Below are positions 1 to 64,000 of a DNA stretch of 64,000 nt, piece after piece. The position numbers and the translations under genes are program-made. Source of the DNA: Streptomyces sp. NBC_01353. GTDB taxonomy: Bacteria > Actinomycetota > Actinomycetes > Streptomycetales > Streptomycetaceae. The stretch covers positions 2,852,001-2,916,000 of the forward strand of contig NZ_CP108352.1 in NCBI RefSeq assembly GCF_036237275.1, written 5' to 3'. The notes under the pieces are model-generated. The model was given only the letters and a program-made list of their open reading frames with translations, ran no database searches and had not been told where the DNA came from. Position 1 is the stretch's first letter. The number at the start of each line of letters is the position of its first letter.

Positions 1-113
1 CCAACGTCCGCGAGATGCTGGCGACGCTGACCGGTGCCGCCGTGGCGGCCGCCGGCTCCCCGATCGACGACGAGCCGGCCACCCGCGGCGTCCCGGCGCA
101 GCAGACCCGGTAA
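1..113 (+). CDS. C-terminal end of an unidentified protein (partial)
   Basis: An open frame enters from the left edge and stops at TAA 111-113, giving the last 36 residues, which read REMLATLTGAAVAAAG and then an acidic, proline-containing tail. It is followed directly by a strong terminator. From memory of streptomycete gene order, the coiled-coil cytoskeletal protein FilP lies just before these ABC genes, so this could be its C-terminus. The fragment is too short to establish that. Confidence 0.6.
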   Translation, partial: NVREMLATLTGAAVAAAGSPIDDEPATRGVPAQQTR

Positions 114-156
114 GCACTGCGTGTAAGCCTCCCGGTAACCGGAACGCGAACGACCA

Positions 157-192
157 CAAAACCCTCCGCCATTCCAGTGGCGGAGGGTTTTG
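157..192 (+). terminator. Intrinsic terminator
   Basis: A perfect 15-bp inverted repeat (157-171 pairs with 178-192) with a 6-nt loop; the right arm ends in TTTTG. It lies 44 bases after the preceding stop codon and ends only 20 bases before the next start codon, so any promoter for the downstream ABC gene must overlap it. Confidence 0.85.
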
Positions 193-200
193 CGCACCCG

Positions 201-213
201 TAGCGTGGTCGCA
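201..213 (+). promoter_or_regulatory. Candidate -10 box for leaderless start of the ABC ATPase gene
   Basis: TAGCGT at 201-206 fits the actinobacterial -10 pattern TAnnnT. The ATG follows 6 bases after it, where transcription would start, and no Shine-Dalgarno precedes the ATG. This suggests a leaderless mRNA. The -35 region would lie inside the terminator hairpin and has no good match. Confidence 0.4.
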
Positions 214-1184
214 TGATCGAGCTCGAGGCCCTGACGAAACGGTTCGGAACGAAGACGGCCGTCGACCATCTCTCCTTCCAGGTCCGGCCCGGCGTGGTCA
301 CCGGCTTCCTCGGGCCCAACGGCGCGGGCAAGTCGACAACCATGCGCATGATGCTCGATCTGGACAACCCGACCAGCGGTAGGGTCCGGATCGACGGCAA
401 GCACTACCGCGAGCTCCAGGAGCCGTTGAAGTACATCGGGGCGCTGCTCGACGCCAAGGCGATGCACGGCGGCCGGTCCGCGTACAACAACCTGCTCTGT
501 CTCGCGCAGTCCAACCGCATCCCGGCGAGCCGGGTCGGCGAGGTCCTCGATCTGGTCGGTCTGACGCCGGTCGCGAGGAAGAAGTCGAAGGGCTTCTCCC
601 TCGGCATGGGTCAGCGGCTGGGAATCGCGTCGGCACTGCTCGGTGATCCCGAGATCCTCATGTTCGACGAACCCGTCAATGGTCTGGACCCCGAGGGAAT
701 TCACTGGATCCGCAATCTGATGAAGGCGCTTGCGGCCGAGGGCCGAACGATCTTCGTTTCCAGCCATCTGATGAGTGAAATGGCCCTGACGGCCGATCAT
801 CTGATCGTGATCGGACAGGGAAAACTGCTGGCCGACACCTCGATGGCGGATTTCATCCACCAGAATTCGCGGAGCTATGTACGGCTGCGCTCGCCGCAGC
901 AGGAGCGGCTGCGGGACCTCCTGCACGCCAACGGCTTCACCCCCGTCGAGGCGGGCAACGGGACGCTGGAGGTGGACGGGGCCACCACCGAGAAGCTCGG
1001 TGAACTGGCCGCCGAGAACCGGCTCGTGCTGCACGAGCTGAGCTCCCAGCGTGCCTCCCTGGAGGAGGCGTTCATGCAGATGACGGCCGGCGCGGTGGAG
1101 TACCACGCGCACGGCACGGACGTACACGGCGCGGACGCGCCCGCCGCCGGCCCCCGCTGGGGCGCGAACACCAAGGGAGCCTGA
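213..1184 (+). CDS. ABC transporter ATP-binding protein (exporter type)
   Basis: Cytoplasmic ATPase of 323 aa that should power the permease encoded 3 bases downstream. Walker A GPNGAGKST lies at about residues 34-42, the signature is the variant SLGMGQ at 129-134, and Walker B ILMFDEP at about 148-154. The C-terminal third is longer than a minimal ABC domain and resembles the CcmA/DrrA-type exporter ATPases. The tail after residue 300 is Ala/His/Gly-rich. It is clearly paralogous to the ATPase at 4159-5253, with near-identical motif spacing and shared phrases such as GALLDAKA. The exported substrate cannot be deduced. The start is the ATG at 213. Confidence 0.93.
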   Translation: MIELEALTKRFGTKTAVDHLSFQVRPGVVTGFLGPNGAGKSTTMRMMLDLDNPTSGRVRIDGKHYRELQEPLKYIGALLDAKAMHGGRSAYNNLLCLAQSNRIPASRVGEVLDLVGLTPVARKKSKGFSLGMGQRLGIASALLGDPEILMFDEPVNGLDPEGIHWIRNLMKALAAEGRTIFVSSHLMSEMALTADHLIVIGQGKLLADTSMADFIHQNSRSYVRLRSPQQERLRDLLHANGFTPVEAGNGTLEVDGATTEKLGELAAENRLVLHELSSQRASLEEAFMQMTAGAVEYHAHGTDVHGADAPAAGPRWGANTKGA

Positions 1185-1187
1185 ACG

Positions 1188-1967
1188 ATGGCAGCGGTAT
1201 CCGCGGTCCTCCAGTCGGAATGGACCAAGATCCGGACGGTCTCCTCGACCGTCTGGACGCTGGCGAGCGCGCTCCTGGTGACGGTGGCGATGAGCGCCGC
1301 GCTCTCGGCGCTGGTGAAGGCGACCTTCAGCGATCTGAACGAGGCCGAGCAGGCGACCTTCGACCCGACCTTCGTCAGCTTCTCCGGGATGGTCCTCGGG
1401 CAGCTGGCGATGGTGGTCTTCGGCGTGCTCGTTGTCGGCACGGAGTACAGCTCGGGCATGATCCGTACGTCCCTGGCGGCGGTCCCGCAGCGGGCGACCT
1501 TCATCTTCAGCAAGATCGCCGTGGCCGGGGCGCTCGCGCTGGTGGTGGGCCTGGCGACCAGCTTCCTTTCGTTCTCCCTGGGCCAGGCGCTGCTGGGTGA
1601 GCACCGCACCTCCCTGGGCGCGGACAACGTGCTGCGGGCGGTCGTGGGCGGCGGGCTCTACATGGGCCTGATCGCGCTCTTCTCGATGGGTGTGGCGACG
1701 ATGCTGCGCTCGTCGATTCTGTCGCTCGGCATTCTGGTGCCGTTCCTCCTCCTGATCTCGAACATCCTCTCGGCGGTCCCCAAGGCCAAGGAGGTGGCGC
1801 TCTACTTCCCCGACCAGGCCGGCTCCAAGATCATGCAGGTCGTTCCGGACGCCATGAACACGGAGGAGGCTCCGTACGGCCCCTGGGGCGGGCTCGGCAT
1901 CATGCTGATCTGGGTGGCGGTCGCGCTGCTCGGCGGCTACCTGGTCCTGAAGAAGCGGGACGCGTGA
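1188..1967 (+). CDS. ABC transporter permease
   Basis: Integral membrane protein of 259 aa with about six hydrophobic segments, starting 3 bases after the ATPase stop and preceded by a GGGAG sequence. The N-terminus carries SEWTKIRTVSSTVWTL, a motif shared with the second permease at 5250-6068. An internal GTEYSSGMIRTSL corresponds to SEYGTGMIRTTL in that paralogue. Together with the upstream ATPase it forms a two-gene exporter of the ABC-2 type. The final charged residues KKRDA are cytoplasmic by the positive-inside rule. The substrate is unknown. Confidence 0.9.
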   Translation: MAAVSAVLQSEWTKIRTVSSTVWTLASALLVTVAMSAALSALVKATFSDLNEAEQATFDPTFVSFSGMVLGQLAMVVFGVLVVGTEYSSGMIRTSLAAVPQRATFIFSKIAVAGALALVVGLATSFLSFSLGQALLGEHRTSLGADNVLRAVVGGGLYMGLIALFSMGVATMLRSSILSLGILVPFLLLISNILSAVPKAKEVALYFPDQAGSKIMQVVPDAMNTEEAPYGPWGGLGIMLIWVAVALLGGYLVLKKRDA

Positions 1968-2003
1968 ACCCGTAGGCCCCTCGCCCCGGCAGCTCCGGCG
2001 CCC

Positions 2004-3005
2004 TCAGGTCGTCGCGGTGGGGTCCCGGGGTGTCGGGAGGACGCCCGGCGGTCGGCCCTCGTCCTCGAGGACCTCGTCGAACTCGGTCCATCCCTGCCAG
2101 TCCCACACATCGACGGCCGTGTCCGCGTGGAGCGGCACGAAGCGGCCGCGCTCGAAGTCGTCGCCGTCCAGGTCGAACCACCGCTCGTCGACGACCTCCG
2201 TCCCGAGGCCGACCGTGCGCGCGGTCAGTCGGACCAGCAGCTTCACGCCGACCGAGTCCGTGAGGTCCTTGCCCTGGATCTCGCGGAACGGGAGCACGTC
2301 CGCGGGTGCGTCCAGCGGGATCCATACGGTGAAGGGTGCCCCGCGCTCCACCGCCAGCCAGGAGCGCTCGTCGGCCGGCTCGCCCTTCTCGTCGAGGACC
2401 TTGAGCCACTTCTTGTAGATGACGAGGCTGCCGTCGTGGGGTGACCTCTCCAGGTAGCGGAGGTGGGCTTGGGCGCGCAGATCGACCACCGAGAGGTTGT
2501 CGAGGTAGTTGTAGAAGCGCACGGCGACAATCGCGTCGTCGCTGTCGGCGTGGGCGCGCGCGTACGCGGGGAAGTCGGCGGCCCAGGCGTGGGAGATGCT
2601 GGCCCTCTTGCGCCAGACGAACGGCCGCAGCGCGAAGAGCTTGATCAGCACGATGCCGAGCACGACGGCGGGCGCCAGCGCGCCGGTCACGGAGGCGAGT
2701 GAGGCCAGCAGCTGATGGGCCAGGTTGTGGTCCTGCGGGCTGAGGTTGTCCGTGCCGACACAGGCCCGCAGCGCTTCGAGCGCGGTGCTCACCAGCCCCT
2801 CGACGTCACCGAACCGGTCGGCCACCGAGGTCGGCGAGGACTCCGTGAGGGTCCAGACGGCCGCGATGACGACGGCGAGCGCCATCAGCGCGCCGAGCGT
2901 CATGGCCATCAGCACAAGGACCGAACGCCCGGCGATCCACCATCGAACGGACGCGCGACGTCTGGGATGAGGACGACGCCCCCGCCCCACCCAGCTCCCC
3001 GTCAC
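2004..3005 (-). CDS. Two-TM membrane protein with Kir-like cytoplasmic domain
   Basis: The frame is open from 3068, but GTG at 3005 preceded by GGGGAAAAGAAG is the likelier start; residue numbers here count from 3068. A hydrophobic helix at about 45-72 is followed by a loop with CVGTDN (103-108), a second helix at about 119-146, a basic stretch, and a predicted beta-rich cytoplasmic domain from about 178. That order matches bacterial inward-rectifier K channels. In the cytoplasmic part, phrases such as YNYLDNLSVVDLRAQ and ERWFDLDGDDFERG resemble the Kir immunoglobulin-like domain. The filter sequence GYG is absent, so K+ selectivity is doubtful. Homology is inferred by eye. The gene is divergent from its right neighbour and convergent with the ABC permease. 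Confidence 0.75.
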   Translation of the reverse strand: MTGSWVGRGRRPHPRRRASVRWWIAGRSVLVLMAMTLGALMALAVVIAAVWTLTESSPTSVADRFGDVEGLVSTALEALRACVGTDNLSPQDHNLAHQLLASLASVTGALAPAVVLGIVLIKLFALRPFVWRKRASISHAWAADFPAYARAHADSDDAIVAVRFYNYLDNLSVVDLRAQAHLRYLERSPHDGSLVIYKKWLKVLDEKGEPADERSWLAVERGAPFTVWIPLDAPADVLPFREIQGKDLTDSVGVKLLVRLTARTVGLGTEVVDERWFDLDGDDFERGRFVPLHADTAVDVWDWQGWTEFDEVLEDEGRPPGVLPTPRDPTATT

Positions 3006-3168
3006 CTTCAACTTCTTTTCCCCCCAGGTGAATTGACGCAGCGTTCCATTCTGCCCGAGCGGAGGCATGTCCGGTATACGCGACGACCCATGTCCCGTAC
3101 GCTCTCCGGGAACAGTTCCGGCACACCGGTGCGCCGTCCCACCTGCACAACCTCGAAGGGCTCATGTG

Positions 3169-4047
3169 ATGGATCGCAGCCTGGCAGCCCTCGGCCTGGA
3201 CGACGTGGCCGTCGAGCGTCCCCTGATCTATCCCGGGCGCCCCGTGACGGAGCCTTCGCTCCTCCTCGACGACGAGTTGCTGCCGCTGGACGTCCGGGCG
3301 ACGCGCCTGGGCGACTGGTCGGTCGATCAGGGCGGACGGCTCGACGAGGTCCTGATGCTGCACGGGCAGGAGCCCGTCGGGCGTCGTCATCCGGTGATCT
3401 CCGTCGGCTCCAACGCCTCACCGGGCCAGGTGCGCCACAAGCTGCGCCGGCTGAACCTGCCGGTGTTCGTCCCCATGGTCCCGGTGCGGGTCGGCGGGAT
3501 CGGAGTCGGCTGCTCCGGCCACATCAGTCCCGCGGGGTACGTGGCGGGCACCCCGTTCGTCGATCACACCGCCCGCACCACCCTGGTCGTCACCTGGCTC
3601 GACGCGCGCCAGCTCAAGGCGGTCGACGACACCGAGTTCCCGGACTACCGGCGCGCGTTCCTGCCGGGCGACCTCTTCGACATGACGATGCCGTCCCGGG
3701 AGCGCCTCAGCGGGGCGTACATCTACTTCAGCGCGCACGGCGTGCTGGCCCCCGACGGGACACGGCCGGTGCCGGGCGGCGGCGACCAGGCGACCCTCCT
3801 CGACGGGCTGCTCACCGGCTCGTCCCGGCTCCGGGAGCTACTGGGACCGGACGCCGCCTCCTGGGTCGACCGGGCAGGCCAGGACCAGGGCACACGCGCG
3901 CATGGCACGACGATCTTCGGCGAGGAGGGCTGGGTCCTTCCGCAGACCGACTTCCTCCCCTATCTCGACGAGTCCGCCGAGCTGCGGCCGTACGACGACC
4001 TGCCCCCGCTCCAGGGCTCCCTGCCGAACCGAACCGGTAACGGCTGA
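3169..4047 (+). CDS. Conserved hypothetical protein
   Basis: Soluble protein of about 292 aa with no recognised catalytic motif and no membrane segment. ATG 3169 follows GAAGGG at 3155-3160; GTG 3166 is an alternative. The frame is open further upstream to 3067, but that segment has no convincing start signal. Conserved-looking blocks include ISVGSNASPGQVRHKL, GYVAGTPFVDHTARTT and LPQTDFLPYLDES. The gene is divergent from the Kir-like membrane gene and lies just before the second ABC exporter pair. Similar proteins occur in streptomycetes as uncharacterised genes; no function is proposed. Confidence 0.8.
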   Translation: MDRSLAALGLDDVAVERPLIYPGRPVTEPSLLLDDELLPLDVRATRLGDWSVDQGGRLDEVLMLHGQEPVGRRHPVISVGSNASPGQVRHKLRRLNLPVFVPMVPVRVGGIGVGCSGHISPAGYVAGTPFVDHTARTTLVVTWLDARQLKAVDDTEFPDYRRAFLPGDLFDMTMPSRERLSGAYIYFSAHGVLAPDGTRPVPGGGDQATLLDGLLTGSSRLRELLGPDAASWVDRAGQDQGTRAHGTTIFGEEGWVLPQTDFLPYLDESAELRPYDDLPPLQGSLPNRTGNG

Positions 4048-4158
4048 TCGGACTTCGCCGGAACCGTCAATGGCTCGATAAGCTCCTAACTCATACGGGG
4101 GGCTCCGCCAGTCGGCCGCGGCCCCGACGACGACCTGACCTGTCGATGGGGCTGGAGA

Positions 4159-5253
4159 ATGATCGAGGCAGTCGGCCTGACGAAGCGCTACGGCGCCAAG
4201 ACGGCCGTGTACAACCTTTCCTTCCACGTGCGGCCGGGGACCGTCACCGGCTTCCTGGGACCCAACGGCTCCGGCAAGTCCACGACCATGCGCATGATCC
4301 TCGGGCTCGACCAGCCCACGTCCGGGCATGTCACGATCGGCGGTCATCCGTTCCGGCAGCTGCCGAACGCGCCCCGCCAGGTCGGTGCGCTGCTCGACGC
4401 CAAGGCGGTGCACGGCGGACGCAGCGCCCGCAGCCATCTGCTCTCGCTCGCCCAGCTCGCCGGCATCCCGGCGCAGCGGGTCGACGAGGTCCTCGGGGTC
4501 GTCGGCCTCCAGGACGTCGCCAAGCGCCGCTCCAACGGCTTCTCGCTCGGCATGGGGCAGCGGCTCGGGATCGCGGCCGCGCTGCTCGGCGACCCGCAGG
4601 TGCTGCTCTTCGACGAGCCCGTCAACGGACTCGACCCCGAGGGCATCCTCTGGGTCCGCAATCTGATGAAGAAGCTCGCCTCCGAGGGGCGGACCGTCTT
4701 CGTCTCCAGCCACCTCATGAGCGAGATGGCGCTGACAGCCGACCATCTGATCGTGATCGGCCGCGGGCAGCTGCTCGCCGACATGAGCGTCACGGACTTC
4801 ATCTCGGCGAACTCGGCGGACTTCGCCCGTGTGCGGACCCCGCAGACGGAGCCCCAGCAGCGGGAGAAGCTGACGGCCGCGCTGACCGAGGCCGGTGGCC
4901 GGGTGATGTCCGAGCCGGACGGGGCGCTGCGTGTGACCGGTCTGCCGCTGCCCCGGATCAGCGATCTGGCGCACCACGCGGACGTACGGCTCTGGGAGCT
5001 GTCCCCGCACCAGGCCTCGCTGGAGGAGGCGTACATGCGGATGACGCAGGGCGCCGTGGACTACCGCTCCACCGAGGACCAGCTGGCCCATCTCCAGCAG
5101 CCGCAGCCGCACGGGCCGGGGTACGCCGTGCCGCCGCAGCCAGTGGTCCAGGACGTGCCGCAGCAGGGCTGGTACGCCCCGCCGCCGCCCGGACAGAACC
5201 CCTACGCCACCCCGCAGAGCGAGCCCGCCAAGAACGACGAGGACGCCCGATGA
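4159..5253 (+). CDS. ABC transporter ATP-binding protein (second copy)
   Basis: Paralogue of the ATPase at 213-1184, 364 aa. Walker A GPNGSGKST sits at about 34-42 and the signature is again SLGMGQ. Walker B reads VLLFDEP and is followed by VNGLDPEG. It is longer than its paralogue because of a Pro/Gln/Tyr-rich C-terminal tail (residues about 300-364), likely disordered. Its stop overlaps the permease start by ATGA, so the two are translationally coupled. The upstream G-rich stretch (4148-4151) is a weak ribosome-binding site. It probably works only with the adjacent permease. Confidence 0.93.
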   Translation: MIEAVGLTKRYGAKTAVYNLSFHVRPGTVTGFLGPNGSGKSTTMRMILGLDQPTSGHVTIGGHPFRQLPNAPRQVGALLDAKAVHGGRSARSHLLSLAQLAGIPAQRVDEVLGVVGLQDVAKRRSNGFSLGMGQRLGIAAALLGDPQVLLFDEPVNGLDPEGILWVRNLMKKLASEGRTVFVSSHLMSEMALTADHLIVIGRGQLLADMSVTDFISANSADFARVRTPQTEPQQREKLTAALTEAGGRVMSEPDGALRVTGLPLPRISDLAHHADVRLWELSPHQASLEEAYMRMTQGAVDYRSTEDQLAHLQQPQPHGPGYAVPPQPVVQDVPQQGWYAPPPPGQNPYATPQSEPAKNDEDAR

Positions 5254-6068
5254 CCGCCCCCGCCCCCTACTCGTACGTCTCGCCCATCCCCGTGCGCAGG
5301 GCGCACCTCGGTGACGCGATCGCCTCGGAGTGGACCAAGATCCGTTCCCTGCGCTCCACCATGTGGACGCTGGGGGTGATGGTGCTGCTGATGCTGGGCG
5401 TGGGCCTCGGCGTCGCCGCGATCGTGGCGGCGTCCGACGTGCCGACCGAGAGCGAGTCGGCGCTCGGCCTCGGCTTCTTCGGCGTGCTGCTCGGCTCGAT
5501 CTGCGTGATCACGCTGGGAGTGCTGACCATCGCCTCCGAGTACGGCACGGGCATGATCCGCACCACGCTCACCGCCTGCCCGAGCCGCACCCGGGTGCTG
5601 ACGGCGAAGGCGATCGTCTTCTTCGCGCTCGTCTTCACGATCACCACGGTCACGGCGGGCATCGTCGCCGTGGCGCAGGTGGCGATGGTGGACCAGGCCC
5701 TGGAGCCCACGTCCGCGGAGTGGCTGCGCGCCACGATCGGCGTCGGCCTGTTCATGGCCGAGCTCGGACTGCTGGCGCTCTCGATCGGCGCGATCATCCG
5801 GCACTCGGCGGGCGCCATCACCATCATGATCGGCATACTGCTGCTGCCGCTGGTCGCCGCCATGTTCATGTTCTCGGAGTCACTGGCCAAGGTGCAGGAC
5901 TGGCTGCTCGACTACGCGATCCCGAGCCAGCTCATCGCCCTGTACGCGGGCAAGTCGGCCATGAGCGAGTCCGGGCCCGCGGGCTGGGACCCGGTGTGGA
6001 TCCTGCTGGTCATCACGGCCGCGACGATGGGCGGCGCGTACGCCCTGCTGAACAGCCGGGACGTCTGA
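5250..6068 (+). CDS. ABC transporter permease (second copy)
   Basis: Membrane protein of 272 aa with about six hydrophobic helices. It overlaps the ATPase stop by four bases (ATGA at 5250). A short Pro/Tyr-rich cytoplasmic N-terminus leads into SEWTKIRSLRSTMWTL, which matches the permease at 1188-1967. The end (NSRDV) lies 10 bases before the stop codon of the next, convergent gene. It is the partner of the ATPase at 4159 in an ABC-2-type exporter of unknown substrate. Confidence 0.9.
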   Translation: MTAPAPYSYVSPIPVRRAHLGDAIASEWTKIRSLRSTMWTLGVMVLLMLGVGLGVAAIVAASDVPTESESALGLGFFGVLLGSICVITLGVLTIASEYGTGMIRTTLTACPSRTRVLTAKAIVFFALVFTITTVTAGIVAVAQVAMVDQALEPTSAEWLRATIGVGLFMAELGLLALSIGAIIRHSAGAITIMIGILLLPLVAAMFMFSESLAKVQDWLLDYAIPSQLIALYAGKSAMSESGPAGWDPVWILLVITAATMGGAYALLNSRDV

Positions 6069-6078
6069 CCGAGGACCC

Positions 6079-6405
6079 CTAGTACCTCGGCGCGTTACGG
6101 GACCGCTGCACCCTGGAGGTGCGGCGGTCCTTCGCGTTCCAGCAGGCCTTGTGCCAGTGCCGGCGGTCGTCCACTCCCCCGTACTCCGGCCAGGCCACCA
6201 CGTGCGGCGCACCGCCGGGGATCTCCTGGTCGCAGCCGGGGCAGCGGTAGCGCTTCCCGGGCGCGCTGGCGCCGGCGACATGGCGGACGTACCACTCCTC
6301 GCCCTGCCAGGTCTCGCTGCTCTGCGATCCCCCGTACCGGTCGCCCGACTCACCCTGAGGATCGGGCTTCTCGCCGTCACTGGGACGGTTGCGACGCGGG
6401 GACAC
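6079..6405 (-). CDS. Small zinc-finger-like protein
   Basis: A 108-aa hydrophilic protein with a charged N-terminal region and a candidate metal site, CPGCDQEIPGG followed by HVV and by HWHKACW. The order Cys-x2-Cys, His, His-x-His-x3-Cys could bind one or two zinc ions. Many streptomycete genomes carry such a protein next to ABC exporter genes, often labelled ATP/GTP-binding without support. It converges on the permease at 5250-6068. The function is unknown. Confidence 0.75.
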   Translation of the reverse strand: MSPRRNRPSDGEKPDPQGESGDRYGGSQSSETWQGEEWYVRHVAGASAPGKRYRCPGCDQEIPGGAPHVVAWPEYGGVDDRRHWHKACWNAKDRRTSRVQRSRNAPRY

Positions 6406-6611
6406 GTAATCACCTCACGGGGCCGGGGGACAGGAACACGGACGGTTCTCTCCAGCCTACGGGCCGCGACACGGTGGCCCGGCCCACCCTCCAGGCCGAA
6501 TCAGCGGAAAATCGCAAGAACTTCATACGAGGCCGTTGCCTTTGGCACGTGTCAGACGTTGTTGCCAGTACGAGAGGGAGAACCGCGTCGGCCGCAAGGA
6601 GGCAGAAGGCG

Positions 6612-7646
6612 ATGCGCGTGGGTACGTTTGTTCTGGCCGCCCAGTTCCCGGGTCAGGGCCAGGGCGAGGCGCTGCACCGGGCGGTACGGACCGCCGAGGT
6701 GGCCGAGGAGGCGGGGCTCGACTCCGTCTGGCTCGCCGAGCACCATTTCGTTCCGTACGGAGTATGTCCGTCGGCCGTGACCCTGGCGGCGCTGCTGCTG
6801 GGCCGCACGCGCCGCCTCCGGGTCGGCACGGCGGTCAGCGTGCTGCCGACCGCCCATCCGGTGGCACTGGGCGAGCAGGCCGCGCTGCTCCATCTGACTT
6901 CCGGCGGCCGTTTCACGCTCGGGGTGGGCAGAGGCGGCCCATGGGTCGATCTGGAGGTGTTCGGAGCCGGTCTCCCGGCGTACGAGCAGGGCTTCCCCGA
7001 ATCGCTCGACCTGCTGCTGCGCTGGCTCTCCGAGCCCCGGGTCTCGGCCGAGGGAGAACGATTCGCCTTCCGCGAGGTGGCCGTCGTGCCACGCCCCGGC
7101 GAGCTCATCGGCGGGGATGCGGCGCCCGAGGTCGTCGTCGCCTGCACGTCCCCCAGGAGCGTCAAGACGGCCGCAGAGCGCGGGCTGCCGATGCTGCTCG
7201 GGATGCACTGCGGAGACGAGGACAAGGCCGAGATGGTGGCCGCCTGGGCGCGGTGCGCGCGGGAGGCAGGTCGCACACCCGACGAGATCGCGCGGATCGG
7301 CGCCGGGCATGTCTCGGCGGGCGTCGCCCAGCTCGCCGACCGCGGGGCGGACGCGGCCGAGGCCCTGGTGAAGGCGATGCCGGGCTGGCTGAAGCAGGGC
7401 CTCGACGCCCATGTGACGGTGGACGGCCGGCATCGCGCGATGCGGGACCCCGTCGCCTATACGGAGCTGCTGTGCGGGCTGCACCCGGTGGGTACGCCCC
7501 GGCGCGCGGCGGACCGGCTCGCGGCGACCTCGGAGCGTACGGGCATCACGCGCTTCGCGCTGCTCGCCGAGGGCACGGGCGATCTCGCGGCCACCGAGGA
7601 GAACGTACGGCGGCTGGGGGCCGAGGTGCTCCCCCTGCTGGTCTGA
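6612..7646 (+). CDS. LLM-class flavin-dependent oxidoreductase
   Basis: A 344-aa luciferase-like TIM-barrel protein of the bacterial luciferase/F420 monooxygenase superfamily. Family features include an N-terminal strand MRVGTFVLAAQFPGQ, the SVWLAEHHF block at about residue 40, TRRLRVGTAVSVLP, and a GGRFTLGVGRGGP segment that would contact the flavin phosphate. ATG 6612 follows AAGGAGG at 6596-6602 with ideal spacing, so upstream in-frame sequence is excluded. FMN or F420 use and the substrate cannot be told from the sequence. The gene appears monocistronic. Confidence 0.88.
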   Translation: MRVGTFVLAAQFPGQGQGEALHRAVRTAEVAEEAGLDSVWLAEHHFVPYGVCPSAVTLAALLLGRTRRLRVGTAVSVLPTAHPVALGEQAALLHLTSGGRFTLGVGRGGPWVDLEVFGAGLPAYEQGFPESLDLLLRWLSEPRVSAEGERFAFREVAVVPRPGELIGGDAAPEVVVACTSPRSVKTAAERGLPMLLGMHCGDEDKAEMVAAWARCAREAGRTPDEIARIGAGHVSAGVAQLADRGADAAEALVKAMPGWLKQGLDAHVTVDGRHRAMRDPVAYTELLCGLHPVGTPRRAADRLAATSERTGITRFALLAEGTGDLAATEENVRRLGAEVLPLLV

Positions 7647-7735
7647 GTTCATGGGTGGTTCGGGTGTGATGCCGCCGCTCCGGCACCTCTCGCATGGTTC
7701 GCGTCTCCCGCGATGCGGAGCGGCAGCACCGTGTG

Positions 7736-8128
7736 TCAGCAGTCGCGAAGTTCCGGCGACTGGTTGAGCAGCTGACCCCGTACGGAGGTGAAGCGGGCGA
7801 GCCGCTCGTCCACCGCGGGGTCCAGCGGGAACACCGCCACGCGGTGGCAGTTCTGGAAGGCCAGACGCACCCCGAAGTGCCGCTGCAGCGCACCACGGAT
7901 CGCATCACTCGCGAGTGCACGCAACAGCTGACCACGTGCCTGCTCGTTCGGCGGCGGCGTCTGGTTGTCGGCGAACTCTCCACCGTCCACCTTCAGCTGA
8001 GCCACCAGAGAACTGATCATCTCCCATGCGTAGGGCAGGGAGGTCCGGACGCAGTCGACGAAGTCGGCTTCGTCGACCTCGCCTCGCTCGGCCTGTTCCA
8101 ACAGCGCCGGTGAGACGTCGAGCGACAT
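7736..8128 (-). CDS. Conserved actinobacterial hypothetical protein
   Basis: A 130-aa soluble protein. ATG 8128 is preceded by GAGAGGAGAAC, a strong ribosome-binding site, which rules out the longer frame reaching 8371. The first 40 residues are acidic and amphipathic ([18 protein letters not shown]). The middle is predicted helical, and the end [15 protein letters not shown] has a terminal Cys. It is divergent from nucS across about 230 bp. No domain is recognised; similar ORFs occur beside nucS in streptomycetes as far as I recall. Confidence 0.8.
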
Positions 8129-8357
8129 GGGTTCTCCTCTCGCGACCCCGACGGGCGGGGTCTTACGGGCAGGGATGAAGGACCCCCCGCACAACACGCT
8201 GCGTGCACGGACGGCGACCTCCTGCTTCCACGGTAAGCGCGCCGTCCGGAGCGCACCAGGAGATTGGGAACACAACCGGCCAATAACCGACGGAGGTTGG
8301 GCGGGCGTTAAGAGCCGAATCGCGCGGAAGAGCGTGCGTCTTGTAGCGTTGCCGACC

Positions 8358-9029
8358 ATGCGTCTCGTCATCGCCCGTTGTTCCGTGGACTACGCGGGCC
8401 GGCTCACCGCCCACCTGCCCTCCGCCCCCCGTCTGATCCTGGTCAAGGCAGACGGCAGCGTCTCCATCCACGCGGACGACCGGGCGTACAAACCGCTCAA
8501 CTGGATGTCCCCGCCGTGCACCCTCAAGGAGGGTGTCGACGGTGAGGCCGGCATCTGGACCGTGGTGAACAAAGCGGGCGAGAAACTGATCATCACGATG
8601 GAGGAGATCCTGCACGACTCCTCGCACGAGCTCGGGGTGGACCCGGGTCTCATCAAGGACGGCGTGGAAGCGCACCTCCAGGAGCTGCTCGCCGACCGGA
8701 TCGAGACCCTCGGCGAGGGCCACACGCTGATCCGCCGCGAGTACCCGACGGCGATCGGCCCGGTGGACATCCTGTGCAGGGACGCCGACGGGGCGACGGT
8801 CGCGGTGGAGATCAAGCGGCGCGGCGAGATCGACGGCGTGGAGCAGCTGACCCGCTACCTCGAACTGCTGAACCGCGATCCGCACCTCGCACCGGTGAAG
8901 GGTGTGTTCGCGGCGCAGGAGATCAAGCCGCAGGCGCGCGTGCTGGCCACGGACCGGGGCATCGACTGCGTGGTGCTCGACTACGACGCGATGCGGGGCA
9001 TCGAGGACGACAAGCTGAGGCTGTTCTAG
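8358..9029 (+). CDS. nucS: Mismatch-specific endonuclease NucS/EndoMS
   Basis: A 223-aa protein typical of actinobacterial NucS, which cleaves both strands at mismatches and replaces MutS/MutL repair in these bacteria. The N-terminal DNA-binding part contains [12 protein letters not shown]. The C-terminal PD-(D/E)XK nuclease core shows GPVDILCRD then [20 protein letters not shown], with the catalytic Asp and Glu-x-Lys visible. The terminal DDKLRLF matches the beta-clamp-binding tail known for mycobacterial NucS. ATG 8358 lies 9 bases after a TAGCGT -10-like box (8344-8349) with no Shine-Dalgarno, so a leaderless or near-leaderless mRNA is likely. Confidence 0.95.
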
Positions 9030-9050
9030 TACGGATACGGATGTACGGCT

Positions 9051-9085
9051 ACGGCCCCGGGTGCGGTGTACGCACTCGGGGCCGT
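9051..9085. terminator. Bidirectional terminator
   Basis: A 15-bp stem with one G-U-type pair (9051-9065 with 9071-9085) and a 5-nt loop lies between the convergent nucS and the P-loop ATPase gene. It would serve both. Confidence 0.75.
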
Positions 9086-9103
9086 CGTCGTGCTACGGAG
9101 CCG

Positions 9104-11665
9104 TCAGGCGGGCGTGCCGGTGGGGCTGGTGGAGCCCGAGGCGGGCCCACTGCTGAGGGTCGCAGAAGCCGAGTTGCTCGGGTTGTCCGACGTCGCGGTG
9201 CTGCTGGGAGTCGTCGACGGCGTCGTCGACGGCGTCTGGCTCGGAGTCGACGACGGCGTCTGGCTCGGAGTCGACGACGGCTTCGTCGTCCTCGTCGGAG
9301 TCGTCGTCGGACGCGGAGGCGTCGTCGTCGGCATCGGGGCGCCCGTCGTGGTCCCGGTCGTCGGTGTCGAGCCGCCGGGGGACGACGGGGTGCCCGAGGT
9401 GCCGGGCGTGCCCGGGGTCGTCGCCGAGCCCGAGGGGCCCGGGGAGCTCGGGGCGTCCGAGGGGGCGCCGGTCGCGTCGTCGGTCGGCTCGTCCGCTTCC
9501 AGGCCGTCGTCGCCGCCGTCCTCGCTGGCCGTCCGGTCGGAGGTGACGCGGTTGGAGCCCGGATCCTCGGCGGTGCCGGAGGTGGCCCCGATCGTCACGA
9601 CGGTGCCGAGCACGGCGGCCAGGAGCGCTCCCGTACCGACCGCGACGAGATTGCGGCGGGCCCCGGCGATGATGCCGAAGCGGCCGCCGGCCTTCGTACC
9701 GCCGCCGCTGGGCGGGGCGTCGGAGCGGGTGATGAGGGTCGGGCCCTCGTCGGCGAAGTCCGGGAACGCGGGGATCGGCGCGGTCTTGGGCGCGACGGCC
9801 CGGGGGACGACGGGCTTCGGGATGCCGCGGGGCGGTGAGGCGGACTCCTCGTACCGGGCGGCGGGCAGTTCGTCGCCCGCCGGGGTGCGGTCGCCGCCGA
9901 GGGGGCCTCCGGCGCGGTCGGCGACCAGGGCGAGCGCCCGGCGGCCGGCGACGGTGCCACGCTTGTCGGCGAGGACCCCGCGCATCCCGATGGACGCCTC
10001 GAGTTCGGCGCGGGCCCGCTCCAGGTTGCCGGAGCAGAGCGCGAGAACGCCCAACTCATGGTGGAAGTACGCCTCTTCGGCGACCTCACCGGCGATCCGG
10101 GCGGCCTCCAGGCCGCTGCGCAGGACCCGCTCCCAGGCGCCCCAGTGGAGTCCTGCGGCGAAGGCCGGCGCGGCGCTGCGGGCGAGCAGGGCGGCGGTGG
10201 CGGGGTGCTCGGGGGTCGTGCCGGGCCGGAGCGCGGTCAGGGCGGCGAGCAGGGCGTCGGACTCGGCGACGGCGCGGGCGGGGGTCACGGAGGGGTGTCC
10301 GGCCCACCAGGCGTAGTGCTGGGCGACGGTGTGGGCCCGGGCGGCGGTCTCCTCCTCGGTCCCGCCGTACCCCTGGGCGCGGAGCTGGGTGAGGACTCCG
10401 GCGGCGAGGCGGTAGCGGGAGCCGACCGGGGTGAGCAGGCCGCAGGTCATGAGCTCGCCGAGGGCGGCGTCCGCATGCGTGTCGCCGACGAGGGCGGGGA
10501 GGTGGGCCTGGTGCGGCACCTCGCCGCCGAGGGCGACGGTGAACCGCAGGGTCTCCTGGGCGGAGCGGCTGAGCCGGGAGGCGAGCAGGGCGGCAGGCGC
10601 CGCGCCCTCGCCGAGGCTGGGCAGGGGTATGTCGCGCAGCTCGATGTCGGTGGCGTCCGCGGGGGCCGCGTCGGCCGGCCCGAACGCGTCGTCCAGGGCG
10701 CCGAAGGCGTCGAACTCCGAGGGGGCGTCCTCCTGCGCTCCGAAGGCGTCGAACTCGGCGGGGGTGACCCGGAGCCGGTCGCGCTGGCGGAGCAGGGCGC
10801 CGGCCTGGACGAACCGCAGCGGCAGGCCTTCGGACTCGAACCAGAGGTCGCCCGCCCAGTTGGCCTCGTCGTCGGTGAGCGGCCGGTCGACGGCGCTCTC
10901 CAGGAGTTCGAGGGCGGTGGCCCGGCCGAGGCCGGTGAGGGAGACCTCTTCGACGTGGGCGTCGGGCGAGGGCGCCGGGATGTCGGGGGTGGCCGCGAGC
11001 AGGAACGCGCACTCGGGGGCGGCGGTGAGCAGCTCGTCGAGGGTGGTGCCGCCGAACTCGAGGTCGTCGACGACGACGACGGCGCCGATGTCGTGGACCC
11101 GTTCGAGCAGGACGGGGCGGTCGGGCCGGTGGTCCGGGGCGTGCTGAACGATGGCGAAGAGTTCGTACAGCAGCTCGGTGGGGGTCCGGTGGTGGCCGGA
11201 GAGCCGGACGACTCCGTCGGGCGCGAGGCCGGCGCAGTCCGCGGCGACGGCGTCGAGCAGGACGGTGCGTCCGGAGCCTGCGGGGCCGGTGAGGCGGACG
11301 GAGCGGCCGCGGGCGAGGAGCTGGACGAGCCGCTCGTGCTCCTCCTGCCTTTCGAGGAGGGGCAGCCGAGGGGCGGCGGGGCCCGGCGGTACGGGCGGGG
11401 CGACCGCACGGGCGGCATCGACGCGCTCCTGGGCGGTGCGGCGGCGGGGCGGCGCGGGCTGCTCCCCGGGCGGGCACGTCTCGATCTCGCTGCCGTCGAC
11501 GGGGTTGACGGTGAGCAGCAGGTCGCCCGATACGACGCGGGCGGTGCGGACCCGGGCGGGCGCGGACGGGCCACGCTCGGGCAGGAGGCCGCCGCGAGTG
11601 TCGCGGGCATCGTCACCCTCGTGGTCGTAGCCGTACTCTTCCGGCTCCCGGTTCATCGGGTCCAT
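9104..11665 (-). CDS. P-loop ATPase with one TM segment and Ser/Thr/Pro-rich tail
   Basis: An 853-aa protein. A disordered N-terminus precedes an NTPase with Walker A GPAGSGRT (about 127-134) and Walker B VVVVDDLE (about 194-201), like the AAA/ORC-type or STAND ATPases. A helical repeat-like region, which may be TPR-like, spans about 450-620. Near residue 700 there is one hydrophobic helix (VAVGTGALLAAVLGTVVTIG), followed by about 120 residues rich in Ser, Thr and Pro. The topology suggests an internal ATPase anchored in the membrane with an outer stalk. A 24-bp tandem repeat (9231-9278) encodes part of the stalk. ATG 11665 or the in-frame ATG nine bases later is the start, after a G-rich site. 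The biological role is unknown. Confidence 0.85.
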   Translation of the reverse strand: MDPMNREPEEYGYDHEGDDARDTRGGLLPERGPSAPARVRTARVVSGDLLLTVNPVDGSEIETCPPGEQPAPPRRRTAQERVDAARAVAPPVPPGPAAPRLPLLERQEEHERLVQLLARGRSVRLTGPAGSGRTVLLDAVAADCAGLAPDGVVRLSGHHRTPTELLYELFAIVQHAPDHRPDRPVLLERVHDIGAVVVVDDLEFGGTTLDELLTAAPECAFLLAATPDIPAPSPDAHVEEVSLTGLGRATALELLESAVDRPLTDDEANWAGDLWFESEGLPLRFVQAGALLRQRDRLRVTPAEFDAFGAQEDAPSEFDAFGALDDAFGPADAAPADATDIELRDIPLPSLGEGAAPAALLASRLSRSAQETLRFTVALGGEVPHQAHLPALVGDTHADAALGELMTCGLLTPVGSRYRLAAGVLTQLRAQGYGGTEEETAARAHTVAQHYAWWAGHPSVTPARAVAESDALLAALTALRPGTTPEHPATAALLARSAAPAFAAGLHWGAWERVLRSGLEAARIAGEVAEEAYFHHELGVLALCSGNLERARAELEASIGMRGVLADKRGTVAGRRALALVADRAGGPLGGDRTPAGDELPAARYEESASPPRGIPKPVVPRAVAPKTAPIPAFPDFADEGPTLITRSDAPPSGGGTKAGGRFGIIAGARRNLVAVGTGALLAAVLGTVVTIGATSGTAEDPGSNRVTSDRTASEDGGDDGLEADEPTDDATGAPSDAPSSPGPSGSATTPGTPGTSGTPSSPGGSTPTTGTTTGAPMPTTTPPRPTTTPTRTTKPSSTPSQTPSSTPSQTPSTTPSTTPSSTATSDNPSNSASATLSSGPASGSTSPTGTPA

Positions 11666-11951
11666 GGTTCAAGCCCCCCAAGAGCGGTGCGTGCGGAAGC
11701 CCCTCCGGCCGATCTGCACGCTTGGTGTCGCTTCTGGTCCGGTGCCCGCCGGGTGGGTCCGTCAATGGGCAGGCGACCGAACCCTAGACGTTCTTCGAGT
11801 ATCCGGGAACAGGCGGGGTGCCACCCCGCCCAAGACGTCACGGTCCGCTAAGGATTCACCCGGGACGCCGGTTTCTCACAGCAGCTTCACAGGCGGTACG
11901 GCGTCGATTCATGCCGCGGTCCGCCCCCGCCCCCACTGCCGGGGGCGAGGA

Positions 11952-12275
11952 TCAGACGCGGGGCAGGGACTCTGCCGCGAGCCCACCTTCGATGGCGAGG
12001 ATCCGGTGCAGCCGGGTCGCCACGAGCAGGCGCTGCATCTGCGGGGGGACCCCGCGCAGCACCAGCCGGCGGCCGCAGCGGCCGGCCCTGCGATGTGCGC
12101 CCATGATGACCCCGAGCCCGGTGGCGTCCCAGGAGTCGAGACCGGTCAGGTCGAGCACCAGGTCGCCGACTCCGTCGTCGACGGCCGAGTGCAGGACCGT
12201 ACGGGCGTCCGCCGCGCTGCGAACGTCGAGGCGGCCCCCGACGACCAGCTCGACGTGGTCGCCCCTGATGTGCAT
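11952..12275 (-). CDS. STAS-domain protein (anti-anti-sigma factor-like)
   Basis: A 107-aa single STAS domain. The key loop DATGLGVIMGAH aligns with DSSGLGVILG of SpoIIAA, placing a Thr where SpoIIAA has its phosphorylated Ser. A Thr there is common in streptomycete homologues and could still be phosphorylated. ATG 12275 follows CGGGGAG. The longer frame to 12446 would overlap intergenic DNA without a start signal. No cognate anti-sigma kinase gene is adjacent, so its partner must lie elsewhere. Confidence 0.88.
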   Translation of the reverse strand: MHIRGDHVELVVGGRLDVRSAADARTVLHSAVDDGVGDLVLDLTGLDSWDATGLGVIMGAHRRAGRCGRRLVLRGVPPQMQRLLVATRLHRILAIEGGLAAESLPRV

Positions 12276-12402
12276 ATGCGCTCCCCGGGAGTGCTCCGTC
12301 TTTTCATCAACTGACTGCCGTCGGCGCAGAAGCGTTGCGCCTTGTAAGCGAACTGATACCGAATTCACCCTGTCGAGTGATGGCCCAAACGGCCGTCGGA
12401 AC

Positions 12403-13251
12403 TCAGTGCTTGTAGAACCCCTGCCCGCTCTTGCGGCCGATGTCACCCGCGTCCACCATCCGGCGCATCAGCTCCGGCGGTGCGAACTTCTCGTCCTGGG
12501 TCTCGGTGTAGATGTTGCTCGTGGCGTTCACCAGGATGTCGATGCCGGTCAGATCGGCGGTGGCGAGCGGCCCCATGGCGTGACCGAAGCCGAGCTTGCA
12601 CGCGATGTCGATGTCCTCGGCGGTGGCGACGCCCGACTCCTGGAGCTTCGCGGCCTCGACGACCAGCGCCGAGATGAGGCGGGTGGTGACGAAGCCGGCG
12701 ACGTCGCGGTTGACCACGATGCAGGTCTTGCCGACGGACTCGGCGAACTCCCGCGCGGTGGCGAGGGTGGCGTCACTGGTCTTGTAGCCGCGGACGAGCT
12801 CGCAGAGCTGCATCATCGGGACCGGCGAGAAGAAGTGCGTGCCGACGACGGCCTCGGGGCGCTCCGTCACCGCGGCGATCTTGGTGATCGGGATGGCGGA
12901 GGTGTTGGAGGCGAGAACGGCCCCGTCCTTGACGGTCTTGTCGAGGGCGCGGAAGATCTCGTGCTTCACCTCCAGCTTCTCGAAGACGGCCTCGACGACG
13001 ATGTCGGCGTCGGCGACCGCGTCGAGTTCGGTGGTGGCGGTGATCCGGCCGAGGGCGGCCGCGGCGGCGGCGGCGTCCAGCTTGCCCTTCGCGACGAAGC
13101 GGTCGTACGACGCCTTGATGCCGTCGGTGCCGCGGGTCAGCGCGGCGTCGGTGACGTCACGCAGAACGACGTCCCACCCCGCCTGGGCCGAGACCTGCGC
13201 GATTCCGGACCCCATGAGTCCGGCTCCGATGACGGCGAGCTTCCTGGCCAC
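12403..13251 (-). CDS. 3-hydroxybutyryl-CoA dehydrogenase
   Basis: A 282-aa NAD-dependent 3-hydroxyacyl-CoA dehydrogenase that interconverts acetoacetyl-CoA and 3-hydroxybutyryl-CoA. The N-terminal dinucleotide fold has GAGLMGSGIA at about residues 9-18. The catalytic His region GTHFFSPVPMMQLCE and the C-terminal domain with LGFGHAMGPLATADLTGIDI are intact, and the length is normal for the short single-function (Hbd) type. GTG 13251 is the start, with GGAAG just upstream. It ends about 130 bases before the STAS gene, so co-transcription is possible. Confidence 0.95.
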   Translation of the reverse strand: MARKLAVIGAGLMGSGIAQVSAQAGWDVVLRDVTDAALTRGTDGIKASYDRFVAKGKLDAAAAAAALGRITATTELDAVADADIVVEAVFEKLEVKHEIFRALDKTVKDGAVLASNTSAIPITKIAAVTERPEAVVGTHFFSPVPMMQLCELVRGYKTSDATLATAREFAESVGKTCIVVNRDVAGFVTTRLISALVVEAAKLQESGVATAEDIDIACKLGFGHAMGPLATADLTGIDILVNATSNIYTETQDEKFAPPELMRRMVDAGDIGRKSGQGFYKH

Positions 13252-13405
13252 GGTCTTCCACCCCTTAACACCTGTTCACTTCTCTGACTCTCCGGCGGAG
13301 ATTAGCGGGAGTGAGGCTTCATGTGACCGCTAAGTAATGCGCGTCACGCCCGGTTTGACGGACGTCACACTCACGACAGGCCCCGACCGGGTGACCGGAC
13401 GGGCC

Positions 13406-14041
13406 CTAGCCGCGCACCGCGTACGTCAGGACCCGCTCGCTCAGCAGCTCCTCGATCTCGTCGAGGAGGACGAGGGTCTCGCGGGAGACGGTGGTGGCCT
13501 TGCGGCCGGCGGTCATCTCGCGGGTGATGTAGCCGACGGCGGTGTTCTCGATCCAGGCGATCTGCCCGCCTACGAGCAGCGGCAGCGGGTCGTCCTCGGC
13601 CGCACCGGTCTCCTCGCGCAGGGTGGCGACGACCGCGTCGTGGACCTGCTGCTGGAGGTAGAAGAGCCGGGCCTTGAGCGTGGGGGCGTGCTCGATGACG
13701 TTCATGAAGGCGTCGAAGCCGTCCATGAGTCCGTACGCGGGCGAGACGGCGCCGATCTGTTCGCGCATCTCGCGCAGCACGGCATGGGCGGCGGACTCCC
13801 CCCGGTCGCGCCCCCGGATCATCCGCGACAGGCGGAGGGTGACGCCCTCCATCCGGTCGAGGAACAGGTCCTCCTTGGCCGGGAAGTAGTTGTAGACCGT
13901 GTTGACGGAGACGTCCGCGGCGTCCGCGATCTCGGCGATGGTCACGGTCACGAAGCCGTGCTCCAGGAAGAGCCCGGTCGCGATGTCCGAGATCCGCTGC
14001 TTCGTCTCGCGCTTCTTGCGCTCCCTGAGCCCCTCAGCCAT
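13406..14041 (-). CDS. TetR-family transcriptional regulator
   Basis: A 211-aa regulator. Its N-terminal helix-turn-helix (residues about 10-55) contains ATGLFLEHGFVTVTIAEIA and VSVNTVYNYFPAKEDL, standard for the family. The C-terminal domain would bind a ligand. It is divergently transcribed from a two-gene ABC efflux system across only 71 bp that contain an imperfect palindrome. By analogy with other TetR/ABC pairs it probably represses that pump and itself. The ligand is unknown. Confidence 0.93.
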   Translation of the reverse strand: MAEGLRERKKRETKQRISDIATGLFLEHGFVTVTIAEIADAADVSVNTVYNYFPAKEDLFLDRMEGVTLRLSRMIRGRDRGESAAHAVLREMREQIGAVSPAYGLMDGFDAFMNVIEHAPTLKARLFYLQQQVHDAVVATLREETGAAEDDPLPLLVGGQIAWIENTAVGYITREMTAGRKATTVSRETLVLLDEIEELLSERVLTYAVRG

Positions 14042-14079
14042 GCCCCCATCCTAGGGCCACTGAAAACTTGGTGTCGTTG

Positions 14080-14104
14080 CAAAATTTCAGAGACTCTGTT
14101 TTTG
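14080..14104. promoter_or_regulatory. Candidate TetR operator
   Basis: Imperfect palindrome in the gap between the divergent tetR and ABC genes. The core CAGAG-A-CTCTG (14088-14098) is perfect, and outer arms CAAAA and TTTTG flank it with unequal spacing. It ends 8 bases before the ABC start codon, a position suited to repression. Confidence 0.5.
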
Positions 14105-14112
14105 TAGTCGCT

Positions 14113-14886
14113 ATGCCAATCATCAGTACGGCCGGGCTCGCCCGGACCTTCGAGACGAAACTCGGCCCCGTGGAAGCCGTGCGCGGGATCGACCTGACCG
14201 TGCGGCCGGGCGAGATCCTCGGCCTCCTCGGACCCAACGGCGCCGGCAAGACCACCACCCTGCGGATGCTCACCACGCTGCTCCCGCCCACCGGCGGCGC
14301 GGCCACCGTCGCCGGCCACGACCTGCTCGCCGACCCCGCCGCCGTACGACAGCGGATCGGGTACGTCGCCCAGTCCGGCGGGGTCGACCCGCAGGAGACC
14401 GTGCGCTCCGAACTCGTCACCCAGGGACGGCTCTACCGCCTCTCCAGGGCGGACGCGGCGGCCCGCGCCGAGGAGCTGGCCGGCGAGCTCGGCCTCACCG
14501 AACTCCTCGACCGCTCCACCACGGCGCTCTCCGGCGGCCAGCGGCGGCGTCTCGATATCGCGATGGGCCTCACCCACCGGCCCGATGTGCTCTTCCTCGA
14601 CGAGCCGACGACCGGTCTCGACCCGGGCAGCCGGGCCGACCTGTGGGCACTGGTGCGCAGGCTGCGCGACGACTTCGGCACGACCGTCGTCCTCACCACC
14701 CACTACCTCGACGAGGCCGACGCACTCGCGGACCGGCTGGTGATCGTGGACAAGGGCGTCGTCGTCGCCGAGGGCAGCCCGGCCGCCCTCAAGGCGGAGC
14801 ACGGCGTCACCACCCTCCAGGACGCCTTCCTCGCCATCACCGGGCGCGGCCCGGCCCCCACCGACCTCTCCCCCGTCGCCGTTTAG
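14113..14886 (+). CDS. ABC drug-export ATP-binding protein (DrrA type)
   Basis: A 257-aa ATPase of the daunorubicin-resistance DrrA family. Walker A is GPNGAGKTT (about 38-46), the signature is LSGGQRRR, and Walker B is VLFLDEPTTGLDPGS. ATG 14113 has no Shine-Dalgarno; the upstream TTGTAGTC stretch may contain the promoter, so the mRNA may be leaderless. The permease gene starts 8 bases after its stop. Control by the divergent TetR is likely. Confidence 0.93.
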   Translation: MPIISTAGLARTFETKLGPVEAVRGIDLTVRPGEILGLLGPNGAGKTTTLRMLTTLLPPTGGAATVAGHDLLADPAAVRQRIGYVAQSGGVDPQETVRSELVTQGRLYRLSRADAAARAEELAGELGLTELLDRSTTALSGGQRRRLDIAMGLTHRPDVLFLDEPTTGLDPGSRADLWALVRRLRDDFGTTVVLTTHYLDEADALADRLVIVDKGVVVAEGSPAALKAEHGVTTLQDAFLAITGRGPAPTDLSPVAV

Positions 14887-14894
14887 GACTCGCC

Positions 14895-15644
14895 TTGCTC
14901 CTCCACGACACCGCGCTGATCTTCGGGCGCTACGCCCGCCAGACCCTGCGCTCCAAGTTCCAGATGCTGTTCGGCGTACTGATGCCGCTGCTCTACCTGC
15001 TCTTCTTCGGACCGCTGCTCTCCGACCTGCCGCTCGGCCGCGAGGGCGACTCCTGGCAGATCCTCGTTCCCGGCCTGCTGCTCCAACTCGGCCTTTTCGG
15101 CGCTTCGTTCGCCGGCTTCTCGCTCATCATGGAGAAGAACTGGGGCGTGGTGGAGCGGATGCGCGTCACCCCGGTCAGCCGGCTCGCGCTGCTCCTCGGC
15201 CGGGTCCTGCGCGACGCCTCGCTCTTCGTCTTCCAGGCCGTGCTGCTGGTGCTCGCCGCGCTGGCTATGGGGCTGCGGGCGCCGCTCGCCGGGATCCTGA
15301 TCGGTTTCGTCTTCGTCGCCCTGCTCACCTTCGCGCTCGCCTCGCTCTCGTACGCGCTGGCGATGAAGGTCCGTACGGCGCAGGAGTTCGGCCCGACGAT
15401 CAACGCGCTCTCACTGCCCGCGATGCTGCTGTCCGGGCTGATGCTGCCGATGGCCCTCGCTCCCGGCTGGCTGGACGTGCTCTCGCACTTCATGCCGTTC
15501 CGCTATCTGGTGGACGCGGTACGGGACGCGTACGTCGGGCGGTACGCGACGACGACCATGCTGTACGGCGTCCTGGTGGCGGTCGCGCTCACGGCGCTCG
15601 CCGTGATGGTCGGCACACGGACGTTCCGGAGGGCCGGAGCGTAA
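14895..15644 (+). CDS. ABC-2 type permease (DrrB type)
   Basis: A 249-aa membrane protein with about six helices, partner of the ATPase at 14113. TTG 14895 is the most plausible start because it lies just after the ATPase stop; the longer frame to 14643 would be buried within the ATPase gene. Family features are the early FGRYARQTLRSKFQ segment before the first helix, the MEKNWGVVERMRVTPVSR loop, and SLPAMLLSGLMLPM followed by FRYLVDAVRDAYVG near the end. Confidence 0.9.
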   Translation: MLLHDTALIFGRYARQTLRSKFQMLFGVLMPLLYLLFFGPLLSDLPLGREGDSWQILVPGLLLQLGLFGASFAGFSLIMEKNWGVVERMRVTPVSRLALLLGRVLRDASLFVFQAVLLVLAALAMGLRAPLAGILIGFVFVALLTFALASLSYALAMKVRTAQEFGPTINALSLPAMLLSGLMLPMALAPGWLDVLSHFMPFRYLVDAVRDAYVGRYATTTMLYGVLVAVALTALAVMVGTRTFRRAGA

Positions 15645-15657
15645 CTACGCTGGGGTC

Positions 15658-16230
15658 ATGGTCAATCTGACGCGCATCTACACCCGTACCGGCGACCAGG
15701 GCACCACCGCGCTGGGCGACATGAGCCGGACCGCCAAGACCGATCTGCGGATCTCGGCATACGCCGACGCCAACGAGGCCAACGCCGTCCTCGGCACGGC
15801 CATCGCCCTCGGGCAGCTCGACGAGGAGGTCGTGAAGGTCCTCGTCCGCGTCCAGAACGACCTGTTCGACGTGGGCGCCGACCTCTCCACCCCGGTGGTC
15901 GAGGACCCGAAGTACCCGCCGCTGCGGGTCGAGCAGTCGTACATCGACAAACTGGAGGCGGACTGCGACCGCTTCCTGGAGGAGCTGGAGAAGCTGCGCT
16001 CCTTCATCCTGCCGGGCGGCACGCCCGGTGCGGCCCTGCTGCACCAGGCGTGCACGGTGGTCCGCCGCGCGGAGCGCTCCACGTGGGCGGCCCTGGAGGT
16101 CCACGGCGAGACGATGAACCCGCTGACCGCCACGTACCTCAACCGCCTCTCAGACCTGCTCTTCATCCTTGCGCGGGCGGCCAACAAGGAGGTCGGGGAC
16201 GTGCTCTGGGTCCCGGGCGGAGACCGCTAG
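15658..16230 (+). CDS. Cob(I)alamin adenosyltransferase, PduO type
   Basis: A 190-aa enzyme that transfers the 5'-deoxyadenosyl group of ATP to reduced corrinoid, forming adenosylcobalamin. The ATP-binding N-terminus is TRIYTRTGDQGTT. The ADANEANAVLGTA helix, the CTVVRRAERS block and the conserved end NKEVGDVLWVPGGDR are all present, and the length is normal. It begins 13 bases after the ABC permease stop. Its stop overlaps by a few bases the end of the convergent membrane gene, and its last 66 bp are duplicated just downstream. Confidence 0.95.
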   Translation: MVNLTRIYTRTGDQGTTALGDMSRTAKTDLRISAYADANEANAVLGTAIALGQLDEEVVKVLVRVQNDLFDVGADLSTPVVEDPKYPPLRVEQSYIDKLEADCDRFLEELEKLRSFILPGGTPGAALLHQACTVVRRAERSTWAALEVHGETMNPLTATYLNRLSDLLFILARAANKEVGDVLWVPGGDR

Positions 16231-16355
16231 ACACGACCCCGCCCACGCCCCTGCCGGGGGTCCGGGGGTTGCCCCCCGGGAGATACAGCATCCTTGCGCG
16301 GGCGGCCGACAAGAAGGTCGGGCACGTGCTCCGGGTCCCGGGCGGAGACCGCTAG
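16165..16355. repeat. Direct duplication of the cobalamin adenosyltransferase gene 3' end
   Basis: The last 66 bp of the gene, including the stop (16165-16230), recur at 16290-16355 with 62 of 66 identical bases. The 59 bp between them contain a GC-rich hairpin (16262-16279). All four differences change the encoded residue in the plus-strand (enzyme) frame. All four are silent in the minus-strand frame used by the convergent membrane gene. Confidence 0.9.
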
Positions 16356-16901
16356 CTCCTGGTCGGCTGCCGGTGCCTTCTTCGGCCAGATCGTGTAGCT
16401 GAGCGCGATCAGGCCGTGGATGCCGGCCGTCCGCCAGGCGACGTAGATCCAGCTCCGCAGCGAGTCGGTGTTCCCGTCGTCGCCGACGTACCAGGTCGCG
16501 AGCAGCAGCAGTCCGGACGCGACCGCCGCCGCCGTCACCGAGCCCAGCCAGACCTTGCCCTCGTGGCGGGCGCGCGCCATGCCGTGGCGCGGCGGCTTCA
16601 CGGGCGGCGGCCCGCCGCCGAGGCGGTGGGCGGCGTGGCCGTCCAGCCACTTCACGGTGCGGTGGCCATGGCCGACGGTGTAGCCGATGTACACCGCCGC
16701 GAGACCGTGCCGCCAGCTCGGCTCCGCCCCGTTCTTGAGGTCGATCGCGGTGACGACGAACAGCAGGACTTCCAGGAGCGGCTCGCACAGCAGCAGGGCG
16801 AGACCCGTCCGGGGCATCTTCAGCAGATAGCGGGTGGCGAGACCCGCGGCCAGCAGGACCCAGAAGCCCACTTCGCAGATCACGATCAGCATGACGATCA
16901 C
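16227..16901 (-). CDS. Four-TM membrane protein with a tail from duplicated DNA
   Basis: A 224-aa protein. GTG 16901 follows AAAGGGGAG; the frame is open further upstream, but no ribosome-binding site supports that. Predicted helices lie near the N-terminus (CEVGFWVLLAAGL), at LALLLCEPLLEVLLFVV, at TAAAVASGLLLLATW and at GIHGLIALSYTIW. After the last helix the C-terminal 40 or so residues are encoded by the antisense of the duplicated 3' end and by the DNA between the copies, so this tail is a recent addition. The function is unknown. It converges on the adenosyltransferase gene. Confidence 0.72.
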   Translation of the reverse strand: MIVMLIVICEVGFWVLLAAGLATRYLLKMPRTGLALLLCEPLLEVLLFVVTAIDLKNGAEPSWRHGLAAVYIGYTVGHGHRTVKWLDGHAAHRLGGGPPPVKPPRHGMARARHEGKVWLGSVTAAAVASGLLLLATWYVGDDGNTDSLRSWIYVAWRTAGIHGLIALSYTIWPKKAPAADQELAVSARDPEHVPDLLVGRPRKDAVSPGGQPPDPRQGRGRGRV

Positions 16902-17055
16902 GGCGGTACTCCCCTTTCGGTTCCCCTCCAGCGTCGCGTGGCGATTCGCCCGGATCGTCGTCGCCGATGACGAAGTGCGACTACATCCTTCGGCGGAGGC
17001 ACGGATCGGCCCCGACGGCGAGGCCCGGAGTCCGCCCGCCGTGTTGGATGGGAAC

Positions 17056-18270
17056 GTGACACTCCCCCGACCGCACCGCGACGACCTGCTCATCGCCGCC
17101 GGCGGCCTCGCCATCGGCCTGCTGATGTGGTCCTTCGGGCTGCACACCCAGACCGACCGGCTGATCACCGCGCGGTGGGCGACCCTGATCCCGCTCGTCG
17201 TGATGGCCTCGATGGAGGCCCTGCGGCGCACGATGCCGCAGACCGCCCTGGCCGTCGGCACGGTCGCTCTCGTGGCGGACCAGTTCACCTACGGCAGCCT
17301 CGTGACCGCGCTGATGTTCACGGACCTGGTCTACTCCGCCGTGGTCTACGGGAAACCCGCCGCCGCCCGGCGCATCCCGTACACGACCGGACTGATCACG
17401 ATCGGTGTGACGATCGGCTTCCTCGTCTGGTGGCAGAACGCGATCGCCCTGCTGGTCGGCCTGATCACCGGCATGGTGTCGTTCCTGCCCGCCGTCACCG
17501 GAGCCGTCGTACGCAATCACCGCCAGGCCGCCGACGCCGCCCGCCTCCGCGCGGAGCAGACCGCACTGCTCGCGGAGATGGACCGCAGCCAGGCCGTCGT
17601 GGCCGAGCGCGCCCGGATGGCGCGGGAGCTGCACGACATGGTCGCCAACCACCTCTCCGCCATCGCGATCCACTCCACGGCCGCGCTGTCGCTCGACGAT
17701 CCGGGGACCACCCGGCAGGCGCTGACCGTGATCCGGGAGAACAGCGTGGAGGGTCTCGCGGAGATGCGGCGGCTGATCGGGCTGCTGCGGGACAGCAGCG
17801 GGGACGCGGAGCCGGCGGCCGCGCCCACCCTGGACGGCCTGGACGCGCTGGTGGCCCAGGCGGCGACGAACGGGGAGTCGAGCGGGCTGACGTTCGCCCT
17901 CGACGACAGCCGGAGGCCGGACGCCGGGGCGCTGCCGGCCCCGGTCGAGCTCGCCGCGTACCGGATCGTGCAGGAGTCGCTGACCAACGCCCTCAAGCAC
18001 GCGGCCCCCGGCGAGGTACGGGTGGAGCTGGGCCGGTGCCCGGACGGTGGCCTCACGGTGGGCGTGGCCAGTGCGCTCGGCGGGCAGCCGGGGCCTCGGG
18101 CCCCTGGTTCCGGGGCGGGTCTGGTCGGGATGCGGGAGCGGGTGGCGCTGCTCGACGGGGAGTTCGAGTCCGGTCCGGTGACGGCGGACGACGGGCGGAA
18201 AGAATGGCGGGTACGGGCTGTCCTGCCCGTCGGTACGAGCGACAAGGAGCCGCCGGCATGGTACGGGTGA
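17056..18270 (+). CDS. Two-component sensor histidine kinase (NarL/DesK type)
   Basis: A 404-aa kinase with four to five N-terminal membrane helices and no large external sensor. The HisKA_3 dimerisation domain has the phospho-acceptor in ARELHDMVANHLSAI. The ATPase domain has the N box ESLTNALKHA and the G box GAGLVGMRERV. GTG 17056 follows GGATGGGAAC; GTG 17041 is an alternative. The next gene, its response regulator, overlaps it by 13 bases. The signal is unknown; location just upstream of the chitinase gene may be incidental. Confidence 0.92.
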   Translation: MTLPRPHRDDLLIAAGGLAIGLLMWSFGLHTQTDRLITARWATLIPLVVMASMEALRRTMPQTALAVGTVALVADQFTYGSLVTALMFTDLVYSAVVYGKPAAARRIPYTTGLITIGVTIGFLVWWQNAIALLVGLITGMVSFLPAVTGAVVRNHRQAADAARLRAEQTALLAEMDRSQAVVAERARMARELHDMVANHLSAIAIHSTAALSLDDPGTTRQALTVIRENSVEGLAEMRRLIGLLRDSSGDAEPAAAPTLDGLDALVAQAATNGESSGLTFALDDSRRPDAGALPAPVELAAYRIVQESLTNALKHAAPGEVRVELGRCPDGGLTVGVASALGGQPGPRAPGSGAGLVGMRERVALLDGEFESGPVTADDGRKEWRVRAVLPVGTSDKEPPAWYG

Positions 18271-18908
18271 TCGTGGCCGAGGATCAGAGCGCGGTCAGGG
18301 CGGGGCTTGTCCTGATCCTGGGCAGCGCGCCGGACATCGAGGTGATCGGGGAGGCCGCGGACGGCGAACGCGCCGTGGAGCTGGCCCGCGAACTCCGCCC
18401 GGATCTGGTTTTGATGGATGTACAGATGCCGCGGATGGACGGGGTGACGGCGACCCGGCTCGTGGTCTCCGAGGGCCTGGCCGATGTGCTCGTCCTGACG
18501 ACCTTCGACCTCGACGAGTACGTCTTCGGGGCGCTGCGGGCCGGGGCATCGGGCTTTCTGCTGAAGAACACCGACGCGAAGGACCTGATCGAGGCGGTAC
18601 GGACGGTGGCGCGCGGGGAGGGTCTGATCGCCCCGGCCGTGACGCGGCGGCTGATCGCCGAGTTCGCGGCGCCCCGCGCGCCGGTGCGTGCGCCGGGCGC
18701 GGCGGATCCGTCCGTGGTGGACGTACTGACGCCGCGGGAGCGGGAGGTGCTCTCCGCGCTGGGCAAGGGTCTGTCCAACGCCGAGATCGCAGTGCGCCTG
18801 GACATGGCGGAGGCCACGGTGAAGACCCATGTCAGCAAGGTGCTGGGGAAGCTGAAGCTGCGCAGCCGGGTGCAAGCGGCCGTGTTGGCCCAGGAGTTGC
18901 GGGTCTGA
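18258..18908 (+). CDS. LuxR/NarL-family response regulator
   Basis: A 216-aa regulator, the partner of the overlapping kinase gene. The receiver domain (about 1-120) has acidic residues AEDQ near the start, the phospho-acceptor Asp in LVLMDVQMPRMDG at about residue 53, and Lys in FLLKN. The DNA-binding domain (about 150-216) contains LTPREREVLSALGKGLSNAE and ATVKTHVSKVLGKL. Direct target sites cannot be deduced. Confidence 0.93.
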   Translation: MVRVIVAEDQSAVRAGLVLILGSAPDIEVIGEAADGERAVELARELRPDLVLMDVQMPRMDGVTATRLVVSEGLADVLVLTTFDLDEYVFGALRAGASGFLLKNTDAKDLIEAVRTVARGEGLIAPAVTRRLIAEFAAPRAPVRAPGAADPSVVDVLTPREREVLSALGKGLSNAEIAVRLDMAEATVKTHVSKVLGKLKLRSRVQAAVLAQELRV

Positions 18909-18925
18909 CGCACCAGATCCGACGT

Positions 18926-18967
18926 TGGTCTGGACCTCTTGACGGTTGGTCCAGACCTTTCTACGCT
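18926..18967 (+). promoter_or_regulatory. Chitinase promoter with paired 12-bp direct repeats
   Basis: TGGTCTGGACCT (18926-18937) and TGGTCCAGACCT (18947-18958) lie 21 bp apart, two helical turns. Between and across them is a promoter with -35 TTGACG (18939-18944), a 17-bp spacer and -10 TACGCT (18962-18967). Streptomycete chitinase genes are known to carry such repeats for chitin induction and glucose repression. Each repeat is also close to the DasR consensus TGGTCTAGACCA, so N-acetylglucosamine-responsive DasR control is likely. Confidence 0.88.
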
Positions 18968-19033
18968 CTCGGGGCGCGCGCACAGTTCACGGACCACCCC
19001 CAGCTTGTCCGTCCGCACACTTGAGGAGCACCG

Positions 19034-20881
19034 TTGAGCACTCAAGCACCGACGCGCAGAACAGGGTTCAGACACCGGGCCGCCGCCGGTCTGACCGCCC
19101 TGATCCTGCCCCTGGCCGCCATGGTCGGCCTCGCAGCACCCGCCGAGGCCGCCACGGCGGCCACCGCCACGTACACCAAGGTCTCCGACTGGGGCTCCGG
19201 CTTCGAGGGCAAGTGGACGGTGAAGAACACCGGCACCACCACGCTCTCCTCCTGGACCGTCGAGTGGGACTACCCCTCCGGCACCGCCGTCACCTCCGCC
19301 TGGGACGCCACCGTCACCAGCTCCGGCACCCACTGGACCGCCAAGAACGTCGGCTGGAACGGCACCCTCGCCCCCGGCGCCACCGTCTCCTTCGGCTTCA
19401 ACGGCTCCGGCTCCGGCGCCCCCAGCGGCTGCAAGATCAACGGCGCCTCCTGCGACGGAGGCACCCAGCCCGGCGACAACGCGCCCTCCGCCCCCGGCAC
19501 CCCCGTCGCCTCCGACATCACCAACACCTCGGTCAAGCTGACCTGGACCGCGGCCACGGACGACAAGGGCATCAAGAACTACGACGTCAAGCGCGACGGC
19601 ACCACGATCGCCACCGTCACCGGACTCACGTACACCAACTCCGGGCTGACCGCCGGCACCGACTACAGCTACACGGTCGTCGCCCGCGACACCATCGACC
19701 AGACCGGCCCGGCGAGCGGCGCCGCGAGCGTCAGGACCACGGGCGGCGGGACCAACCCCAACCCCGGCGCCACCGTGAAGCTCGGCTACTTCACCAACTG
19801 GGGCGTCTACGGCCGGAACTACCACGTCAAGAACATCGCGACGTCCGGCTCCGCGTCCAAGATCACGCACATCAACTACGCCTTCGGCAACGTCACCGGC
19901 GGTAAGTGCACGATCGGTGACGCCTACGCGGACTACGACAAGGCCTACACCGCCGACCAGTCCGTCGACGGCGTCGCCGACACCTGGGACCAGCCGCTGC
20001 GCGGCAACTTCAACCAGCTGCGCAAGCTGAAGAAGGCGTACCCGAACATCAAGGTGCTGTGGTCCTTCGGCGGCTGGACCTGGTCCGGCGGCTTCGGCCA
20101 GGCCGTGCAGAACCCGACCGCCTTCGCGCAGTCCTGCTACGACCTGGTGGAGGACCCGCGCTGGGCCGACGTCTTCGACGGCATCGACCTGGACTGGGAG
20201 TACCCGAACGCCTGCGGTCTGTCCTGCGACACCAGCGGCCCGGCCTCGTTCAAGAACATGATGCAGGCGATGCGTGCCAAGTTCGGCGCGAACAACCTGG
20301 TCACGGCGGCCGTGACGGCCGACGCCTCCTCCGGCGGCAAGATCGACGCCGCCGACTACGCGGGCGCCGCGCAGTACATGAACTGGTTCAACGTGATGAC
20401 GTACGACTTCTTCGGCGCCTGGGCGGCGCAGGGTCCGACGGCCCCGCACTCCCCGCTCACCTCGTACGCCGGCATCCCGCAGGCAGGCTTCAACTCCGCC
20501 GAGGCGATCGCCAAGTTCAAGGCGAAGGGCGTCCCGGCCAACAAGCTGCTGCTCGGCATCGGCTTCTACGGCCGCGGCTGGACGGGCGTCACCCAGTCCG
20601 CACCGGGCGGCAGCGCGACGGGCCCGGCGGCCGGCACGTACGAGCAGGGCATCGAGGACTACAAGGTCCTGAGGAACTCCTGCCCGGCCAACGGCACGGT
20701 GGCCGGTACGGCGTACGCGCACTGCGGCTCCAACTGGTGGAGCTACGACACCCCGGCCACGGTCACGTCCAAGATGAGCTGGGCGAAGAACCAGGGCCTG
20801 GGCGGCGCGTTCTTCTGGGAGTTCAGCGGTGACACCGGCAACGGCGAGCTGGTCGGAGCCATCAACAGCGGGCTGAACTAG
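19034..20881 (+). CDS. chiC: Secreted chitinase, GH18 with CBM2 and FnIII domains
   Basis: A 615-aa exported enzyme that hydrolyses chitin. TTG 19034 follows GAGGAG. The signal peptide (residues 1 to about 40) has RR and a hydrophobic core, ending near AEAA. A family-2 carbohydrate-binding module (about 42-145) holds the conserved Trp residues. A fibronectin-III domain (about 155-240) follows, then the GH18 barrel from about 252. The DGIDLDWEYP motif places the catalytic Glu at residue 389 with Asp 382, 385 and 387. The domain order matches streptomycete ChiC. The promoter repeats upstream support chitin-regulated expression. Confidence 0.95.
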   Translation: MSTQAPTRRTGFRHRAAAGLTALILPLAAMVGLAAPAEAATAATATYTKVSDWGSGFEGKWTVKNTGTTTLSSWTVEWDYPSGTAVTSAWDATVTSSGTHWTAKNVGWNGTLAPGATVSFGFNGSGSGAPSGCKINGASCDGGTQPGDNAPSAPGTPVASDITNTSVKLTWTAATDDKGIKNYDVKRDGTTIATVTGLTYTNSGLTAGTDYSYTVVARDTIDQTGPASGAASVRTTGGGTNPNPGATVKLGYFTNWGVYGRNYHVKNIATSGSASKITHINYAFGNVTGGKCTIGDAYADYDKAYTADQSVDGVADTWDQPLRGNFNQLRKLKKAYPNIKVLWSFGGWTWSGGFGQAVQNPTAFAQSCYDLVEDPRWADVFDGIDLDWEYPNACGLSCDTSGPASFKNMMQAMRAKFGANNLVTAAVTADASSGGKIDAADYAGAAQYMNWFNVMTYDFFGAWAAQGPTAPHSPLTSYAGIPQAGFNSAEAIAKFKAKGVPANKLLLGIGFYGRGWTGVTQSAPGGSATGPAAGTYEQGIEDYKVLRNSCPANGTVAGTAYAHCGSNWWSYDTPATVTSKMSWAKNQGLGGAFFWEFSGDTGNGELVGAINSGLN

Positions 20882-20895
20882 CCCGACGGAAAACG

Positions 20896-20928
20896 CGGCG
20901 GGGACGGTGCAGCACACCGTCCCCGCCG
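20896..20928 (+). terminator. Terminator after the chitinase gene
   Basis: A 14-bp GC-rich stem (20896-20909 with 20915-20928) with a 5-nt loop starts 14 bases after the chitinase stop codon. Confidence 0.8.
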
Positions 20929-20940
20929 TCGTATGTCCGT

Positions 20941-21020
20941 ATCAGGCCACATTCACCCTCCCCCAGACTCCGTCCGGGGGGACCCCCATCCAGCAGGGGC
21001 CAATCAGGCCACATTCACCC
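20941..21020. repeat. 18-bp duplication of the DUF2550 gene 3' end
   Basis: ATCAGGCCACATTCACCC occurs at 20941-20958 and again at 21003-21020, where it encodes the last residues and stop of the DUF2550 gene on the minus strand. The 44 bp between are GC-rich with runs of G and C, similar in kind to the spacer in the adenosyltransferase duplication. Confidence 0.8.
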
Positions 21021-21456
21021 GCTGGCCTGGAGGCGCCGCCTCCAGCCAGGCGAGGAAGCCGGTGAGAGCGTCCTCGCTCATCGCCAGCTCCAGACGGGTC
21101 CCCCGGTGCATACAGCCCTGGATCACGGCGTCGGAGAGCAGCGCCAGCTCCTCCTCGCCCTCGGGCATCCGGCGCTCCATGACCTCGATCGCCGAGCGCT
21201 CCAGGACGCGGCGCGGGCGAGGCGCGTAGGAGAAGACACGGAACCAGGACACCTGGTCACCGCTGTAGCGGGCGACGCCGTACACCCAGCCCTTGCCGGA
21301 GAGGTCCGGCTCCTCGGGGATGTTCCAGCGCAGGGAACAGTCGAAGGTGCCGCCGGCACGCTGGATCAGGCGGCGGCGCAAGCCGAAGACGAAGAGCCCG
21401 ATCACCACCAGTGCGACGACCAGGCCGCTCAGGAGCAGAGCGAGGAACATCTTCAC
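21004..21456 (-). CDS. DUF2550 membrane protein
   Basis: A 150-aa protein with one N-terminal membrane helix (about residues 4-26) and a short basic stretch RRRLIQRAGG. The predicted beta-rich cytoplasmic domain has DCSLRWN, GWVYGVARY and WFRVFSY. This architecture and the position next to the ATP synthase operon are typical of actinobacterial DUF2550. The function is unknown; some homologues look PH-like by secondary structure. It is convergent with the chitinase gene. Confidence 0.9.
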   Translation of the reverse strand: MKMFLALLLSGLVVALVVIGLFVFGLRRRLIQRAGGTFDCSLRWNIPEEPDLSGKGWVYGVARYSGDQVSWFRVFSYAPRPRRVLERSAIEVMERRMPEGEEELALLSDAVIQGCMHRGTRLELAMSEDALTGFLAWLEAAPPGQRVNVA

Positions 21457-21523
21457 CGACCTCCTCGCTGCGTCCCGTGACCGGCTTCGCCGGCGTAACC
21501 GAATACAACCTGCAAATGCATCG

Positions 21524-21572
21524 CCTCAGCCGCGACACGGTCTGGATAATTCCAGCCGTGCCGCGGCTGAGG
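21524..21572 (-). terminator. Terminator of the ATP synthase operon
   Basis: A 17-bp stem with one mismatch (21524-21540 with 21556-21572), extended by CTGG/CCAG inside the loop. It lies 23 bases beyond the atpC stop codon in the direction of transcription. Confidence 0.75.
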
Positions 21573-21594
21573 GCACAACTCTCGGCGCGGTCCG

Positions 21595-21969
21595 CTAGTG
21601 GACCGCTACCGCACGCAACCGGACATCGGCGCGACGCTCGGCGGCGGCGTCCGACTCCGACTTGGCGCGCTCCAGCGCACGCTCGGCGCGCTGGGCGTCG
21701 ATCTCGTCCGCCAGCTCGACGATCTCCGCGAGCAGAGACAGCTTGTCGTCGGCGAACGAGATGAATCCACCGTGCACAGCGGCGATGACGGTCTCGCCCT
21801 CGCTGGTACGGATGGTCACCGGGCCCGACTCCAGCACACCGAGCAGCGGCTGGTGGCCGGGCATGACGCCGATGTCGCCGGAGGTGGTGCGTGCGATGAC
21901 CAAGGTGGCCTCGCCGGACCAGACACTCCGGTCCGCGGCGACCAGCTCGACGTGCAGCTCAGCAGCCAA
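21595..21969 (-). CDS. atpC: ATP synthase F1 epsilon subunit
   Basis: A 124-aa subunit of the F1 central stalk. The N-terminal beta-sandwich shows LHVELVAADRSVWSGEA, GDIGVMPGHQPLLGVLE and AVHGGFISFADDKLSLLAE. The C-terminal helical pair is acidic and Ala-rich (IDAQRAERALERAKSE); in other bacteria it can inhibit ATP hydrolysis. It is the last gene of the operon, separated from atpD by 111 bp that include a strong hairpin. Confidence 0.96.
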   Translation of the reverse strand: MAAELHVELVAADRSVWSGEATLVIARTTSGDIGVMPGHQPLLGVLESGPVTIRTSEGETVIAAVHGGFISFADDKLSLLAEIVELADEIDAQRAERALERAKSESDAAAERRADVRLRAVAVH

Positions 21970-22036
21970 GGGTGGCTCCTCGGGTCACCACCCGGCGGTC
22001 GTGCCGGGTGTTGGGGTCAATTCTAATGGGCGTGAC

Positions 22037-22065
22037 GAGGGGGGCGGGACACACCCGCCCCCCTC
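22037..22065 (-). other. Hairpin between atpD and atpC
   Basis: A 12-bp G/C-only-rich stem (22037-22048 with 22054-22065) and 5-nt loop follow the atpD stop. Inside an operon, it may be a partial terminator lowering epsilon expression or an mRNA-stabilising structure. Confidence 0.55.
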
Positions 22066-22080
22066 ACGAGAGCGCGGGGC

Positions 22081-24440
<2,360 letters not shown>

Positions 24441-24460
24441 GAGTCAGGTCCCTTCCGTCG

Positions 24461-26059
<1,599 letters not shown>

Positions 26060-26098
26060 CTGGGTTCCCTGCTCTCCTTGTTGGGCCCGAAGTTTTCT

Positions 26099-26122
26099 TG
26101 GGGGTCTGGGGGCCGACCCCCA
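26099..26122 (-). repeat. GC-rich hairpin between atpH and atpA
   Basis: An 8-bp stem (TGGGGGTC with GACCCCCA) encloses TGGGGGCC. It resembles the GGGGTCCGGGGG-type sequences in the two short 3'-end duplications and may be a copy of a dispersed streptomycete palindrome, or an mRNA processing site. Confidence 0.5.
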
Positions 26123-26192
26123 GGAATCTTCTGCAATCTCTGCACGGCCCAACCGGGCCGCTGGTGATGCTGTGTTCAGTTGATGGCTGACG

Positions 26193-27008
26193 TCAGCCGG
26201 CCAGTCGCCGGGACGCCTCGTCGAGGCGCTCCGCGATGGTCCCGTTGATGACCTCGTCGCCGACCTGCACCGAGATCCCGCCGAGGACCGCCGGGTCCAC
26301 GTCCAGGTTCAGGTGCATCTGGCGGCCGTACAGCTTGGCCAGGACGGCACCGAGGCGCTGCTTCTGCTGATCGGTCAGCGGCACCGCCGTCGTGACGACG
26401 GCGACCATCCGGTCCCGGCGCGCCGCGGCGAGCTTGGAGAGGGACTCGAGTCCCGCTTCCAGGCTACGTCCCCGGGGCTGGGTCACGAGACGGACGACCA
26501 GACGCTCGGTGACCGCGTTGGCCTTGCCGCCGAGCAGGCTGCGCAGCAGCTCGCCCTTGGCGGAGACCGTGGCGGACTTGTCCGTCAGCGCCGAGCGGAG
26601 CTCGTTGCTGGAGGAGACGATCCGGCCGAACCGGAACAGCTCGTCCTCGACGTCGTCCAGCGCGCCGGCCTGCTGCGCCGCGGTGAGGTCGGCGGTGTTC
26701 GCCAGCTCCTCGACCGAGTCGACCAGGTCACGCGACTGCGACCAGCGGGAACGCACCATGCCGGAGACCAGGTCGACGGTCTCCCCGCCCACCTGACCGC
26801 CGAGCAGTCGCCCGGCGAGCTCGGCCTTGGCCTCGCCCGCCTGCGCCGGGTCGGTCAGGACCCGACGCAGCGACACCTCGCGGTCGAGCAGCGCGGTGAC
26901 TGCGGCCAGCTCGCCCGCGAGCTTCGCGGCGTCGACCGAGGTGTTGTCGGTCAGCGCGTCGAGGGACTCACGTGCGGCAACCAGTGCTTCACGGCTCGCT
27001 CCGTTCAT
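26193..27008 (-). CDS. atpH: ATP synthase delta subunit
   Basis: A 271-aa stator subunit linking F1 to the peripheral stalk. It is longer than the approximately 180-aa E. coli protein, as is usual in actinobacteria where extra N-terminal residues occur. The conserved C-terminus [20 protein letters not shown] is intact. It overlaps atpF by four bases (ATGA). Confidence 0.95.
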
Positions 27009-27550
27009 CGGACGGCCTCGGCCTTCTCCTCGAGCTCGTCGAGGAAGCGGTCGATCGTGCGGCTCTGGCGGGCGTGGTCCTCGAGGGACTCGCCGACCAG
27101 CTTGCCGGCCAGGTCGGTGGCGAGCTTGCCCACGTCCTGGCGCAGCGAGGTCGCCGCGGCCTTGCGGTCGGCCTCGATCTGCGTGTGGCCGGCCGCGATG
27201 ATCTCCTCGCGCTGGCGCTGGCCTTCCGCCTTCATCTCCTGGATGATCGCGGTGCCCTGCTCCGTCGCCTCCTGGCGAAGACGCGCGGCCTCATGGCGGG
27301 CCTCGGCGAGCTGGGCCTTGTACTGCTCCAGCACGCTCTTGGCCTCGATCTGGGCCGACTCGGCCTTCTCGATGCCACCCTCGATGGCCTGCCGACGCTC
27401 TTCCAGAACCTTGTTGATGTTCGGGAGGAGCTTCTTGGCGAGGAAGCCGAAGACGATGACGAAGGCGATCAGGCCGATGACGAGCTCGTCAAGATGCGGG
27501 ATCAGAGGAGGCTGGGGCTCCTCCGCCTGCGCAAGAAGCAGAGCGTTCAC
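27005..27550 (-). CDS. atpF: ATP synthase Fo b subunit
   Basis: A 181-aa peripheral-stalk subunit. One membrane helix (about 22-42, ELVIGLIAFVIVFGFLAKKL) is followed by a long charged coiled coil rich in Glu, Ala, Lys and Arg. GTG 27550 is the start. It overlaps atpH and lies 41 bases after atpE. Confidence 0.95.
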   Translation of the reverse strand: MNALLLAQAEEPQPPLIPHLDELVIGLIAFVIVFGFLAKKLLPNINKVLEERRQAIEGGIEKAESAQIEAKSVLEQYKAQLAEARHEAARLRQEATEQGTAIIQEMKAEGQRQREEIIAAGHTQIEADRKAAATSLRQDVGKLATDLAGKLVGESLEDHARQSRTIDRFLDELEEKAEAVR

Positions 27551-27591
27551 ATCAGTGCCTTCCGTAAAAAGGTTTGGGCTGTCGGTCCGAT

Positions 27592-28753
<1,162 letters not shown>

Positions 28754-28978
28754 CGCGGGCTCCTTCAGCGTGGCGCATAGGTACGGCAACCTCGTTGTGT
28801 CGGCGCGGCACGCAGCCGCGGGTCGGCACTGGACTGGTCTTACGGATAAGGGGGCGGCGGTTCGGCATCGAGCCTCGCGCTGGGACAGGCGTCAGCTCGG
28901 ATGCCCGCGCCCGCAGTGCCGCAGTTGGCACCGGACGATAGCAGGAAGCCGAAAGCGCCTTTATCCCGGCCCTACCCC

Positions 28979-29395
28979 TCACGTCGACGACCCCGGCTTC
29001 TTGGGGTCGTCGATGTACATGATCTTGGCCTTCATGTAGGCACGCGCCTGCGCGGCGATCCAGACGAGGGTCGACGCGAGCAGGGTGAAGGCGAAAGCCT
29101 TGAAGTCGAAGAACGTGGTGTTCTTGAGCAACAGCATCAAGACGAAGAGAAGCAGCAGCTGGGTCGTGTAGAGCAGAAGACCCATCGCCTGGAACAGGTG
29201 CGGGTACGACTTGGCCGTCCGCTGGAGCACCACGAGCCCGATACCCATGAACGCGATGACGACCGCGCAGCCGATGACGGCGCCGATCGCGCCCTTCCCG
29301 CCGGCGACCACGCCACTGATGACCGCGGCGATGGCGCCGGTGGCAGCAGTGGGAATGGCAGCTGAAAGAAGGATGCGTGCGTCGTTGGACGGCAT
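28979..29395 (-). CDS. atpI: ATP synthase protein I
   Basis: A 138-aa membrane protein with four predicted helices. It is the first gene of the atp operon, and homologues assist c-ring assembly or Mg2+ uptake. The N-terminal SNDARILLSAAIPTAATGAI and the C-terminal KAKIMYIDDPKKP are typical of the streptomycete version. Confidence 0.9.
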   Translation of the reverse strand: MPSNDARILLSAAIPTAATGAIAAVISGVVAGGKGAIGAVIGCAVVIAFMGIGLVVLQRTAKSYPHLFQAMGLLLYTTQLLLLFVLMLLLKNTTFFDFKAFAFTLLASTLVWIAAQARAYMKAKIMYIDDPKKPGSST

Positions 29396-29659
29396 GGCGG
29401 TGTCTCCGCTGTTGCTGGTGGGGGCGATGGTGTCGTCAGGGACGAGCGTAAGCCCGGTCCGAGGTGAGTCTCGGGGCCAATGGACCGTCGCACTACGGTC
29501 CTTCGGCTCTGTCGCCGGGTCTCGTGAACGGTATCACAAACTATTTGAGTAGTTCTTTACCCGTGAAGTGTGCTGACTGTCACACATGAGAGTTACCGCG
29601 CGCGTGTGTGCACGACGCGAGGTGGACTTGTCTGGTATTGGACGCCGATGCGGCGTTCG

Positions 29660-30997
29660 TCAACTCGGCGTTCCGGCCTTCCGCCGGTCGGTGAAGCGCG
29701 AACGGTGGCCGATGGCGGTGGCGCCGTTGACTCCGGCCGGGACCGGAACGCGCTCCTCCAGGGGCTCGACCAAGGACGCGGAGGCCGGAGCCTCGGCTTC
29801 CGTGGCCATGGGCTCCGCAGCCACCTTCTTACGGCGCCGATAGCGGGGCGGAACGAAGGACTCCGCCCACCGCGGTGCTCGCGGCGAGAAGCGCGGCAGC
29901 AGGAGCAGCACCAGACCGATCGCGCTGAGCAGCACCACCACGAGCACGATCCACATCGACGCCGAGTGCACCGAGTACGAGAGCGTCCCGAAGGCGATCA
30001 GCGCCGACCAGAAGTACATGATCAGCACGGCACGGCTGTGCGAGTGCCCGATCTCCAGAAGCCGGTGGTGCAGATGCCCTCGGTCGGCCGCGAACGGCGA
30101 CTGACCGTTCCAGGTACGGCGCACGATGGCCAGGATCAGGTCGGCCATCGGGATCGCGATGATCGTCAGCGGCAGGACGAGCGGGATGAAGACCGGGAGC
30201 GCGGCGTGGGTGGCCTGACGGGTCGAGCCCTCGAAGATCTTCAGCGCGTCCGGGTCGACCTGGCCGGTGATCGAGATCGCCGAGGCGGCCAGGATCAGAC
30301 CGATCAGCATCGAGCCGGAGTCGCCCATGAAGATCCTGGCCGGATGCATGTTGTGCGGCAGGAACCCCAGACACATGCCCATGAGGATCGCGGCGAAGAG
30401 CGTGGCGGGGGCGGCGGCCTCGATCGTGTAGCCGTACCAGAGGCGGTACGCGTACAGGAAGAAGGCCGCAGCGGCGATGCAGACCATGCCGGCGGCGAGG
30501 CCGTCGAGGCCGTCCACGAAGTTCACGGCGTTGATGGTGAGGACCACCAGGGCGACCGTGAGGAGCGTGCCCTGCCCCCGAGTGAGGGCGACCGTGCCGA
30601 CGCCGGGGATCGGCAGCCACAGGATCGTCAGCCCCTGGATCACCATCACACCGGCGGAGATCATCTGAGCGCCCAGCTTGATCAGGGCGTCCAGCTCGAA
30701 CTTGTCGTCGAGGACGCCGATCAGCCAGATCAGCGCGGCTCCGGACAGCAGCGCCCGGGGTTCGTTGGAGAGCTCGAAGACGCTGTTGAGGTTCTGGAGG
30801 TGGTCGGCGACCAGCAGTCCGGCGCACAGCCCGAAGAACATGGCGATGCCACCGAGCCGCGGAGTCGGTTCTCGGTGTACGTCTCGGGCACGGATCTCCG
30901 GCATCGCCCCGGTCGCGATCGCGAACTTCCGCACCGGACCGGTCAGCAGATAGGTCACCGCGGCCGTGACACAGAGCGTCAGCAGGTAATCACGCAC
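29660..30997 (-). CDS. Undecaprenyl-phosphate sugar-1-phosphate transferase (WecA/TagO-like)
   Basis: A 445-aa polytopic enzyme of the MraY/WecA family. It would move a UDP-linked amino-sugar phosphate to undecaprenyl phosphate at the start of teichoic-acid or cell-wall glycan synthesis. Signature blocks are REPTPRLGGIAMF, NFVDGLDGLA (catalytic Asp) and FMGDSGSM. A basic cytoplasmic tail ends RFTDRRKAGTPS. GTG 30997 (VRDYLLTLC) matches the family N-terminus; an in-frame GTG 12 bases upstream is possible. It is separated from atpI by 264 bp. Confidence 0.92.
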   Translation of the reverse strand: MRDYLLTLCVTAAVTYLLTGPVRKFAIATGAMPEIRARDVHREPTPRLGGIAMFFGLCAGLLVADHLQNLNSVFELSNEPRALLSGAALIWLIGVLDDKFELDALIKLGAQMISAGVMVIQGLTILWLPIPGVGTVALTRGQGTLLTVALVVLTINAVNFVDGLDGLAAGMVCIAAAAFFLYAYRLWYGYTIEAAAPATLFAAILMGMCLGFLPHNMHPARIFMGDSGSMLIGLILAASAISITGQVDPDALKIFEGSTRQATHAALPVFIPLVLPLTIIAIPMADLILAIVRRTWNGQSPFAADRGHLHHRLLEIGHSHSRAVLIMYFWSALIAFGTLSYSVHSASMWIVLVVVLLSAIGLVLLLLPRFSPRAPRWAESFVPPRYRRRKKVAAEPMATEAEAPASASLVEPLEERVPVPAGVNGATAIGHRSRFTDRRKAGTPS

Positions 30998-31104
30998 GGG
31001 CTGCCCCACAGGAATCGCTGGCCATCTCAGCCCCACACCCTAGCCGTGCTGTCCATGTGCTTGAGGACATTCGGCCCGCGAGGATGGTTGCGCTCCGCCT
31101 GTCA

Positions 31105-32352
31105 TCACCGTCCATACGGGGGAAATCGCCCGGACAGTTCGCGCACTTCGGCGCGTACCCGCGCCGTCTCCTCGTGCTCGTCCCGTAGCGCGATCGTGAA
31201 CAACGCGGCGATCCGGGCCATCTCCCGGGCACCCATCCCCTGGGTGGTGACGGCGGCCGTACCGAGCCGGATGCCGCGCCCGTCCCCGTAAGGAAGAGCA
31301 CAGGTGTCGAGGACCATACCGGCGGCGGCGAGGCGCAGCCGGGCGGTGCGGCCCTCCATGCCGAGCGGGGCGGGATCGGCCGTGATCAGGTGGGTGTCGG
31401 TGCCGCCGGTGGTGACGGCGAAGCCCTCGGCGGCGAGCGCGTCGGCGAGGACGCGGGCGTGCGCGACCACCTGATGGGCGTACGCGGCGAAGGCGGGCGT
31501 CGCCGCCTCCCCGAAGGCGACGGCCTTGGCGGCGATGGTGTGCATCTGGGCGCCGCCCTGCGTGAAGGGGAAGACGGCCCGGTCGACACGGCCGGCGAGC
31601 TCGGCGCCGCAGAGGATCATCCCGCCGCGCGGACCGCGGAGCACCTTGTGCGTGGTGGCACACACCACATCGGCGTACGGGACGGGGTTGGGTGCCGCTC
31701 CCCCGGCGACGAGGCCGATGGGGTGGGCGGCGTCGGCGATGAGATAGGCGCCGGTCTCGTCGGCGATCTCGCGGAAGAGCGCGTAGTCGAGGTGACGGGG
31801 GTAGGAGATGGAGCCGCAGACGATCGCCTTGGGGCGGTGGTGGCGGGCGAGGGCGGCGACCTGCTCGTAGTCGACGAGTCCGGTCTCGGCGTCGACGCCG
31901 TAGGGCACGAAGTCGAACCAGCGCCCGGAGAAGTTGGCGGGGGAGCCGTGGGTGAGATGACCGCCGTGTTCAAGGCCCATGGCAAGGACGGTGTCCCCGG
32001 GCCGCAGGAGGGCCGCGTAGGCGGCGAGGACGGCGGAGGAACCGGAGTGGGCCTGCACGTTGGCGTGCTCGGCTCCGAAGAGCGCCTTGGCGCGGTCCAC
32101 GGCGATCCGCTCGGCGGCGTCGACGAACTCGCAGCCGCCGTGGTGGCGGGCGCCGGGATAGCCCTCGGCGTACTTGTTGGCGAGCGGGGAGCCGAGGGCG
32201 GCGAGGACGGCGGGCGAGGTGAAGTTCTCGGCCGCGATCAGCTGAAGACTGTCGGACTGCCGGCGCACCTCCCCGAGCAGCACGTCGGCGATCTCCGGGT
32301 CCTGCCGGCGCAGGACGTCGAGATCCTCTTCGGGGGGAGCGGTGACCGGCAT
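31105..32352 (-). CDS. glyA: Serine hydroxymethyltransferase
   Basis: A 415-aa PLP enzyme that interconverts serine and glycine while loading tetrahydrofolate. The PLP Lys lies in VCATTHKVLRGPRGG. Also present are LIAAENFTSPAVLAALGS near the start, YPGARHHGG and the SGSSAVLAAYAAL block. ATG 32352 follows TGGAG, and a TACATT -10-like box lies about 30 bases upstream on the minus strand. The product differs from the most common GlyA sequences (AENFTS rather than SENFTS), so it may be a second, actinobacterial type. Confidence 0.93.
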   Translation of the reverse strand: MPVTAPPEEDLDVLRRQDPEIADVLLGEVRRQSDSLQLIAAENFTSPAVLAALGSPLANKYAEGYPGARHHGGCEFVDAAERIAVDRAKALFGAEHANVQAHSGSSAVLAAYAALLRPGDTVLAMGLEHGGHLTHGSPANFSGRWFDFVPYGVDAETGLVDYEQVAALARHHRPKAIVCGSISYPRHLDYALFREIADETGAYLIADAAHPIGLVAGGAAPNPVPYADVVCATTHKVLRGPRGGMILCGAELAGRVDRAVFPFTQGGAQMHTIAAKAVAFGEAATPAFAAYAHQVVAHARVLADALAAEGFAVTTGGTDTHLITADPAPLGMEGRTARLRLAAAGMVLDTCALPYGDGRGIRLGTAAVTTQGMGAREMARIAALFTIALRDEHEETARVRAEVRELSGRFPPYGR

Positions 32353-32722
32353 CGTTGGCTCCAGGCGTGGGCTGGGCTTCAGCTCCAATGTAGGCGCGTC
32401 GGCACGGGTTTGCCCGATGTTCACCAAGCCTCTGGGCCGGATGGCCCTGGCGACCGGACCCCGCTCCCGACGCACCCCTCGCACTGCTCGGCCCCAGCAG
32501 GCCCCCCAGGCATCGTGCCGCTGCGCCGGCCTCCGGCCGTCGGACGTGGACAGCCACCCCTCAACGACGCGCAGGCACACCCGTCAGCGCCGTCACGACC
32601 GGATCCAGCGCGGTGTTGAGCCCCGCTCCCGACGCACCCCTCGCACTGCTCGGCCCCAGCGGGCCTCCCAGGCATCGCGCCGCTGCGCCGGCCTCCGGCC
32701 GTCGGACGTGGACAGCCACCCC
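32353..32722. other. Gene-free region: glyA leader and tandem duplication
   Basis: No gene is supported here. The left 100 bp hold the glyA promoter region; the rest is occupied by the first copy and the non-coding part of the second copy of a 162-bp tandem repeat described separately. Open frames across it arise from high GC content. Confidence 0.6.
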
Positions 32723-32781
32723 TCAACGACGCGCAGGCACACCCGTCAGCGCCGTCACAACCGGATCCAGCGCGGTGTTGA
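32459..32781. repeat. 162-bp tandem duplication including the phosphatase-like gene 3' end
   Basis: Segment 32459-32619 recurs at 32621-32781 with a period of 162 bp and about four mismatches. The second copy includes the true last 59 coding bases and the stop of the phosphatase-like gene (minus strand). The first copy is a detached duplicate of them beyond the stop. The few mismatches indicate a recent event. Confidence 0.92.
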
Positions 32782-33367
32782 TCTCCTCGCCGATGGAGCG
32801 GAAGAACGTGATCGGCGCACCGTACGGGTCGTTCACCTCGTCCGCCTCCGCGTTCGGGGCCAGGAGCCACCCGCGTAGAGCCGCCGCCGCACGGACCAGG
32901 GCGCGTGCGCGTTCGACCATGCCGTCGTCCAAGGGGTCCGGCAGCGTCGCCGGATCTATGGCGCGGACGAGCCGGGTGAACTCCTTCAGGGTGAAGGTGC
33001 GCAGGCCCGCCGAGTGACCCATCGAGATGACCTGCGCCCGGTGGTCCCGGGTCGCCGTCAGGACGAGGTCCGCGCGGATGACGTGCTCGTCGAGGAGCTC
33101 GCGGCCCACGAAGCCGCTGGCGTCCGCGCCGAAGTCGGCGAGGACCAGCTCCGCGTTGGCCTCCATCGGGGCGCCCTCGTGGCCCCACGTGCCCGCGCTC
33201 TCCACGATCAGGCCGCCGCCGCGGGGGTCGCCCAGGCGGTCGCACAGGGCATGGCGAGTCAGCCGCTCGGTGATCGGCGAGCGGCAGACGTTGCCGGTGC
33301 TGACGTGGAGAATGCGGAAGGAACTGCTCTCGTGCCCCGCTATGCCACGCCCCTCAGGGGCGGTCAA
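32723..33367 (-). CDS. Low-molecular-weight phosphatase-like protein lacking the usual Cys nucleophile
   Basis: A 214-aa protein of the LMW protein-tyrosine-phosphatase fold. The active-site loop reads VSTGNVCRSP where the family has VCLGNICRSP, so Ser23 replaces the nucleophilic Cys while Arg29 and the general-acid Asp of NDPYG (about 180) are kept. TTG 33367 overlaps the tsaC stop by four bases and gives the N-terminus MTAPEGRG. It may be an inactive binding protein or a phosphatase using another nucleophile. It is translationally coupled to tsaC. The last 59 bases lie in a tandem duplication. Confidence 0.87.
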   Translation of the reverse strand: MTAPEGRGIAGHESSSFRILHVSTGNVCRSPITERLTRHALCDRLGDPRGGGLIVESAGTWGHEGAPMEANAELVLADFGADASGFVGRELLDEHVIRADLVLTATRDHRAQVISMGHSAGLRTFTLKEFTRLVRAIDPATLPDPLDDGMVERARALVRAAAALRGWLLAPNAEADEVNDPYGAPITFFRSIGEEINTALDPVVTALTGVPARR

Positions 33368-34011
33368 TTGGCCACCTCGAGGTCGGGTACGACCTTCCGG
33401 AGCTCCTCCGGGGACAGCGCGCCCTCGCGCAGCAGGACGGGCACCTTGCCGGTGACGTCCACGATCGACGACGGGACGATCCCGGGGGTCGGGCCGCCGT
33501 CGAGGTACACCGAGACGGAGTCGCCCAGCATGCCCTGCGCCGCGTCGCAGTCCTCCGGCGACGGGTGGCCCGTGAGGTTCGCCGAGGAGACGGCCATCGG
33601 GCCGACCTCGGTGAGCAGCTCGATCGCGACCGGGTGCAGCGGCATCCGGATCGCCACCGTGCCCCGGGTGTCCCCCAGGTCCCACTGCAGCGACGGCTGG
33701 TGCTTGGCGACCAGCGTCAGCGCGCCCGGCCAGAACGCGTCGACGAGCTCCCACGCCTGCTCGGAGAAGTCGGTGACGAGCCCGTGCAGCGTGTTCGGGG
33801 AGCCGATGAGGACGGGCGTGGGCATGTTGCGGCCCCGGCCCTTGGCGTCCAGCAGGTCCGCGACCGCCTCCGAGCTGAAGGCGTCCGCGCCGATCCCGTA
33901 TACGGTGTCGGTGGGCAGCACGACCAGCTCGCCACGACGAACGGCGGACGCGGCCTCGCGCAGACCGGTCACACGGTCCGTCGCCTCGTTGCAGTCGTAT
34001 CGCCGAGCCAT
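33364..34011 (-). CDS. tsaC: L-threonylcarbamoyladenylate synthase
   Basis: A 215-aa Sua5/YciO/YrdC-family enzyme. It makes threonylcarbamoyl-AMP for the t6A37 modification of ANN-decoding tRNAs. Conserved blocks are LPTDTVYGIGADAFS near residue 35, KGRGRNMPTPVLIGS and SSANLTGHPSPEDC. It lacks the C-terminal Sua5 domain, so it is the short type. It lies 43 bases after prmC and overlaps the phosphatase-like gene. Confidence 0.95.
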   Translation of the reverse strand: MARRYDCNEATDRVTGLREAASAVRRGELVVLPTDTVYGIGADAFSSEAVADLLDAKGRGRNMPTPVLIGSPNTLHGLVTDFSEQAWELVDAFWPGALTLVAKHQPSLQWDLGDTRGTVAIRMPLHPVAIELLTEVGPMAVSSANLTGHPSPEDCDAAQGMLGDSVSVYLDGGPTPGIVPSSIVDVTGKVPVLLREGALSPEELRKVVPDLEVAN

Positions 34012-34054
34012 CAGCGGGCCTCCTCATACACAAGCGTGGTCATGGCAGTGCGAT

Positions 34055-34900
34055 TCACGGCATCGCCTTGCGGGCGGTGGCGAAGCGCGGCCGGTTGTTC
34101 AGGTCGGGGTGGTCGGCGGCGTCCGCCCAGCCGGCCTCCTCGTTGAAGATCCACGGCACCTGGCCGCCCTGGGTGTCCGCGTGTTCGATCACGACGAGAC
34201 CCCCCGGGCGCAGCAGCCGGTGCGCGGTGCGCTCGATCCCCCGGATCGTGTCGAGGCCGTCCTCGCCGGAGAACAGCGCCATCTCCGGGTCGTGGTCCCG
34301 CGCCTCGGGCGCGACGTACTCCCACTCGGTCAGCGGGATGTACGGCGGGTTGGAGATGACCAGGTCGACCTGGCCGTCGAGCTCCGGCAGCGCGCTCAGC
34401 GCGTCGCCCTGGTGCACGGTGACCCGCGATCCCTCGGCGTTCTTGCGGGTCCACACCAGCGCGTTGTCCGAGAGCTCCACGGCGTGCACGCGCGATCGCG
34501 GCACCTCCTGCGCCATGGCGAGCGCGATCGCCCCCGAACCGGTGCACAGGTCGACGATCAGCGGCTCGACCACGTCCATGGCCCGTACGGCGTCTATGGC
34601 CCAGCCGACGACCGACTCGGTCTCCGGACGGGGCACGAAGACGCCCGGCCCGACCTGGAGCTCCAGGTAGCGGAAGAACGCCCGGCCGGTGATGTGCTGG
34701 AGCGGTTCGCGCGCCTCCCGGCGGGCCACCGCCTCCCAGTAGCGGGCGTCGAAGTCCGCGTCCTTGACGTTGTGCAGCTCCCCCCGCTTGACGCCGTGCA
34801 CGAACGCGGCGAGCTCCTCCGCGTCGAAACGCGGAGAGGGAACGCCGGCGTCGGCCAGCCGCTGGGTGGCCTGGGCCACCTCGGCAAGCAGCAGGTTCAC
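34055..34900 (-). CDS. prmC: Release factor glutamine methyltransferase
   Basis: A 281-aa enzyme that methylates the Gln of the GGQ motif in release factors. The substrate-binding NPPY is in VISNPPYIPLTEW, and the SAM site is VDLCTGSGAIALA. GTG 34900 follows GGAGGACC. It lies 37 bases after prfA, its substrate gene, as in most bacteria. Confidence 0.96.
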   Translation of the reverse strand: MNLLLAEVAQATQRLADAGVPSPRFDAEELAAFVHGVKRGELHNVKDADFDARYWEAVARREAREPLQHITGRAFFRYLELQVGPGVFVPRPETESVVGWAIDAVRAMDVVEPLIVDLCTGSGAIALAMAQEVPRSRVHAVELSDNALVWTRKNAEGSRVTVHQGDALSALPELDGQVDLVISNPPYIPLTEWEYVAPEARDHDPEMALFSGEDGLDTIRGIERTAHRLLRPGGLVVIEHADTQGGQVPWIFNEEAGWADAADHPDLNNRPRFATARKAMP

Positions 34901-34937
34901 GCTGGTCCTCCGTGGTACGGGGTGGGGCTTACGGAAC

Positions 34938-36014
34938 TTACGCGGCGGCCAGTTTCGCAGCAGAGTCGGCGTCGACGCAGGCCTGGATCATCGCGTCCAG
35001 GTCGCCGTCGAGCACCTGGTCCAAGTTGTACGCCTTGAAGCCGACGCGGTGGTCCGAGATCCGGTTTTCCGGGAAGTTGTACGTACGGATCTTCTCGGAC
35101 CGGTCGACGGTACGGACCTGGCTGCGGCGGGCGTCGGCGGCCTTGGACTCGGCCTCCTCCTGCGCGGCGGCGAGCAGCCTGGACCGGAGGATACGCATGG
35201 CCTGCTCCTTGTTCTGGAGCTGGCTCTTCTCGTTCTGGCAGGAGGCGACGATGCCGGTCGGCAGGTGCGTGATGCGGACCGCGGAGTCGGTCGTGTTGAC
35301 GGACTGGCCGCCGGGACCGGAGGAGCGGTACACGTCGATGCGCAGGTCGTTGGCGTGGATCTCGACGTCGATCTCCTCGGCCTCGGGGGTCACGAGGACA
35401 CCGGCGGCGGAGGTGTGGATCCGGCCGGCCGACTCGGTGGCGGGCACGCGCTGCACGCGGTGCACCCCGCCCTCGTACTTCAGCCGCGCCCAGACGCCCT
35501 GGCCGGGCTCGGTCGCGCCGTTGCCGCCCTTGGTCTTCACCGCGACCTGGACGTCCTTGTAGCCGCCGAGCTCGGACTCGGTGGAGTCGATGATCTCGGT
35601 CTTCCAGCCGATGCGCTCGGCGTAGCGCAGATACATCCGCAGCAGGTCGCCGGCGAACAGGGCGGACTCGTCGCCGCCCGCGCCCGCCTTGATCTCCAGG
35701 ATGACGTCCTTGTCGTCGCTGGGGTCGCGCGGGACGAGCAGCAGCCGCAGCTTGTCGGTCAGCTCCTCGCGCGCCTTGTCCAGCTCCTTGACCTCGGCCG
35801 CGAAGTCGGGGTCCTCGTGCATCAGCTCGCGGGCGGTCTCGATGTCGTCACCGTTCTGCTTCCAGGCACGGTAGACGGCGACGATCGGGGTCAGCTCGGC
35901 GTAACGCTTGTTCAGCTTGCGCGCGTTGGCCTGGTCCGCGTGGACCGAAGGGTCAGCGAGCTTCTTCTCGAGATCGGCGTGCTCGCCGATCAGTTCCTCG
36001 ACCGCCTCGAACAT
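34938..36014 (-). CDS. prfA: Peptide chain release factor 1
   Basis: A 358-aa factor that terminates translation at UAA and UAG. The GGQ motif is in [19 protein letters not shown]. The codon-recognition segment is in the usual region before it. ATG 36014 ([12 protein letters not shown]) follows AGGAG, which excludes the longer frame. It lies about 100 bases after rpmE. Confidence 0.97.
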
Positions 36015-36112
36015 CGGGGGCTCCTGGTTTTCGTACGAACGGACTGCGGGGACGGCAAAGCGCCGGTCCGGTCCCCCCTGCGGGAGCGACCAAGGACCGG
36101 CGCAGTGACGTG

Positions 36113-36331
36113 CTACTTCGTGGCCGCAGCCTTGCCGAAGCGGGCCTCGAAGCGGGCGACGCGGCCGCCGGTGTCGAGGATCTTCTGCTTGCCCGTGTAG
36201 AACGGGTGGCACTCGGAGCAGACCTCGGCACGGATGGTGCCCTCGGTCAGGGTGCTACGGGTGGTGAACGACGCGCCACAGGTGCAGCTGACCTGGGTCT
36301 CGACGTACTGGGGGTGGATCTCGCGCTTCAA
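36113..36331 (-). CDS. rpmE: 50S ribosomal protein L31 (zinc-binding type)
   Basis: A 72-aa ribosomal protein. The Cys pairs CTC and CSEC mark the zinc-containing form, as opposed to the Cys-free form induced in zinc starvation. TTG 36331 gives MKREIHPQY and follows AGGAG. A sigma-R-type promoter lies about 105 bases upstream, in line with the known control of S. coelicolor rpmE by the thiol-oxidative stress sigma factor. Confidence 0.95.
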
Positions 36332-36433
36332 GGTGTCTCCTAGTTTCGGGAGGGCGCCGGGTCGCCGTGCGGATTGCACCTGCGTGAACCGGAGCCGACG
36401 TACCAGTCTGCCAGGACCGGCCGTATCTCCCAA

Positions 36434-36459
36434 AACCGGGTCCGTGGTGAAACTATTCC
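36434..36459 (-). promoter_or_regulatory. Sigma-R-type promoter for rpmE
   Basis: On the minus strand GGAAT (36459-36455), an 18-base spacer and GTT (36436-36434) reproduce exactly the GGAAT-N18-GTT pattern of disulphide-stress sigma-R promoters. Confidence 0.82.
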
Positions 36460-36496
36460 GGGCGGTCGAGGGACGTACGCCCGGGCTTGCGGCGGG

Positions 36497-37594
36497 CTAC
36501 TTCACGACGCCGTCGGCCTGCCCCGTGGCCGTGTCCTTCGTCGCGGAGGCGGGGATGGACTTGTCGGCCTTGAGCGCCTGCCAGACCTGTTGCGACTGGG
36601 CTTCCAGCGGTATGACGCGGTTCGGGTCGGCGGGGTCGTACCGGACCGGCATCGTGACCATGTGGACGTCCTCGGCGCCGATCTTCGAGAGCCCCTTGGC
36701 GAAGCTCATGAGTTCGTTGACGGAGTCCAGCTCGGAGTCGGGCGTGATGGCCTTGGTGGCCGTGTCCGCGATGTCCAGGAGCTTCTTGGGGTTGGTGAGG
36801 ACGCCGACGTCCTTGACCTGCTCGATGAACGCCTTCATGAAGGCCTGCTGGAGCTGGATACGGCCGAGGTCGCTGCCGTCGCCGACGGTCTTGCGGGTGC
36901 GGACCAGGCCGAGGGACTGCTCGCCGTCGAGGGTGTGGGTGCCCGGCTCGAGGTCGAGGTGGCTCTTGTCGTCCGTGATGCGCTGCGTCGTGGTGACGTC
37001 CACGCCGCCGAGCTTGTCGATCAGCTTGGTGAAGCCGGTGAAGTCGACCTCGATGTAGTGGTCCATGCGGATGCCGGACATCGACTCGACGGTCTTCACC
37101 GCGCAGGCCGGGCCGCCGACCTCGTACGCGGTGTTGAACATCGCCCGCTTCTCGCCGGCGACGGCGTTCCCCTGCCCGTCGGTGCAGGCGGGGCGCGCGA
37201 CGAGGGTGTCGCGCGGTACGGAGACGACGCTGGCCTTCTGGTGGCCCTCGTAGACGTGGACGATCATCGCGGTGTCGGAGCGGGCCCCGCCCTCGTCCTT
37301 GCCGTACGCGCCGTTGTCGCCGGAGCGCGAGTCGGAGCCGAGGACGAGGATATCCATCGAGCCGTCGTCGACGTTCTCGGGGCGTTCGGTGCCGAGCTGG
37401 GCGTTGATGTCGACGCCCTTGAGGTTGCCGTTCAGCTTGAAGTAGACGTAGCCGAGTCCGGAGCCGCCGACCACGACGAGTGCGGCCGCGCCCCAGGCGG
37501 CGACGGTCACCGCGCGGCGGCCCTTGGCGGGCGGCTTGCGTCGGCGGCCGTTGCCGCTGCCTGGTATTCGGCCGCCCCTGCTCTGCTGACTCAT
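36497..37594 (-). CDS. LytR-CpsA-Psr family glycopolymer ligase
   Basis: A 365-aa protein with a basic cytoplasmic N-terminus, one membrane helix (about 28-48) and an external LCP domain. LCP enzymes attach undecaprenyl-linked teichoic acids or other glycans to peptidoglycan. Conserved elements are the LVLGSDSRSGDN stretch, DTAMIVHVYEGHQ, VSVPRDTLV (the catalytic Arg/Asp region) and GGVDVTT. ATG 37594 is supported. It is transcribed after rho but separated by a strong terminator. Confidence 0.93.
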   Translation of the reverse strand: MSQQSRGGRIPGSGNGRRRKPPAKGRRAVTVAAWGAAALVVVGGSGLGYVYFKLNGNLKGVDINAQLGTERPENVDDGSMDILVLGSDSRSGDNGAYGKDEGGARSDTAMIVHVYEGHQKASVVSVPRDTLVARPACTDGQGNAVAGEKRAMFNTAYEVGGPACAVKTVESMSGIRMDHYIEVDFTGFTKLIDKLGGVDVTTTQRITDDKSHLDLEPGTHTLDGEQSLGLVRTRKTVGDGSDLGRIQLQQAFMKAFIEQVKDVGVLTNPKKLLDIADTATKAITPDSELDSVNELMSFAKGLSKIGAEDVHMVTMPVRYDPADPNRVIPLEAQSQQVWQALKADKSIPASATKDTATGQADGVVK

Positions 37595-37693
37595 CTGCTA
37601 CCTCAGGTCCTTGGTTCACCTTCTGTGACGGCGAAGCGCCCAAAAGGGTTGCATAGGAACCTGTGAGGTTTCGCAGAGCGACGGACCGCAACG

Positions 37694-37730
37694 CACCGCG
37701 CCCACCGTGCGAGGCACGGTGGGCGCGGTG
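37694..37730 (-). terminator. Strong terminator after rho
   Basis: A perfect 17-bp stem (37694-37710 with 37714-37730) with a 3-nt loop lies 74 bases past the rho stop codon in the direction of transcription. Confidence 0.85.
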
Positions 37731-37803
37731 ACGTTTGTCCAGGTCACGGCAGGGTTACGGCCCTAGGGGCAGGCTCCCCGCCGCGTGACGGACGTCTCTC
37801 GAG

Positions 37804-39837
37804 TCAGTCGTTGTTGCCGGCTCCGGGAGTCGTCTTCTGAATCTGGAGCAGAAACTCCCCGTTCGACTTCGTCTGCTTCATCTTGTCGAGGAGCAGCTCG
37901 ATCGCCTGCTGCTGGTCGAGCGCGTGCAGCACACGGCGCAGCTTCCAGGTGACGGCGAGCTCGTCGCTGCCGAGCAGGATCTCTTCCTTACGCGTACCCG
38001 AGGCGTCGACGTCGACGGCCGGGAAGATGCGCTTGTCGGCGAGCTTCCGGTCGAGCTTGAGCTCCATGTTGCCGGTGCCCTTGAACTCCTCGAAGATCAC
38101 CTCGTCCATGCGCGAGCCGGTGTCGACCAGCGCGGTGGCCAGGATGGTCAGCGAGCCGCCGTCCTCGATGTTGCGCGCGGCACCGAAGAAGCGCTTCGGC
38201 GGGTAGAGCGCGGTCGAGTCGACACCACCGGACAGGATGCGGCCGGAGGCCGGCGCCGCGAGGTTGTACGCGCGGCCCAGGCGGGTGATCGAGTCGAGCA
38301 GGACGACCACGTCGTGACCCAGCTCCACGAGACGCTTGGCGCGCTCGATGGCCAGCTCGGCGACCGTGGTGTGGTCCTCGGCCGGGCGGTCGAAGGTCGA
38401 GGAGATGACCTCGCCCTTGACCGACCGCTGCATGTCGGTGACCTCTTCCGGACGCTCGTCGACCAGGACGACCATCAGGTGGCACTCGGGGTTGTTGGTG
38501 GTGATCGCGTTGGCGACCGCCTGCATGATCATGGTCTTGCCGGTCTTCGGCGGGGCCACGATCAGGCCTCGCTGGCCCTTGCCGATCGGCGACACGAGGT
38601 CGATGATCCGCGTGGTCAGCACGCCCGGGTCGGTCTCCAGACGGAGCCGGTCCTGCGGGTAGAGCGGGGTCAGCTTGTTGAACTCCGGGCGGCCACGGCC
38701 GGAATCGGCGGCCATGCCGTTCGAGGAGTCCAGGCGGACCAGCGCGTTGAACTTCTCGCGGCGCTCGCCCTCCTTCGGCTGACGCACGGCGCCGGTGACG
38801 TGGTCACCCTTGCGCAGGCCGTTCTTGCGGACCTGGGCGAGGGAGACGTACACGTCGTTCGGGCCGGGCAGGTAGCCGGAGGTCCGGATGAACGCGTAGT
38901 TGTCGAGGATGTCGAGGATGCCCGCGACGGGGATCAGGACATCGTCGTCCGAGACCTGCGGCTCGCCGGTCGCGAAGTCGTCACGGCCACGACGGCCACG
39001 GCGGTCGCGGTAGCGGCCACGACGGCCACGACGGCCGCCCTCGTCGTCGAAGTCGTCCTGCGGGCCGGTGTTCGGCTGCTGGGCGCCCTGACGCTGCTGA
39101 CGCTGACCGCCCTGGCCACCGCCCTGCTGTTCGTCGCCCTTGCCGCGGTCACGGCGGTCGCGCTGACGGTCGCCGCGGTCACGGCGCTCCCCGCGCTCGC
39201 CCCGCTCGCCGCGGTCACGGCGGCCGCGACCCTCGGCGGTGTCGACGGCGGCGTCGGCCTTGGCGTCGGCGGACGTGTCCGTACGGGACTCGGTTCGGGA
39301 GTCCGTACGGGCCTCGACCTTGGCCTCGGTCTTCACGGCCTGGGCGGTCTCGGCCTTGGCCTCGCCCTCCGGGCTGCCGGCGGGCGCGGTGGCCCGGCGG
39401 CGGCGGCGCTCGCCGGCCGGCTGGTCGTCGGAGGCGGGCTGGCCGGGGATGTCGATCTGCTGCTGGGCGACGGCCTTCTCGGCCTTCTCCGCCTGCGGGG
39501 CGGAGGGCTCGGCGGCAGCCTCGGCCGTACGGGCCTTGGAGGTGGCGCGGCGCTTCGGCTTGGTCTCGGCCGCGTCGGCGGCCTTGGCGGGGGCGGAGCC
39601 CCCTCCGGCCTGCGCCTCCTTGATGACCTCGATCAGCTGGCTCTTGCGCATCCGCGCGGTGCCCCTGATGCCGAGGCCGGACGCGACCTGCTGCAGCTCG
39701 GCCAGGACCATGCCCTCGAGGCCGGTGCCGGAGCGGCGGCGCCGTGCGGTGGTGCCAGTGGCAGCACCTGCGGCGGGCGCGGCGTTGTCGACATTGTTGT
39801 CGGCAGTCACGCCCATCAGATCGGTGGTGTCGCTCAC
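37804..39837 (-). CDS. rho: Transcription termination factor Rho
   Basis: A 677-aa hexameric RNA helicase. After a Rho N-terminal segment ([18 protein letters not shown]) comes a long insertion of about 250 residues. It is Ala/Glu-rich and then Arg/Gly/Asp-rich with RDRRGR-type repeats, typical of actinobacterial Rho and thought to add RNA binding. The cold-shock-like RNA domain follows, then the ATPase with Walker A PPKTGKT and Walker B VVVLLDS. GTG 39837 follows GGAAGGA. The leader of over 300 bases may allow autoregulation. Confidence 0.96.
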
Positions 39838-40222
39838 GAAGGGTCCTTCCCTGGAGCGGACGTCGGCCATCTGGCTCGGCGACCGGTTGTGCTGTCCGAC
39901 AGCGGTCCTGGCTTGTGGACCGTGTCGGGGCGGTGGTCCCGCCGGGTACGGCGGAAGAGAAAAAGACGTGCTGTGGGTCCGGCCCGAGGCCCCCTGCTCG
40001 GCCCTCACCTGGGAAGAGCGAGGGGTGTCGTGCCGGTTCCGGAGCGTGCTCGAAACTGCTCAGGCAGGCTGCTCAGGCAGTTGGGGAGGCTCCCGGAAGA
40101 ATCGGTGGTCCCGGATGGGGACACTCAGCACCGCGCCTCAAAGGCGCCGGGTGCTGACTTGAGGTTAACACTACCGGCTCCAACAAACATTCCCCCTCTC
40201 CATCACCGGCAATCACGTGTCC
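39838..40222 (-). promoter_or_regulatory. rho leader region and thrB terminator
   Basis: A 385-bp stretch without a supported gene. Near its right end, inverted arms TCAGCACCGCGCCT and AGGCGC-GGGTGCTGA (40125-40157, one bulge) form a hairpin suited to end thrB transcription, 66 bases after its stop. A repeated GCTCAGGCAG motif occurs around 40060-40080. The rest would be the rho promoter and 5' leader; rho genes commonly regulate themselves through such leaders. Confidence 0.5.
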
Positions 40223-41140
40223 CTACGGCGCGAGCGGCAGAACACTCGCTCCGGACACGTCGAGGTCGAGCCGGTTCGCGGCCCATCCCTCTCCCGCCAG
40301 CCGGGCGACCTTGTCGGCCGTCCCGTGTTCGGCCAGCGCGAGCACCGTGGGGCCCGCGCCGGAGATGACCGCGGGGACTCCGTCCGCCCGCAGCCGGTTC
40401 ACAAGGGCGATACTCTCGGGCATCGCGGGGGCCCGGTACTCCTGGTGCAGCCGGTCCTCGGTGGCCGCGAGCAGCAGCTCGGGGCGGCGCGTCAGCGCCT
40501 CCACGAGGAGCGCGGCACGCCCGGCGTTGGCCGCGGCGTCGACGTGCGGGACGGTGCGCGGCAGCAGACCGCGGGCGGTCTCGGTCAGTACGGGCTTCCC
40601 GGGAACGAAAACCACCGGAACGATGGAATCCGAGGGATCCATCCTGATCGCCCGCGCGGCACCGGACTCGGTCCAGGCGAGCGTGAAGCCGCCGAGAAGA
40701 CAGGCGGCGACGTTGTCGGGGTGCCCCTCGATCTCCGTGGCGAGCTCGAGGAGGGCCGCCTCGTCGAGGCGGGCGTCGCCGCCTATGGTCACGGCGCGGG
40801 CGGCGACGATGCCGGCGCAGATGGCGGCGGAGGAGGAGCCGAGGCCGCGACCGTGCGGGATGCGGTTGGCGCAGACGACCTCGAGGCCGCGCGGCTGTCC
40901 GCCGAGCAGGTCGAAGGCCGTGCGCAGGGAGCGTACGAGCAGGTGGCTCTCGTCGCGCGGGAGCGTGTCGGCGCCCTCTCCGGCGATGTCGATGTGCAGC
41001 CCGGAGTCGGCGACCCGGACGACGACGTCGTCGTAGAGCCCCAGCGACAGGCCGAAGGCATCGAAGCCCGGGCCGAGGTTGGCGCTGGTGGCGGGAACGC
41101 GCACCCGTACGGCGGCGGCGCGGAACGCGGGACCGGCCAT
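40223..41140 (-). CDS. thrB: Homoserine kinase
   Basis: A 305-aa GHMP kinase that phosphorylates homoserine in threonine synthesis. The ATP-binding motif is PHGRGLGSSSAAICAG. The N-terminal VRVPATSANLGPGFDAFG and the C-terminal SGAGPTVLAL block are also conserved. It follows thrC but is separated by 370 bp containing a large hairpin, so it may be expressed partly independently. Confidence 0.96.
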   Translation of the reverse strand: MAGPAFRAAAVRVRVPATSANLGPGFDAFGLSLGLYDDVVVRVADSGLHIDIAGEGADTLPRDESHLLVRSLRTAFDLLGGQPRGLEVVCANRIPHGRGLGSSSAAICAGIVAARAVTIGGDARLDEAALLELATEIEGHPDNVAACLLGGFTLAWTESGAARAIRMDPSDSIVPVVFVPGKPVLTETARGLLPRTVPHVDAAANAGRAALLVEALTRRPELLLAATEDRLHQEYRAPAMPESIALVNRLRADGVPAVISGAGPTVLALAEHGTADKVARLAGEGWAANRLDLDVSGASVLPLAP

Positions 41141-41510
41141 CGCTCGATGACTCTCCTTGACTTGCGACTACGGGATTTCAAGAGAAGTACACGGAAACCC
41201 GGGGGCCGCTTCTGCCTCGGGGGCGACAACGGCAACGACACCGCGCATATGCAACGGGGCGGGTTCGGTACAGCCTATCGAAGGAAGGTTCTGTGGCGAC
41301 ATAGGGCGCACAGGAGGCGCACGATGCGTGTCGCGAGCCATCCTGTGCGCCTATGTACGTTCCTGATCGGGTTTCACCCCGGTGGCCCCTCCGCGCGGAG
41401 GGGCCGAATCAGGCCAGGCAGAGGCGGATCAGGCCAGATCAAGAGGCTGATCGGGCCGGGCGGGGCGGATCGGCCTCCTGCATCGAGGCCGATCGTGCCG
41501 GGCGGGCCGA
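41141..41510 (-). other. Intergenic region between thrC and thrB with hairpin and short repeats
   Basis: No gene is supported in these 370 bp. A long hairpin has arms 41300-41315 and 41341-41355 (CATAGG, a bulged G, GCGCACAGGA and complement), with a further short GCGCAC/GTGTCGC pairing in the loop. It could end thrC transcription. Between 41401 and 41525 the short word ATCAGGCC and variants recur several times beside the thrC stop codon, similar to the 3'-end duplications seen elsewhere in the window. Confidence 0.55.
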
Positions 41511-42581
41511 TCAGATCAGGCCGAGGCGCTCCGCGGCGGTCGCCGCGTCGACCGGGACGGTGACCGGCTGGGGTGCGCCGGCGACGGCCCAGTCGGGGTC
41601 CTTCAGGCCGTTGCCGGTGACCGTGCAGACGATCCGCTGGCCCGGGTCGACCTTGCCCTGCTCGGCGGCCTTCAGCAGACCGGCCACGGACGCGGCGGAG
41701 GCGGGCTCGACGAAGACGCCCTCCTGCGAGGCCAACAGCCGGTAGGCGCGCAGGATCTCACGGTCCGTCACCTCGTCGATGAAGCCGCCGGACTCGTCCC
41801 GCGCGGCGATCGCGAAGTCCCAGGAGGCCGGGTTGCCGATCCGGATCGCGGTGGCGATGGTCGACGGGTCCTTGACGACCTCGCCCCGCACGAGCGGCGC
41901 GGAGCCGGAGGCCTGGAAGCCCCACATGCGCGGGGTGTGCGTCGCGAGACCGTCCGCGGCGTACTCCCGGTACCCCTTCCAGTACGCCGTGATGTTGCCG
42001 GCGTTGCCCACGGGCAGGACATGGATGTCGGGGGCGTCGCCCAGCATGTCCACGATCTCGAACGCGGCGGTCTTCTGGCCCTCGATACGGACCGGGTTCA
42101 CCGAATTGACCAGCGCCACCGGGTAGTTCTCGGAGAGCGCGCGGGCCAGGGTGAGGCAGTCGTCGAAGTTGCCGTCGACCTGGAGGATCTTCGCGCCGTG
42201 CACGAGGGCCTGGCCCATCTTGCCGAGCGCGATCTTGCCCTGCGGCACGAGGACGGCCGACACCATCCCGGCGCGTACCGCGTAAGCCGCCGCGGACGCC
42301 GAGGTGTTGCCGGTGGAGGCGCAGATGACGGCCTGCGCGCCCTCCTCCTTGGCCTTGGAGATGGCCATGGTCATGCCGCGGTCTTTGAAGGAACCGGTGG
42401 GGTTGGCGCCCTCGACCTTGAGGTGCACCTCGCAGCCCGTGCGCTCGGAGAGGACCTGAGCGGGGACGAGCGGCGTGCCGCCCTCACGGAGCGTGACGAC
42501 GGGCGTCGTGTCCGTGACCGGAAGGCGGTCCCGGTACTCCTCGATGATGCCGCGCCACTGGTGGGTGCCCTTGCTGGTCAT
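41511..42581 (-). CDS. thrC: Threonine synthase
   Basis: A 356-aa PLP enzyme converting O-phosphohomoserine to threonine. The PLP Lys is in [10 protein letters not shown]. The phosphate-binding glycine loop is [12 protein letters not shown] and [14 protein letters not shown] is conserved. The length fits the short bacterial/archaeal form. It begins 6 bases after the hom stop, so the two are in one operon. Confidence 0.97.
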
Positions 42582-42587
42582 GGGTCC

Positions 42588-43880
42588 TTACTCCCCTTCA
42601 ACACGCATGATGCTGGCGACACCGCGCACGGTGTCGAGCTTGCGCAGCGCCTCGACGGTCCCGGAGAGGGCGGCGTCGGGCGCGCGGTGGGTGACGACGA
42701 CGAGGGAGGCCTCGCCGTCCTTGCCCTGCTGGCGCACCGTATCGATGGATACGCCGTGCTCGGCGAAGACCGTCGCGACCTGGGCGAGTACGCCAGGCTT
42801 GTCGGCCACGTCGAGGCTGATGTGGTACCGCGTCACGACCTCGCCCATGGGGCTCACGGGCAGCTGGGTGTACGCGGACTCGCCGGGGCCGGTGGCCTCG
42901 TTGAGCTTGTTGCGGCACACGGCGACCAGGTCGCCGAGGACGGCCGAGGCGGTCGGAGAACCGCCGGCGCCGGGGCCGTAGAACATGAGCCGCCCGGCGG
43001 CCTCGGCCTCGACGAAGACCGCGTTGTAGGCCTCGCGGACGGAGGCGAGCGGGTGGCTCAGCGGGATCATCGCGGGGTGCACGCGCGCGGTGACGGAGCC
43101 GCCGTCGGCGGAGCGCTCACAGATGGCGAGCAGCTTGATGGTGCAGCCCATGCGCTTGGCGGAGGCGAAGTCGGCGGCGGTGACCTCGGTCATGCCCTCG
43201 CGGTAGACGTCGTCGAGGCGTACACGGGTGTGGAAGGCGATCCCGGCGAGGATGGCGGCCTTGGCGGCGGCGTCGAAGCCCTCCACGTCGGCGGTCGGGT
43301 CGGCCTCGGCGTACCCGAGGGCGGTGGCCTCGTCGAGCGCTTCGGAGTACCCGGCACCGTTGGTGTCCATCCGGTCGAGGATGAAGTTGGTGGTCCCGTT
43401 GACGATGCCCATCACACGGTTGATCTTGTCGCCGGCGAGGGACTCGCGCAGCGGCCGGATGAGCGGGATGGCGCCCGCGACGGCGGCCTCGTAGTACAGG
43501 TCCTGGCCGTGCTGGTCGGCGGAGGCGTAGAGGTTCGCGCCGTCCTGGGCGAGGAGCGCCTTGTTGGCCGAGACGACGGAGGCGCCGTGCTCGAAGGCGG
43601 TGGTGATCAGGGTGCGGGCGGGCTCGACCCCGCCGATGACCTCGACGACGACGTCGATGTCGCCCCGTTTGACCAGGGCGGTGGCGTCGGTGGTGATCAG
43701 CTCCGCGGAGATGCCCTCACGGACCTTGTCCGGGCGGCGGACCGCCACGCCGGCGAGCTCGACCGGGGCGCCGATGCGCGCGGCGAGGTCGTCGGCGTGC
43801 GTCGTCATGATGCGCGCCACCTCTGAGCCGACCACACCACAGCCCAGCAGCGCCACCTTCAGCGGACGCGTACGCATCAT
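42588..43880 (-). CDS. hom: Homoserine dehydrogenase
   Basis: A 430-aa monofunctional enzyme that reduces aspartate semialdehyde to homoserine. The NAD(P) fold has VALLGCGVVGSEV. The catalytic domain shows GIVNGTTNFIL and GYAEADPTADVEGFDAAAK. A C-terminal ACT domain (about 350-430, YHISLDVADKPGVLAQVATVF) would give threonine feedback. ATG 43880 or 43877 is the start. Transcription continues into thrC. Confidence 0.97.
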   Translation of the reverse strand: MMRTRPLKVALLGCGVVGSEVARIMTTHADDLAARIGAPVELAGVAVRRPDKVREGISAELITTDATALVKRGDIDVVVEVIGGVEPARTLITTAFEHGASVVSANKALLAQDGANLYASADQHGQDLYYEAAVAGAIPLIRPLRESLAGDKINRVMGIVNGTTNFILDRMDTNGAGYSEALDEATALGYAEADPTADVEGFDAAAKAAILAGIAFHTRVRLDDVYREGMTEVTAADFASAKRMGCTIKLLAICERSADGGSVTARVHPAMIPLSHPLASVREAYNAVFVEAEAAGRLMFYGPGAGGSPTASAVLGDLVAVCRNKLNEATGPGESAYTQLPVSPMGEVVTRYHISLDVADKPGVLAQVATVFAEHGVSIDTVRQQGKDGEASLVVVTHRAPDAALSGTVEALRKLDTVRGVASIMRVEGE

Positions 43881-43984
43881 CCGACCTCGTTTCTCGTACT
43901 ACTTCGTATCTCTACGGTTGGACCAGTCTCACTCACCGGACGAGGGTTTCTGCCCTTCGTCCGGATCCTGAGACGCTTATTTCA

Positions 43985-45376
43985 TCACCCGACATCGAGA
44001 CGCAGGAGATCTTCCTCCGTCTCACGCCGGACGATCACCTTCGCCTCGCCCTCGCGCACGGCGACGACGGGCGGGCGGAGTGCGTGGTTGTAGTTGCTGG
44101 CCATGGAGCGGCAGTACGCCCCGGTGGCCGGTACGGCGATGAGATCGCCGGGGGCGATGTCGGCGGGCAGGAACGCGTCCCGTACGACGATGTCGCCACT
44201 CTCGCAGTGCTTGCCGACGACGCGGGTGAGCATGGGCTCGGCGTCACTCGTCCGCGACACCAGGGCGACGCTGTACTCGGCGTCGTACAGCGCGGTGCGG
44301 ATGTTGTCCGACATGCCGCCGTCGACGCTGACGTACGTCCGCAGCCCTGCGAGGGGCTTGACGGTGCCGACCTCGTACAGGGTGAAGGCGGTGGGCCCGA
44401 CGATGGCGCGCCCGGGCTCGACGGAGATGCGCGGCGTACGGAGTCCTGCCGCCTCGCACTCACGGGTGACGATCTCGGTGAGGGCCTTGGCGATGTGGTG
44501 CGGCTCGCGGGGGTCGTCCTCGGAGGTGTAGGCGATACCGAGGCCGCCGCCGAGGTCGATCTCGGGGAGCTCGACGCCGTGCTCGTCGCGTACCTCGGCG
44601 AGCAGCTGGACGACGCGGCGGGCGGACACCTCGAAGCCGGCCATGTCGAAGATCTGCGACCCGATGTGCGAGTGGATGCCGATGAGCTCGAGCCCGTCGA
44701 GCTTGAGGGTCCTGCGGACGGCCTCGGCGGCCTGTCCACCGGCGAGGGCGATGCCGAACTTCTGGTCCTCGTGGGCGGTGGCGATGAACTCGTGCGTGTG
44801 AGCCTCGACGCCGACCGTCACCCGGATCTGCACGCGCTGCCGCTTGCCGAGGGACTCGGCGATGTGGGCGACGCGGACGATCTCCTGGAAGGAGTCGAGG
44901 ACGATGCGCCCGACGCCGACCTCGACGGCGCGCTGGATCTCTTCCTGGGACTTGTTGTTCCCGTGGAAGGCGATGCGCTCGGCGGGCATCCCGACGGAGA
45001 GGGCGGTGGTGAGCTCGCCGCCGGAACAGACGTCCAGATTCAGCCCCTCCTCCTTCAGCCACCGCACGATGGCGCGGGAGAGGAAGGCCTTGCCGGCGTA
45101 GAAGACGTCGGCGTCGGCGCCGAAGGCGTCGGCCCAGGCACGGCAGCGGGCACGGAAGTCGGCCTCGTCGAGGAAGTACGCCGGGGTGCCGAACTGCTCG
45201 CGGAGCTCGTCGACTCCGATGCCGCCGACGGTGACGACACCGCGGTCGTTGCGCTCGACGGTCCTGGCCCAGACCTTGGGGTCGAGGAGGTTCAGGTCGG
45301 AGGGCGGGGCGGTGTAGTGCCCTTCGGGGAGGACGTCGGCGTGACGGGGCCCGGCGGGGTGGGCGGAACGGCTCAT
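43985..45376 (-). CDS. lysA: Diaminopimelate decarboxylase
   Basis: A 463-aa PLP enzyme that makes lysine from meso-diaminopimelate. The PLP Lys is in [11 protein letters not shown]. The [10 protein letters not shown] and [11 protein letters not shown] blocks, the GGGLGIAY phosphate loop and the CESGD motif that donates the active-site Cys are all present. It lies 12 bases after the ArgS-like gene and about 100 bases before hom. Confidence 0.97.
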
Positions 45377-45388
45377 GTCTGCAATCTT

Positions 45389-46681
45389 TCAAATCTGGTC
45401 GGGTGCGCTGATGCCGAGCAGGGAGAGGCCACCGGCGAGCACCACCCCGGCGGCTTCGGCGAGCGCGAGCCGGGAGCGATGGGCGGCCGAGGGTTTCTCG
45501 TCGCCGAGGGGCAGGACGGTGTGCTGGAAGTCGAGCAGCGCATCGGCGACGACTTCGAGGTGCCGGGCGACCCGATCGGGGGCACGGTGGCGGGCGGCGC
45601 CGGCGAGGACGACGGGGTGGTCGCCGAGGGCGCGGGTGAGGACCTGGGCGTCGTCGGTGGTGGCGACGGCGGGGGCGGGGACCTGGGCGTCGTCGGTGGT
45701 GACGACGGCGGGGGCGGGGACCTGGGCGTCGTCGGTGGTGACGACGGCGGGGGTGCCGGCGGCGGGGGTGGGTGTGCCGGCGTCTTCGACGGTGGGACGG
45801 TCGCCGGAGGCAGGGGTGGGCGCACCGGCGTCTTCGACGGTGCGGTCGGGCCGGCTGGAGAACTGGAGCTGCTCGGCGTTACGGAGGAGGGCGCGGGTAC
45901 GGGAGTAGGCGTACCGGACGCGGAAGAGGGGGTTGTCCTCGTGCTGATGGAGAAGCTCGTCGCCGAGCCGGGCCCGGTCGTGCGAGGCGGCGGAGAGGAG
46001 CCCCCAACGAGCGGCGTCGACGCCGAGGCGGCGGAGGAGGGCGCGGGGGGCGTCGGGAACGGGAAGGGGCGCGATGTCGACGGGAAGGCTCTGCTCGCCT
46101 TGGTCCTCGATCCGCACGCCGAGGAGGGCCCAGTCGGGGTCGGGGGCGCCCTGGCAGTGGGTGCGGACGGGGGTGCCTTGGGAGGCGAGGATGCGCCGCA
46201 GCGAGTCGGCGGTGACGGCGGCGCGGAGGTCGGCGCGGTGGACAAGCTCGTGGCCGGTCCGGTGTCGGGTCGGGCGTCCGGTCTGTTGTCCGGTCGGGTG
46301 TCCGGTCGGGTGTCCGGTCGGGTCTGGCTGGCGCCACCCGTACTGGTGCCCCTGGCGGAGGATCTCGCGCACGAGGTCCTGCTGCGCACCCTGGCGCAGG
46401 GTGAAGTTGAGGAATCCGGGACCGGTGATGTCGACGGCGGCGAGCCCGGGGCTGTGGTGGAGCCGGTCCTTGAGGATGGAGGCCACATCGAGGGGCGTGC
46501 GCCGAGCGGCGCGAGCGAGGGTCAGCGCCACATTGCTGGCGTAGTCCCCGCGCCCGCCGGGCCGGGGCCGCTCGATCTTGATGTGCCGGGGCATGTCTCC
46601 GCCGTCGACCCTCAGCGCACCGTCGTCGACCGCACGGCGCACGGCGTGCAGCACGGTGAGGGAGAGGTCCGCGGGGGTCAC
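45389..46681 (-). CDS. nrtL: ArgS-related anticodon-binding protein without a catalytic core
   Basis: A 430-aa protein built from arginyl-tRNA synthetase parts. The N-terminal additional domain (RGDYASNVALTLA, GPGFLNFTL) and a C-terminal DALR anticodon-binding domain are kept. The Rossmann core is reduced to a remnant (GHELVHRADLRAAVTADSLRR) without HIGH or KMSK. Inserted in it are TGHP-type repeats and three 13-residue repeats with the core TTDDAQV. GTG 46681 lies 6 bases after TACGCT, suggesting a leaderless mRNA. It resembles the streptomycete family NCBI calls NrtL, as I recall. A tRNA-binding role is inferred. Confidence 0.85.
   Translation of the reverse strand: MTPADLSLTVLHAVRRAVDDGALRVDGGDMPRHIKIERPRPGGRGDYASNVALTLARAARRTPLDVASILKDRLHHSPGLAAVDITGPGFLNFTLRQGAQQDLVREILRQGHQYGWRQPDPTGHPTGHPTGQQTGRPTRHRTGHELVHRADLRAAVTADSLRRILASQGTPVRTHCQGAPDPDWALLGVRIEDQGEQSLPVDIAPLPVPDAPRALLRRLGVDAARWGLLSAASHDRARLGDELLHQHEDNPLFRVRYAYSRTRALLRNAEQLQFSSRPDRTVEDAGAPTPASGDRPTVEDAGTPTPAAGTPAVVTTDDAQVPAPAVVTTDDAQVPAPAVATTDDAQVLTRALGDHPVVLAGAARHRAPDRVARHLEVVADALLDFQHTVLPLGDEKPSAAHRSRLALAEAAGVVLAGGLSLLGISAPDQI
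45641..45757. repeat. Three 39-bp tandem repeats inside nrtL
   Basis: Units start at 45641, 45680 and 45719 and encode 13-residue Ala/Val/Thr/Asp-rich repeats in a linker. The in-frame period suggests slippage or recombination in a tolerant linker. Confidence 0.85.
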
Positions 46682-46810
46682 GGGACAAGCGTATGGGAGA
46701 AGGGGGGTCGGAACGCGAACCGGTTTCGCAATGCGGGCAGGAGGGGGCGGGCGGGCGCATGGGTGGGCCGCACTCACGGACGACCCCAGCCCACGGTGGA
46801 GACCCACGCG

Positions 46811-47278
46811 CTAATGGGACCCGCTAGGACTGCCGGCGCGTCCGGCCCCGTGTCTGCCGTCGACGGCAGAAGGCCCCTCCTGTGCGTCACGCCGCTCGCC
46901 GCGCTCCCGATGCATGAGCTGCCGCACGACGCGGACGAGCTCGGCGGGCTCGAAGGGCTTGGCGAGGAACGCGTCGACACCGGCCGCGACACCGCTGTCC
47001 ATCTCGTGCTGCGTACAGGCACTGACGATGGCGACGGGCACATGACTGGTCCGCGGATCGGACCGCAGTTTCTCGGCGGTACGCAACCCGTCCAAGCGGG
47101 GCATGACGACGTCGAGGGTGACGACATCAGGACAGACCTGATGCACGACATCCAGACACTCGGCACCATCGGCCGCGGTCACGACCTCGAACCCCTCGAG
47201 TTCGAGATTGACCCTGATCAACTGCCGGATCACCCGGTTGTCATCGACAACGAGCACCCGACCGGGCACGCCTGACAC
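46811..47278 (-). CDS. Single-domain response regulator
   Basis: A 155-aa CheY-like receiver without an output domain. It has the acidic pair VVDDN, the phospho-acceptor Asp in VVTLDVVMPRLDG (about residue 57), Ser/Thr in AIVSA and Lys in FLAKPFEPAE. The last 30 residues are disordered. GTG 47278 (or GTG 47269) follows a TACTCT box by 6 bases, so the mRNA may be leaderless. No kinase gene is adjacent; partners are unknown. It is divergent from tRNA-Arg. Confidence 0.85.
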   Translation of the reverse strand: MSGVPGRVLVVDDNRVIRQLIRVNLELEGFEVVTAADGAECLDVVHQVCPDVVTLDVVMPRLDGLRTAEKLRSDPRTSHVPVAIVSACTQHEMDSGVAAGVDAFLAKPFEPAELVRVVRQLMHRERGERRDAQEGPSAVDGRHGAGRAGSPSGSH

Positions 47279-47377
47279 ACGACGAGAGTAGGTCGCGGGG
47301 AGAGGCTGCGTCCGGGTTTTGCCCACTTCCGACCCGTGAGGGGGAACGAGGGGTCGGTGACGCGACGGAAATACCTG

Positions 47378-47408
47378 TTCACAGGCACTGCTCGGATGCT
47401 GGTAGGGT
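47378..47408 (+). promoter_or_regulatory. Promoter of tRNA-Arg
   Basis: TTCACA (47378-47383) and TAGGGT (47403-47408) are separated by 19 bp and lie 30 bases before the tRNA 5' end, suited to a vegetative promoter. Confidence 0.5.
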
Positions 47409-47437
47409 TCTACCCGTCGCCGCCGAACACGGCGGAC

Positions 47438-47509
47438 GCCCCCGTAGCTCAGGGGATAGAGCAACGGCCTCCGGAGCCGTGTGCGCAGGTTCGAATCCTG
47501 CCGGGGGCA
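47438..47509 (+). tRNA. tRNA-Arg (anticodon CCG)
   Basis: The cloverleaf is complete: acceptor stem GCCCCCG with CGGGGGC, D arm GCTC/GAGC, anticodon stem ACGGC/GCCGT with loop CTCCGGA (anticodon CCG at 47471-47473), and T arm GCAGG-TTCGAAT-CCTGC. The discriminator base is A and CCA is not encoded. It reads CGG codons. Its 3' end is the integration site of the adjacent element. Confidence 0.97.
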
Positions 47510-47563
47510 CAGAAGCCGGACCAGCGTGGTCAACCCGCTGACCTGCGGAAGTGCCAGACATCG

Positions 47564-47596
47564 AGAGCCGGACCCAGTCCCACTGGGTCCGGCTCT
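47564..47596. terminator. Terminator between tRNA-Arg and int
   Basis: A perfect 15-bp stem (47564-47578 with 47582-47596) with a CCC loop and following TTTGT. It can end transcription from the tRNA and from int, which converges on it. Confidence 0.85.
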
Positions 47597-47652
47597 TTGT
47601 CGTTGCGTGTAGCTGATCGCGAGTGAGTGGCGAGTGAGATTTCAGCGGGGAC

Positions 47653-49155
47653 TCAGGCCCCGTTGGCACCACCCCCCTGTCCATCCCCCTCGGGCTCGAT
47701 GCCCCAGCCCATTGCCTTCTCGATCTTCCTGTTGTTCAACTCCTCGTGTCCGTCGATGCAGCCCTCGTAGCGCCGGTGGATGACCTCGGGCGAGTTGCCC
47801 GCACGGCGAGCCACCTCGGCGACGGGAACGCCCGCGTTCAGCCAGTTCGTGATGCACGTGTGTCGCAGGTCGTACGGCCGGTGAGCAAGCGGGGATTCCA
47901 CCTTGTCCGGCGGAAGGGCGATCGGCCGAGCCTCCTGCCAGACCCTCCAGTAGCTGGACGTCCCGAGCACGGCGCCGCGCTCGTTGGCGAAGAGCCGGCC
48001 GTCCTTCGCCGGGCCGAACTCCTCTATGTGCGCGCGGAGCATGGCGACCAGCGTCGGAGGAATCGGGACCGGACGATCCGCCTTGGGCTCCCGGGACTTG
48101 AGCCCGCGCTTGTCGTGGCGCTGTCCCGAGTCCGTCCACCTCTTGCCGGACACCGGCCGAGTCTCCCTGAGGGTGAGCGTCCCCCACCCCTTCTCGGGGA
48201 GGTAGCAGTCCTTCTTCCGGAGCCCCACCGCCTCGGCCGGCCGCATCGCCGCGTACAGCTGGCAGGCGAAGAACGCAACGAGACGCCGCCCGCGGTTCCG
48301 GTGGACAGACCCCACGTACGAGACGCCCGTCAGGAGCTGATCGCCCTGGATGGCGTTGACCAGGACCCGAGGGTCCACCACATCGCCCTTGGTGGACCCC
48401 GTGCGCTTCACTCCCAGGAGGGGGTTCTCTTCCAGGTACCCGCACTCGATGGCGTACTCCATGGCCGTGTTGAAGCCGCGACGCCGGCGCTTGTACGTCT
48501 CACCCGCTGCCGGGGTGTCATCCAGCTTGAACGAGAGCCGGTACTGGATGTCCCGCACTACCTTGGGATCGGTGAGGGCCGAGAGAGCCAACGAACGGTT
48601 CTGGAGCCACGCGCAAGCCGCCGCGAGATCGGGCGGCGGGTCCTCGCCCTTATGGGCCGGTACGACCGCCCACCGCATCGCGAGACGCACGTCCTCCGCC
48701 GCGGGCGCCTTCTTCCCTTCCTCCATCATCGCGAGCGCCACTGTGGCCAGGCTGTCGGCCAGCCCCTCACGGGTCTTGGCCGCCGCCGTGCGCCACCGGC
48801 TCGCCATGTACTCGCGGCTGAAGTCCCACCACGAGGGATCGGGCTTCTCGTTCGCCTTGGCGGCAGCCGCTCGAAGTTCGGACTCCGGCAGACCGGATTC
48901 CACGTCGAACGCCTCGCCCTTCCGCATCGCTTGCCACAGCTCGGAGCGGCGGCTCTCGGCGAGGGCGACAGTGGCGAAGCTGGCGGCCTTCACCTTTCCC
49001 GCTACCGTCCAACGGATCTGGTACGGAGCCTTCTTGCTCCGCACCTGGTTGACCTTCCACACCCGTACGTCTGTGGAGAGGGTCAGAGCCTCCGACGGCG
49101 ATGGGCGCCCGCTGGTGCGGGCGCCCGTCGCCGTGCTGGTCTTGCGGTGGGTCAC
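47653..49155 (-). CDS. int: Tyrosine recombinase (integrase)
   Basis: A 500-aa site-specific recombinase that would integrate and excise the element at tRNA-Arg. After an arm-binding-like N-terminus (about 30-110) and a core-binding domain comes the catalytic domain. It has Arg in AAMRPAEAVGLR, the RPYDLRHT block with the second Arg, and the Tyr nucleophile in VIHRRYEGCIDG. GTG 49155 follows GGAGG and overlaps the xis stop (GTGA). It ends 144 bases from the tRNA. Confidence 0.95.
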   Translation of the reverse strand: MTHRKTSTATGARTSGRPSPSEALTLSTDVRVWKVNQVRSKKAPYQIRWTVAGKVKAASFATVALAESRRSELWQAMRKGEAFDVESGLPESELRAAAAKANEKPDPSWWDFSREYMASRWRTAAAKTREGLADSLATVALAMMEEGKKAPAAEDVRLAMRWAVVPAHKGEDPPPDLAAACAWLQNRSLALSALTDPKVVRDIQYRLSFKLDDTPAAGETYKRRRRGFNTAMEYAIECGYLEENPLLGVKRTGSTKGDVVDPRVLVNAIQGDQLLTGVSYVGSVHRNRGRRLVAFFACQLYAAMRPAEAVGLRKKDCYLPEKGWGTLTLRETRPVSGKRWTDSGQRHDKRGLKSREPKADRPVPIPPTLVAMLRAHIEEFGPAKDGRLFANERGAVLGTSSYWRVWQEARPIALPPDKVESPLAHRPYDLRHTCITNWLNAGVPVAEVARRAGNSPEVIHRRYEGCIDGHEELNNRKIEKAMGWGIEPEGDGQGGGANGA

Positions 49156-49343
49156 GCGGCTTCCTCCAGTGTCTCGATCCAGCGCTCCAGCTCGGAGCGG
49201 CGGATGCGCACCGCACCGTTCGGGAGCTTGATGGCCTTCGGGCCCTTCCTGAGCTGCCGCCAGCGGTAGAACGTCGCTCGTGGTACTCCGATCTCTTCGA
49301 TGACTTGAGGGATGGACAACATCTCGTCGCGCGGCTTGGCCAC
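49152..49343 (-). CDS. xis: Excisionase (Xis), helix-turn-helix
   Basis: A 63-aa basic protein with a MerR-like winged helix: MLSIPQVIEEIGVPRATFYRWR, interrupted only by position, then AIKLPNGAVRIRRSELERW. GTG 49343 follows AAGGAGGAG. It overlaps int, the standard coupled arrangement for excision control in AICEs. Confidence 0.88.
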   Translation of the reverse strand: MAKPRDEMLSIPQVIEEIGVPRATFYRWRQLRKGPKAIKLPNGAVRIRRSELERWIETLEEAA

Positions 49344-49401
49344 GACTCCTCCTTGGGCGAGAGGGCAAGGGGTCGTTCGGAAGCGGAGCGTCTGGAGTGC
49401 C

Positions 49402-49647
49402 GCCACAGAAACCACGAAATACACAGAAAGCCGGGGCAGGTGCTCTGGCCTGCGGGAACTCCGGTGGGGGCAGGGCGCCACAGAAACCGCAGGAAGTCCC
49501 ACAGAAATAGGGGGCCCGGGGTGGGCGGGTATTTGTGTGGGACTTCCGTGGGTTTCTGTGGCAGCTGCCTGCCTGCCGTCCCTGACGGTGTCTGTGCAGG
49601 TCAGGGACGGGGCGGGGCTATTTCTGTGATTCTGTGGTTTCTGTGGC
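49402..49647. repeat. Iteron-like array, candidate replication origin
   Basis: The 12-bp word GCCACAGAAACC occurs four times: at 49402-49413 and 49477-49488 on the plus strand, and at 49551-49562 and 49636-49647 on the minus strand, spaced by 75, 74 and 85 bp. Degenerate copies lie at 49421, 49499, 49620 and 49629. An 18-bp inverted repeat with one mismatch (49492-49509 with 49530-49547) and a 9-bp one (49578-49586 with 49600-49608) sit between. The block fills the 310-bp gap between xis and the DUF3987 gene and holds no gene. It is likely an origin or a control site for replication or excision. Confidence 0.72.
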
Positions 49648-49653
49648 GGGGGT

Positions 49654-51204
49654 TCAGACAGCGGGGTCGCTCAGCTGGGGGTGGATGAGGTAGCGCGGGG
49701 ACGGCGGCCGGCCCCGGCCTCCGGTGCGCAGAACGGGCTGGCAACGGATGAACCCGTGGTCTTCCAGCAGGTTCAGCGCCGGGTCGAGGTCGGCGACGGT
49801 GGGGAACTCCGAGCGGGAGAGCTTCACCATGAGGTCCCGCTTGCTGACCTCGCTCCACTCCTGGGCGCGCAGCAGCTCCAGCACAGCGTGAGCACGGTTG
49901 GCGGTGTGGTCGGCGCCCATGAGGTCGAAGACCGCCAGGGCGTGGCCGGTGAAGTAGTCCGACAGCTTCACCGCCGCGCACATGGTGTCCGCCGTGATGG
50001 GCTCGGTGTGCCCGTCGGTGGGGTGCGCGGCTAGGTGCAGGAGACCGGCGAGGCGGCAGGTTGCGCCGCCCAGCTTGTTCGCCCAGTTCCCAACGTGGGC
50101 GAGGTCTCCGCCGCGCTGCCGCAGGCGGGGTTCCTGCCGCTTCTCGTAGGCCACGAGCACGTCACCGGCCTCGGGCGAGAGCTGGAGTACCGCCGGATCG
50201 GTCCAGTCCGCCAGGGACATGGTCAGGGCGGTGAGCGTCTCCTCGTAGGTGGCGGCCACCTGATCGGGGATCGGCTCGGGCAGGATCTTGCGGTGCCCCA
50301 CGAGGGAGGCGGGCAGCGAGTAGAAGAACCGGGCCAGCAAGCCGCGGTCGCCCGCACCCTTGATGCGACCGATGTCTTCCAGGACGGACGGCTGCACCGT
50401 GAGCCCCATGGTCAGGGCGGGGGATTCGATGAACTCTTCCCGGCCCCGGCGGTCCACCCGCAGCCGGTCACCTGCCTGCCCGCGCAGGAAGACATCCAGG
50501 TTGGGGGTGCCGGAGTAACGCCCGGCGATGATGTCGAAGATGCCACCTTCGGCCGACATGACGGAGAGCCTGCCGCCCTGTTCGGCCAGCAGGGAGGCGA
50601 TGACTTCCGGGGTGGCGTCATCGGCCAGCAGCCGGGGCTTGGCGGGCACCGTGACCGCCTCGGCCGCCTGGGCCAAGCCGATGGCCTCAGCAACGAGCTG
50701 ATCGCGCTTGTCCGCGTCCGCTCGGGCTGCCTTGGTGGCCGCGTTCTCGGCGACCTCCTTGGCGAGCTTGGCGGTAATCTCTGCCTCCACGATCCGCCCG
50801 GCCGACTGGGAGACCAGCAGCTCTTCACAGCGGTAGAGGGGGTTGGCCATCAGGTTGAACACGGCCGACTTGCGGTTGCCCGGCGGAAGCGCGACGACCA
50901 CGAACACGTTCGTGGGCTCACGCCAGCGGCCCCGGACGTGAACCACGGAGCGACCGCCGGCAGCGGTGCCCAGCACGGCGAGCGCGAGGGACCCCGCCAT
51001 GTCCACCGGGGTCTGGGTCTCCTCGGCGACCGCGCGGACGTAGTCGCCCAGCCAGGCCGGGAAGACCTCGGTGGGAAAGGCCGGCAGTTCACGGCGCGCG
51101 GTGAGCGGGATCGGCTCCTCCCACGGCGCGCCAGCCGCTTCGGCCGCGTCCAGGGCCTCGAATCCAGCCCACAGTTCGGAGCTGTCCACAGGCTGTGTGC
51201 TCAT
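49654..51204 (-). CDS. DUF3987-type replication protein
   Basis: A 516-aa protein with a P-loop-like segment ALPPGNRKSAVFNLM (about 100-114) and the conserved SAEGGIFDIIAGRYS block. A helical middle and a winged-helix-like C-terminus (SKRDLMVKLSRSEFPTVADLDPALNLLEDHGFI) follow. DUF3987 proteins accompany Prim-Pol in AICE replication modules and are thought to act as helicase or loader. ATG 51204 overlaps the Prim-Pol stop (ATGA), so the two are coupled. Confidence 0.85.
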   Translation of the reverse strand: MSTQPVDSSELWAGFEALDAAEAAGAPWEEPIPLTARRELPAFPTEVFPAWLGDYVRAVAEETQTPVDMAGSLALAVLGTAAGGRSVVHVRGRWREPTNVFVVVALPPGNRKSAVFNLMANPLYRCEELLVSQSAGRIVEAEITAKLAKEVAENAATKAARADADKRDQLVAEAIGLAQAAEAVTVPAKPRLLADDATPEVIASLLAEQGGRLSVMSAEGGIFDIIAGRYSGTPNLDVFLRGQAGDRLRVDRRGREEFIESPALTMGLTVQPSVLEDIGRIKGAGDRGLLARFFYSLPASLVGHRKILPEPIPDQVAATYEETLTALTMSLADWTDPAVLQLSPEAGDVLVAYEKRQEPRLRQRGGDLAHVGNWANKLGGATCRLAGLLHLAAHPTDGHTEPITADTMCAAVKLSDYFTGHALAVFDLMGADHTANRAHAVLELLRAQEWSEVSKRDLMVKLSRSEFPTVADLDPALNLLEDHGFIRCQPVLRTGGRGRPPSPRYLIHPQLSDPAV

Positions 51205-52127
51205 GCCGCACTCGCCTCCGAAGCGCCGCCCCGGACGAGACCGGAGCGGATCGCGGTGCGGCACTCCCCGGCCGCCAGGCCGATGCACTGCCCGGCGCTC
51301 ATCAGCTCGCTGACGACAGCGGCCTCCGTGAGGTCGCCCGTGCGGATCAGCCGTGCGAGGGCGTAGGCCGCGAAGTACACCGCACGATTACGACTGCCCT
51401 CGCGGGCGGACAGCACCTTTTCCAGCTCCCCCCGCAGCGCGGTGGTGCTGTAGGCGGTGGCGTTACGCATCCTGGCGGACAACTCCGCCAGCGGCATCGG
51501 CGCCGGTGCGGGCTTGGGGGTCAGCAGGTCACTAAGCCACGCAGGGAGGGGGGCCGGGGGCGCGTCGTGAATGATCTCGTACGGCGCTCCGCCCACGACG
51601 CTGCCGGCCGCAACCACGTACCCGCCCCACGCTCGGGTGTCGACCTTCCACCCCAGGGTGCCGCCCGTGCTGCGTAGCGTCTTTCCCTCAGGGGCGGTGA
51701 AGTACAGGTGCTGGCCGCCACGGCGGGTGCGGACCGTGTGTGTCTCGGTCGGCATCCGCTCGCCCGCGCGCTCGCACAGTGCGGCGAACACGTCCAGGCC
51801 ATCGGCCATGCCAACCCACTCGGGCGGCGCGGTGTCGGTGTCGTCCTTGGAGATGTCGAGGTCGACCACCACGAGCTGGGCGGGGCCGGTGGCGATGCCG
51901 ACGTTGTACGCGGCCGCCTGCCAGCACGCCGCAATGTGCCCGGGGTCCAGGGTGGCGCGCTGCTCGGGGGTGCGGTGACCGTCCGCGCATCGGCCGGTGC
52001 GCGGGCAGTCCCGCTCGGGGTGCCCGGCGGGCCGCTTGTCACCGGCGCGGAGCGGGAAGACGGGCCAGCCGCGCTCAGCGGCGGCCAGGGCGGCGCGCAG
52101 CAGCGCCGGGGCAAGGGTTGCTGTCAT
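51201..52127 (-). CDS. Bifunctional primase-polymerase (Prim-Pol)
   Basis: A 308-aa protein with an archaeo-eukaryotic-type Prim-Pol domain. Active-site elements are GWPVFPL, the paired acidic residues in LVVVDLDIS, and RTRRGGQHLYF. It would prime or copy the element during autonomous replication. ATG 52127 follows CAGGAGACC. It follows a conserved hairpin leader (52164-52204). Confidence 0.9.
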   Translation of the reverse strand: MTATLAPALLRAALAAAERGWPVFPLRAGDKRPAGHPERDCPRTGRCADGHRTPEQRATLDPGHIAACWQAAAYNVGIATGPAQLVVVDLDISKDDTDTAPPEWVGMADGLDVFAALCERAGERMPTETHTVRTRRGGQHLYFTAPEGKTLRSTGGTLGWKVDTRAWGGYVVAAGSVVGGAPYEIIHDAPPAPLPAWLSDLLTPKPAPAPMPLAELSARMRNATAYSTTALRGELEKVLSAREGSRNRAVYFAAYALARLIRTGDLTEAAVVSELMSAGQCIGLAAGECRTAIRSGLVRGGASEASAA

Positions 52128-52163
52128 GCTGGGGGTCTCCTGTTTCTGCGAAGGGACGGAGAA

Positions 52164-52204
52164 CCGGGGCGGTCGCGGTCTTTGGCGAGAGGCGACCGCC
52201 CCGG
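52164..52204 (-). ncRNA. Structured leader element, copy 1 (upstream of Prim-Pol)
   Basis: A perfect 13-bp stem with a 15-nt loop containing, in transcript sense, CTCTCGCCAAAGACC. Its base is 37 nt from the Prim-Pol start. A second copy with nearly the same loop and compatible stem changes lies upstream of the 106-aa gene at 58752, and a third of the same size lies before traB. Confidence 0.55.
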
Positions 52205-52210
52205 GCGTAT

Positions 52211-52726
52211 CTACTGGTGCTTGGCCCAGTGGGCGTACTCCTGGCGGACGTAGCCGCGCGGGTTGCCGATGGCCTCGGCGTGCTCAGGCCAGTACGGGCT
52301 GCCCCAGTGGCGGCCGTCCCCGTCGCGGTCGACCTCAAGGAGCTTGCGGGCGGCGTTAAGCGCCAGCGCGGGGGCATCGGTGCGGACGCTCGCGGTCCCG
52401 TCGTCCGGGGCGATGCGGTCCAGCAGCGCGGCCTTACGCAGCCAGAACTCCCTCACGTCCGTGGAGTGGAGGGGCCACAGGGCCTCGCGGGCCCGCTGGG
52501 CGGTCCATCCGATCTCGCTGACGATGCTCGGGGCGAGTAGGTACGCCTCGTCCGGCGTCGGCCACGCCTCGGTGTCCTCGCGGTGCTCGGCCGTGACGTA
52601 CAGGCGGATGCGCTCATCGTCGCGGCGGGGGTACTGGCGTACGGCGCCGGTGGTGAACGTCTCGGACAGCCCGCTCAGGACGCGCTTGGCGTCCGAGGGG
52701 AGGCAGATGACGCGGATCTCGAACAT
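52211..52726 (-). CDS. AICE hypothetical protein
   Basis: A 171-aa soluble protein, predicted mixed alpha/beta at the N-terminus (FEIRVICLPSDAKRVLSGL) and helical at the C-terminus, with an aromatic-rich end (YVRQEYAHWAKHQ). No family is recognised. Five bases separate it from the next upstream gene, so it belongs to the transfer/replication operon. Confidence 0.75.
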   Translation of the reverse strand: MFEIRVICLPSDAKRVLSGLSETFTTGAVRQYPRRDDERIRLYVTAEHREDTEAWPTPDEAYLLAPSIVSEIGWTAQRAREALWPLHSTDVREFWLRKAALLDRIAPDDGTASVRTDAPALALNAARKLLEVDRDGDGRHWGSPYWPEHAEAIGNPRGYVRQEYAHWAKHQ

Positions 52727-52731
52727 GAGGT

Positions 52732-53337
52732 TCAGTGCTCCTTGGTGGTGTCAATGGCGGGCAGTTCGGGCAGCCCGGCCTTGGCGAGCTGGGCGGGGTC
52801 GAAGCCGGGCAGGGCGGCCCGGGTGATGAGGGCGGTGGCGAGCTGTTCGGCGTAGGCCGCGCCAGAGCGGGCGACCTCGATCTGTGCCCCGGCGCGCAGG
52901 GCTTCGACGCGCTCAACGTGGGCGTGCTCCTCGCGCCGCACGGTGGTGTGCCGCCCGTGCGCGAGGCTTTCGCGGCGATCGGTGCGCCAGTAGCGCGCGG
53001 CCAGGCCGTAGGCGACGGCGGTGGCCACCGCCCACAGCAGCAGCGGCAGCGACATGCCGTCGGCGTACCCGGCAACGCCCGCCAACGCCAGCGCGCCGGA
53101 GCTGGCGAACGCGGTCCCGGCAATCACGCTGTCGCCGGAGCGACCGGCCGAGGCGAAAGCGCCGGCGGTCGCGGCCCCGGCGGCCAGAACGACCATCAAC
53201 GTGGCGTTGCCGGTGGAGTGTTCGGCGCCGTTGGCGTTCCAGATCCGGCCCAGGATCAGGACCGTGGACGTGGCCACGGCCGGAGCCGCCTTGGGGGCGG
53301 CCAGGGCCAGCCAGTGACGTGCGGTGATCGGTTCCAT
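52732..53337 (-). CDS. AICE membrane protein
   Basis: A 201-aa protein with about four hydrophobic segments in the first 120 residues (for example STVLILGRIW and LPLLLWAVATAVAYGLAA). A basic and helical cytoplasmic C-terminus (RREEHAHVERVEALRAG) follows. The position between the replication and Spd genes suggests a role in intramycelial spread, but no specific family was recognised. Confidence 0.75.
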   Translation of the reverse strand: MEPITARHWLALAAPKAAPAVATSTVLILGRIWNANGAEHSTGNATLMVVLAAGAATAGAFASAGRSGDSVIAGTAFASSGALALAGVAGYADGMSLPLLLWAVATAVAYGLAARYWRTDRRESLAHGRHTTVRREEHAHVERVEALRAGAQIEVARSGAAYAEQLATALITRAALPGFDPAQLAKAGLPELPAIDTTKEH

Positions 53338-53350
53338 GGCTCGGGCCCTC

Positions 53351-53539
53351 CTACAGGTCGCTGACGGCGCTGATGACGGCGGTGGTCAGTTCGTTGATCG
53401 GCCCGGACGCGCCGGTGGAGGCGAGGAAGAAGCCGAACATGATGGCGACGAACGCGGAGCCGTAGCCGAGGGTCTTGGAGCGCAGGAGGAAGAACAGGAC
53501 GAGTCCGAACAGGGCGACGAGGGAGACGGTGATGGCCAC
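53351..53539 (-). CDS. Small membrane protein (Spd-like)
   Basis: A 62-aa protein of two membrane helices joined by a short SKTLGYGS turn. Small double-helix proteins with this position before the TraB gene are typical plasmid spread (Spd) proteins of streptomycete elements, which help move DNA across septa in the recipient. Confidence 0.75.
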   Translation of the reverse strand: MAITVSLVALFGLVLFFLLRSKTLGYGSAFVAIMFGFFLASTGASGPINELTTAVISAVSDL

Positions 53540-53563
53540 GAGGGGCCTCCTTCACTGGTGGGG

Positions 53564-53815
53564 TTAGCGGGTGCCTTCGCGGTGGATGCGCATGGCGACG
53601 TTGAACAGGTGGCGGCCGAGCCGGATGCGCTTGCGGTCGCCGTGGCAGCGGCGGCAGGTCTTGCCGGGCTTGAGGCGTCCGCGCCGGTCCTTCTTGAGCG
53701 CGTAGCCGAAGCCCTTGCACTTGCGGCAGTTGCCGAACGGGCTGGACGCACACAGCCCGGCGTAACAGAGCGTGAACAGCAAGGTCAGGAGGCTAGCGGC
53801 GGTCATGAGGGTCAC
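53564..53815 (-). CDS. Small membrane protein with DnaJ-like zinc ribbon
   Basis: An 83-aa protein with an N-terminal membrane helix (about 3-22). A Cys-rich stretch NCRKCKGFGY then KTCRRCHGDR has two C-x2-C pairs with the glycine pattern of a DnaJ zinc finger. Such genes commonly lie beside traB in AICEs. The function is unknown; a Spd role is inferred. Confidence 0.75.
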   Translation of the reverse strand: MTLMTAASLLTLLFTLCYAGLCASSPFGNCRKCKGFGYALKKDRRGRLKPGKTCRRCHGDRKRIRLGRHLFNVAMRIHREGTR

Positions 53816-53854
53816 AAGGGGCCTCCAGGGCCGGATTCGGGGCGTGCGAGGGGC

Positions 53855-53946
53855 AGCCCGCTAGGTACTAGCGGGCTGATCAGGTGTTGTTTGGGTCGCT
53901 AGCGGGGGTGCTAGACCTAGCGGGGGTGCCCGCTAGGTCTAGCGGC
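53855..53946. promoter_or_regulatory. Candidate TraB recognition cluster (clt)
   Basis: The 8-bp word CTAGCGGG or its complement occurs five times (53857, 53868, 53899, 53917, 53929), with CTAGCGGC at 53939. The first pair forms a perfect 10-bp inverted repeat (53855-53864 with 53868-53877). The cluster lies 10 bases from the stop of the FtsK-like transfer gene. TraB of pSVH1 is known to bind 8-bp direct repeats placed next to its gene. Confidence 0.65.
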
Positions 53947-53955
53947 GGGGTGCGG

Positions 53956-56145
53956 CTAGCTCGCATCCCGCCTTCCGTCACGCTCCGCAATCGCGGTCGT
54001 GAGCTTGGCGCGCTCGAAGCCGCGCCGGTTGGCGCCCTTGCCGTCCTCGGTCTTGCCCCAGACCTGGCCCGTGGGGACGCCGTAGGGCTTGAGTGCGGAG
54101 GTGAGCTGCTCCGGCTCCCAGCCGCCGTAGACCTCGGGCCGCAGTTCCGCCAGGCGCGCGACGGCGACCTCGTTCCACACCTTCGGCTCCTCCGGGGCGA
54201 CGACCGCCAGCAGGTCTCGCAGCAGGTCGTAGCTCGCTGCCTTGTCGACCTCCGGGGCCTGCCCGGCGGCGTGACCGGTCAGGGTGCCGGCGTCCTCACG
54301 GAGCTTGCGGGCCCGCGACGCGATCGTCTCGGCGACGACCGCGTCCACGTACACCGAGCGGACGATCCGTGCGTCCGAGCCTTCGCCGACGAAGTAGTGG
54401 ATGCCCTTGTCGCCCCAGGCGAACATCGTGGCCCGCACCCCGCGCTTGTAGGAGCCGGTGCCCAGGACCATGTCGTTCTCGATCTGGCCCATGACCTTCA
54501 TGCAGAACCGGGTGGACGCGTTCGCGCTGATCCCGGTCGGCAGGGACTTCGAATCCGGGCGCTGAGTGGCCAGCAGCAGCGTGATCCCGGTTGCGGGACC
54601 ACGCTTGACCAGGTCGGTGCAGATCTCCTCGAACTCCGCCCCGTACTTGGGGTGCTCGAACCACACCTGGCACTCGTCAGCACCGACCACGATCGGGTGC
54701 AGGCCCAGCTTCTTCATGCTGGCCAGCTCGGTGGTGACCTTGGACTCCGGGCAGATGTCGCGGGGCAGGGAGCGGATCACCTTCGCACGGCGCCGCAGCT
54801 CCTCCCGCAGCGCCCGCAGGTCCTGGATCGCGTACTCGATGTCCTCCTCGTCCTCGCCGGCGCGGTGACGGTGGGAGCACTTCTCCCCCACCGGGTCGAG
54901 GTCGCCGGTGCCCTTGAGGTCGTAGGTGTGCAGCTCGGCGCGCGGGTCGAGGGCTGCGATGAGCAGCAGCAGGCGGAGCAGGAACGTCTTGCCCATGCGC
55001 GGGATGGCGCCGACGATGCCCGCGATGTACATCAGCGACAACTCCACCCAGCGTCCGCGCTGGTCGGTGCCGAAGCTGGTGGGCTTGAACAGGTCCACCT
55101 GTCCGGTCTTGGCCAGCGGCCATACCGGCTGCTTGGCCTTGGACATGTCCTGATCCCCGACCCACAGCACCAGGCGGCCGGTGTGCTCGTCCGGGACCGC
55201 CTCGGGCCACACACAGCCCAGCGGCCGGCGCAGGCCGGACGCGAGGCGGTCACGGCGGTCCATCACGTCCGAGACCGTCACGCCGTAGGGCAGGTCCCCC
55301 TCCGCGCGCCAGCCCGGGCCGTCCCGGGTGATCGGGGAGGTGAACACGAACCCGTCCCGGCCCTTGGCCACTGCCTGGTTGATCTGCGAGATGCTGAGCG
55401 CGGCCAGCGCGCGCAGCACGATGTCGCTGGTGAGCTTCTGCGCCTTGGGCAGCTCCACCGCCCGGTTGATGACCGGCGCGTCCGGCGACTCCCCCGCATA
55501 GCCCAGCGCCATGACCACGGCGCCGACCGACACGGTCATGAGCCAGGCCGGGGCCAGCACATACAGCGCGAGGGCCGCGCCCAGGCCGATGAACGAAGCC
55601 AGCAGCACTACGAGGGTCCGCAGACGGACGCGGCCGTCGCGCTGCCTGGAGAGCTTGAGGTAGGTGGCCGCGTCCTCCTTCTGGACCATGGCCAGGCGGA
55701 CCGGCTCGCCCTCCTTGTCGGCCACCCACCGCATCGCTCCGCCCAGGAACTTCGCGGCGCCGCGAGGCGACTGCAGAGCGAGTCGGGCAGCGTAGGCCGG
55801 GGAGCGGAAGGCGTGGTACCCGGCCATGTGGCCGTAGTGCCTGGCCACCCACCCGGCGGCCGTCTTCAGCTCCGCCGTGGACTTCAGCCACTCGGGAACG
55901 ACCTGGCGGCGCTTGGCCCCCGCCAGCCGCCCCAGGTAGCCGGGGCCCTTCCGCTCGGGGCCGTCGACCATGATGCGGGCGGTCGGGTCCGGCTCGGCGT
56001 CGGGAGTCGGCTCCGAGCCAGCCGACTCGCGAGCGGACCGGGCCTTGTCCAGGTCGACCACTTCCGCGCCCGAGTCGGGCGCGGAGTCGGCGGCCATGTC
56101 GGCTTCCAAGCGGTTGAAGAGTTCGTTCTCGTCGTCGTGGTTCAC
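53956..56145 (-). CDS. traB: FtsK/SpoIIIE-type conjugal DNA translocase (TraB/TraSA-like)
   Basis: A 729-aa motor that moves double-stranded DNA between hyphae. Two membrane helices lie at about 175-215. The ATPase has Walker A GAIPRMGKT at 379-387, Walker B IVVGADE at about 485-491 and the LLLATQRP block. The C-terminal 70 residues (WNEVAVARLAEL to NRRGFERAKLTTAI) look like the FtsK-gamma winged helix that reads specific 8-bp sites. A repeat cluster follows its stop. A hairpin (56181-56222) precedes its start by 36 nt. Confidence 0.94.
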   Translation of the reverse strand: MNHDDENELFNRLEADMAADSAPDSGAEVVDLDKARSARESAGSEPTPDAEPDPTARIMVDGPERKGPGYLGRLAGAKRRQVVPEWLKSTAELKTAAGWVARHYGHMAGYHAFRSPAYAARLALQSPRGAAKFLGGAMRWVADKEGEPVRLAMVQKEDAATYLKLSRQRDGRVRLRTLVVLLASFIGLGAALALYVLAPAWLMTVSVGAVVMALGYAGESPDAPVINRAVELPKAQKLTSDIVLRALAALSISQINQAVAKGRDGFVFTSPITRDGPGWRAEGDLPYGVTVSDVMDRRDRLASGLRRPLGCVWPEAVPDEHTGRLVLWVGDQDMSKAKQPVWPLAKTGQVDLFKPTSFGTDQRGRWVELSLMYIAGIVGAIPRMGKTFLLRLLLLIAALDPRAELHTYDLKGTGDLDPVGEKCSHRHRAGEDEEDIEYAIQDLRALREELRRRAKVIRSLPRDICPESKVTTELASMKKLGLHPIVVGADECQVWFEHPKYGAEFEEICTDLVKRGPATGITLLLATQRPDSKSLPTGISANASTRFCMKVMGQIENDMVLGTGSYKRGVRATMFAWGDKGIHYFVGEGSDARIVRSVYVDAVVAETIASRARKLREDAGTLTGHAAGQAPEVDKAASYDLLRDLLAVVAPEEPKVWNEVAVARLAELRPEVYGGWEPEQLTSALKPYGVPTGQVWGKTEDGKGANRRGFERAKLTTAIAERDGRRDAS

Positions 56146-56180
56146 TGCTTACTTCCTTCCGGAAACGGGAGGGGTTGGAA

Positions 56181-56222
56181 GGGGTCCGGACGGCGCTTTC
56201 GTCGGCCGACCGTCCGGGCCCC
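56181..56222 (-). ncRNA. Hairpin leader, copy 3-like (upstream of traB)
   Basis: A 13-bp stem with one wobble pair and a 16-nt loop holding, in transcript sense, GCCGACGAAAGCG. The size and distance to the start codon (36 nt) match the other two leader hairpins, though the loop sequence is less similar. It could instead end transcription of the preceding RRQRL gene. Confidence 0.45.
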
Positions 56223-56241
56223 GCTGGGCGAAGCTGCCGGT

Positions 56242-56634
56242 TCAGGCAGCGAGTTGGGGAGTGTCCGCGCAGGTGACGCACGTGCCGAGTGAGGTCGGGA
56301 TGCGGTATCCGGCATCCCGCCGGCACTCGGGGCAGATGCGCTGGGCAGCGTTCGCCTTGGCCAGCGCCGCCCACTTCGCGGGAGTCATCGGCCGCACGGG
56401 CTTCGCGCGGTCGAGGCGGTACAGGTAGGCCACCCGGATCGGGCTGGTTCCCTTGCGCCAGTAGCGGCGCGAGTGCCACAGCACCTGAGCGGCCACCTCC
56501 TGGCCGCCCGGGCGCAAGCCGCGGGCGCGGAGCTGACGGCGGGTGGCCAGACCCTCAGGAGCCATCCGCCACGGGTAGGTCGGGAGGCCGTACCGCTCGC
56601 CGGTCGGGTCATACAGGCGTCGGCGGGCGGCCAC
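56242..56634 (-). CDS. RRQRL-type zinc-binding protein
   Basis: A 130-aa basic protein. LYDPTGERYGLPTYPW and LATRRQLRARGLRPGGQ near the start are the hallmark of a protein group common in streptomycete AICEs. The C-terminal C-x2-C pairs (CPEC and CVTC) form a probable zinc ribbon. GTG 56634 shares a base with the TAG of the upstream gene. The role is unknown; DNA binding is plausible. Confidence 0.85.
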   Translation of the reverse strand: MAARRRLYDPTGERYGLPTYPWRMAPEGLATRRQLRARGLRPGGQEVAAQVLWHSRRYWRKGTSPIRVAYLYRLDRAKPVRPMTPAKWAALAKANAAQRICPECRRDAGYRIPTSLGTCVTCADTPQLAA

Positions 56635-57785
56635 TACGCGGCCGTCGCCTCAGCGCCCGTGTCCCCGTCGCGCTCGACCTTGAGCGTGTCGCGCAGCATC
56701 CGGGCGTTGGCCGACGACGTACGCACCGCCTTGCGAATCCCATCGGCGGTCAGGTCCGCCACGGCCCAGTCAGCCGTGACCGTCCGGGCCTCCGCCAGCA
56801 GCTCTTCAGGGGTGCGAGTCGGGCGGGGTGTGCGAGCCGACTCAGGAACCCGACCGGTCGCCCGGCGCGAACCCGACTGCGCGGCAGCCACGGCCTTGAC
56901 CGAAGCCGACTCCGGCACAGCCGAGTCGGCGTCAGGCGGCTCGGTGACCGCCACCGGGTCGAGCGACTCGACAGCCGCCTCAGCCGGGGCGTCCGGCTCC
57001 GGCACGGCCGACTCGATGGCCGGGACCCCGGCCACGCCCTCCACCGCTTCCCGAGGCGACTCACGCAGGTCAGACCCCAACCGATTTACGGCGCGCTCTA
57101 CCGATTCCTCCCGGTTCGCGAGGGAGACGGGGGTGTGCGGGAACGGGACAGAGAACATGGCGGCCAGGGCCGCGTCGGCACCGTTGGTGACGCGCTCGCG
57201 CTGGATGTCCAGTAGCCGACCGCCCAGCGCGGCATCCCCCATGCCGACCTTCCGCGCGAGCTTCCACGAGGTCCGCTCGGAGGCTTTCTTGACGCGCTTG
57301 TCGGGGTGGTTCGCGGCGCGGGCCTGATGGTAGGCCAGCGCCTTCACGACGGCTGCGGCCTTGGCTTCGGCCTCAGCGTCGCGGCCGTCCTGGTGGACGA
57401 CGATGCGGCGGGCCAGGAACGCCATGCCCTCCGCCGACACGCACATGCCCATCGGGGTCACGGCGTAGATCACGGTCCGGCCTGGGTCGTCGGCGGCCGT
57501 CGCGGCCATGACCGAGGCTGCCGCCGGCAGGGCCCACAGGCCGAGCCGGATGATCCGGGGGGACGACTGCCCGAGCATCGTCAGCCCCAGCAGTACGAGC
57601 GCCAGGACTGCGGTCGCGCCCTCGCCGGCAGCCACCGCTCCCAGTGCGGTGCCGGAACCGTAGGCGCCGCTGATGTTGCTGAACGTTCCCACCCCACCGC
57701 CGATCCCGGTAGCGAGCATGGGCACGAACGCGGCCGTCAGGACGACCTTCTGCACCTTGGTCAGTGGCCTGCGCTCCGTCGTCAC
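56634..57785 (-). CDS. SpdB-like membrane protein
   Basis: A 383-aa protein with three or four membrane helices in the first 130 residues. A Lys/Arg-rich helical segment is followed by a long acidic Pro/Glu/Ala-rich disordered region. A short helix-turn-helix-like C-terminus (WAVADLTADGIRKAVRTSSA) closes it. This layout matches streptomycete transfer/spread membrane proteins. GTG 57785 overlaps the GGDEF gene stop (GTGA). Confidence 0.8.
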   Translation of the reverse strand: MTTERRPLTKVQKVVLTAAFVPMLATGIGGGVGTFSNISGAYGSGTALGAVAAGEGATAVLALVLLGLTMLGQSSPRIIRLGLWALPAAASVMAATAADDPGRTVIYAVTPMGMCVSAEGMAFLARRIVVHQDGRDAEAEAKAAAVVKALAYHQARAANHPDKRVKKASERTSWKLARKVGMGDAALGGRLLDIQRERVTNGADAALAAMFSVPFPHTPVSLANREESVERAVNRLGSDLRESPREAVEGVAGVPAIESAVPEPDAPAEAAVESLDPVAVTEPPDADSAVPESASVKAVAAAQSGSRRATGRVPESARTPRPTRTPEELLAEARTVTADWAVADLTADGIRKAVRTSSANARMLRDTLKVERDGDTGAEATAA

Positions 57786-58435
57786 GCCACCTCCCCGCTG
57801 GTGCCCCGGCGCCCGGCGCGGCGGCCGTTGACCGTGTCCATCTGCGGGGCGACCCTCAGACGGTGGGGGGCGATGCGCCAGCCCCCGCCGCTCTGCTTGG
57901 CCTTGTACATCTGCTCATCCGCCCGCCGCAGCAGGGTGGACAGGTCGCCGTGGCTCGCGCGGTAGTACCAGTCCGCGCCGACCGAGGCGTGAACGTCGAT
58001 GTGGTGGCCCTCGAACTCCACCGGCTGAGCCAGCCGCTCGGTCAGGTCGCTCAGGTCCTGGCGCAGGTTGTCGAGCCCGTACGCCGGGATGATCGCGGTG
58101 AACTCGTCACCGCCCAGTCGCCCCGCGACCCCGGAGTTGTCTGCGGCCCACTGAGCGAGGCGCTGGCCGGTGGCGCGAAGGACCGCGTCACCGGCCGCGT
58201 GGCCGAACGTGTCGTTGATCTGCTTGAACCAGTTGAGATCCAGAACGAGAACAGCGCGCTGGCACTTCTGGGACAGGCTCTTGCGGGCCCGCTCCTCGAA
58301 CGCGTCACGGGCCCACAGGCCCGTCAGCGGGTCGCGGCGCGAGTCCTCAATCCGGCGACGCATCCAGAGACTGTGGACGGACCAGCCGGACACCAGCGGC
58401 AGCGCGGCGGAGAGGGCCGCCATGGTGTGACTCAT
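57782..58435 (-). CDS. Diguanylate cyclase (GGDEF domain)
   Basis: A 217-aa protein that would make cyclic di-GMP. One short N-terminal membrane helix (about 5-22) is followed by a GGDEF domain (about 35-190). DPLTGL, LDLNWFKQINDTFGHAAGD and the intact catalytic RLGGDEF are present, so it should be active. No RxxD inhibitory site precedes GGDEF at the usual spacing. ATG 58435 overlaps the upstream gene stop (ATGA). In streptomycetes cyclic di-GMP controls the developmental repressor BldD, so the element could influence sporulation of its host. Confidence 0.88.
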   Translation of the reverse strand: MSHTMAALSAALPLVSGWSVHSLWMRRRIEDSRRDPLTGLWARDAFEERARKSLSQKCQRAVLVLDLNWFKQINDTFGHAAGDAVLRATGQRLAQWAADNSGVAGRLGGDEFTAIIPAYGLDNLRQDLSDLTERLAQPVEFEGHHIDVHASVGADWYYRASHGDLSTLLRRADEQMYKAKQSGGGWRIAPHRLRVAPQMDTVNGRRAGRRGTSGEVA

Positions 58436-58752
58436 GCCGCGCCCTCCCCGGCCTGGGCGGAACGGCCGGCGGTGCGGGCGGCGCGCAGGAACGGGACCGT
58501 GCGGGTCAGCGCGTCGGCGTACAGCGCGTCCCACGCGGCGACCTCGTCGCCACCCTCACCCTGGGCCGCCAGCTCCGCGATGACCTCGCGGGCCACGTCA
58601 AGGCGGGCCGCCCGCTCCTGGGGCGTCTCGGGGGCCAGCGGCCCACGGAACAGGTCGCGGTCGATCCCCGCGGGCAGCTCGTCGAAGCCGAGCGCCAGTT
58701 CCTCGAACTCCACAGCGCTGACGATCTGTTGCGTGCCGATGTACGTACGCAT
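58432..58752 (-). CDS. AICE hypothetical protein, first gene of the backbone operon
   Basis: A 106-aa helical acidic protein. ATG 58752 follows AAGGAGAGC. No family is recognised. It heads a chain of four genes linked by stop/start overlaps (58752 down to 56242) that includes the GGDEF protein. A structured leader lies 29 nt upstream. Confidence 0.75.
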   Translation of the reverse strand: MRTYIGTQQIVSAVEFEELALGFDELPAGIDRDLFRGPLAPETPQERAARLDVAREVIAELAAQGEGGDEVAAWDALYADALTRTVPFLRAARTAGRSAQAGEGAA

Positions 58753-58780
58753 GTCGATAGCTCTCCTTGTGCGAAGGGAG

Positions 58781-58821
58781 CCGGGTCGGTCGCGGTCTTT
58801 TGGCGAGAGGCAACCGCCCGG
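58781..58821 (-). ncRNA. Structured leader element, copy 2
   Basis: The loop in transcript sense is CTCTCGCCAAAAGACC, one base longer than copy 1. The stem of about 12 bp is kept: one C-G pair becomes a U-G wobble and there is one bulged A. Conserved sequence continues past the stem toward the ribosome-binding site (CTCCCTTCGCA in both). A conserved cis-acting RNA is the simplest reading. Confidence 0.55.
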
Positions 58822-59100
58822 CAGGTACGTGCTGAGCGAGCCGTGCGCCCCGGAATCCGGGGTCACGGCGACCGCTCGTCGAAGACGAGTGGTCATTGCT
58901 GCTGACGCCTCCGCACGGGAGCCATCAGCAGCCAAAATCACTCGTTCTAAGTCCTCTGTTCAGTTCTCAAGGAACAGCTACTCCCAGCCCGTCGGGCGTG
59001 CGACAACGTCGCCTTCCCAGGTCTTCCGGCTGGTGCGGGGTACTGCTGGCCGCTCGGTTCTGCCGACTAAGGCGAGCACCGAGCGGCTCTGCCTCAGAGT

Positions 59101-59119
59101 GCACTGTGAGGCACAGTGC
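59101..59119. promoter_or_regulatory. Candidate operator of the GntR regulator
   Basis: Perfect 8-bp inverted repeat GCACTGTG/CACAGTGC with a 3-bp centre, plus a related GCACTATGAGGCA at 59178-59190, 28 bases before the regulator start codon. This is suited to autoregulation and control of the divergent transfer operon. Confidence 0.6.
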
Positions 59120-59217
59120 GTCAAGCCTCTTCCCGGAACAAGGCCGGGGAGTCGCTGGTTCTCTCAATGCCGCTTGGGCACTATGAGGCAGAGACCGAGA
59201 CAAGACTTGGGGTGCAG

Positions 59218-59580
59218 ATGGTCGAGTGGACCGGCAAGCCCGCCTATCAGCAGGTTGCCGAGCAACTCCGGCGGAGGATCGCGGCCGGCGAGTTCAACAC
59301 GGCAGGCAAGCTGCCGTCCTTGGCGGAGATCCAAGGGGCGTACGGCGTCACTGTCACCGTGGCGCGCGCCGCTATCCGCCAGCTCAACAGCGACGGGCTC
59401 GTGGTGACCCACCAGGGGAAGGGCGCGTTCCTCACGTCCGGCTCGACCGAGGCCGCGAAGCTCGCGAGCCCCGAGGGCGCCCTCGCCGATCTGCAAGAAC
59501 AGGTCGACAGCCTCAAAGCCGAGGTGGGAGACCTTCGCGCCCGACTGGACGCCCTGGAGGCGGGTCGCGGCTCGGAGTGA
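59218..59580 (+). CDS. GntR-family repressor (KorSA-like)
   Basis: A 120-aa regulator with an N-terminal winged helix (about 5-75; QVAEQLRRRIAAGEF, LPSLAEIQGAYGVTVTVARAA). Instead of a ligand domain it has a short C-terminal coiled coil (DLQEQVDSLKAEVGDLRARLDAL). pSAM2 uses a GntR-type repressor, KorSA, to silence transfer and replication genes; the gene position here suggests the same role. ATG 59218 follows GGGGTGC. Confidence 0.9.
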   Translation: MVEWTGKPAYQQVAEQLRRRIAAGEFNTAGKLPSLAEIQGAYGVTVTVARAAIRQLNSDGLVVTHQGKGAFLTSGSTEAAKLASPEGALADLQEQVDSLKAEVGDLRARLDALEAGRGSE

Positions 59581-59756
59581 AGTCGGCTGGGGTCGCCCCT
59601 GCTGGGCGGCCCCGCCCTTGCCGTTACGCATCAGCACCTCCTCCGTGGAATGTGCTGCTAGTTCACCGGAGCGGCGCCGAATCCGGTATCACGTACGGCT
59701 AACTGACAAACTCTCAGCTGCCTTATACATCCGCTTACACATGCGCTATCACGAAT

Positions 59757-59785
59757 TTCCACCCATCTACGCGGACCGCTACACT
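59757..59785 (+). promoter_or_regulatory. Candidate promoter of the kinase/dehydrogenase cargo operon
   Basis: TTCCAC (59757-59762) and TACACT (59780-59785) are separated by 17 bp, 33 bases before the operon start codon. The DNA here is AT-richer than its surroundings (59700-59765). Confidence 0.45.
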
Positions 59786-59817
59786 CGCGGCTCCGAGTAG
59801 CTATCTAGGAGGGGCAG

Positions 59818-60828
59818 ATGGCTCGCAAGCACCCGGATTGGAACCCCGAACTCCTGCGCCAGCACAGGGAAAAGTTCGGGCTGACACTGGAAGACACGGG
59901 GGAGAAACTGCGAGAGATCGCGGAGCGGCACAACTTCAACATTGCCGCCAACTTCCAGACGATCTGGGGGCACGAGAAGGGAACGGTGTACCCCGGCCCT
60001 CACTACCGCCGGGCGTACTGCCGCCTCTATCGCCGCAACGAAGCCCAGCTGGGCTTTCGTGGAGCCCTGCCCGGAGAGGATGCCCCCGTGGGACCCGCCC
60101 CAGCGCCCGTGGAACGTGACCTGCCCGACCAGACCCAAGCCGTACGCCATGCCCTGAGAAGCATCCGCGAAGGAACGTCCGACGTCGACAGTGAGGCCCT
60201 GCGCAACCGGGTCGTAGACGCGTGGAGTCGGCGCACAACGGGTGGCACCGTCGACACCCCGTCCGTCGTACTTGTCGGTGGCTACGCAGGATCAGGGAAG
60301 TCCGAGTTCGCCAAGTTCCTGGGCGGACTGACGGGCTGGCCGATCCTCGACAAGGACTCCCTCACGCGACCGCTGGTCGATCAACTCCTCGTCGCACTAG
60401 GCGGCGAGGCGCACGATCGTAGTTCGGACCTGTATCGCGAGAAGGTTCGTCCCCTCGAATACCGCTGCCTCATGGAGGCAGCATGGGACAACGTTGACTG
60501 TGGGATCTCGACTATTCTCGATGCCCCGTTTATCTCCGAGTTTTCCCAGGCCGATTGGATGCAGCGCTTCCACAACCGTTGCCGTTCAAAGCGCGTTTCC
60601 GTGGCGACCATATGGGTTGAGTGCGACCCGGAGTCGATGCGCGAGTACATCGAATTCCGGGGTGCGGCCCGCGATGCCTGGAAAATGGATTCCTGGGACG
60701 ACTACCTGTCGTCGCTCAATCTGGAACTGCGCCCGCAGGGGCCGCACTTCGTCGTGGACAACAAGCTGGGCGCCGCCGTGGCCATGGTGGACGAAGCAAG
60801 GGATGTGCTGAGCGGAGGCGACCTGTGA
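59818..60828 (+). CDS. HTH/P-loop kinase fusion protein
   Basis: A 336-aa two-domain protein. The N-terminal 85 residues resemble an XRE-type helix-turn-helix (NPELLRQHREKFGLTLEDTGEKL, FQTIWGHEKG). After a linker comes a P-loop kinase of the AAA_33/zeta-toxin type. It has Walker A GGYAGSGKSEF (about 152-162) and a lid segment ending DPESMREYIEFRGAARDAWK. ATG 59818 follows AGGAGG. The overlap with the next gene (GTGA) marks an operon. The phosphorylated substrate is unknown: a nucleotide, a nucleic acid end or a small molecule. Confidence 0.85.
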   Translation: MARKHPDWNPELLRQHREKFGLTLEDTGEKLREIAERHNFNIAANFQTIWGHEKGTVYPGPHYRRAYCRLYRRNEAQLGFRGALPGEDAPVGPAPAPVERDLPDQTQAVRHALRSIREGTSDVDSEALRNRVVDAWSRRTTGGTVDTPSVVLVGGYAGSGKSEFAKFLGGLTGWPILDKDSLTRPLVDQLLVALGGEAHDRSSDLYREKVRPLEYRCLMEAAWDNVDCGISTILDAPFISEFSQADWMQRFHNRCRSKRVSVATIWVECDPESMREYIEFRGAARDAWKMDSWDDYLSSLNLELRPQGPHFVVDNKLGAAVAMVDEARDVLSGGDL

Positions 60829-61412
60829 CCGCATCAGGGGTCGTCCTCTACGGTCCGCCGGGCTCCGGCAAGGACACAGTGACGGCGGAGCTGTCACGCC
60901 TCCGGTCTGAGTTCACACTGTTCAAGCGGCTCAAGGCGGGGCCCGGTCGCACGACCGGGTACCGCCTGACTACGGCAGAACACATCGCGGAGCTCTCACG
61001 CGCCGGCGAACTGCTCTACCGCAACGAGCGGTACGACGCTGAATACGCGATCGACCGAGCCGGGGTATCTGAACTCGTCGATCAAGGGCTGATCCCCGTG
61101 CTCCACATGGGCCAGGTAGCGGGCGTCAGCGCTGTCGAGGCGTTCCCGATCCACTGGGTGAAGGCTCTCCTCTGGTGCCCCCTGGATGTCACCGAAGAAC
61201 GGTGCAGGGGCCGCGGAGACAAGGACCTGAAGGCACGTCTGGCGGTGTGGCACGAGACTCAGCAAGACCTCATGGATCACGCCACCGAACCGTGGTCTGT
61301 CGTGATCGACACAGAGAGCCACTCCCCCGCGCAGGCAGCCGCCATCATCGACGCGGCAGTAACGGAGAGGATCGCCGCCAGGCCCCGCGATATCCGAGGC
61401 TCGGTCGCATGA
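60825..61412 (+). CDS. Guanylate-kinase-like P-loop protein
   Basis: A 195-aa protein with Walker A YGPPGSGKDT at about residues 9-18. GMK-like features follow: GRTTGYRLTTAEHIAELSRAGELLYRNERY corresponds, in two halves, to the substrate-binding region of guanylate kinases, and the lid contains RCRGRGDKDL. It probably phosphorylates a nucleoside monophosphate, possibly an unusual one, since the normal gmk is a core gene elsewhere. GTG 60825 and the next ATG 61409 are both overlap-coupled. Confidence 0.82.
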   Translation: MTASGVVLYGPPGSGKDTVTAELSRLRSEFTLFKRLKAGPGRTTGYRLTTAEHIAELSRAGELLYRNERYDAEYAIDRAGVSELVDQGLIPVLHMGQVAGVSAVEAFPIHWVKALLWCPLDVTEERCRGRGDKDLKARLAVWHETQQDLMDHATEPWSVVIDTESHSPAQAAAIIDAAVTERIAARPRDIRGSVA

Positions 61413-62251
61413 CTACGGTCGGAATTCTGCACCCCGGCAGCATGGGGGCAGCCGTCGCAGCTCAGGCACGACAGCAAGGCGCGGAAGTTCTTTGGTGCAC
61501 CGAGGGGCGCAGCGAGGCGAGCCGGAGCAGGGCCCTGCACTACGGGCTTATTGCCGCCTCGAACCTTGCGGAGCTGTGTGGGCAGTGCGATGTCATCATC
61601 AGCCTCTGCCCGCCGGCCAATGCCGTGGAGGTCGCGGCATCCGTAGCCGCTGAGGCATACGCCGGCACCTACGTCGATGCCAACGCCATTTCTCCTGCCC
61701 ACATGGCGCAGATCGGCGACATCGTCGGGGCGACCGCTGCCGCTGTGGTCGATGGGTCAGTGATCGGCTCCCCGCCGTCCGAATCGAAACAACCGCGGCT
61801 GTACCTCTCCGGCCCTGAAGCCGAGTCAGCAGCCGTGGCGCGGCTCTTCGACGGCTCGGCCGTCCGGCCGCTGCTCCTTGATGGCGGCATCGGCAAGGCG
61901 TCCGCCTTGAAACTGGCCTACAGCAGCTACCAGAAGGCAAGCCGCGTCCTCGCTGCTGTGTCGTACGCCCTCGCCAGCGACCACGGAGTGGAGGAGGAAC
62001 TCCTCGACATCGCCCGGGGCCGCACAAGCAGCTATCTCACAGAGACGGCCTACTTCCCGAAGACGGCCGCGCGGGCCTGGCGCTGGGCTCCGGAGATGCG
62101 CGAGGCGGCACGCGCTCTCGATGATGCGCGGCTGCCGGCGGCGCTCATGGAGGCATCAGCTGAGATCCTTGAGCGATGGGCAGCCCTCAAGGACCAACCG
62201 CTCAAGCTCGGGGACGCACTCGAAGGGCTCCACTCAGCTAACGACGGATGA
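61409..62251 (+). CDS. NAD(P)-binding beta-hydroxyacid dehydrogenase-like protein
   Basis: A 280-aa enzyme. The N-terminal Rossmann fold has GILHPGSMGAAVA in place of GFIGLGxMG and SLCPPANAVEVA. The catalytic-side segment is DGSVIGSPP, and the interdomain Lys region is GKASALKLAYSSYQKAS. Imine reductases and 6-phosphogluconate/3-hydroxyisobutyrate dehydrogenases share this build, so the reaction is not determined. It is the last gene of the coupled three-gene operon and overlaps the end of the convergent HAD gene by 18 bp. Confidence 0.83.
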   Translation: MTTVGILHPGSMGAAVAAQARQQGAEVLWCTEGRSEASRSRALHYGLIAASNLAELCGQCDVIISLCPPANAVEVAASVAAEAYAGTYVDANAISPAHMAQIGDIVGATAAAVVDGSVIGSPPSESKQPRLYLSGPEAESAAVARLFDGSAVRPLLLDGGIGKASALKLAYSSYQKASRVLAAVSYALASDHGVEEELLDIARGRTSSYLTETAYFPKTAARAWRWAPEMREAARALDDARLPAALMEASAEILERWAALKDQPLKLGDALEGLHSANDG

Positions 62252-62908
62252 GGGGAAGGAACGACCCCATTCCAAGAGGTACTTAATCGCTTCTAGGGCT
62301 CCCACCGCCGTTGCATCGGGGCTGTCGACACCCTCGGGCCACTGCTTACCGGCAGCGATCCAAAGGGTCCGCAGCCCCGCCGCACGCCCACCCTCGATGT
62401 CGGTGCTGGGGTTGTCTCCAACCATCCATCCGCCGCCGCTGAGGGTGGCGCCGCAGCGGCGGGCGGCAGCCTCGAAGACGGCCCTGTCCGGCTTCCTGGT
62501 CTGGACGTCATCAGAGACGCACACCCCCTCAACCAGGTCAGCGAGCCCTGCGCTCGCCAGCTTGGCGCGCTGGATATCAGCGGACCCGTTGGTGGCAATT
62601 CCAACGGTCCAGCCCTCAGCCAGCATGACTGCGAGGCCCTCGCGTACTCCCTCGCCGCAGCGCGCTCGGCTAGCCATGCCGGACACGTACTCAGACCAGA
62701 GCGACTCCAGAGAATCCCGAAGCCCGAGTGTGGCCTTGATCCGTGCGAAGTCTGACGGGTAGGCCCTCGCGCTGAGCATCTCTGTGATCAGGTAGGCCGC
62801 GTCATCAAGCATCCCCCTAGACGTCGTGAAGCCGTGTGCCCATTCACTGAGGGCGCCTTGCCGGGCAATCAGGGTGTTGTCCAGGTCGAAGAGGGCTAGT
62901 TGCTGCAC
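62234..62908 (-). CDS. HAD-superfamily hydrolase
   Basis: A 224-aa phosphatase-like protein. Motif I is LFDLDNTLI (Asp nucleophile at about residue 7), motif II is IATNGS, the Lys of motif III is in TRKPDRAVF and motif IV is VGDNPSTDI. The helical cap is of the beta-phosphoglucomutase/Gph subgroup (C1 cap). GTG 62908 is chosen; the frame has no better start and only weak GAG upstream. It converges on the dehydrogenase and may be functionally linked. Confidence 0.85.
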   Translation of the reverse strand: MQQLALFDLDNTLIARQGALSEWAHGFTTSRGMLDDAAYLITEMLSARAYPSDFARIKATLGLRDSLESLWSEYVSGMASRARCGEGVREGLAVMLAEGWTVGIATNGSADIQRAKLASAGLADLVEGVCVSDDVQTRKPDRAVFEAAARRCGATLSGGGWMVGDNPSTDIEGGRAAGLRTLWIAAGKQWPEGVDSPDATAVGALEAIKYLLEWGRSFPSSVVS

Positions 62909-63169
62909 CCACTCAACATACGCAGCCACGGGACACTGCCTCACGCCCCGCCCGCTGGTACCTGCGGTCATGCAGTGCGTGGCTCCGAGCGAGGGCACCA
63001 CCAGCCGAGGCCCTGAGGCTGCCACGGGCCCTGCGCACGTGGTTGCCCCGACTCGGCGTGGGGAGAGAGAAGGGGCAAATCTCCTACACGGCGCCGTGTG
63101 TTTCCATCCAGAATGGTGCCCTCCGGGCTGGCTGTCTGCCGCCCGCAGCGCATCTGGGGAGGGGTGCCT

Positions 63170-64000
63170 ATGGCACTGGATTGGGACCGTATCGGGATGG
63201 GCGGCGACGAGGCGATCCTTCGGCCTCGTGACATCTTCGCAGGGCTGGCCAACCGCCCGTGGCGCTACCTTCGCCATGAGCAGGGTGAGGTGCTGGACGA
63301 GTGGTTTGACCACCGTCGAAGTGATCGTGACGTGGTGATCAAGCAGAACACCGGTGGCGGCAAGACCGCTGTCGGCTTGTTGATCGCCCAGAGCACGTTG
63401 AATGAGGGCATCGGCAAGGCCGTGTACCTGGCCCCGGACAACTACCTGGTGAAGCAGGTGCGCGCGGAAGCGGCGAAGCTGAGTATCGCCACCACGGACG
63501 ACCCGCAGGATCCGGGGTTCGTGGCGTCGGAATCCGTCCTGGTGACGAACTACCAGAAGTTGATCAATGGCAAGTCTGTGTTCGGCGTCGTCGGAGACGG
63601 CCGGGACCGGATAGACCTGGGGATCGTCGTCGTCGACGACGCGCACGCCGCGCTTGCTCGAACGGAAGACCAGTTCCGGCTGCGTGTCCCCAAGGAGCAT
63701 CCCGCGTATCTGGAGCTCCTGGACCTGTTCGCCGACGAGATCCAGCATCAGTCGGCCAATGCCTGGGCGGAGCTGCAGTCTGGGGACTGGACGGCTCTCG
63801 CACCGATACCCTTCTGGGCCTGGGCTGACAAGAAGTCCAGGGTCATGGAGATCCTGCACCCGCACCGGAATCACGACGACTTCAAGTTCGTGTGGCCGCT
63901 CATCGCCGAGCATCTCCACCTGTGCCTCGCCACGGCTACAGCGAGGGGCGTCGAGATCCGCCCCTCGTGCCCGCCGATCGACCGCGTCCCGTCCTTCGTA
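63170..64000 (+). CDS. DEAD/DEAH-like helicase, N-terminal part (cut by window end)
   Basis: An open frame of at least 277 codons from ATG 63170, preceded by GGGGAGGGG, runs off the window. The motif order is that of superfamily 2 helicases: RPWRYLRHEQ (Q-motif-like), Walker A NTGGGKTAVG, VYLAPDNYLVKQ, VTNYQKL, motif II VVDDAHA and motif III LATATA. Helicases with DDAH in motif II occur in defence and restriction systems, and genes at this position in AICEs are often cargo, so an antiphage role is possible but unproven. The rest lies outside the window. Confidence 0.85.
   Translation, partial: MALDWDRIGMGGDEAILRPRDIFAGLANRPWRYLRHEQGEVLDEWFDHRRSDRDVVIKQNTGGGKTAVGLLIAQSTLNEGIGKAVYLAPDNYLVKQVRAEAAKLSIATTDDPQDPGFVASESVLVTNYQKLINGKSVFGVVGDGRDRIDLGIVVVDDAHAALARTEDQFRLRVPKEHPAYLELLDLFADEIQHQSANAWAELQSGDWTALAPIPFWAWADKKSRVMEILHPHRNHDDFKFVWPLIAEHLHLCLATATARGVEIRPSCPPIDRVPSFV

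Follow-up and report, generated by a model that had tools for sequence, protein, structure and literature searches.

A CGCCAA-loop hairpin as a candidate leader RNA common to replication and transfer operons of Streptomyces AICEs

Could the replication, transfer and signalling genes of one mobile element be controlled together at the RNA level? The question is raised by a window of 64,000 nt (the whole stretch of DNA analysed, to which all coordinates refer) from Streptomyces sp. NBC_01353, NZ_CP108352.1, positions 2,852,001-2,916,000 of the forward strand, in which the original prediction placed three hairpins of one size, each 29-37 nt before a start codon. The genes by which an AICE is recognised were found there: an integrase (whose Phage_integrase match, 24.7 bits, falls short of the Pfam cut-off, 27.1) that a tRNA adjoins at 47438, an Xis-type gene (HTH_17/AlpA), replication genes for Prim-Pol and a DUF3987 protein, and an FtsK-like Tra protein (Table 1). 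Counted on the sequence, the distances are 36 nt to the Prim-Pol ATG, 28 nt to the ATG at 58752 and 35 nt to the start codon of traB, close to those expected, and the genes headed are the ones predicted, namely Prim-Pol, a TraB/FtsK-like translocase and an operon with a GGDEF protein as its second gene.

The two CGCCAA hairpins of the window

The hairpins of the replication and transfer leaders both fold and have their loop in common, as had been claimed. The first, CCGGGGCGGTCGC-CTCTCGCCAAAGACC-GCGACCGCCCCGG on the minus strand, starts 6 nt past the stop codon of the upstream frame. Fold z-scores are -4.60 (49 nt) for the replication hairpin and -4.04 (51 nt) for the transfer hairpin, and -4.35 and -2.32, respectively, in 90-nt folds that include the start-side flanks. 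The window has two copies of a 23-24 nt segment common to both, which none of 100 shuffles contains, and the loop pattern is confined to these two hairpins in the entire genome (8.57 Mb). The family model (R1) built for the comparison below scores them at 74.8-74.9 and 53.3 bits.

The expectation that they belong to no recognised family agrees with Rfam 15, whose only matches above the gathering threshold in the window were a tRNA and an L31-Actinobacteria leader (36353-36398), and which placed no family at the hairpin in 19 relatives. Nothing covered either CGCCAA hairpin in low-threshold scans of 51900-58950 and 58600-59400, where a partial msiK match of 14.6 bits (58818-58844) touches the base of the transfer stem. 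The proposed link to cyclic di-GMP found no support, since the Rfam models of c-di-GMP riboswitches had no match in the window or in the low-threshold scans and just 20 of the 70 loci had a detected GGDEF gene.

Table 1. Features of the element in the window
Feature	Position	Strand	Description
DUF3987 protein, next after Prim-Pol	49654-51204	-	PF13148, E 2.8e-104
Prim-Pol replication gene, first after hairpin	51201-52127	-	PF09250, E 4.2e-44
Spacer and Shine-Dalgarno of replication operon	52128-52163	-	from sequence
Replication-operon leader hairpin	52164-52204	-	13-bp outer stem, 1x2 internal loop, 3-bp inner helix UCU/AGA, hexaloop CGCCAA
TraB/FtsK-like DNA translocase	53956-56145	-	phrog_1358, E 7.1e-24; weak NCBIfam FtsK/TraB matches below cut-off
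traB-leader hairpin	56181-56222	-	same position and size, different loop; series relatives L256, L262, L172 (loop ending ACCAAAGC)
RRQRL motif zinc-binding protein	56242-56634	-	NF041638, E 9.7e-45; common in these elements, not universal
GGDEF protein, transfer operon gene 2	57782-58438	-	PF00990 on 57782-58534; TIGR00254
Transfer operon first gene (MRTYIG...)	58432-58752	-	no family match; placed like DUF6284-annotated genes in two circular relatives, L390 and L392
Transfer-operon leader hairpin	58781-58821	-	same loop with one extra A (CTCTCGCCAAAAGACC); stem contains a single G-U pair and a single unpaired A
rRNA-leader antitermination box (TTGAGAACTGAACAG)	58956-58970	-	in transfer leader; sequence of host rRNA-leader box

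An RNA family across Streptomyces elements

The covariance search proposed with the original prediction found relatives with strong covariation, in keeping with a repeated, conserved RNA leader. The 100 distinct sites have a common architecture of outer stem, small internal loop, 3-bp inner helix and CGCCAA loop, the loop being CGCCAA at 95 of these model-selected sites, CGCCAC at 4 and CACCAC at 1. In an alignment fitted to the model, two-sided changes occur at 14 of 16 pairs (153 such cells, where shuffles give 41.5), and 93.0% of cells are paired against 39-61% when the partners are slid. Even the inner helix changes in sequence without losing its pairing (one pair is UA, UG, CG or AU), and G-U outnumbers A-C by 29 to 11 with the two basal pairs excluded, an excess that fits an RNA of the sense strand rather than DNA.

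The position of the hairpin is as regular as its fold. Of the 100 distinct sites, 96 are followed by a sense-strand start codon, against 27 that have one on the opposite side. The gap to the sense start measures 36-38 nt in 53 of the 96 and 24-47 nt in 95, hardly enough to accommodate a new promoter; the stem begins 6 nt past an upstream stop codon at 47 of the 100 sites. The same hairpin precedes unrelated genes, heading AICE replication operons of the Prim-Pol or RepSA kind, C5 methylase genes and transfer operons, with two to four copies in many elements. Comparison of the sites thus shows a near-constant apical loop with a GCCA core, at a place fixed just upstream of the ribosome-binding site. 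Conserved structure, compensatory changes and sense-strand leader position together point to a structured, putatively cis-regulatory leader RNA, the leader being presumably transcribed. Its hosts are almost exclusively Streptomycetaceae, one weak match (G429) lying outside the family. At least 120 stretches of a viral collection contain the loop pattern; among the few listed as folding below -20 kcal/mol, the hairpin is present in L133 only, with a sequence identical to that of L165, whose contig has the same length of 33,252 nt. No title in the literature listed concerns the CGCCAA hairpin, and none an rrn box of AICEs.

The traB leader and the rRNA-type box

The third hairpin predicted, in the traB leader, exists and contains the GCC...AAAG loop, with a z-score of -2.52 alone and -0.93 with its flanks. 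It is not the same element, for its two strands score 12.2 and 12.1 bits in the family model, a background level. We rejected it as a copy of the CGCCAA hairpin on loop and score and reinstated it as a member of a parallel series of traB leaders, in which a stem position that reads C.A in the window is paired as C-G in L256 and as T-A in L262 and L172. Twenty loci picked by another gene, without a model match, had hairpin leaders before Prim-Pol in 7 of 18 cases, before TraB in 11 of 19 and before the first transfer gene in 6 of 14, making 24 before these three genes against 0 before 103 other genes. Among loci having the gene, no hairpin was detected before TraB in 34 of 68, before Prim-Pol in 28 of 61 and before the first transfer gene in 18 of 36; in NZ_CP108973.1 it was detected before Prim-Pol only.

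Within an element the loops tend to agree. The mean edit distance between replication and transfer leader loops of the same element is 1.74, against 3.43 when permuted (p 2e-4, 19 elements), where four of the 19 rows, all of them matching, were added by hand from model matches that the stem filter had missed; in L250 and L266 the two loops do not match. Common descent of the copies, or conversion between them, could produce this agreement without any recognition.

The transfer leader of the window carries a further element, a box that is by its sequence an rrn-type antitermination site and a putative site of Nus binding and read-through (on rrn boxes, Nus factors and read-through, see the available portions of PMC6614801 and PMC5676007). 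Genome-wide, six sites agree with it at no more than one mismatch, and the five outside the transfer leader lie in the five rRNA leaders, about 185 nt before the 16S genes. The box is present in 24 of 70 loci, the window included, and on the TraB strand in all 24; it was not found at up to two mismatches in the other 46, some of which are truncated. A small hairpin with a GCCAGAUUA loop and 6 bp lies just past the box of the rrn leader (z -1.35), a weak hint that a factor reading the hairpins could belong to the same host machinery.

How the hairpin may act

We tentatively favour the reading that the CGCCAA hairpin is a cis-acting RNA at the heads of AICE replication and transfer operons, offering a site to a putative trans-acting factor in post-transcriptional control. 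An RNA-binding factor encoded by the host or by the element would recognise the apical loop just outside the initiation footprint of the ribosome, and its binding would alter translation, 5'-end processing or mRNA stability. Replication and transfer genes would respond together because one factor would read a common hairpin, so that the shared hairpin probably lets the element control both sets of genes jointly, and traB, with a loop variant of its own, could be set separately. The RRQRL protein, whose gene is no more than about 11 kb away from many of the hairpins (by visual comparison of positions), was rejected as the binder, because several loci with a hairpin (L163, L164, L166, L169, L260, L266 and L270 among others) lack it in the stretch retrieved. 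An antisense or small RNA partner was likewise rejected, as positions 47001-61000 of the window hold no complement of 9 nt or more to the loop besides the hairpins' own opposite strands. A fuller scheme, unlikely as a whole, would see an AICE RNA regulon, in which a host antitermination complex loaded at the rrn box would accompany the polymerase from the transfer promoter and one dedicated factor would choose among transfer, traB and replication post-transcriptionally through element-matched GCCA-loop hairpins.

The alternative named with the original prediction, that the hairpins act only as terminators, is disfavoured by the conserved loop and narrow start-codon spacing, neither of which a terminator requires, and by the lack of a U-tract, as runs of four or more T occur in the 12 nt after the stem at 0 of 100 sites (three or more at 3 of 100); a terminator scan did not call the hairpins. 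The same observations weigh on a conditional form of attenuation, somewhat unlikely in our estimate, in which the hairpins would stop or pause unmodified polymerase before traB and the replication genes and a box-loaded polymerase would pass. This form gains from the host rRNA-leader box and its constant strand, but the 46 loci without a box speak against it; it gains also from the stems that follow stop codons so closely, and from the spacers, which in 92 leaders, not counting their last 14 nt, contain 43% C and 16% G, a C-rich, G-poor composition that goes with Rho loading. Its precedent is conAn of pLS20-type conjugation operons, according to the available portion of PMC8955417 an RNA element heading a long conjugation operon whose internal hairpins are passed only by modified polymerase; conAn, however, has a protein as well as an RNA part and intrinsic internal terminators, whereas the AICE box is that of the host rRNA leader and the hairpins are without U-tracts. 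We consider it improbable that the hairpins are processing or stabilising sites, cut at or beside the stem by an RNase of the III or J/E type so as to separate messages and leave a defined 5' end some 37 nt ahead of the start codon. The early RNase III sites of T7 do separate messages and leave a defined 5' end, and the intercistronic location directly after stop codons at about half of the sites, the fixed distance to the next start and the often asymmetric internal loop within a GC-rich stem would suit such cleavage. The upper helix, however, has only 3 bp, the transfer copy of the window, set in a non-coding leader, has no message upstream that could be split off, and a strictly conserved apical loop is not known to be required by RNase III.

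Very improbable is a role at the DNA level, as a palindrome or extruded hairpin bound by a regulator, transfer or replication protein of the element, or as a dispersed REP-like repeat. The several copies per element are compatible with it, as are three transfer leaders (L244, L248, L266) with an inverse-complement loop (UUGGCCGG), which would be unexpected for a reader of a sense-RNA loop; the sense-strand start codons, the narrow spacing, the excess of G-U and the stem sequences that vary with pairing kept are all against it. The slimmest chance we give to a translation switch, acting through sequestration of the Shine-Dalgarno or through a pseudoknot between the loop (CUCGCC) and a conserved GGCGAG at codons 8-10 of MTQPTDIRR-type genes. 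A second hairpin that sequesters the Shine-Dalgarno was convincing by eye and was rejected, since over 95 distinct spacers accessibility (0.283) resembles that of shuffled (0.291) and swapped (0.274) spacers; pairing of the Shine-Dalgarno in the spacers is not above controls and the hairpin does not overlap it, so that no switching partner is visible. In favour of the pseudoknot, GGCGAG complements the loop segment exactly, and all 35 leaders with arginine at codon 9 use CGA there, an uncommon codon that makes up 8.5% of the arginine codons of comparison genes; 30 of the 35 continue with G. The pseudoknot was nevertheless rejected as not general and without covariation, because only 26 leaders out of 96 contain GGCGAG and changes of the loop (CUCACGCC, UUCCGCC) are not matched by the coding segment. 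In L154 and L192 the stretch with the fixed CGA codon forms a short reading frame of its own.

Among known leaders, the T4 gp43 operator is a hairpin bound by the protein that it controls. Like it and the L31-Actinobacteria leader, the CGCCAA hairpin is a small folded RNA located close to the ribosome-binding site of a putatively regulated gene; those leaders serve a single gene, whereas this one is common to several operons of one element. The gntR-DTE RNA (RF02989) is a structured RNA of the same intergenic region in some elements, found upstream of the transfer leader in 4 of the 19 loci scanned (L157, L167, L169, L209) and not in the window, but it is a separate 119-nt motif that lies upstream of the CGCCAA hairpin and excludes it. 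The same gene classes and elements figure in the AICE modules Prim-Pol/RepPP, RepAM and RepSA of PMC3218068, with SLP1 SCO4617-SCO4618 as the named Prim-Pol model; that text contains neither the word hairpin nor the word untranslated, and its available portion describes no leader RNA.

Antibiotic-producing actinomycetes harbour AICEs as mobile elements, whose known control, in the available portion of PMC8584621, lies with DNA-binding regulators, the KorSA-type GntR repressors and the activator Pra. An RNA element common to replication and transfer genes, and to elements of both the Prim-Pol and the RepSA types, would add to these a shared post-transcriptional layer and a means of tracing the factor by which it is read. 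The copied rRNA box suggests in turn that a conjugative element borrows the host machinery of rRNA elongation.

Hairpin structure, covariation and distribution

Two hairpins with matching loops, one ahead of the Prim-Pol (replication) operon and one ahead of the transfer operon with GGDEF, are present in the sequence as the original prediction had claimed. The loop pattern CTCTCGCCAAAN{0,2}GACC occurs in the 8.57 Mb genome at these two places only, and R1, a covariance model of the family built from 43 members (alignment A1), matches nothing else there at E values up to 10. The third hairpin assigned to the same set, ahead of traB, does exist, but its loop differs and its R1 score is background (12.2 bits, with 12.1 on the opposite strand).

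Analysis of 104 R1 matches (92 distinct rows, set A3) gave 93.0% of paired cells, falling to 39-61% when the partners were slid, with changes on both sides at 14 of 16 pairs and 153 two-sided-change cells compared with a mean of 41.5 after shuffling; fitting of the alignment to R1 favours the pairing figures, and the contrasts are also visible by eye. One loop is common to differing stems (GGGCGGCCCC..GGGCCGCCC, CCCGGGGCGGCT..GCCGCCCCGGG, CCCCCGTACCGGC..GCCGGTGCGGGGG), and the inner helix UCU/AGA varies to UCA/UGA, UUC/GAA and UGU/ACA. G-U exceeded A-C (29 against 11, two basal pairs excluded), as expected for sense-strand RNA. The apical loop among 100 distinct sites was CGCCAA in 95, CGCCAC in four and CACCAC in one, a uniformity partly due to selection by pattern and model. 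A hairpin in locus L165 (L-numbers denote loci in other genomes or plasmids) has the same loop and a very different stem, is not immediately followed by a frame of 60 codons or more, and could be a free-standing RNA.

The loop pattern was found in 29 of 295 same-genus genomes, against 4 of 295 for its reversed form. Ten of those genomes hold at least two sites, nine with a same-orientation pair 5-10 kb apart and the tenth with its sites on separate contigs. A stem encloses the loop in 29 of the 31 loci from the host's own and same-genus genomes, the exceptions being L004 and L028. The search for further covarying members that had been proposed as a check found them: R1 matched in 52 of 200 genomes of the host's family (8 of 17 genera) and in 19 of 394 class genomes (18 of the same genus and one weak match), under stricter filters with which weak matches are lost. 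As an independent control, a 17-mer (loop plus stem edge) scanned against a species-genome collection gave 111 matches in 108 loci, with a stem of at least 8 in 57, none in 53 and one too close to a contig end; among 80 of these loci (L271-L350), all 40 with a stem, and none of the 40 stemless ones, belong to Streptomyces or Streptantibioticus.

No Rfam family covers the hairpin in the window and relatives scanned. Of known motifs only gntR-DTE (RF02989) lies nearby; it is distinct from the hairpin and was detected upstream of the transfer copy in four (L157, L167, L169 and L209) of the 19 relatives scanned. A literature search, mainly of open-access text with few subscription journals, found no description of the hairpin, which we file as a putative new cis-regulatory RNA family.

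Leaders of replication and transfer operons

A sense-side start codon, with a Shine-Dalgarno-like sequence and opening a frame of 60 codons or more, follows 96 of the 100 distinct sites, compared with 27 on the other side; the gap is 36-38 nt in 53 of the 96, and in 47 of the 100 an upstream frame of at least 80 codons has its stop 6 nt before the stem. Behind the hairpin lie Prim-Pol, the first gene of the transfer operon, C5-cytosine methylases ahead of Prim-Pol (L161 and L262, by Pfam), a DnaB-N/DUF3987 protein (L169) and the RepSA operon of pSAM2-like elements (L174 and L177), so that the common denominator is replication and transfer operons, whichever replication protein is used. Complete circular relatives in PLSDB also carry it, 37 nt before Prim-Pol and 45 nt before FtsK in NZ_CP108827.1 (whose int and DUF4097 have stems of 10 and 9.4 with other loops), 38 nt before Prim-Pol in NZ_CP108973.1 (with no such stem before DUF6284 genes or TraB), and 39 nt before OG216_47915 in the relaxase plasmid CP108402.1.

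In L251, L185 and others a methylase, judged from N-terminus resemblance only, stands between hairpin and Prim-Pol, and in L262 and L251 a hairpin copy precedes both genes; this position resembles a cargo site. Ahead of differing genes, the hairpin is followed by a conserved coding segment, MTQPTDIRR, either fused to unrelated genes (many Prim-Pol, methylase) or as its own short frame. All 35 leaders that encode Arg at codon 9 (30 distinct sequences over the first 27 nt) use CGA, a triplet accounting for 8.5% of the 11,160 Arg codons counted in comparison frames, and 30 of the 35 have G as the following base; the rows being related, these counts give no probability. The segment may represent a leader peptide or mark an insertion boundary.

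A wider scan covered 70 loci, the window and 69 retrieved segments of 7-20 kb (L179 lacks an element), for stems scoring at least 9.4, with a 13-21 nt loop containing YCA(A/C/G) or GCC(G/A) and an end 18-70 nt upstream of a start. Of the loci with the gene in question, 34 of 68 have such a stem before TraB, 33 of 61 before Prim-Pol and 18 of 36 before the first transfer gene, most loci having been picked via the hairpin and a few leaders looking spurious (for example, L249 and L269). Other genes gave 1/20 (GGDEF), 1/29 (g83), 9/66 (int) and 9/62 (GntR), and no leader stem was found for RRQRL (0/56), SpdB-like (0/47), xis (0/28), g171 (0/20), DUF3987 (0/14) or g201 (0/10). In 20 loci picked for the zinc-binding RRQRL gene from genomes without an R1 match in the family-wide search, 16 have a leader whose loop contains CCA, CAC or GCCG and which lies 20-55 nt ahead of the start; it precedes Prim-Pol in 7 of 18, TraB in 11 of 19, the first transfer gene in 6 of 14 and other genes in 0 of 103. 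CGCCAA persists in 6 of these 24 leaders and inverse-complement loops occur in two (L244 and L248), the L249 leader being doubtful.

Loops vary among elements (CTGCCAGG in L235, CCGGCCAAGG in L240). Within elements, replication and transfer loops are similar (mean edit distance 1.74 vs 3.43 permuted, p 2e-4, 19 elements, four of them added by hand as R1 matches below the stem filter, all favouring a match), with no match in L250 and L266. The traB loops show no such match (8.20 vs 7.92, p 0.95, 25 elements, some doubtful); the window's third hairpin is a member of this traB series, with L256, L262, L172, L164 and L268.

In several elements the first transfer genes have before them, in place of the GCCA hairpin, near-perfect palindromes whose 8-nt loop is not conserved. 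In the window, CTAG-centred inverted repeats crowd the DNA ahead of an 83-aa gene that lies downstream of traB, and a strong inverted repeat lies near the start of this gene in all 29 loci having it; the region is possibly a transfer or replication locus.

Coordinates of the features in the window and in other loci
Feature	Location	Strand	Context
Family hairpin	window 52164-52204	(-)	before Prim-Pol operon
Family hairpin	window 58781-58821	(-)	before transfer operon
Third hairpin	window 56181-56222	(-)	before traB
rRNA-leader antitermination box TTGAGAACTGAACAG	window 58956-58970	(-)	window transfer leader
Long hairpin	window 58882-58948	(-)	between box and transfer leader hairpin
CTAG-centred inverted repeats	window 53836-53960		before 83-aa gene
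Strong inverted repeat	L180:1604, L218:244 (examples)		near start of 83-aa gene
Same loop, different stem	L165:9919-9965	(-)	
Second R1 match, 34.0 bits	L391 (CP108402.1) 19767-19817	(+)	~450 nt before annotated relaxase start
MTQPTDIRR as own short frame	L154:6146, L192:1501		
Palindromes	L231:13920, L232:13897, L233:13844, L245:6349, L249:14034		before first transfer genes

Antitermination or a trans-acting factor as possible mechanisms

Searching the genome for TTGAGAACTSAACAG with at most one mismatch yielded six sites, five lying ahead of the five 16S genes at a distance of about 185 nt and the sixth in the window's transfer leader; the reversed pattern is absent from the genome. With at most two mismatches the box occurs in 24 of the 70 loci (including the window, L157, L167, L232, L235, L236, L244 and L256), on the TraB strand in all 24, and it is also in NZ_CP108827.1. 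In other genomes a variant, TTGAGAACTGCACAG, often accompanies it about 1.98 kb further on and is taken as the 16S-23S spacer copy. The long hairpin beside the window's box reads AACGAGTG...CACTCGT, with GCTGCTGA/TCAGCAGC. We take AGAACUCAAUAG to be the RNA segment bound by M. tuberculosis NusA. M. tuberculosis NusA binds a boxC-like RNA (PMC6614801) and boxes are described in the rRNA leader and spacer of this species (PMC5676007). The box in the transfer leader makes it a serious rival reading that the hairpins would be attenuators working with an antiterminator, by analogy with the conAn model (PMC8955417).

A simple terminator is disfavoured, since a T-run of at least four within 12 nt follows 0 of 100 sites and a terminator scan calls none of them, as is sequestration of the Shine-Dalgarno sequence, whose mean unpaired probability is 0.283 against 0.291 shuffled and 0.274 swapped (95 spacers). 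The suggested link to cyclic di-GMP found no support, the absent Rfam match and the presence of GGDEF in just 20 of the 70 loci speaking against an aptamer for it.

Because of its sense-RNA-like structure, its conserved apical loop, its place just upstream of the initiation footprint and its occurrence before several operons per element, we infer that the hairpin may be recognised by a trans-acting RNA-binding factor, which would control these operons after transcription start, the candidate outputs being translation, 5'-end processing or stability.
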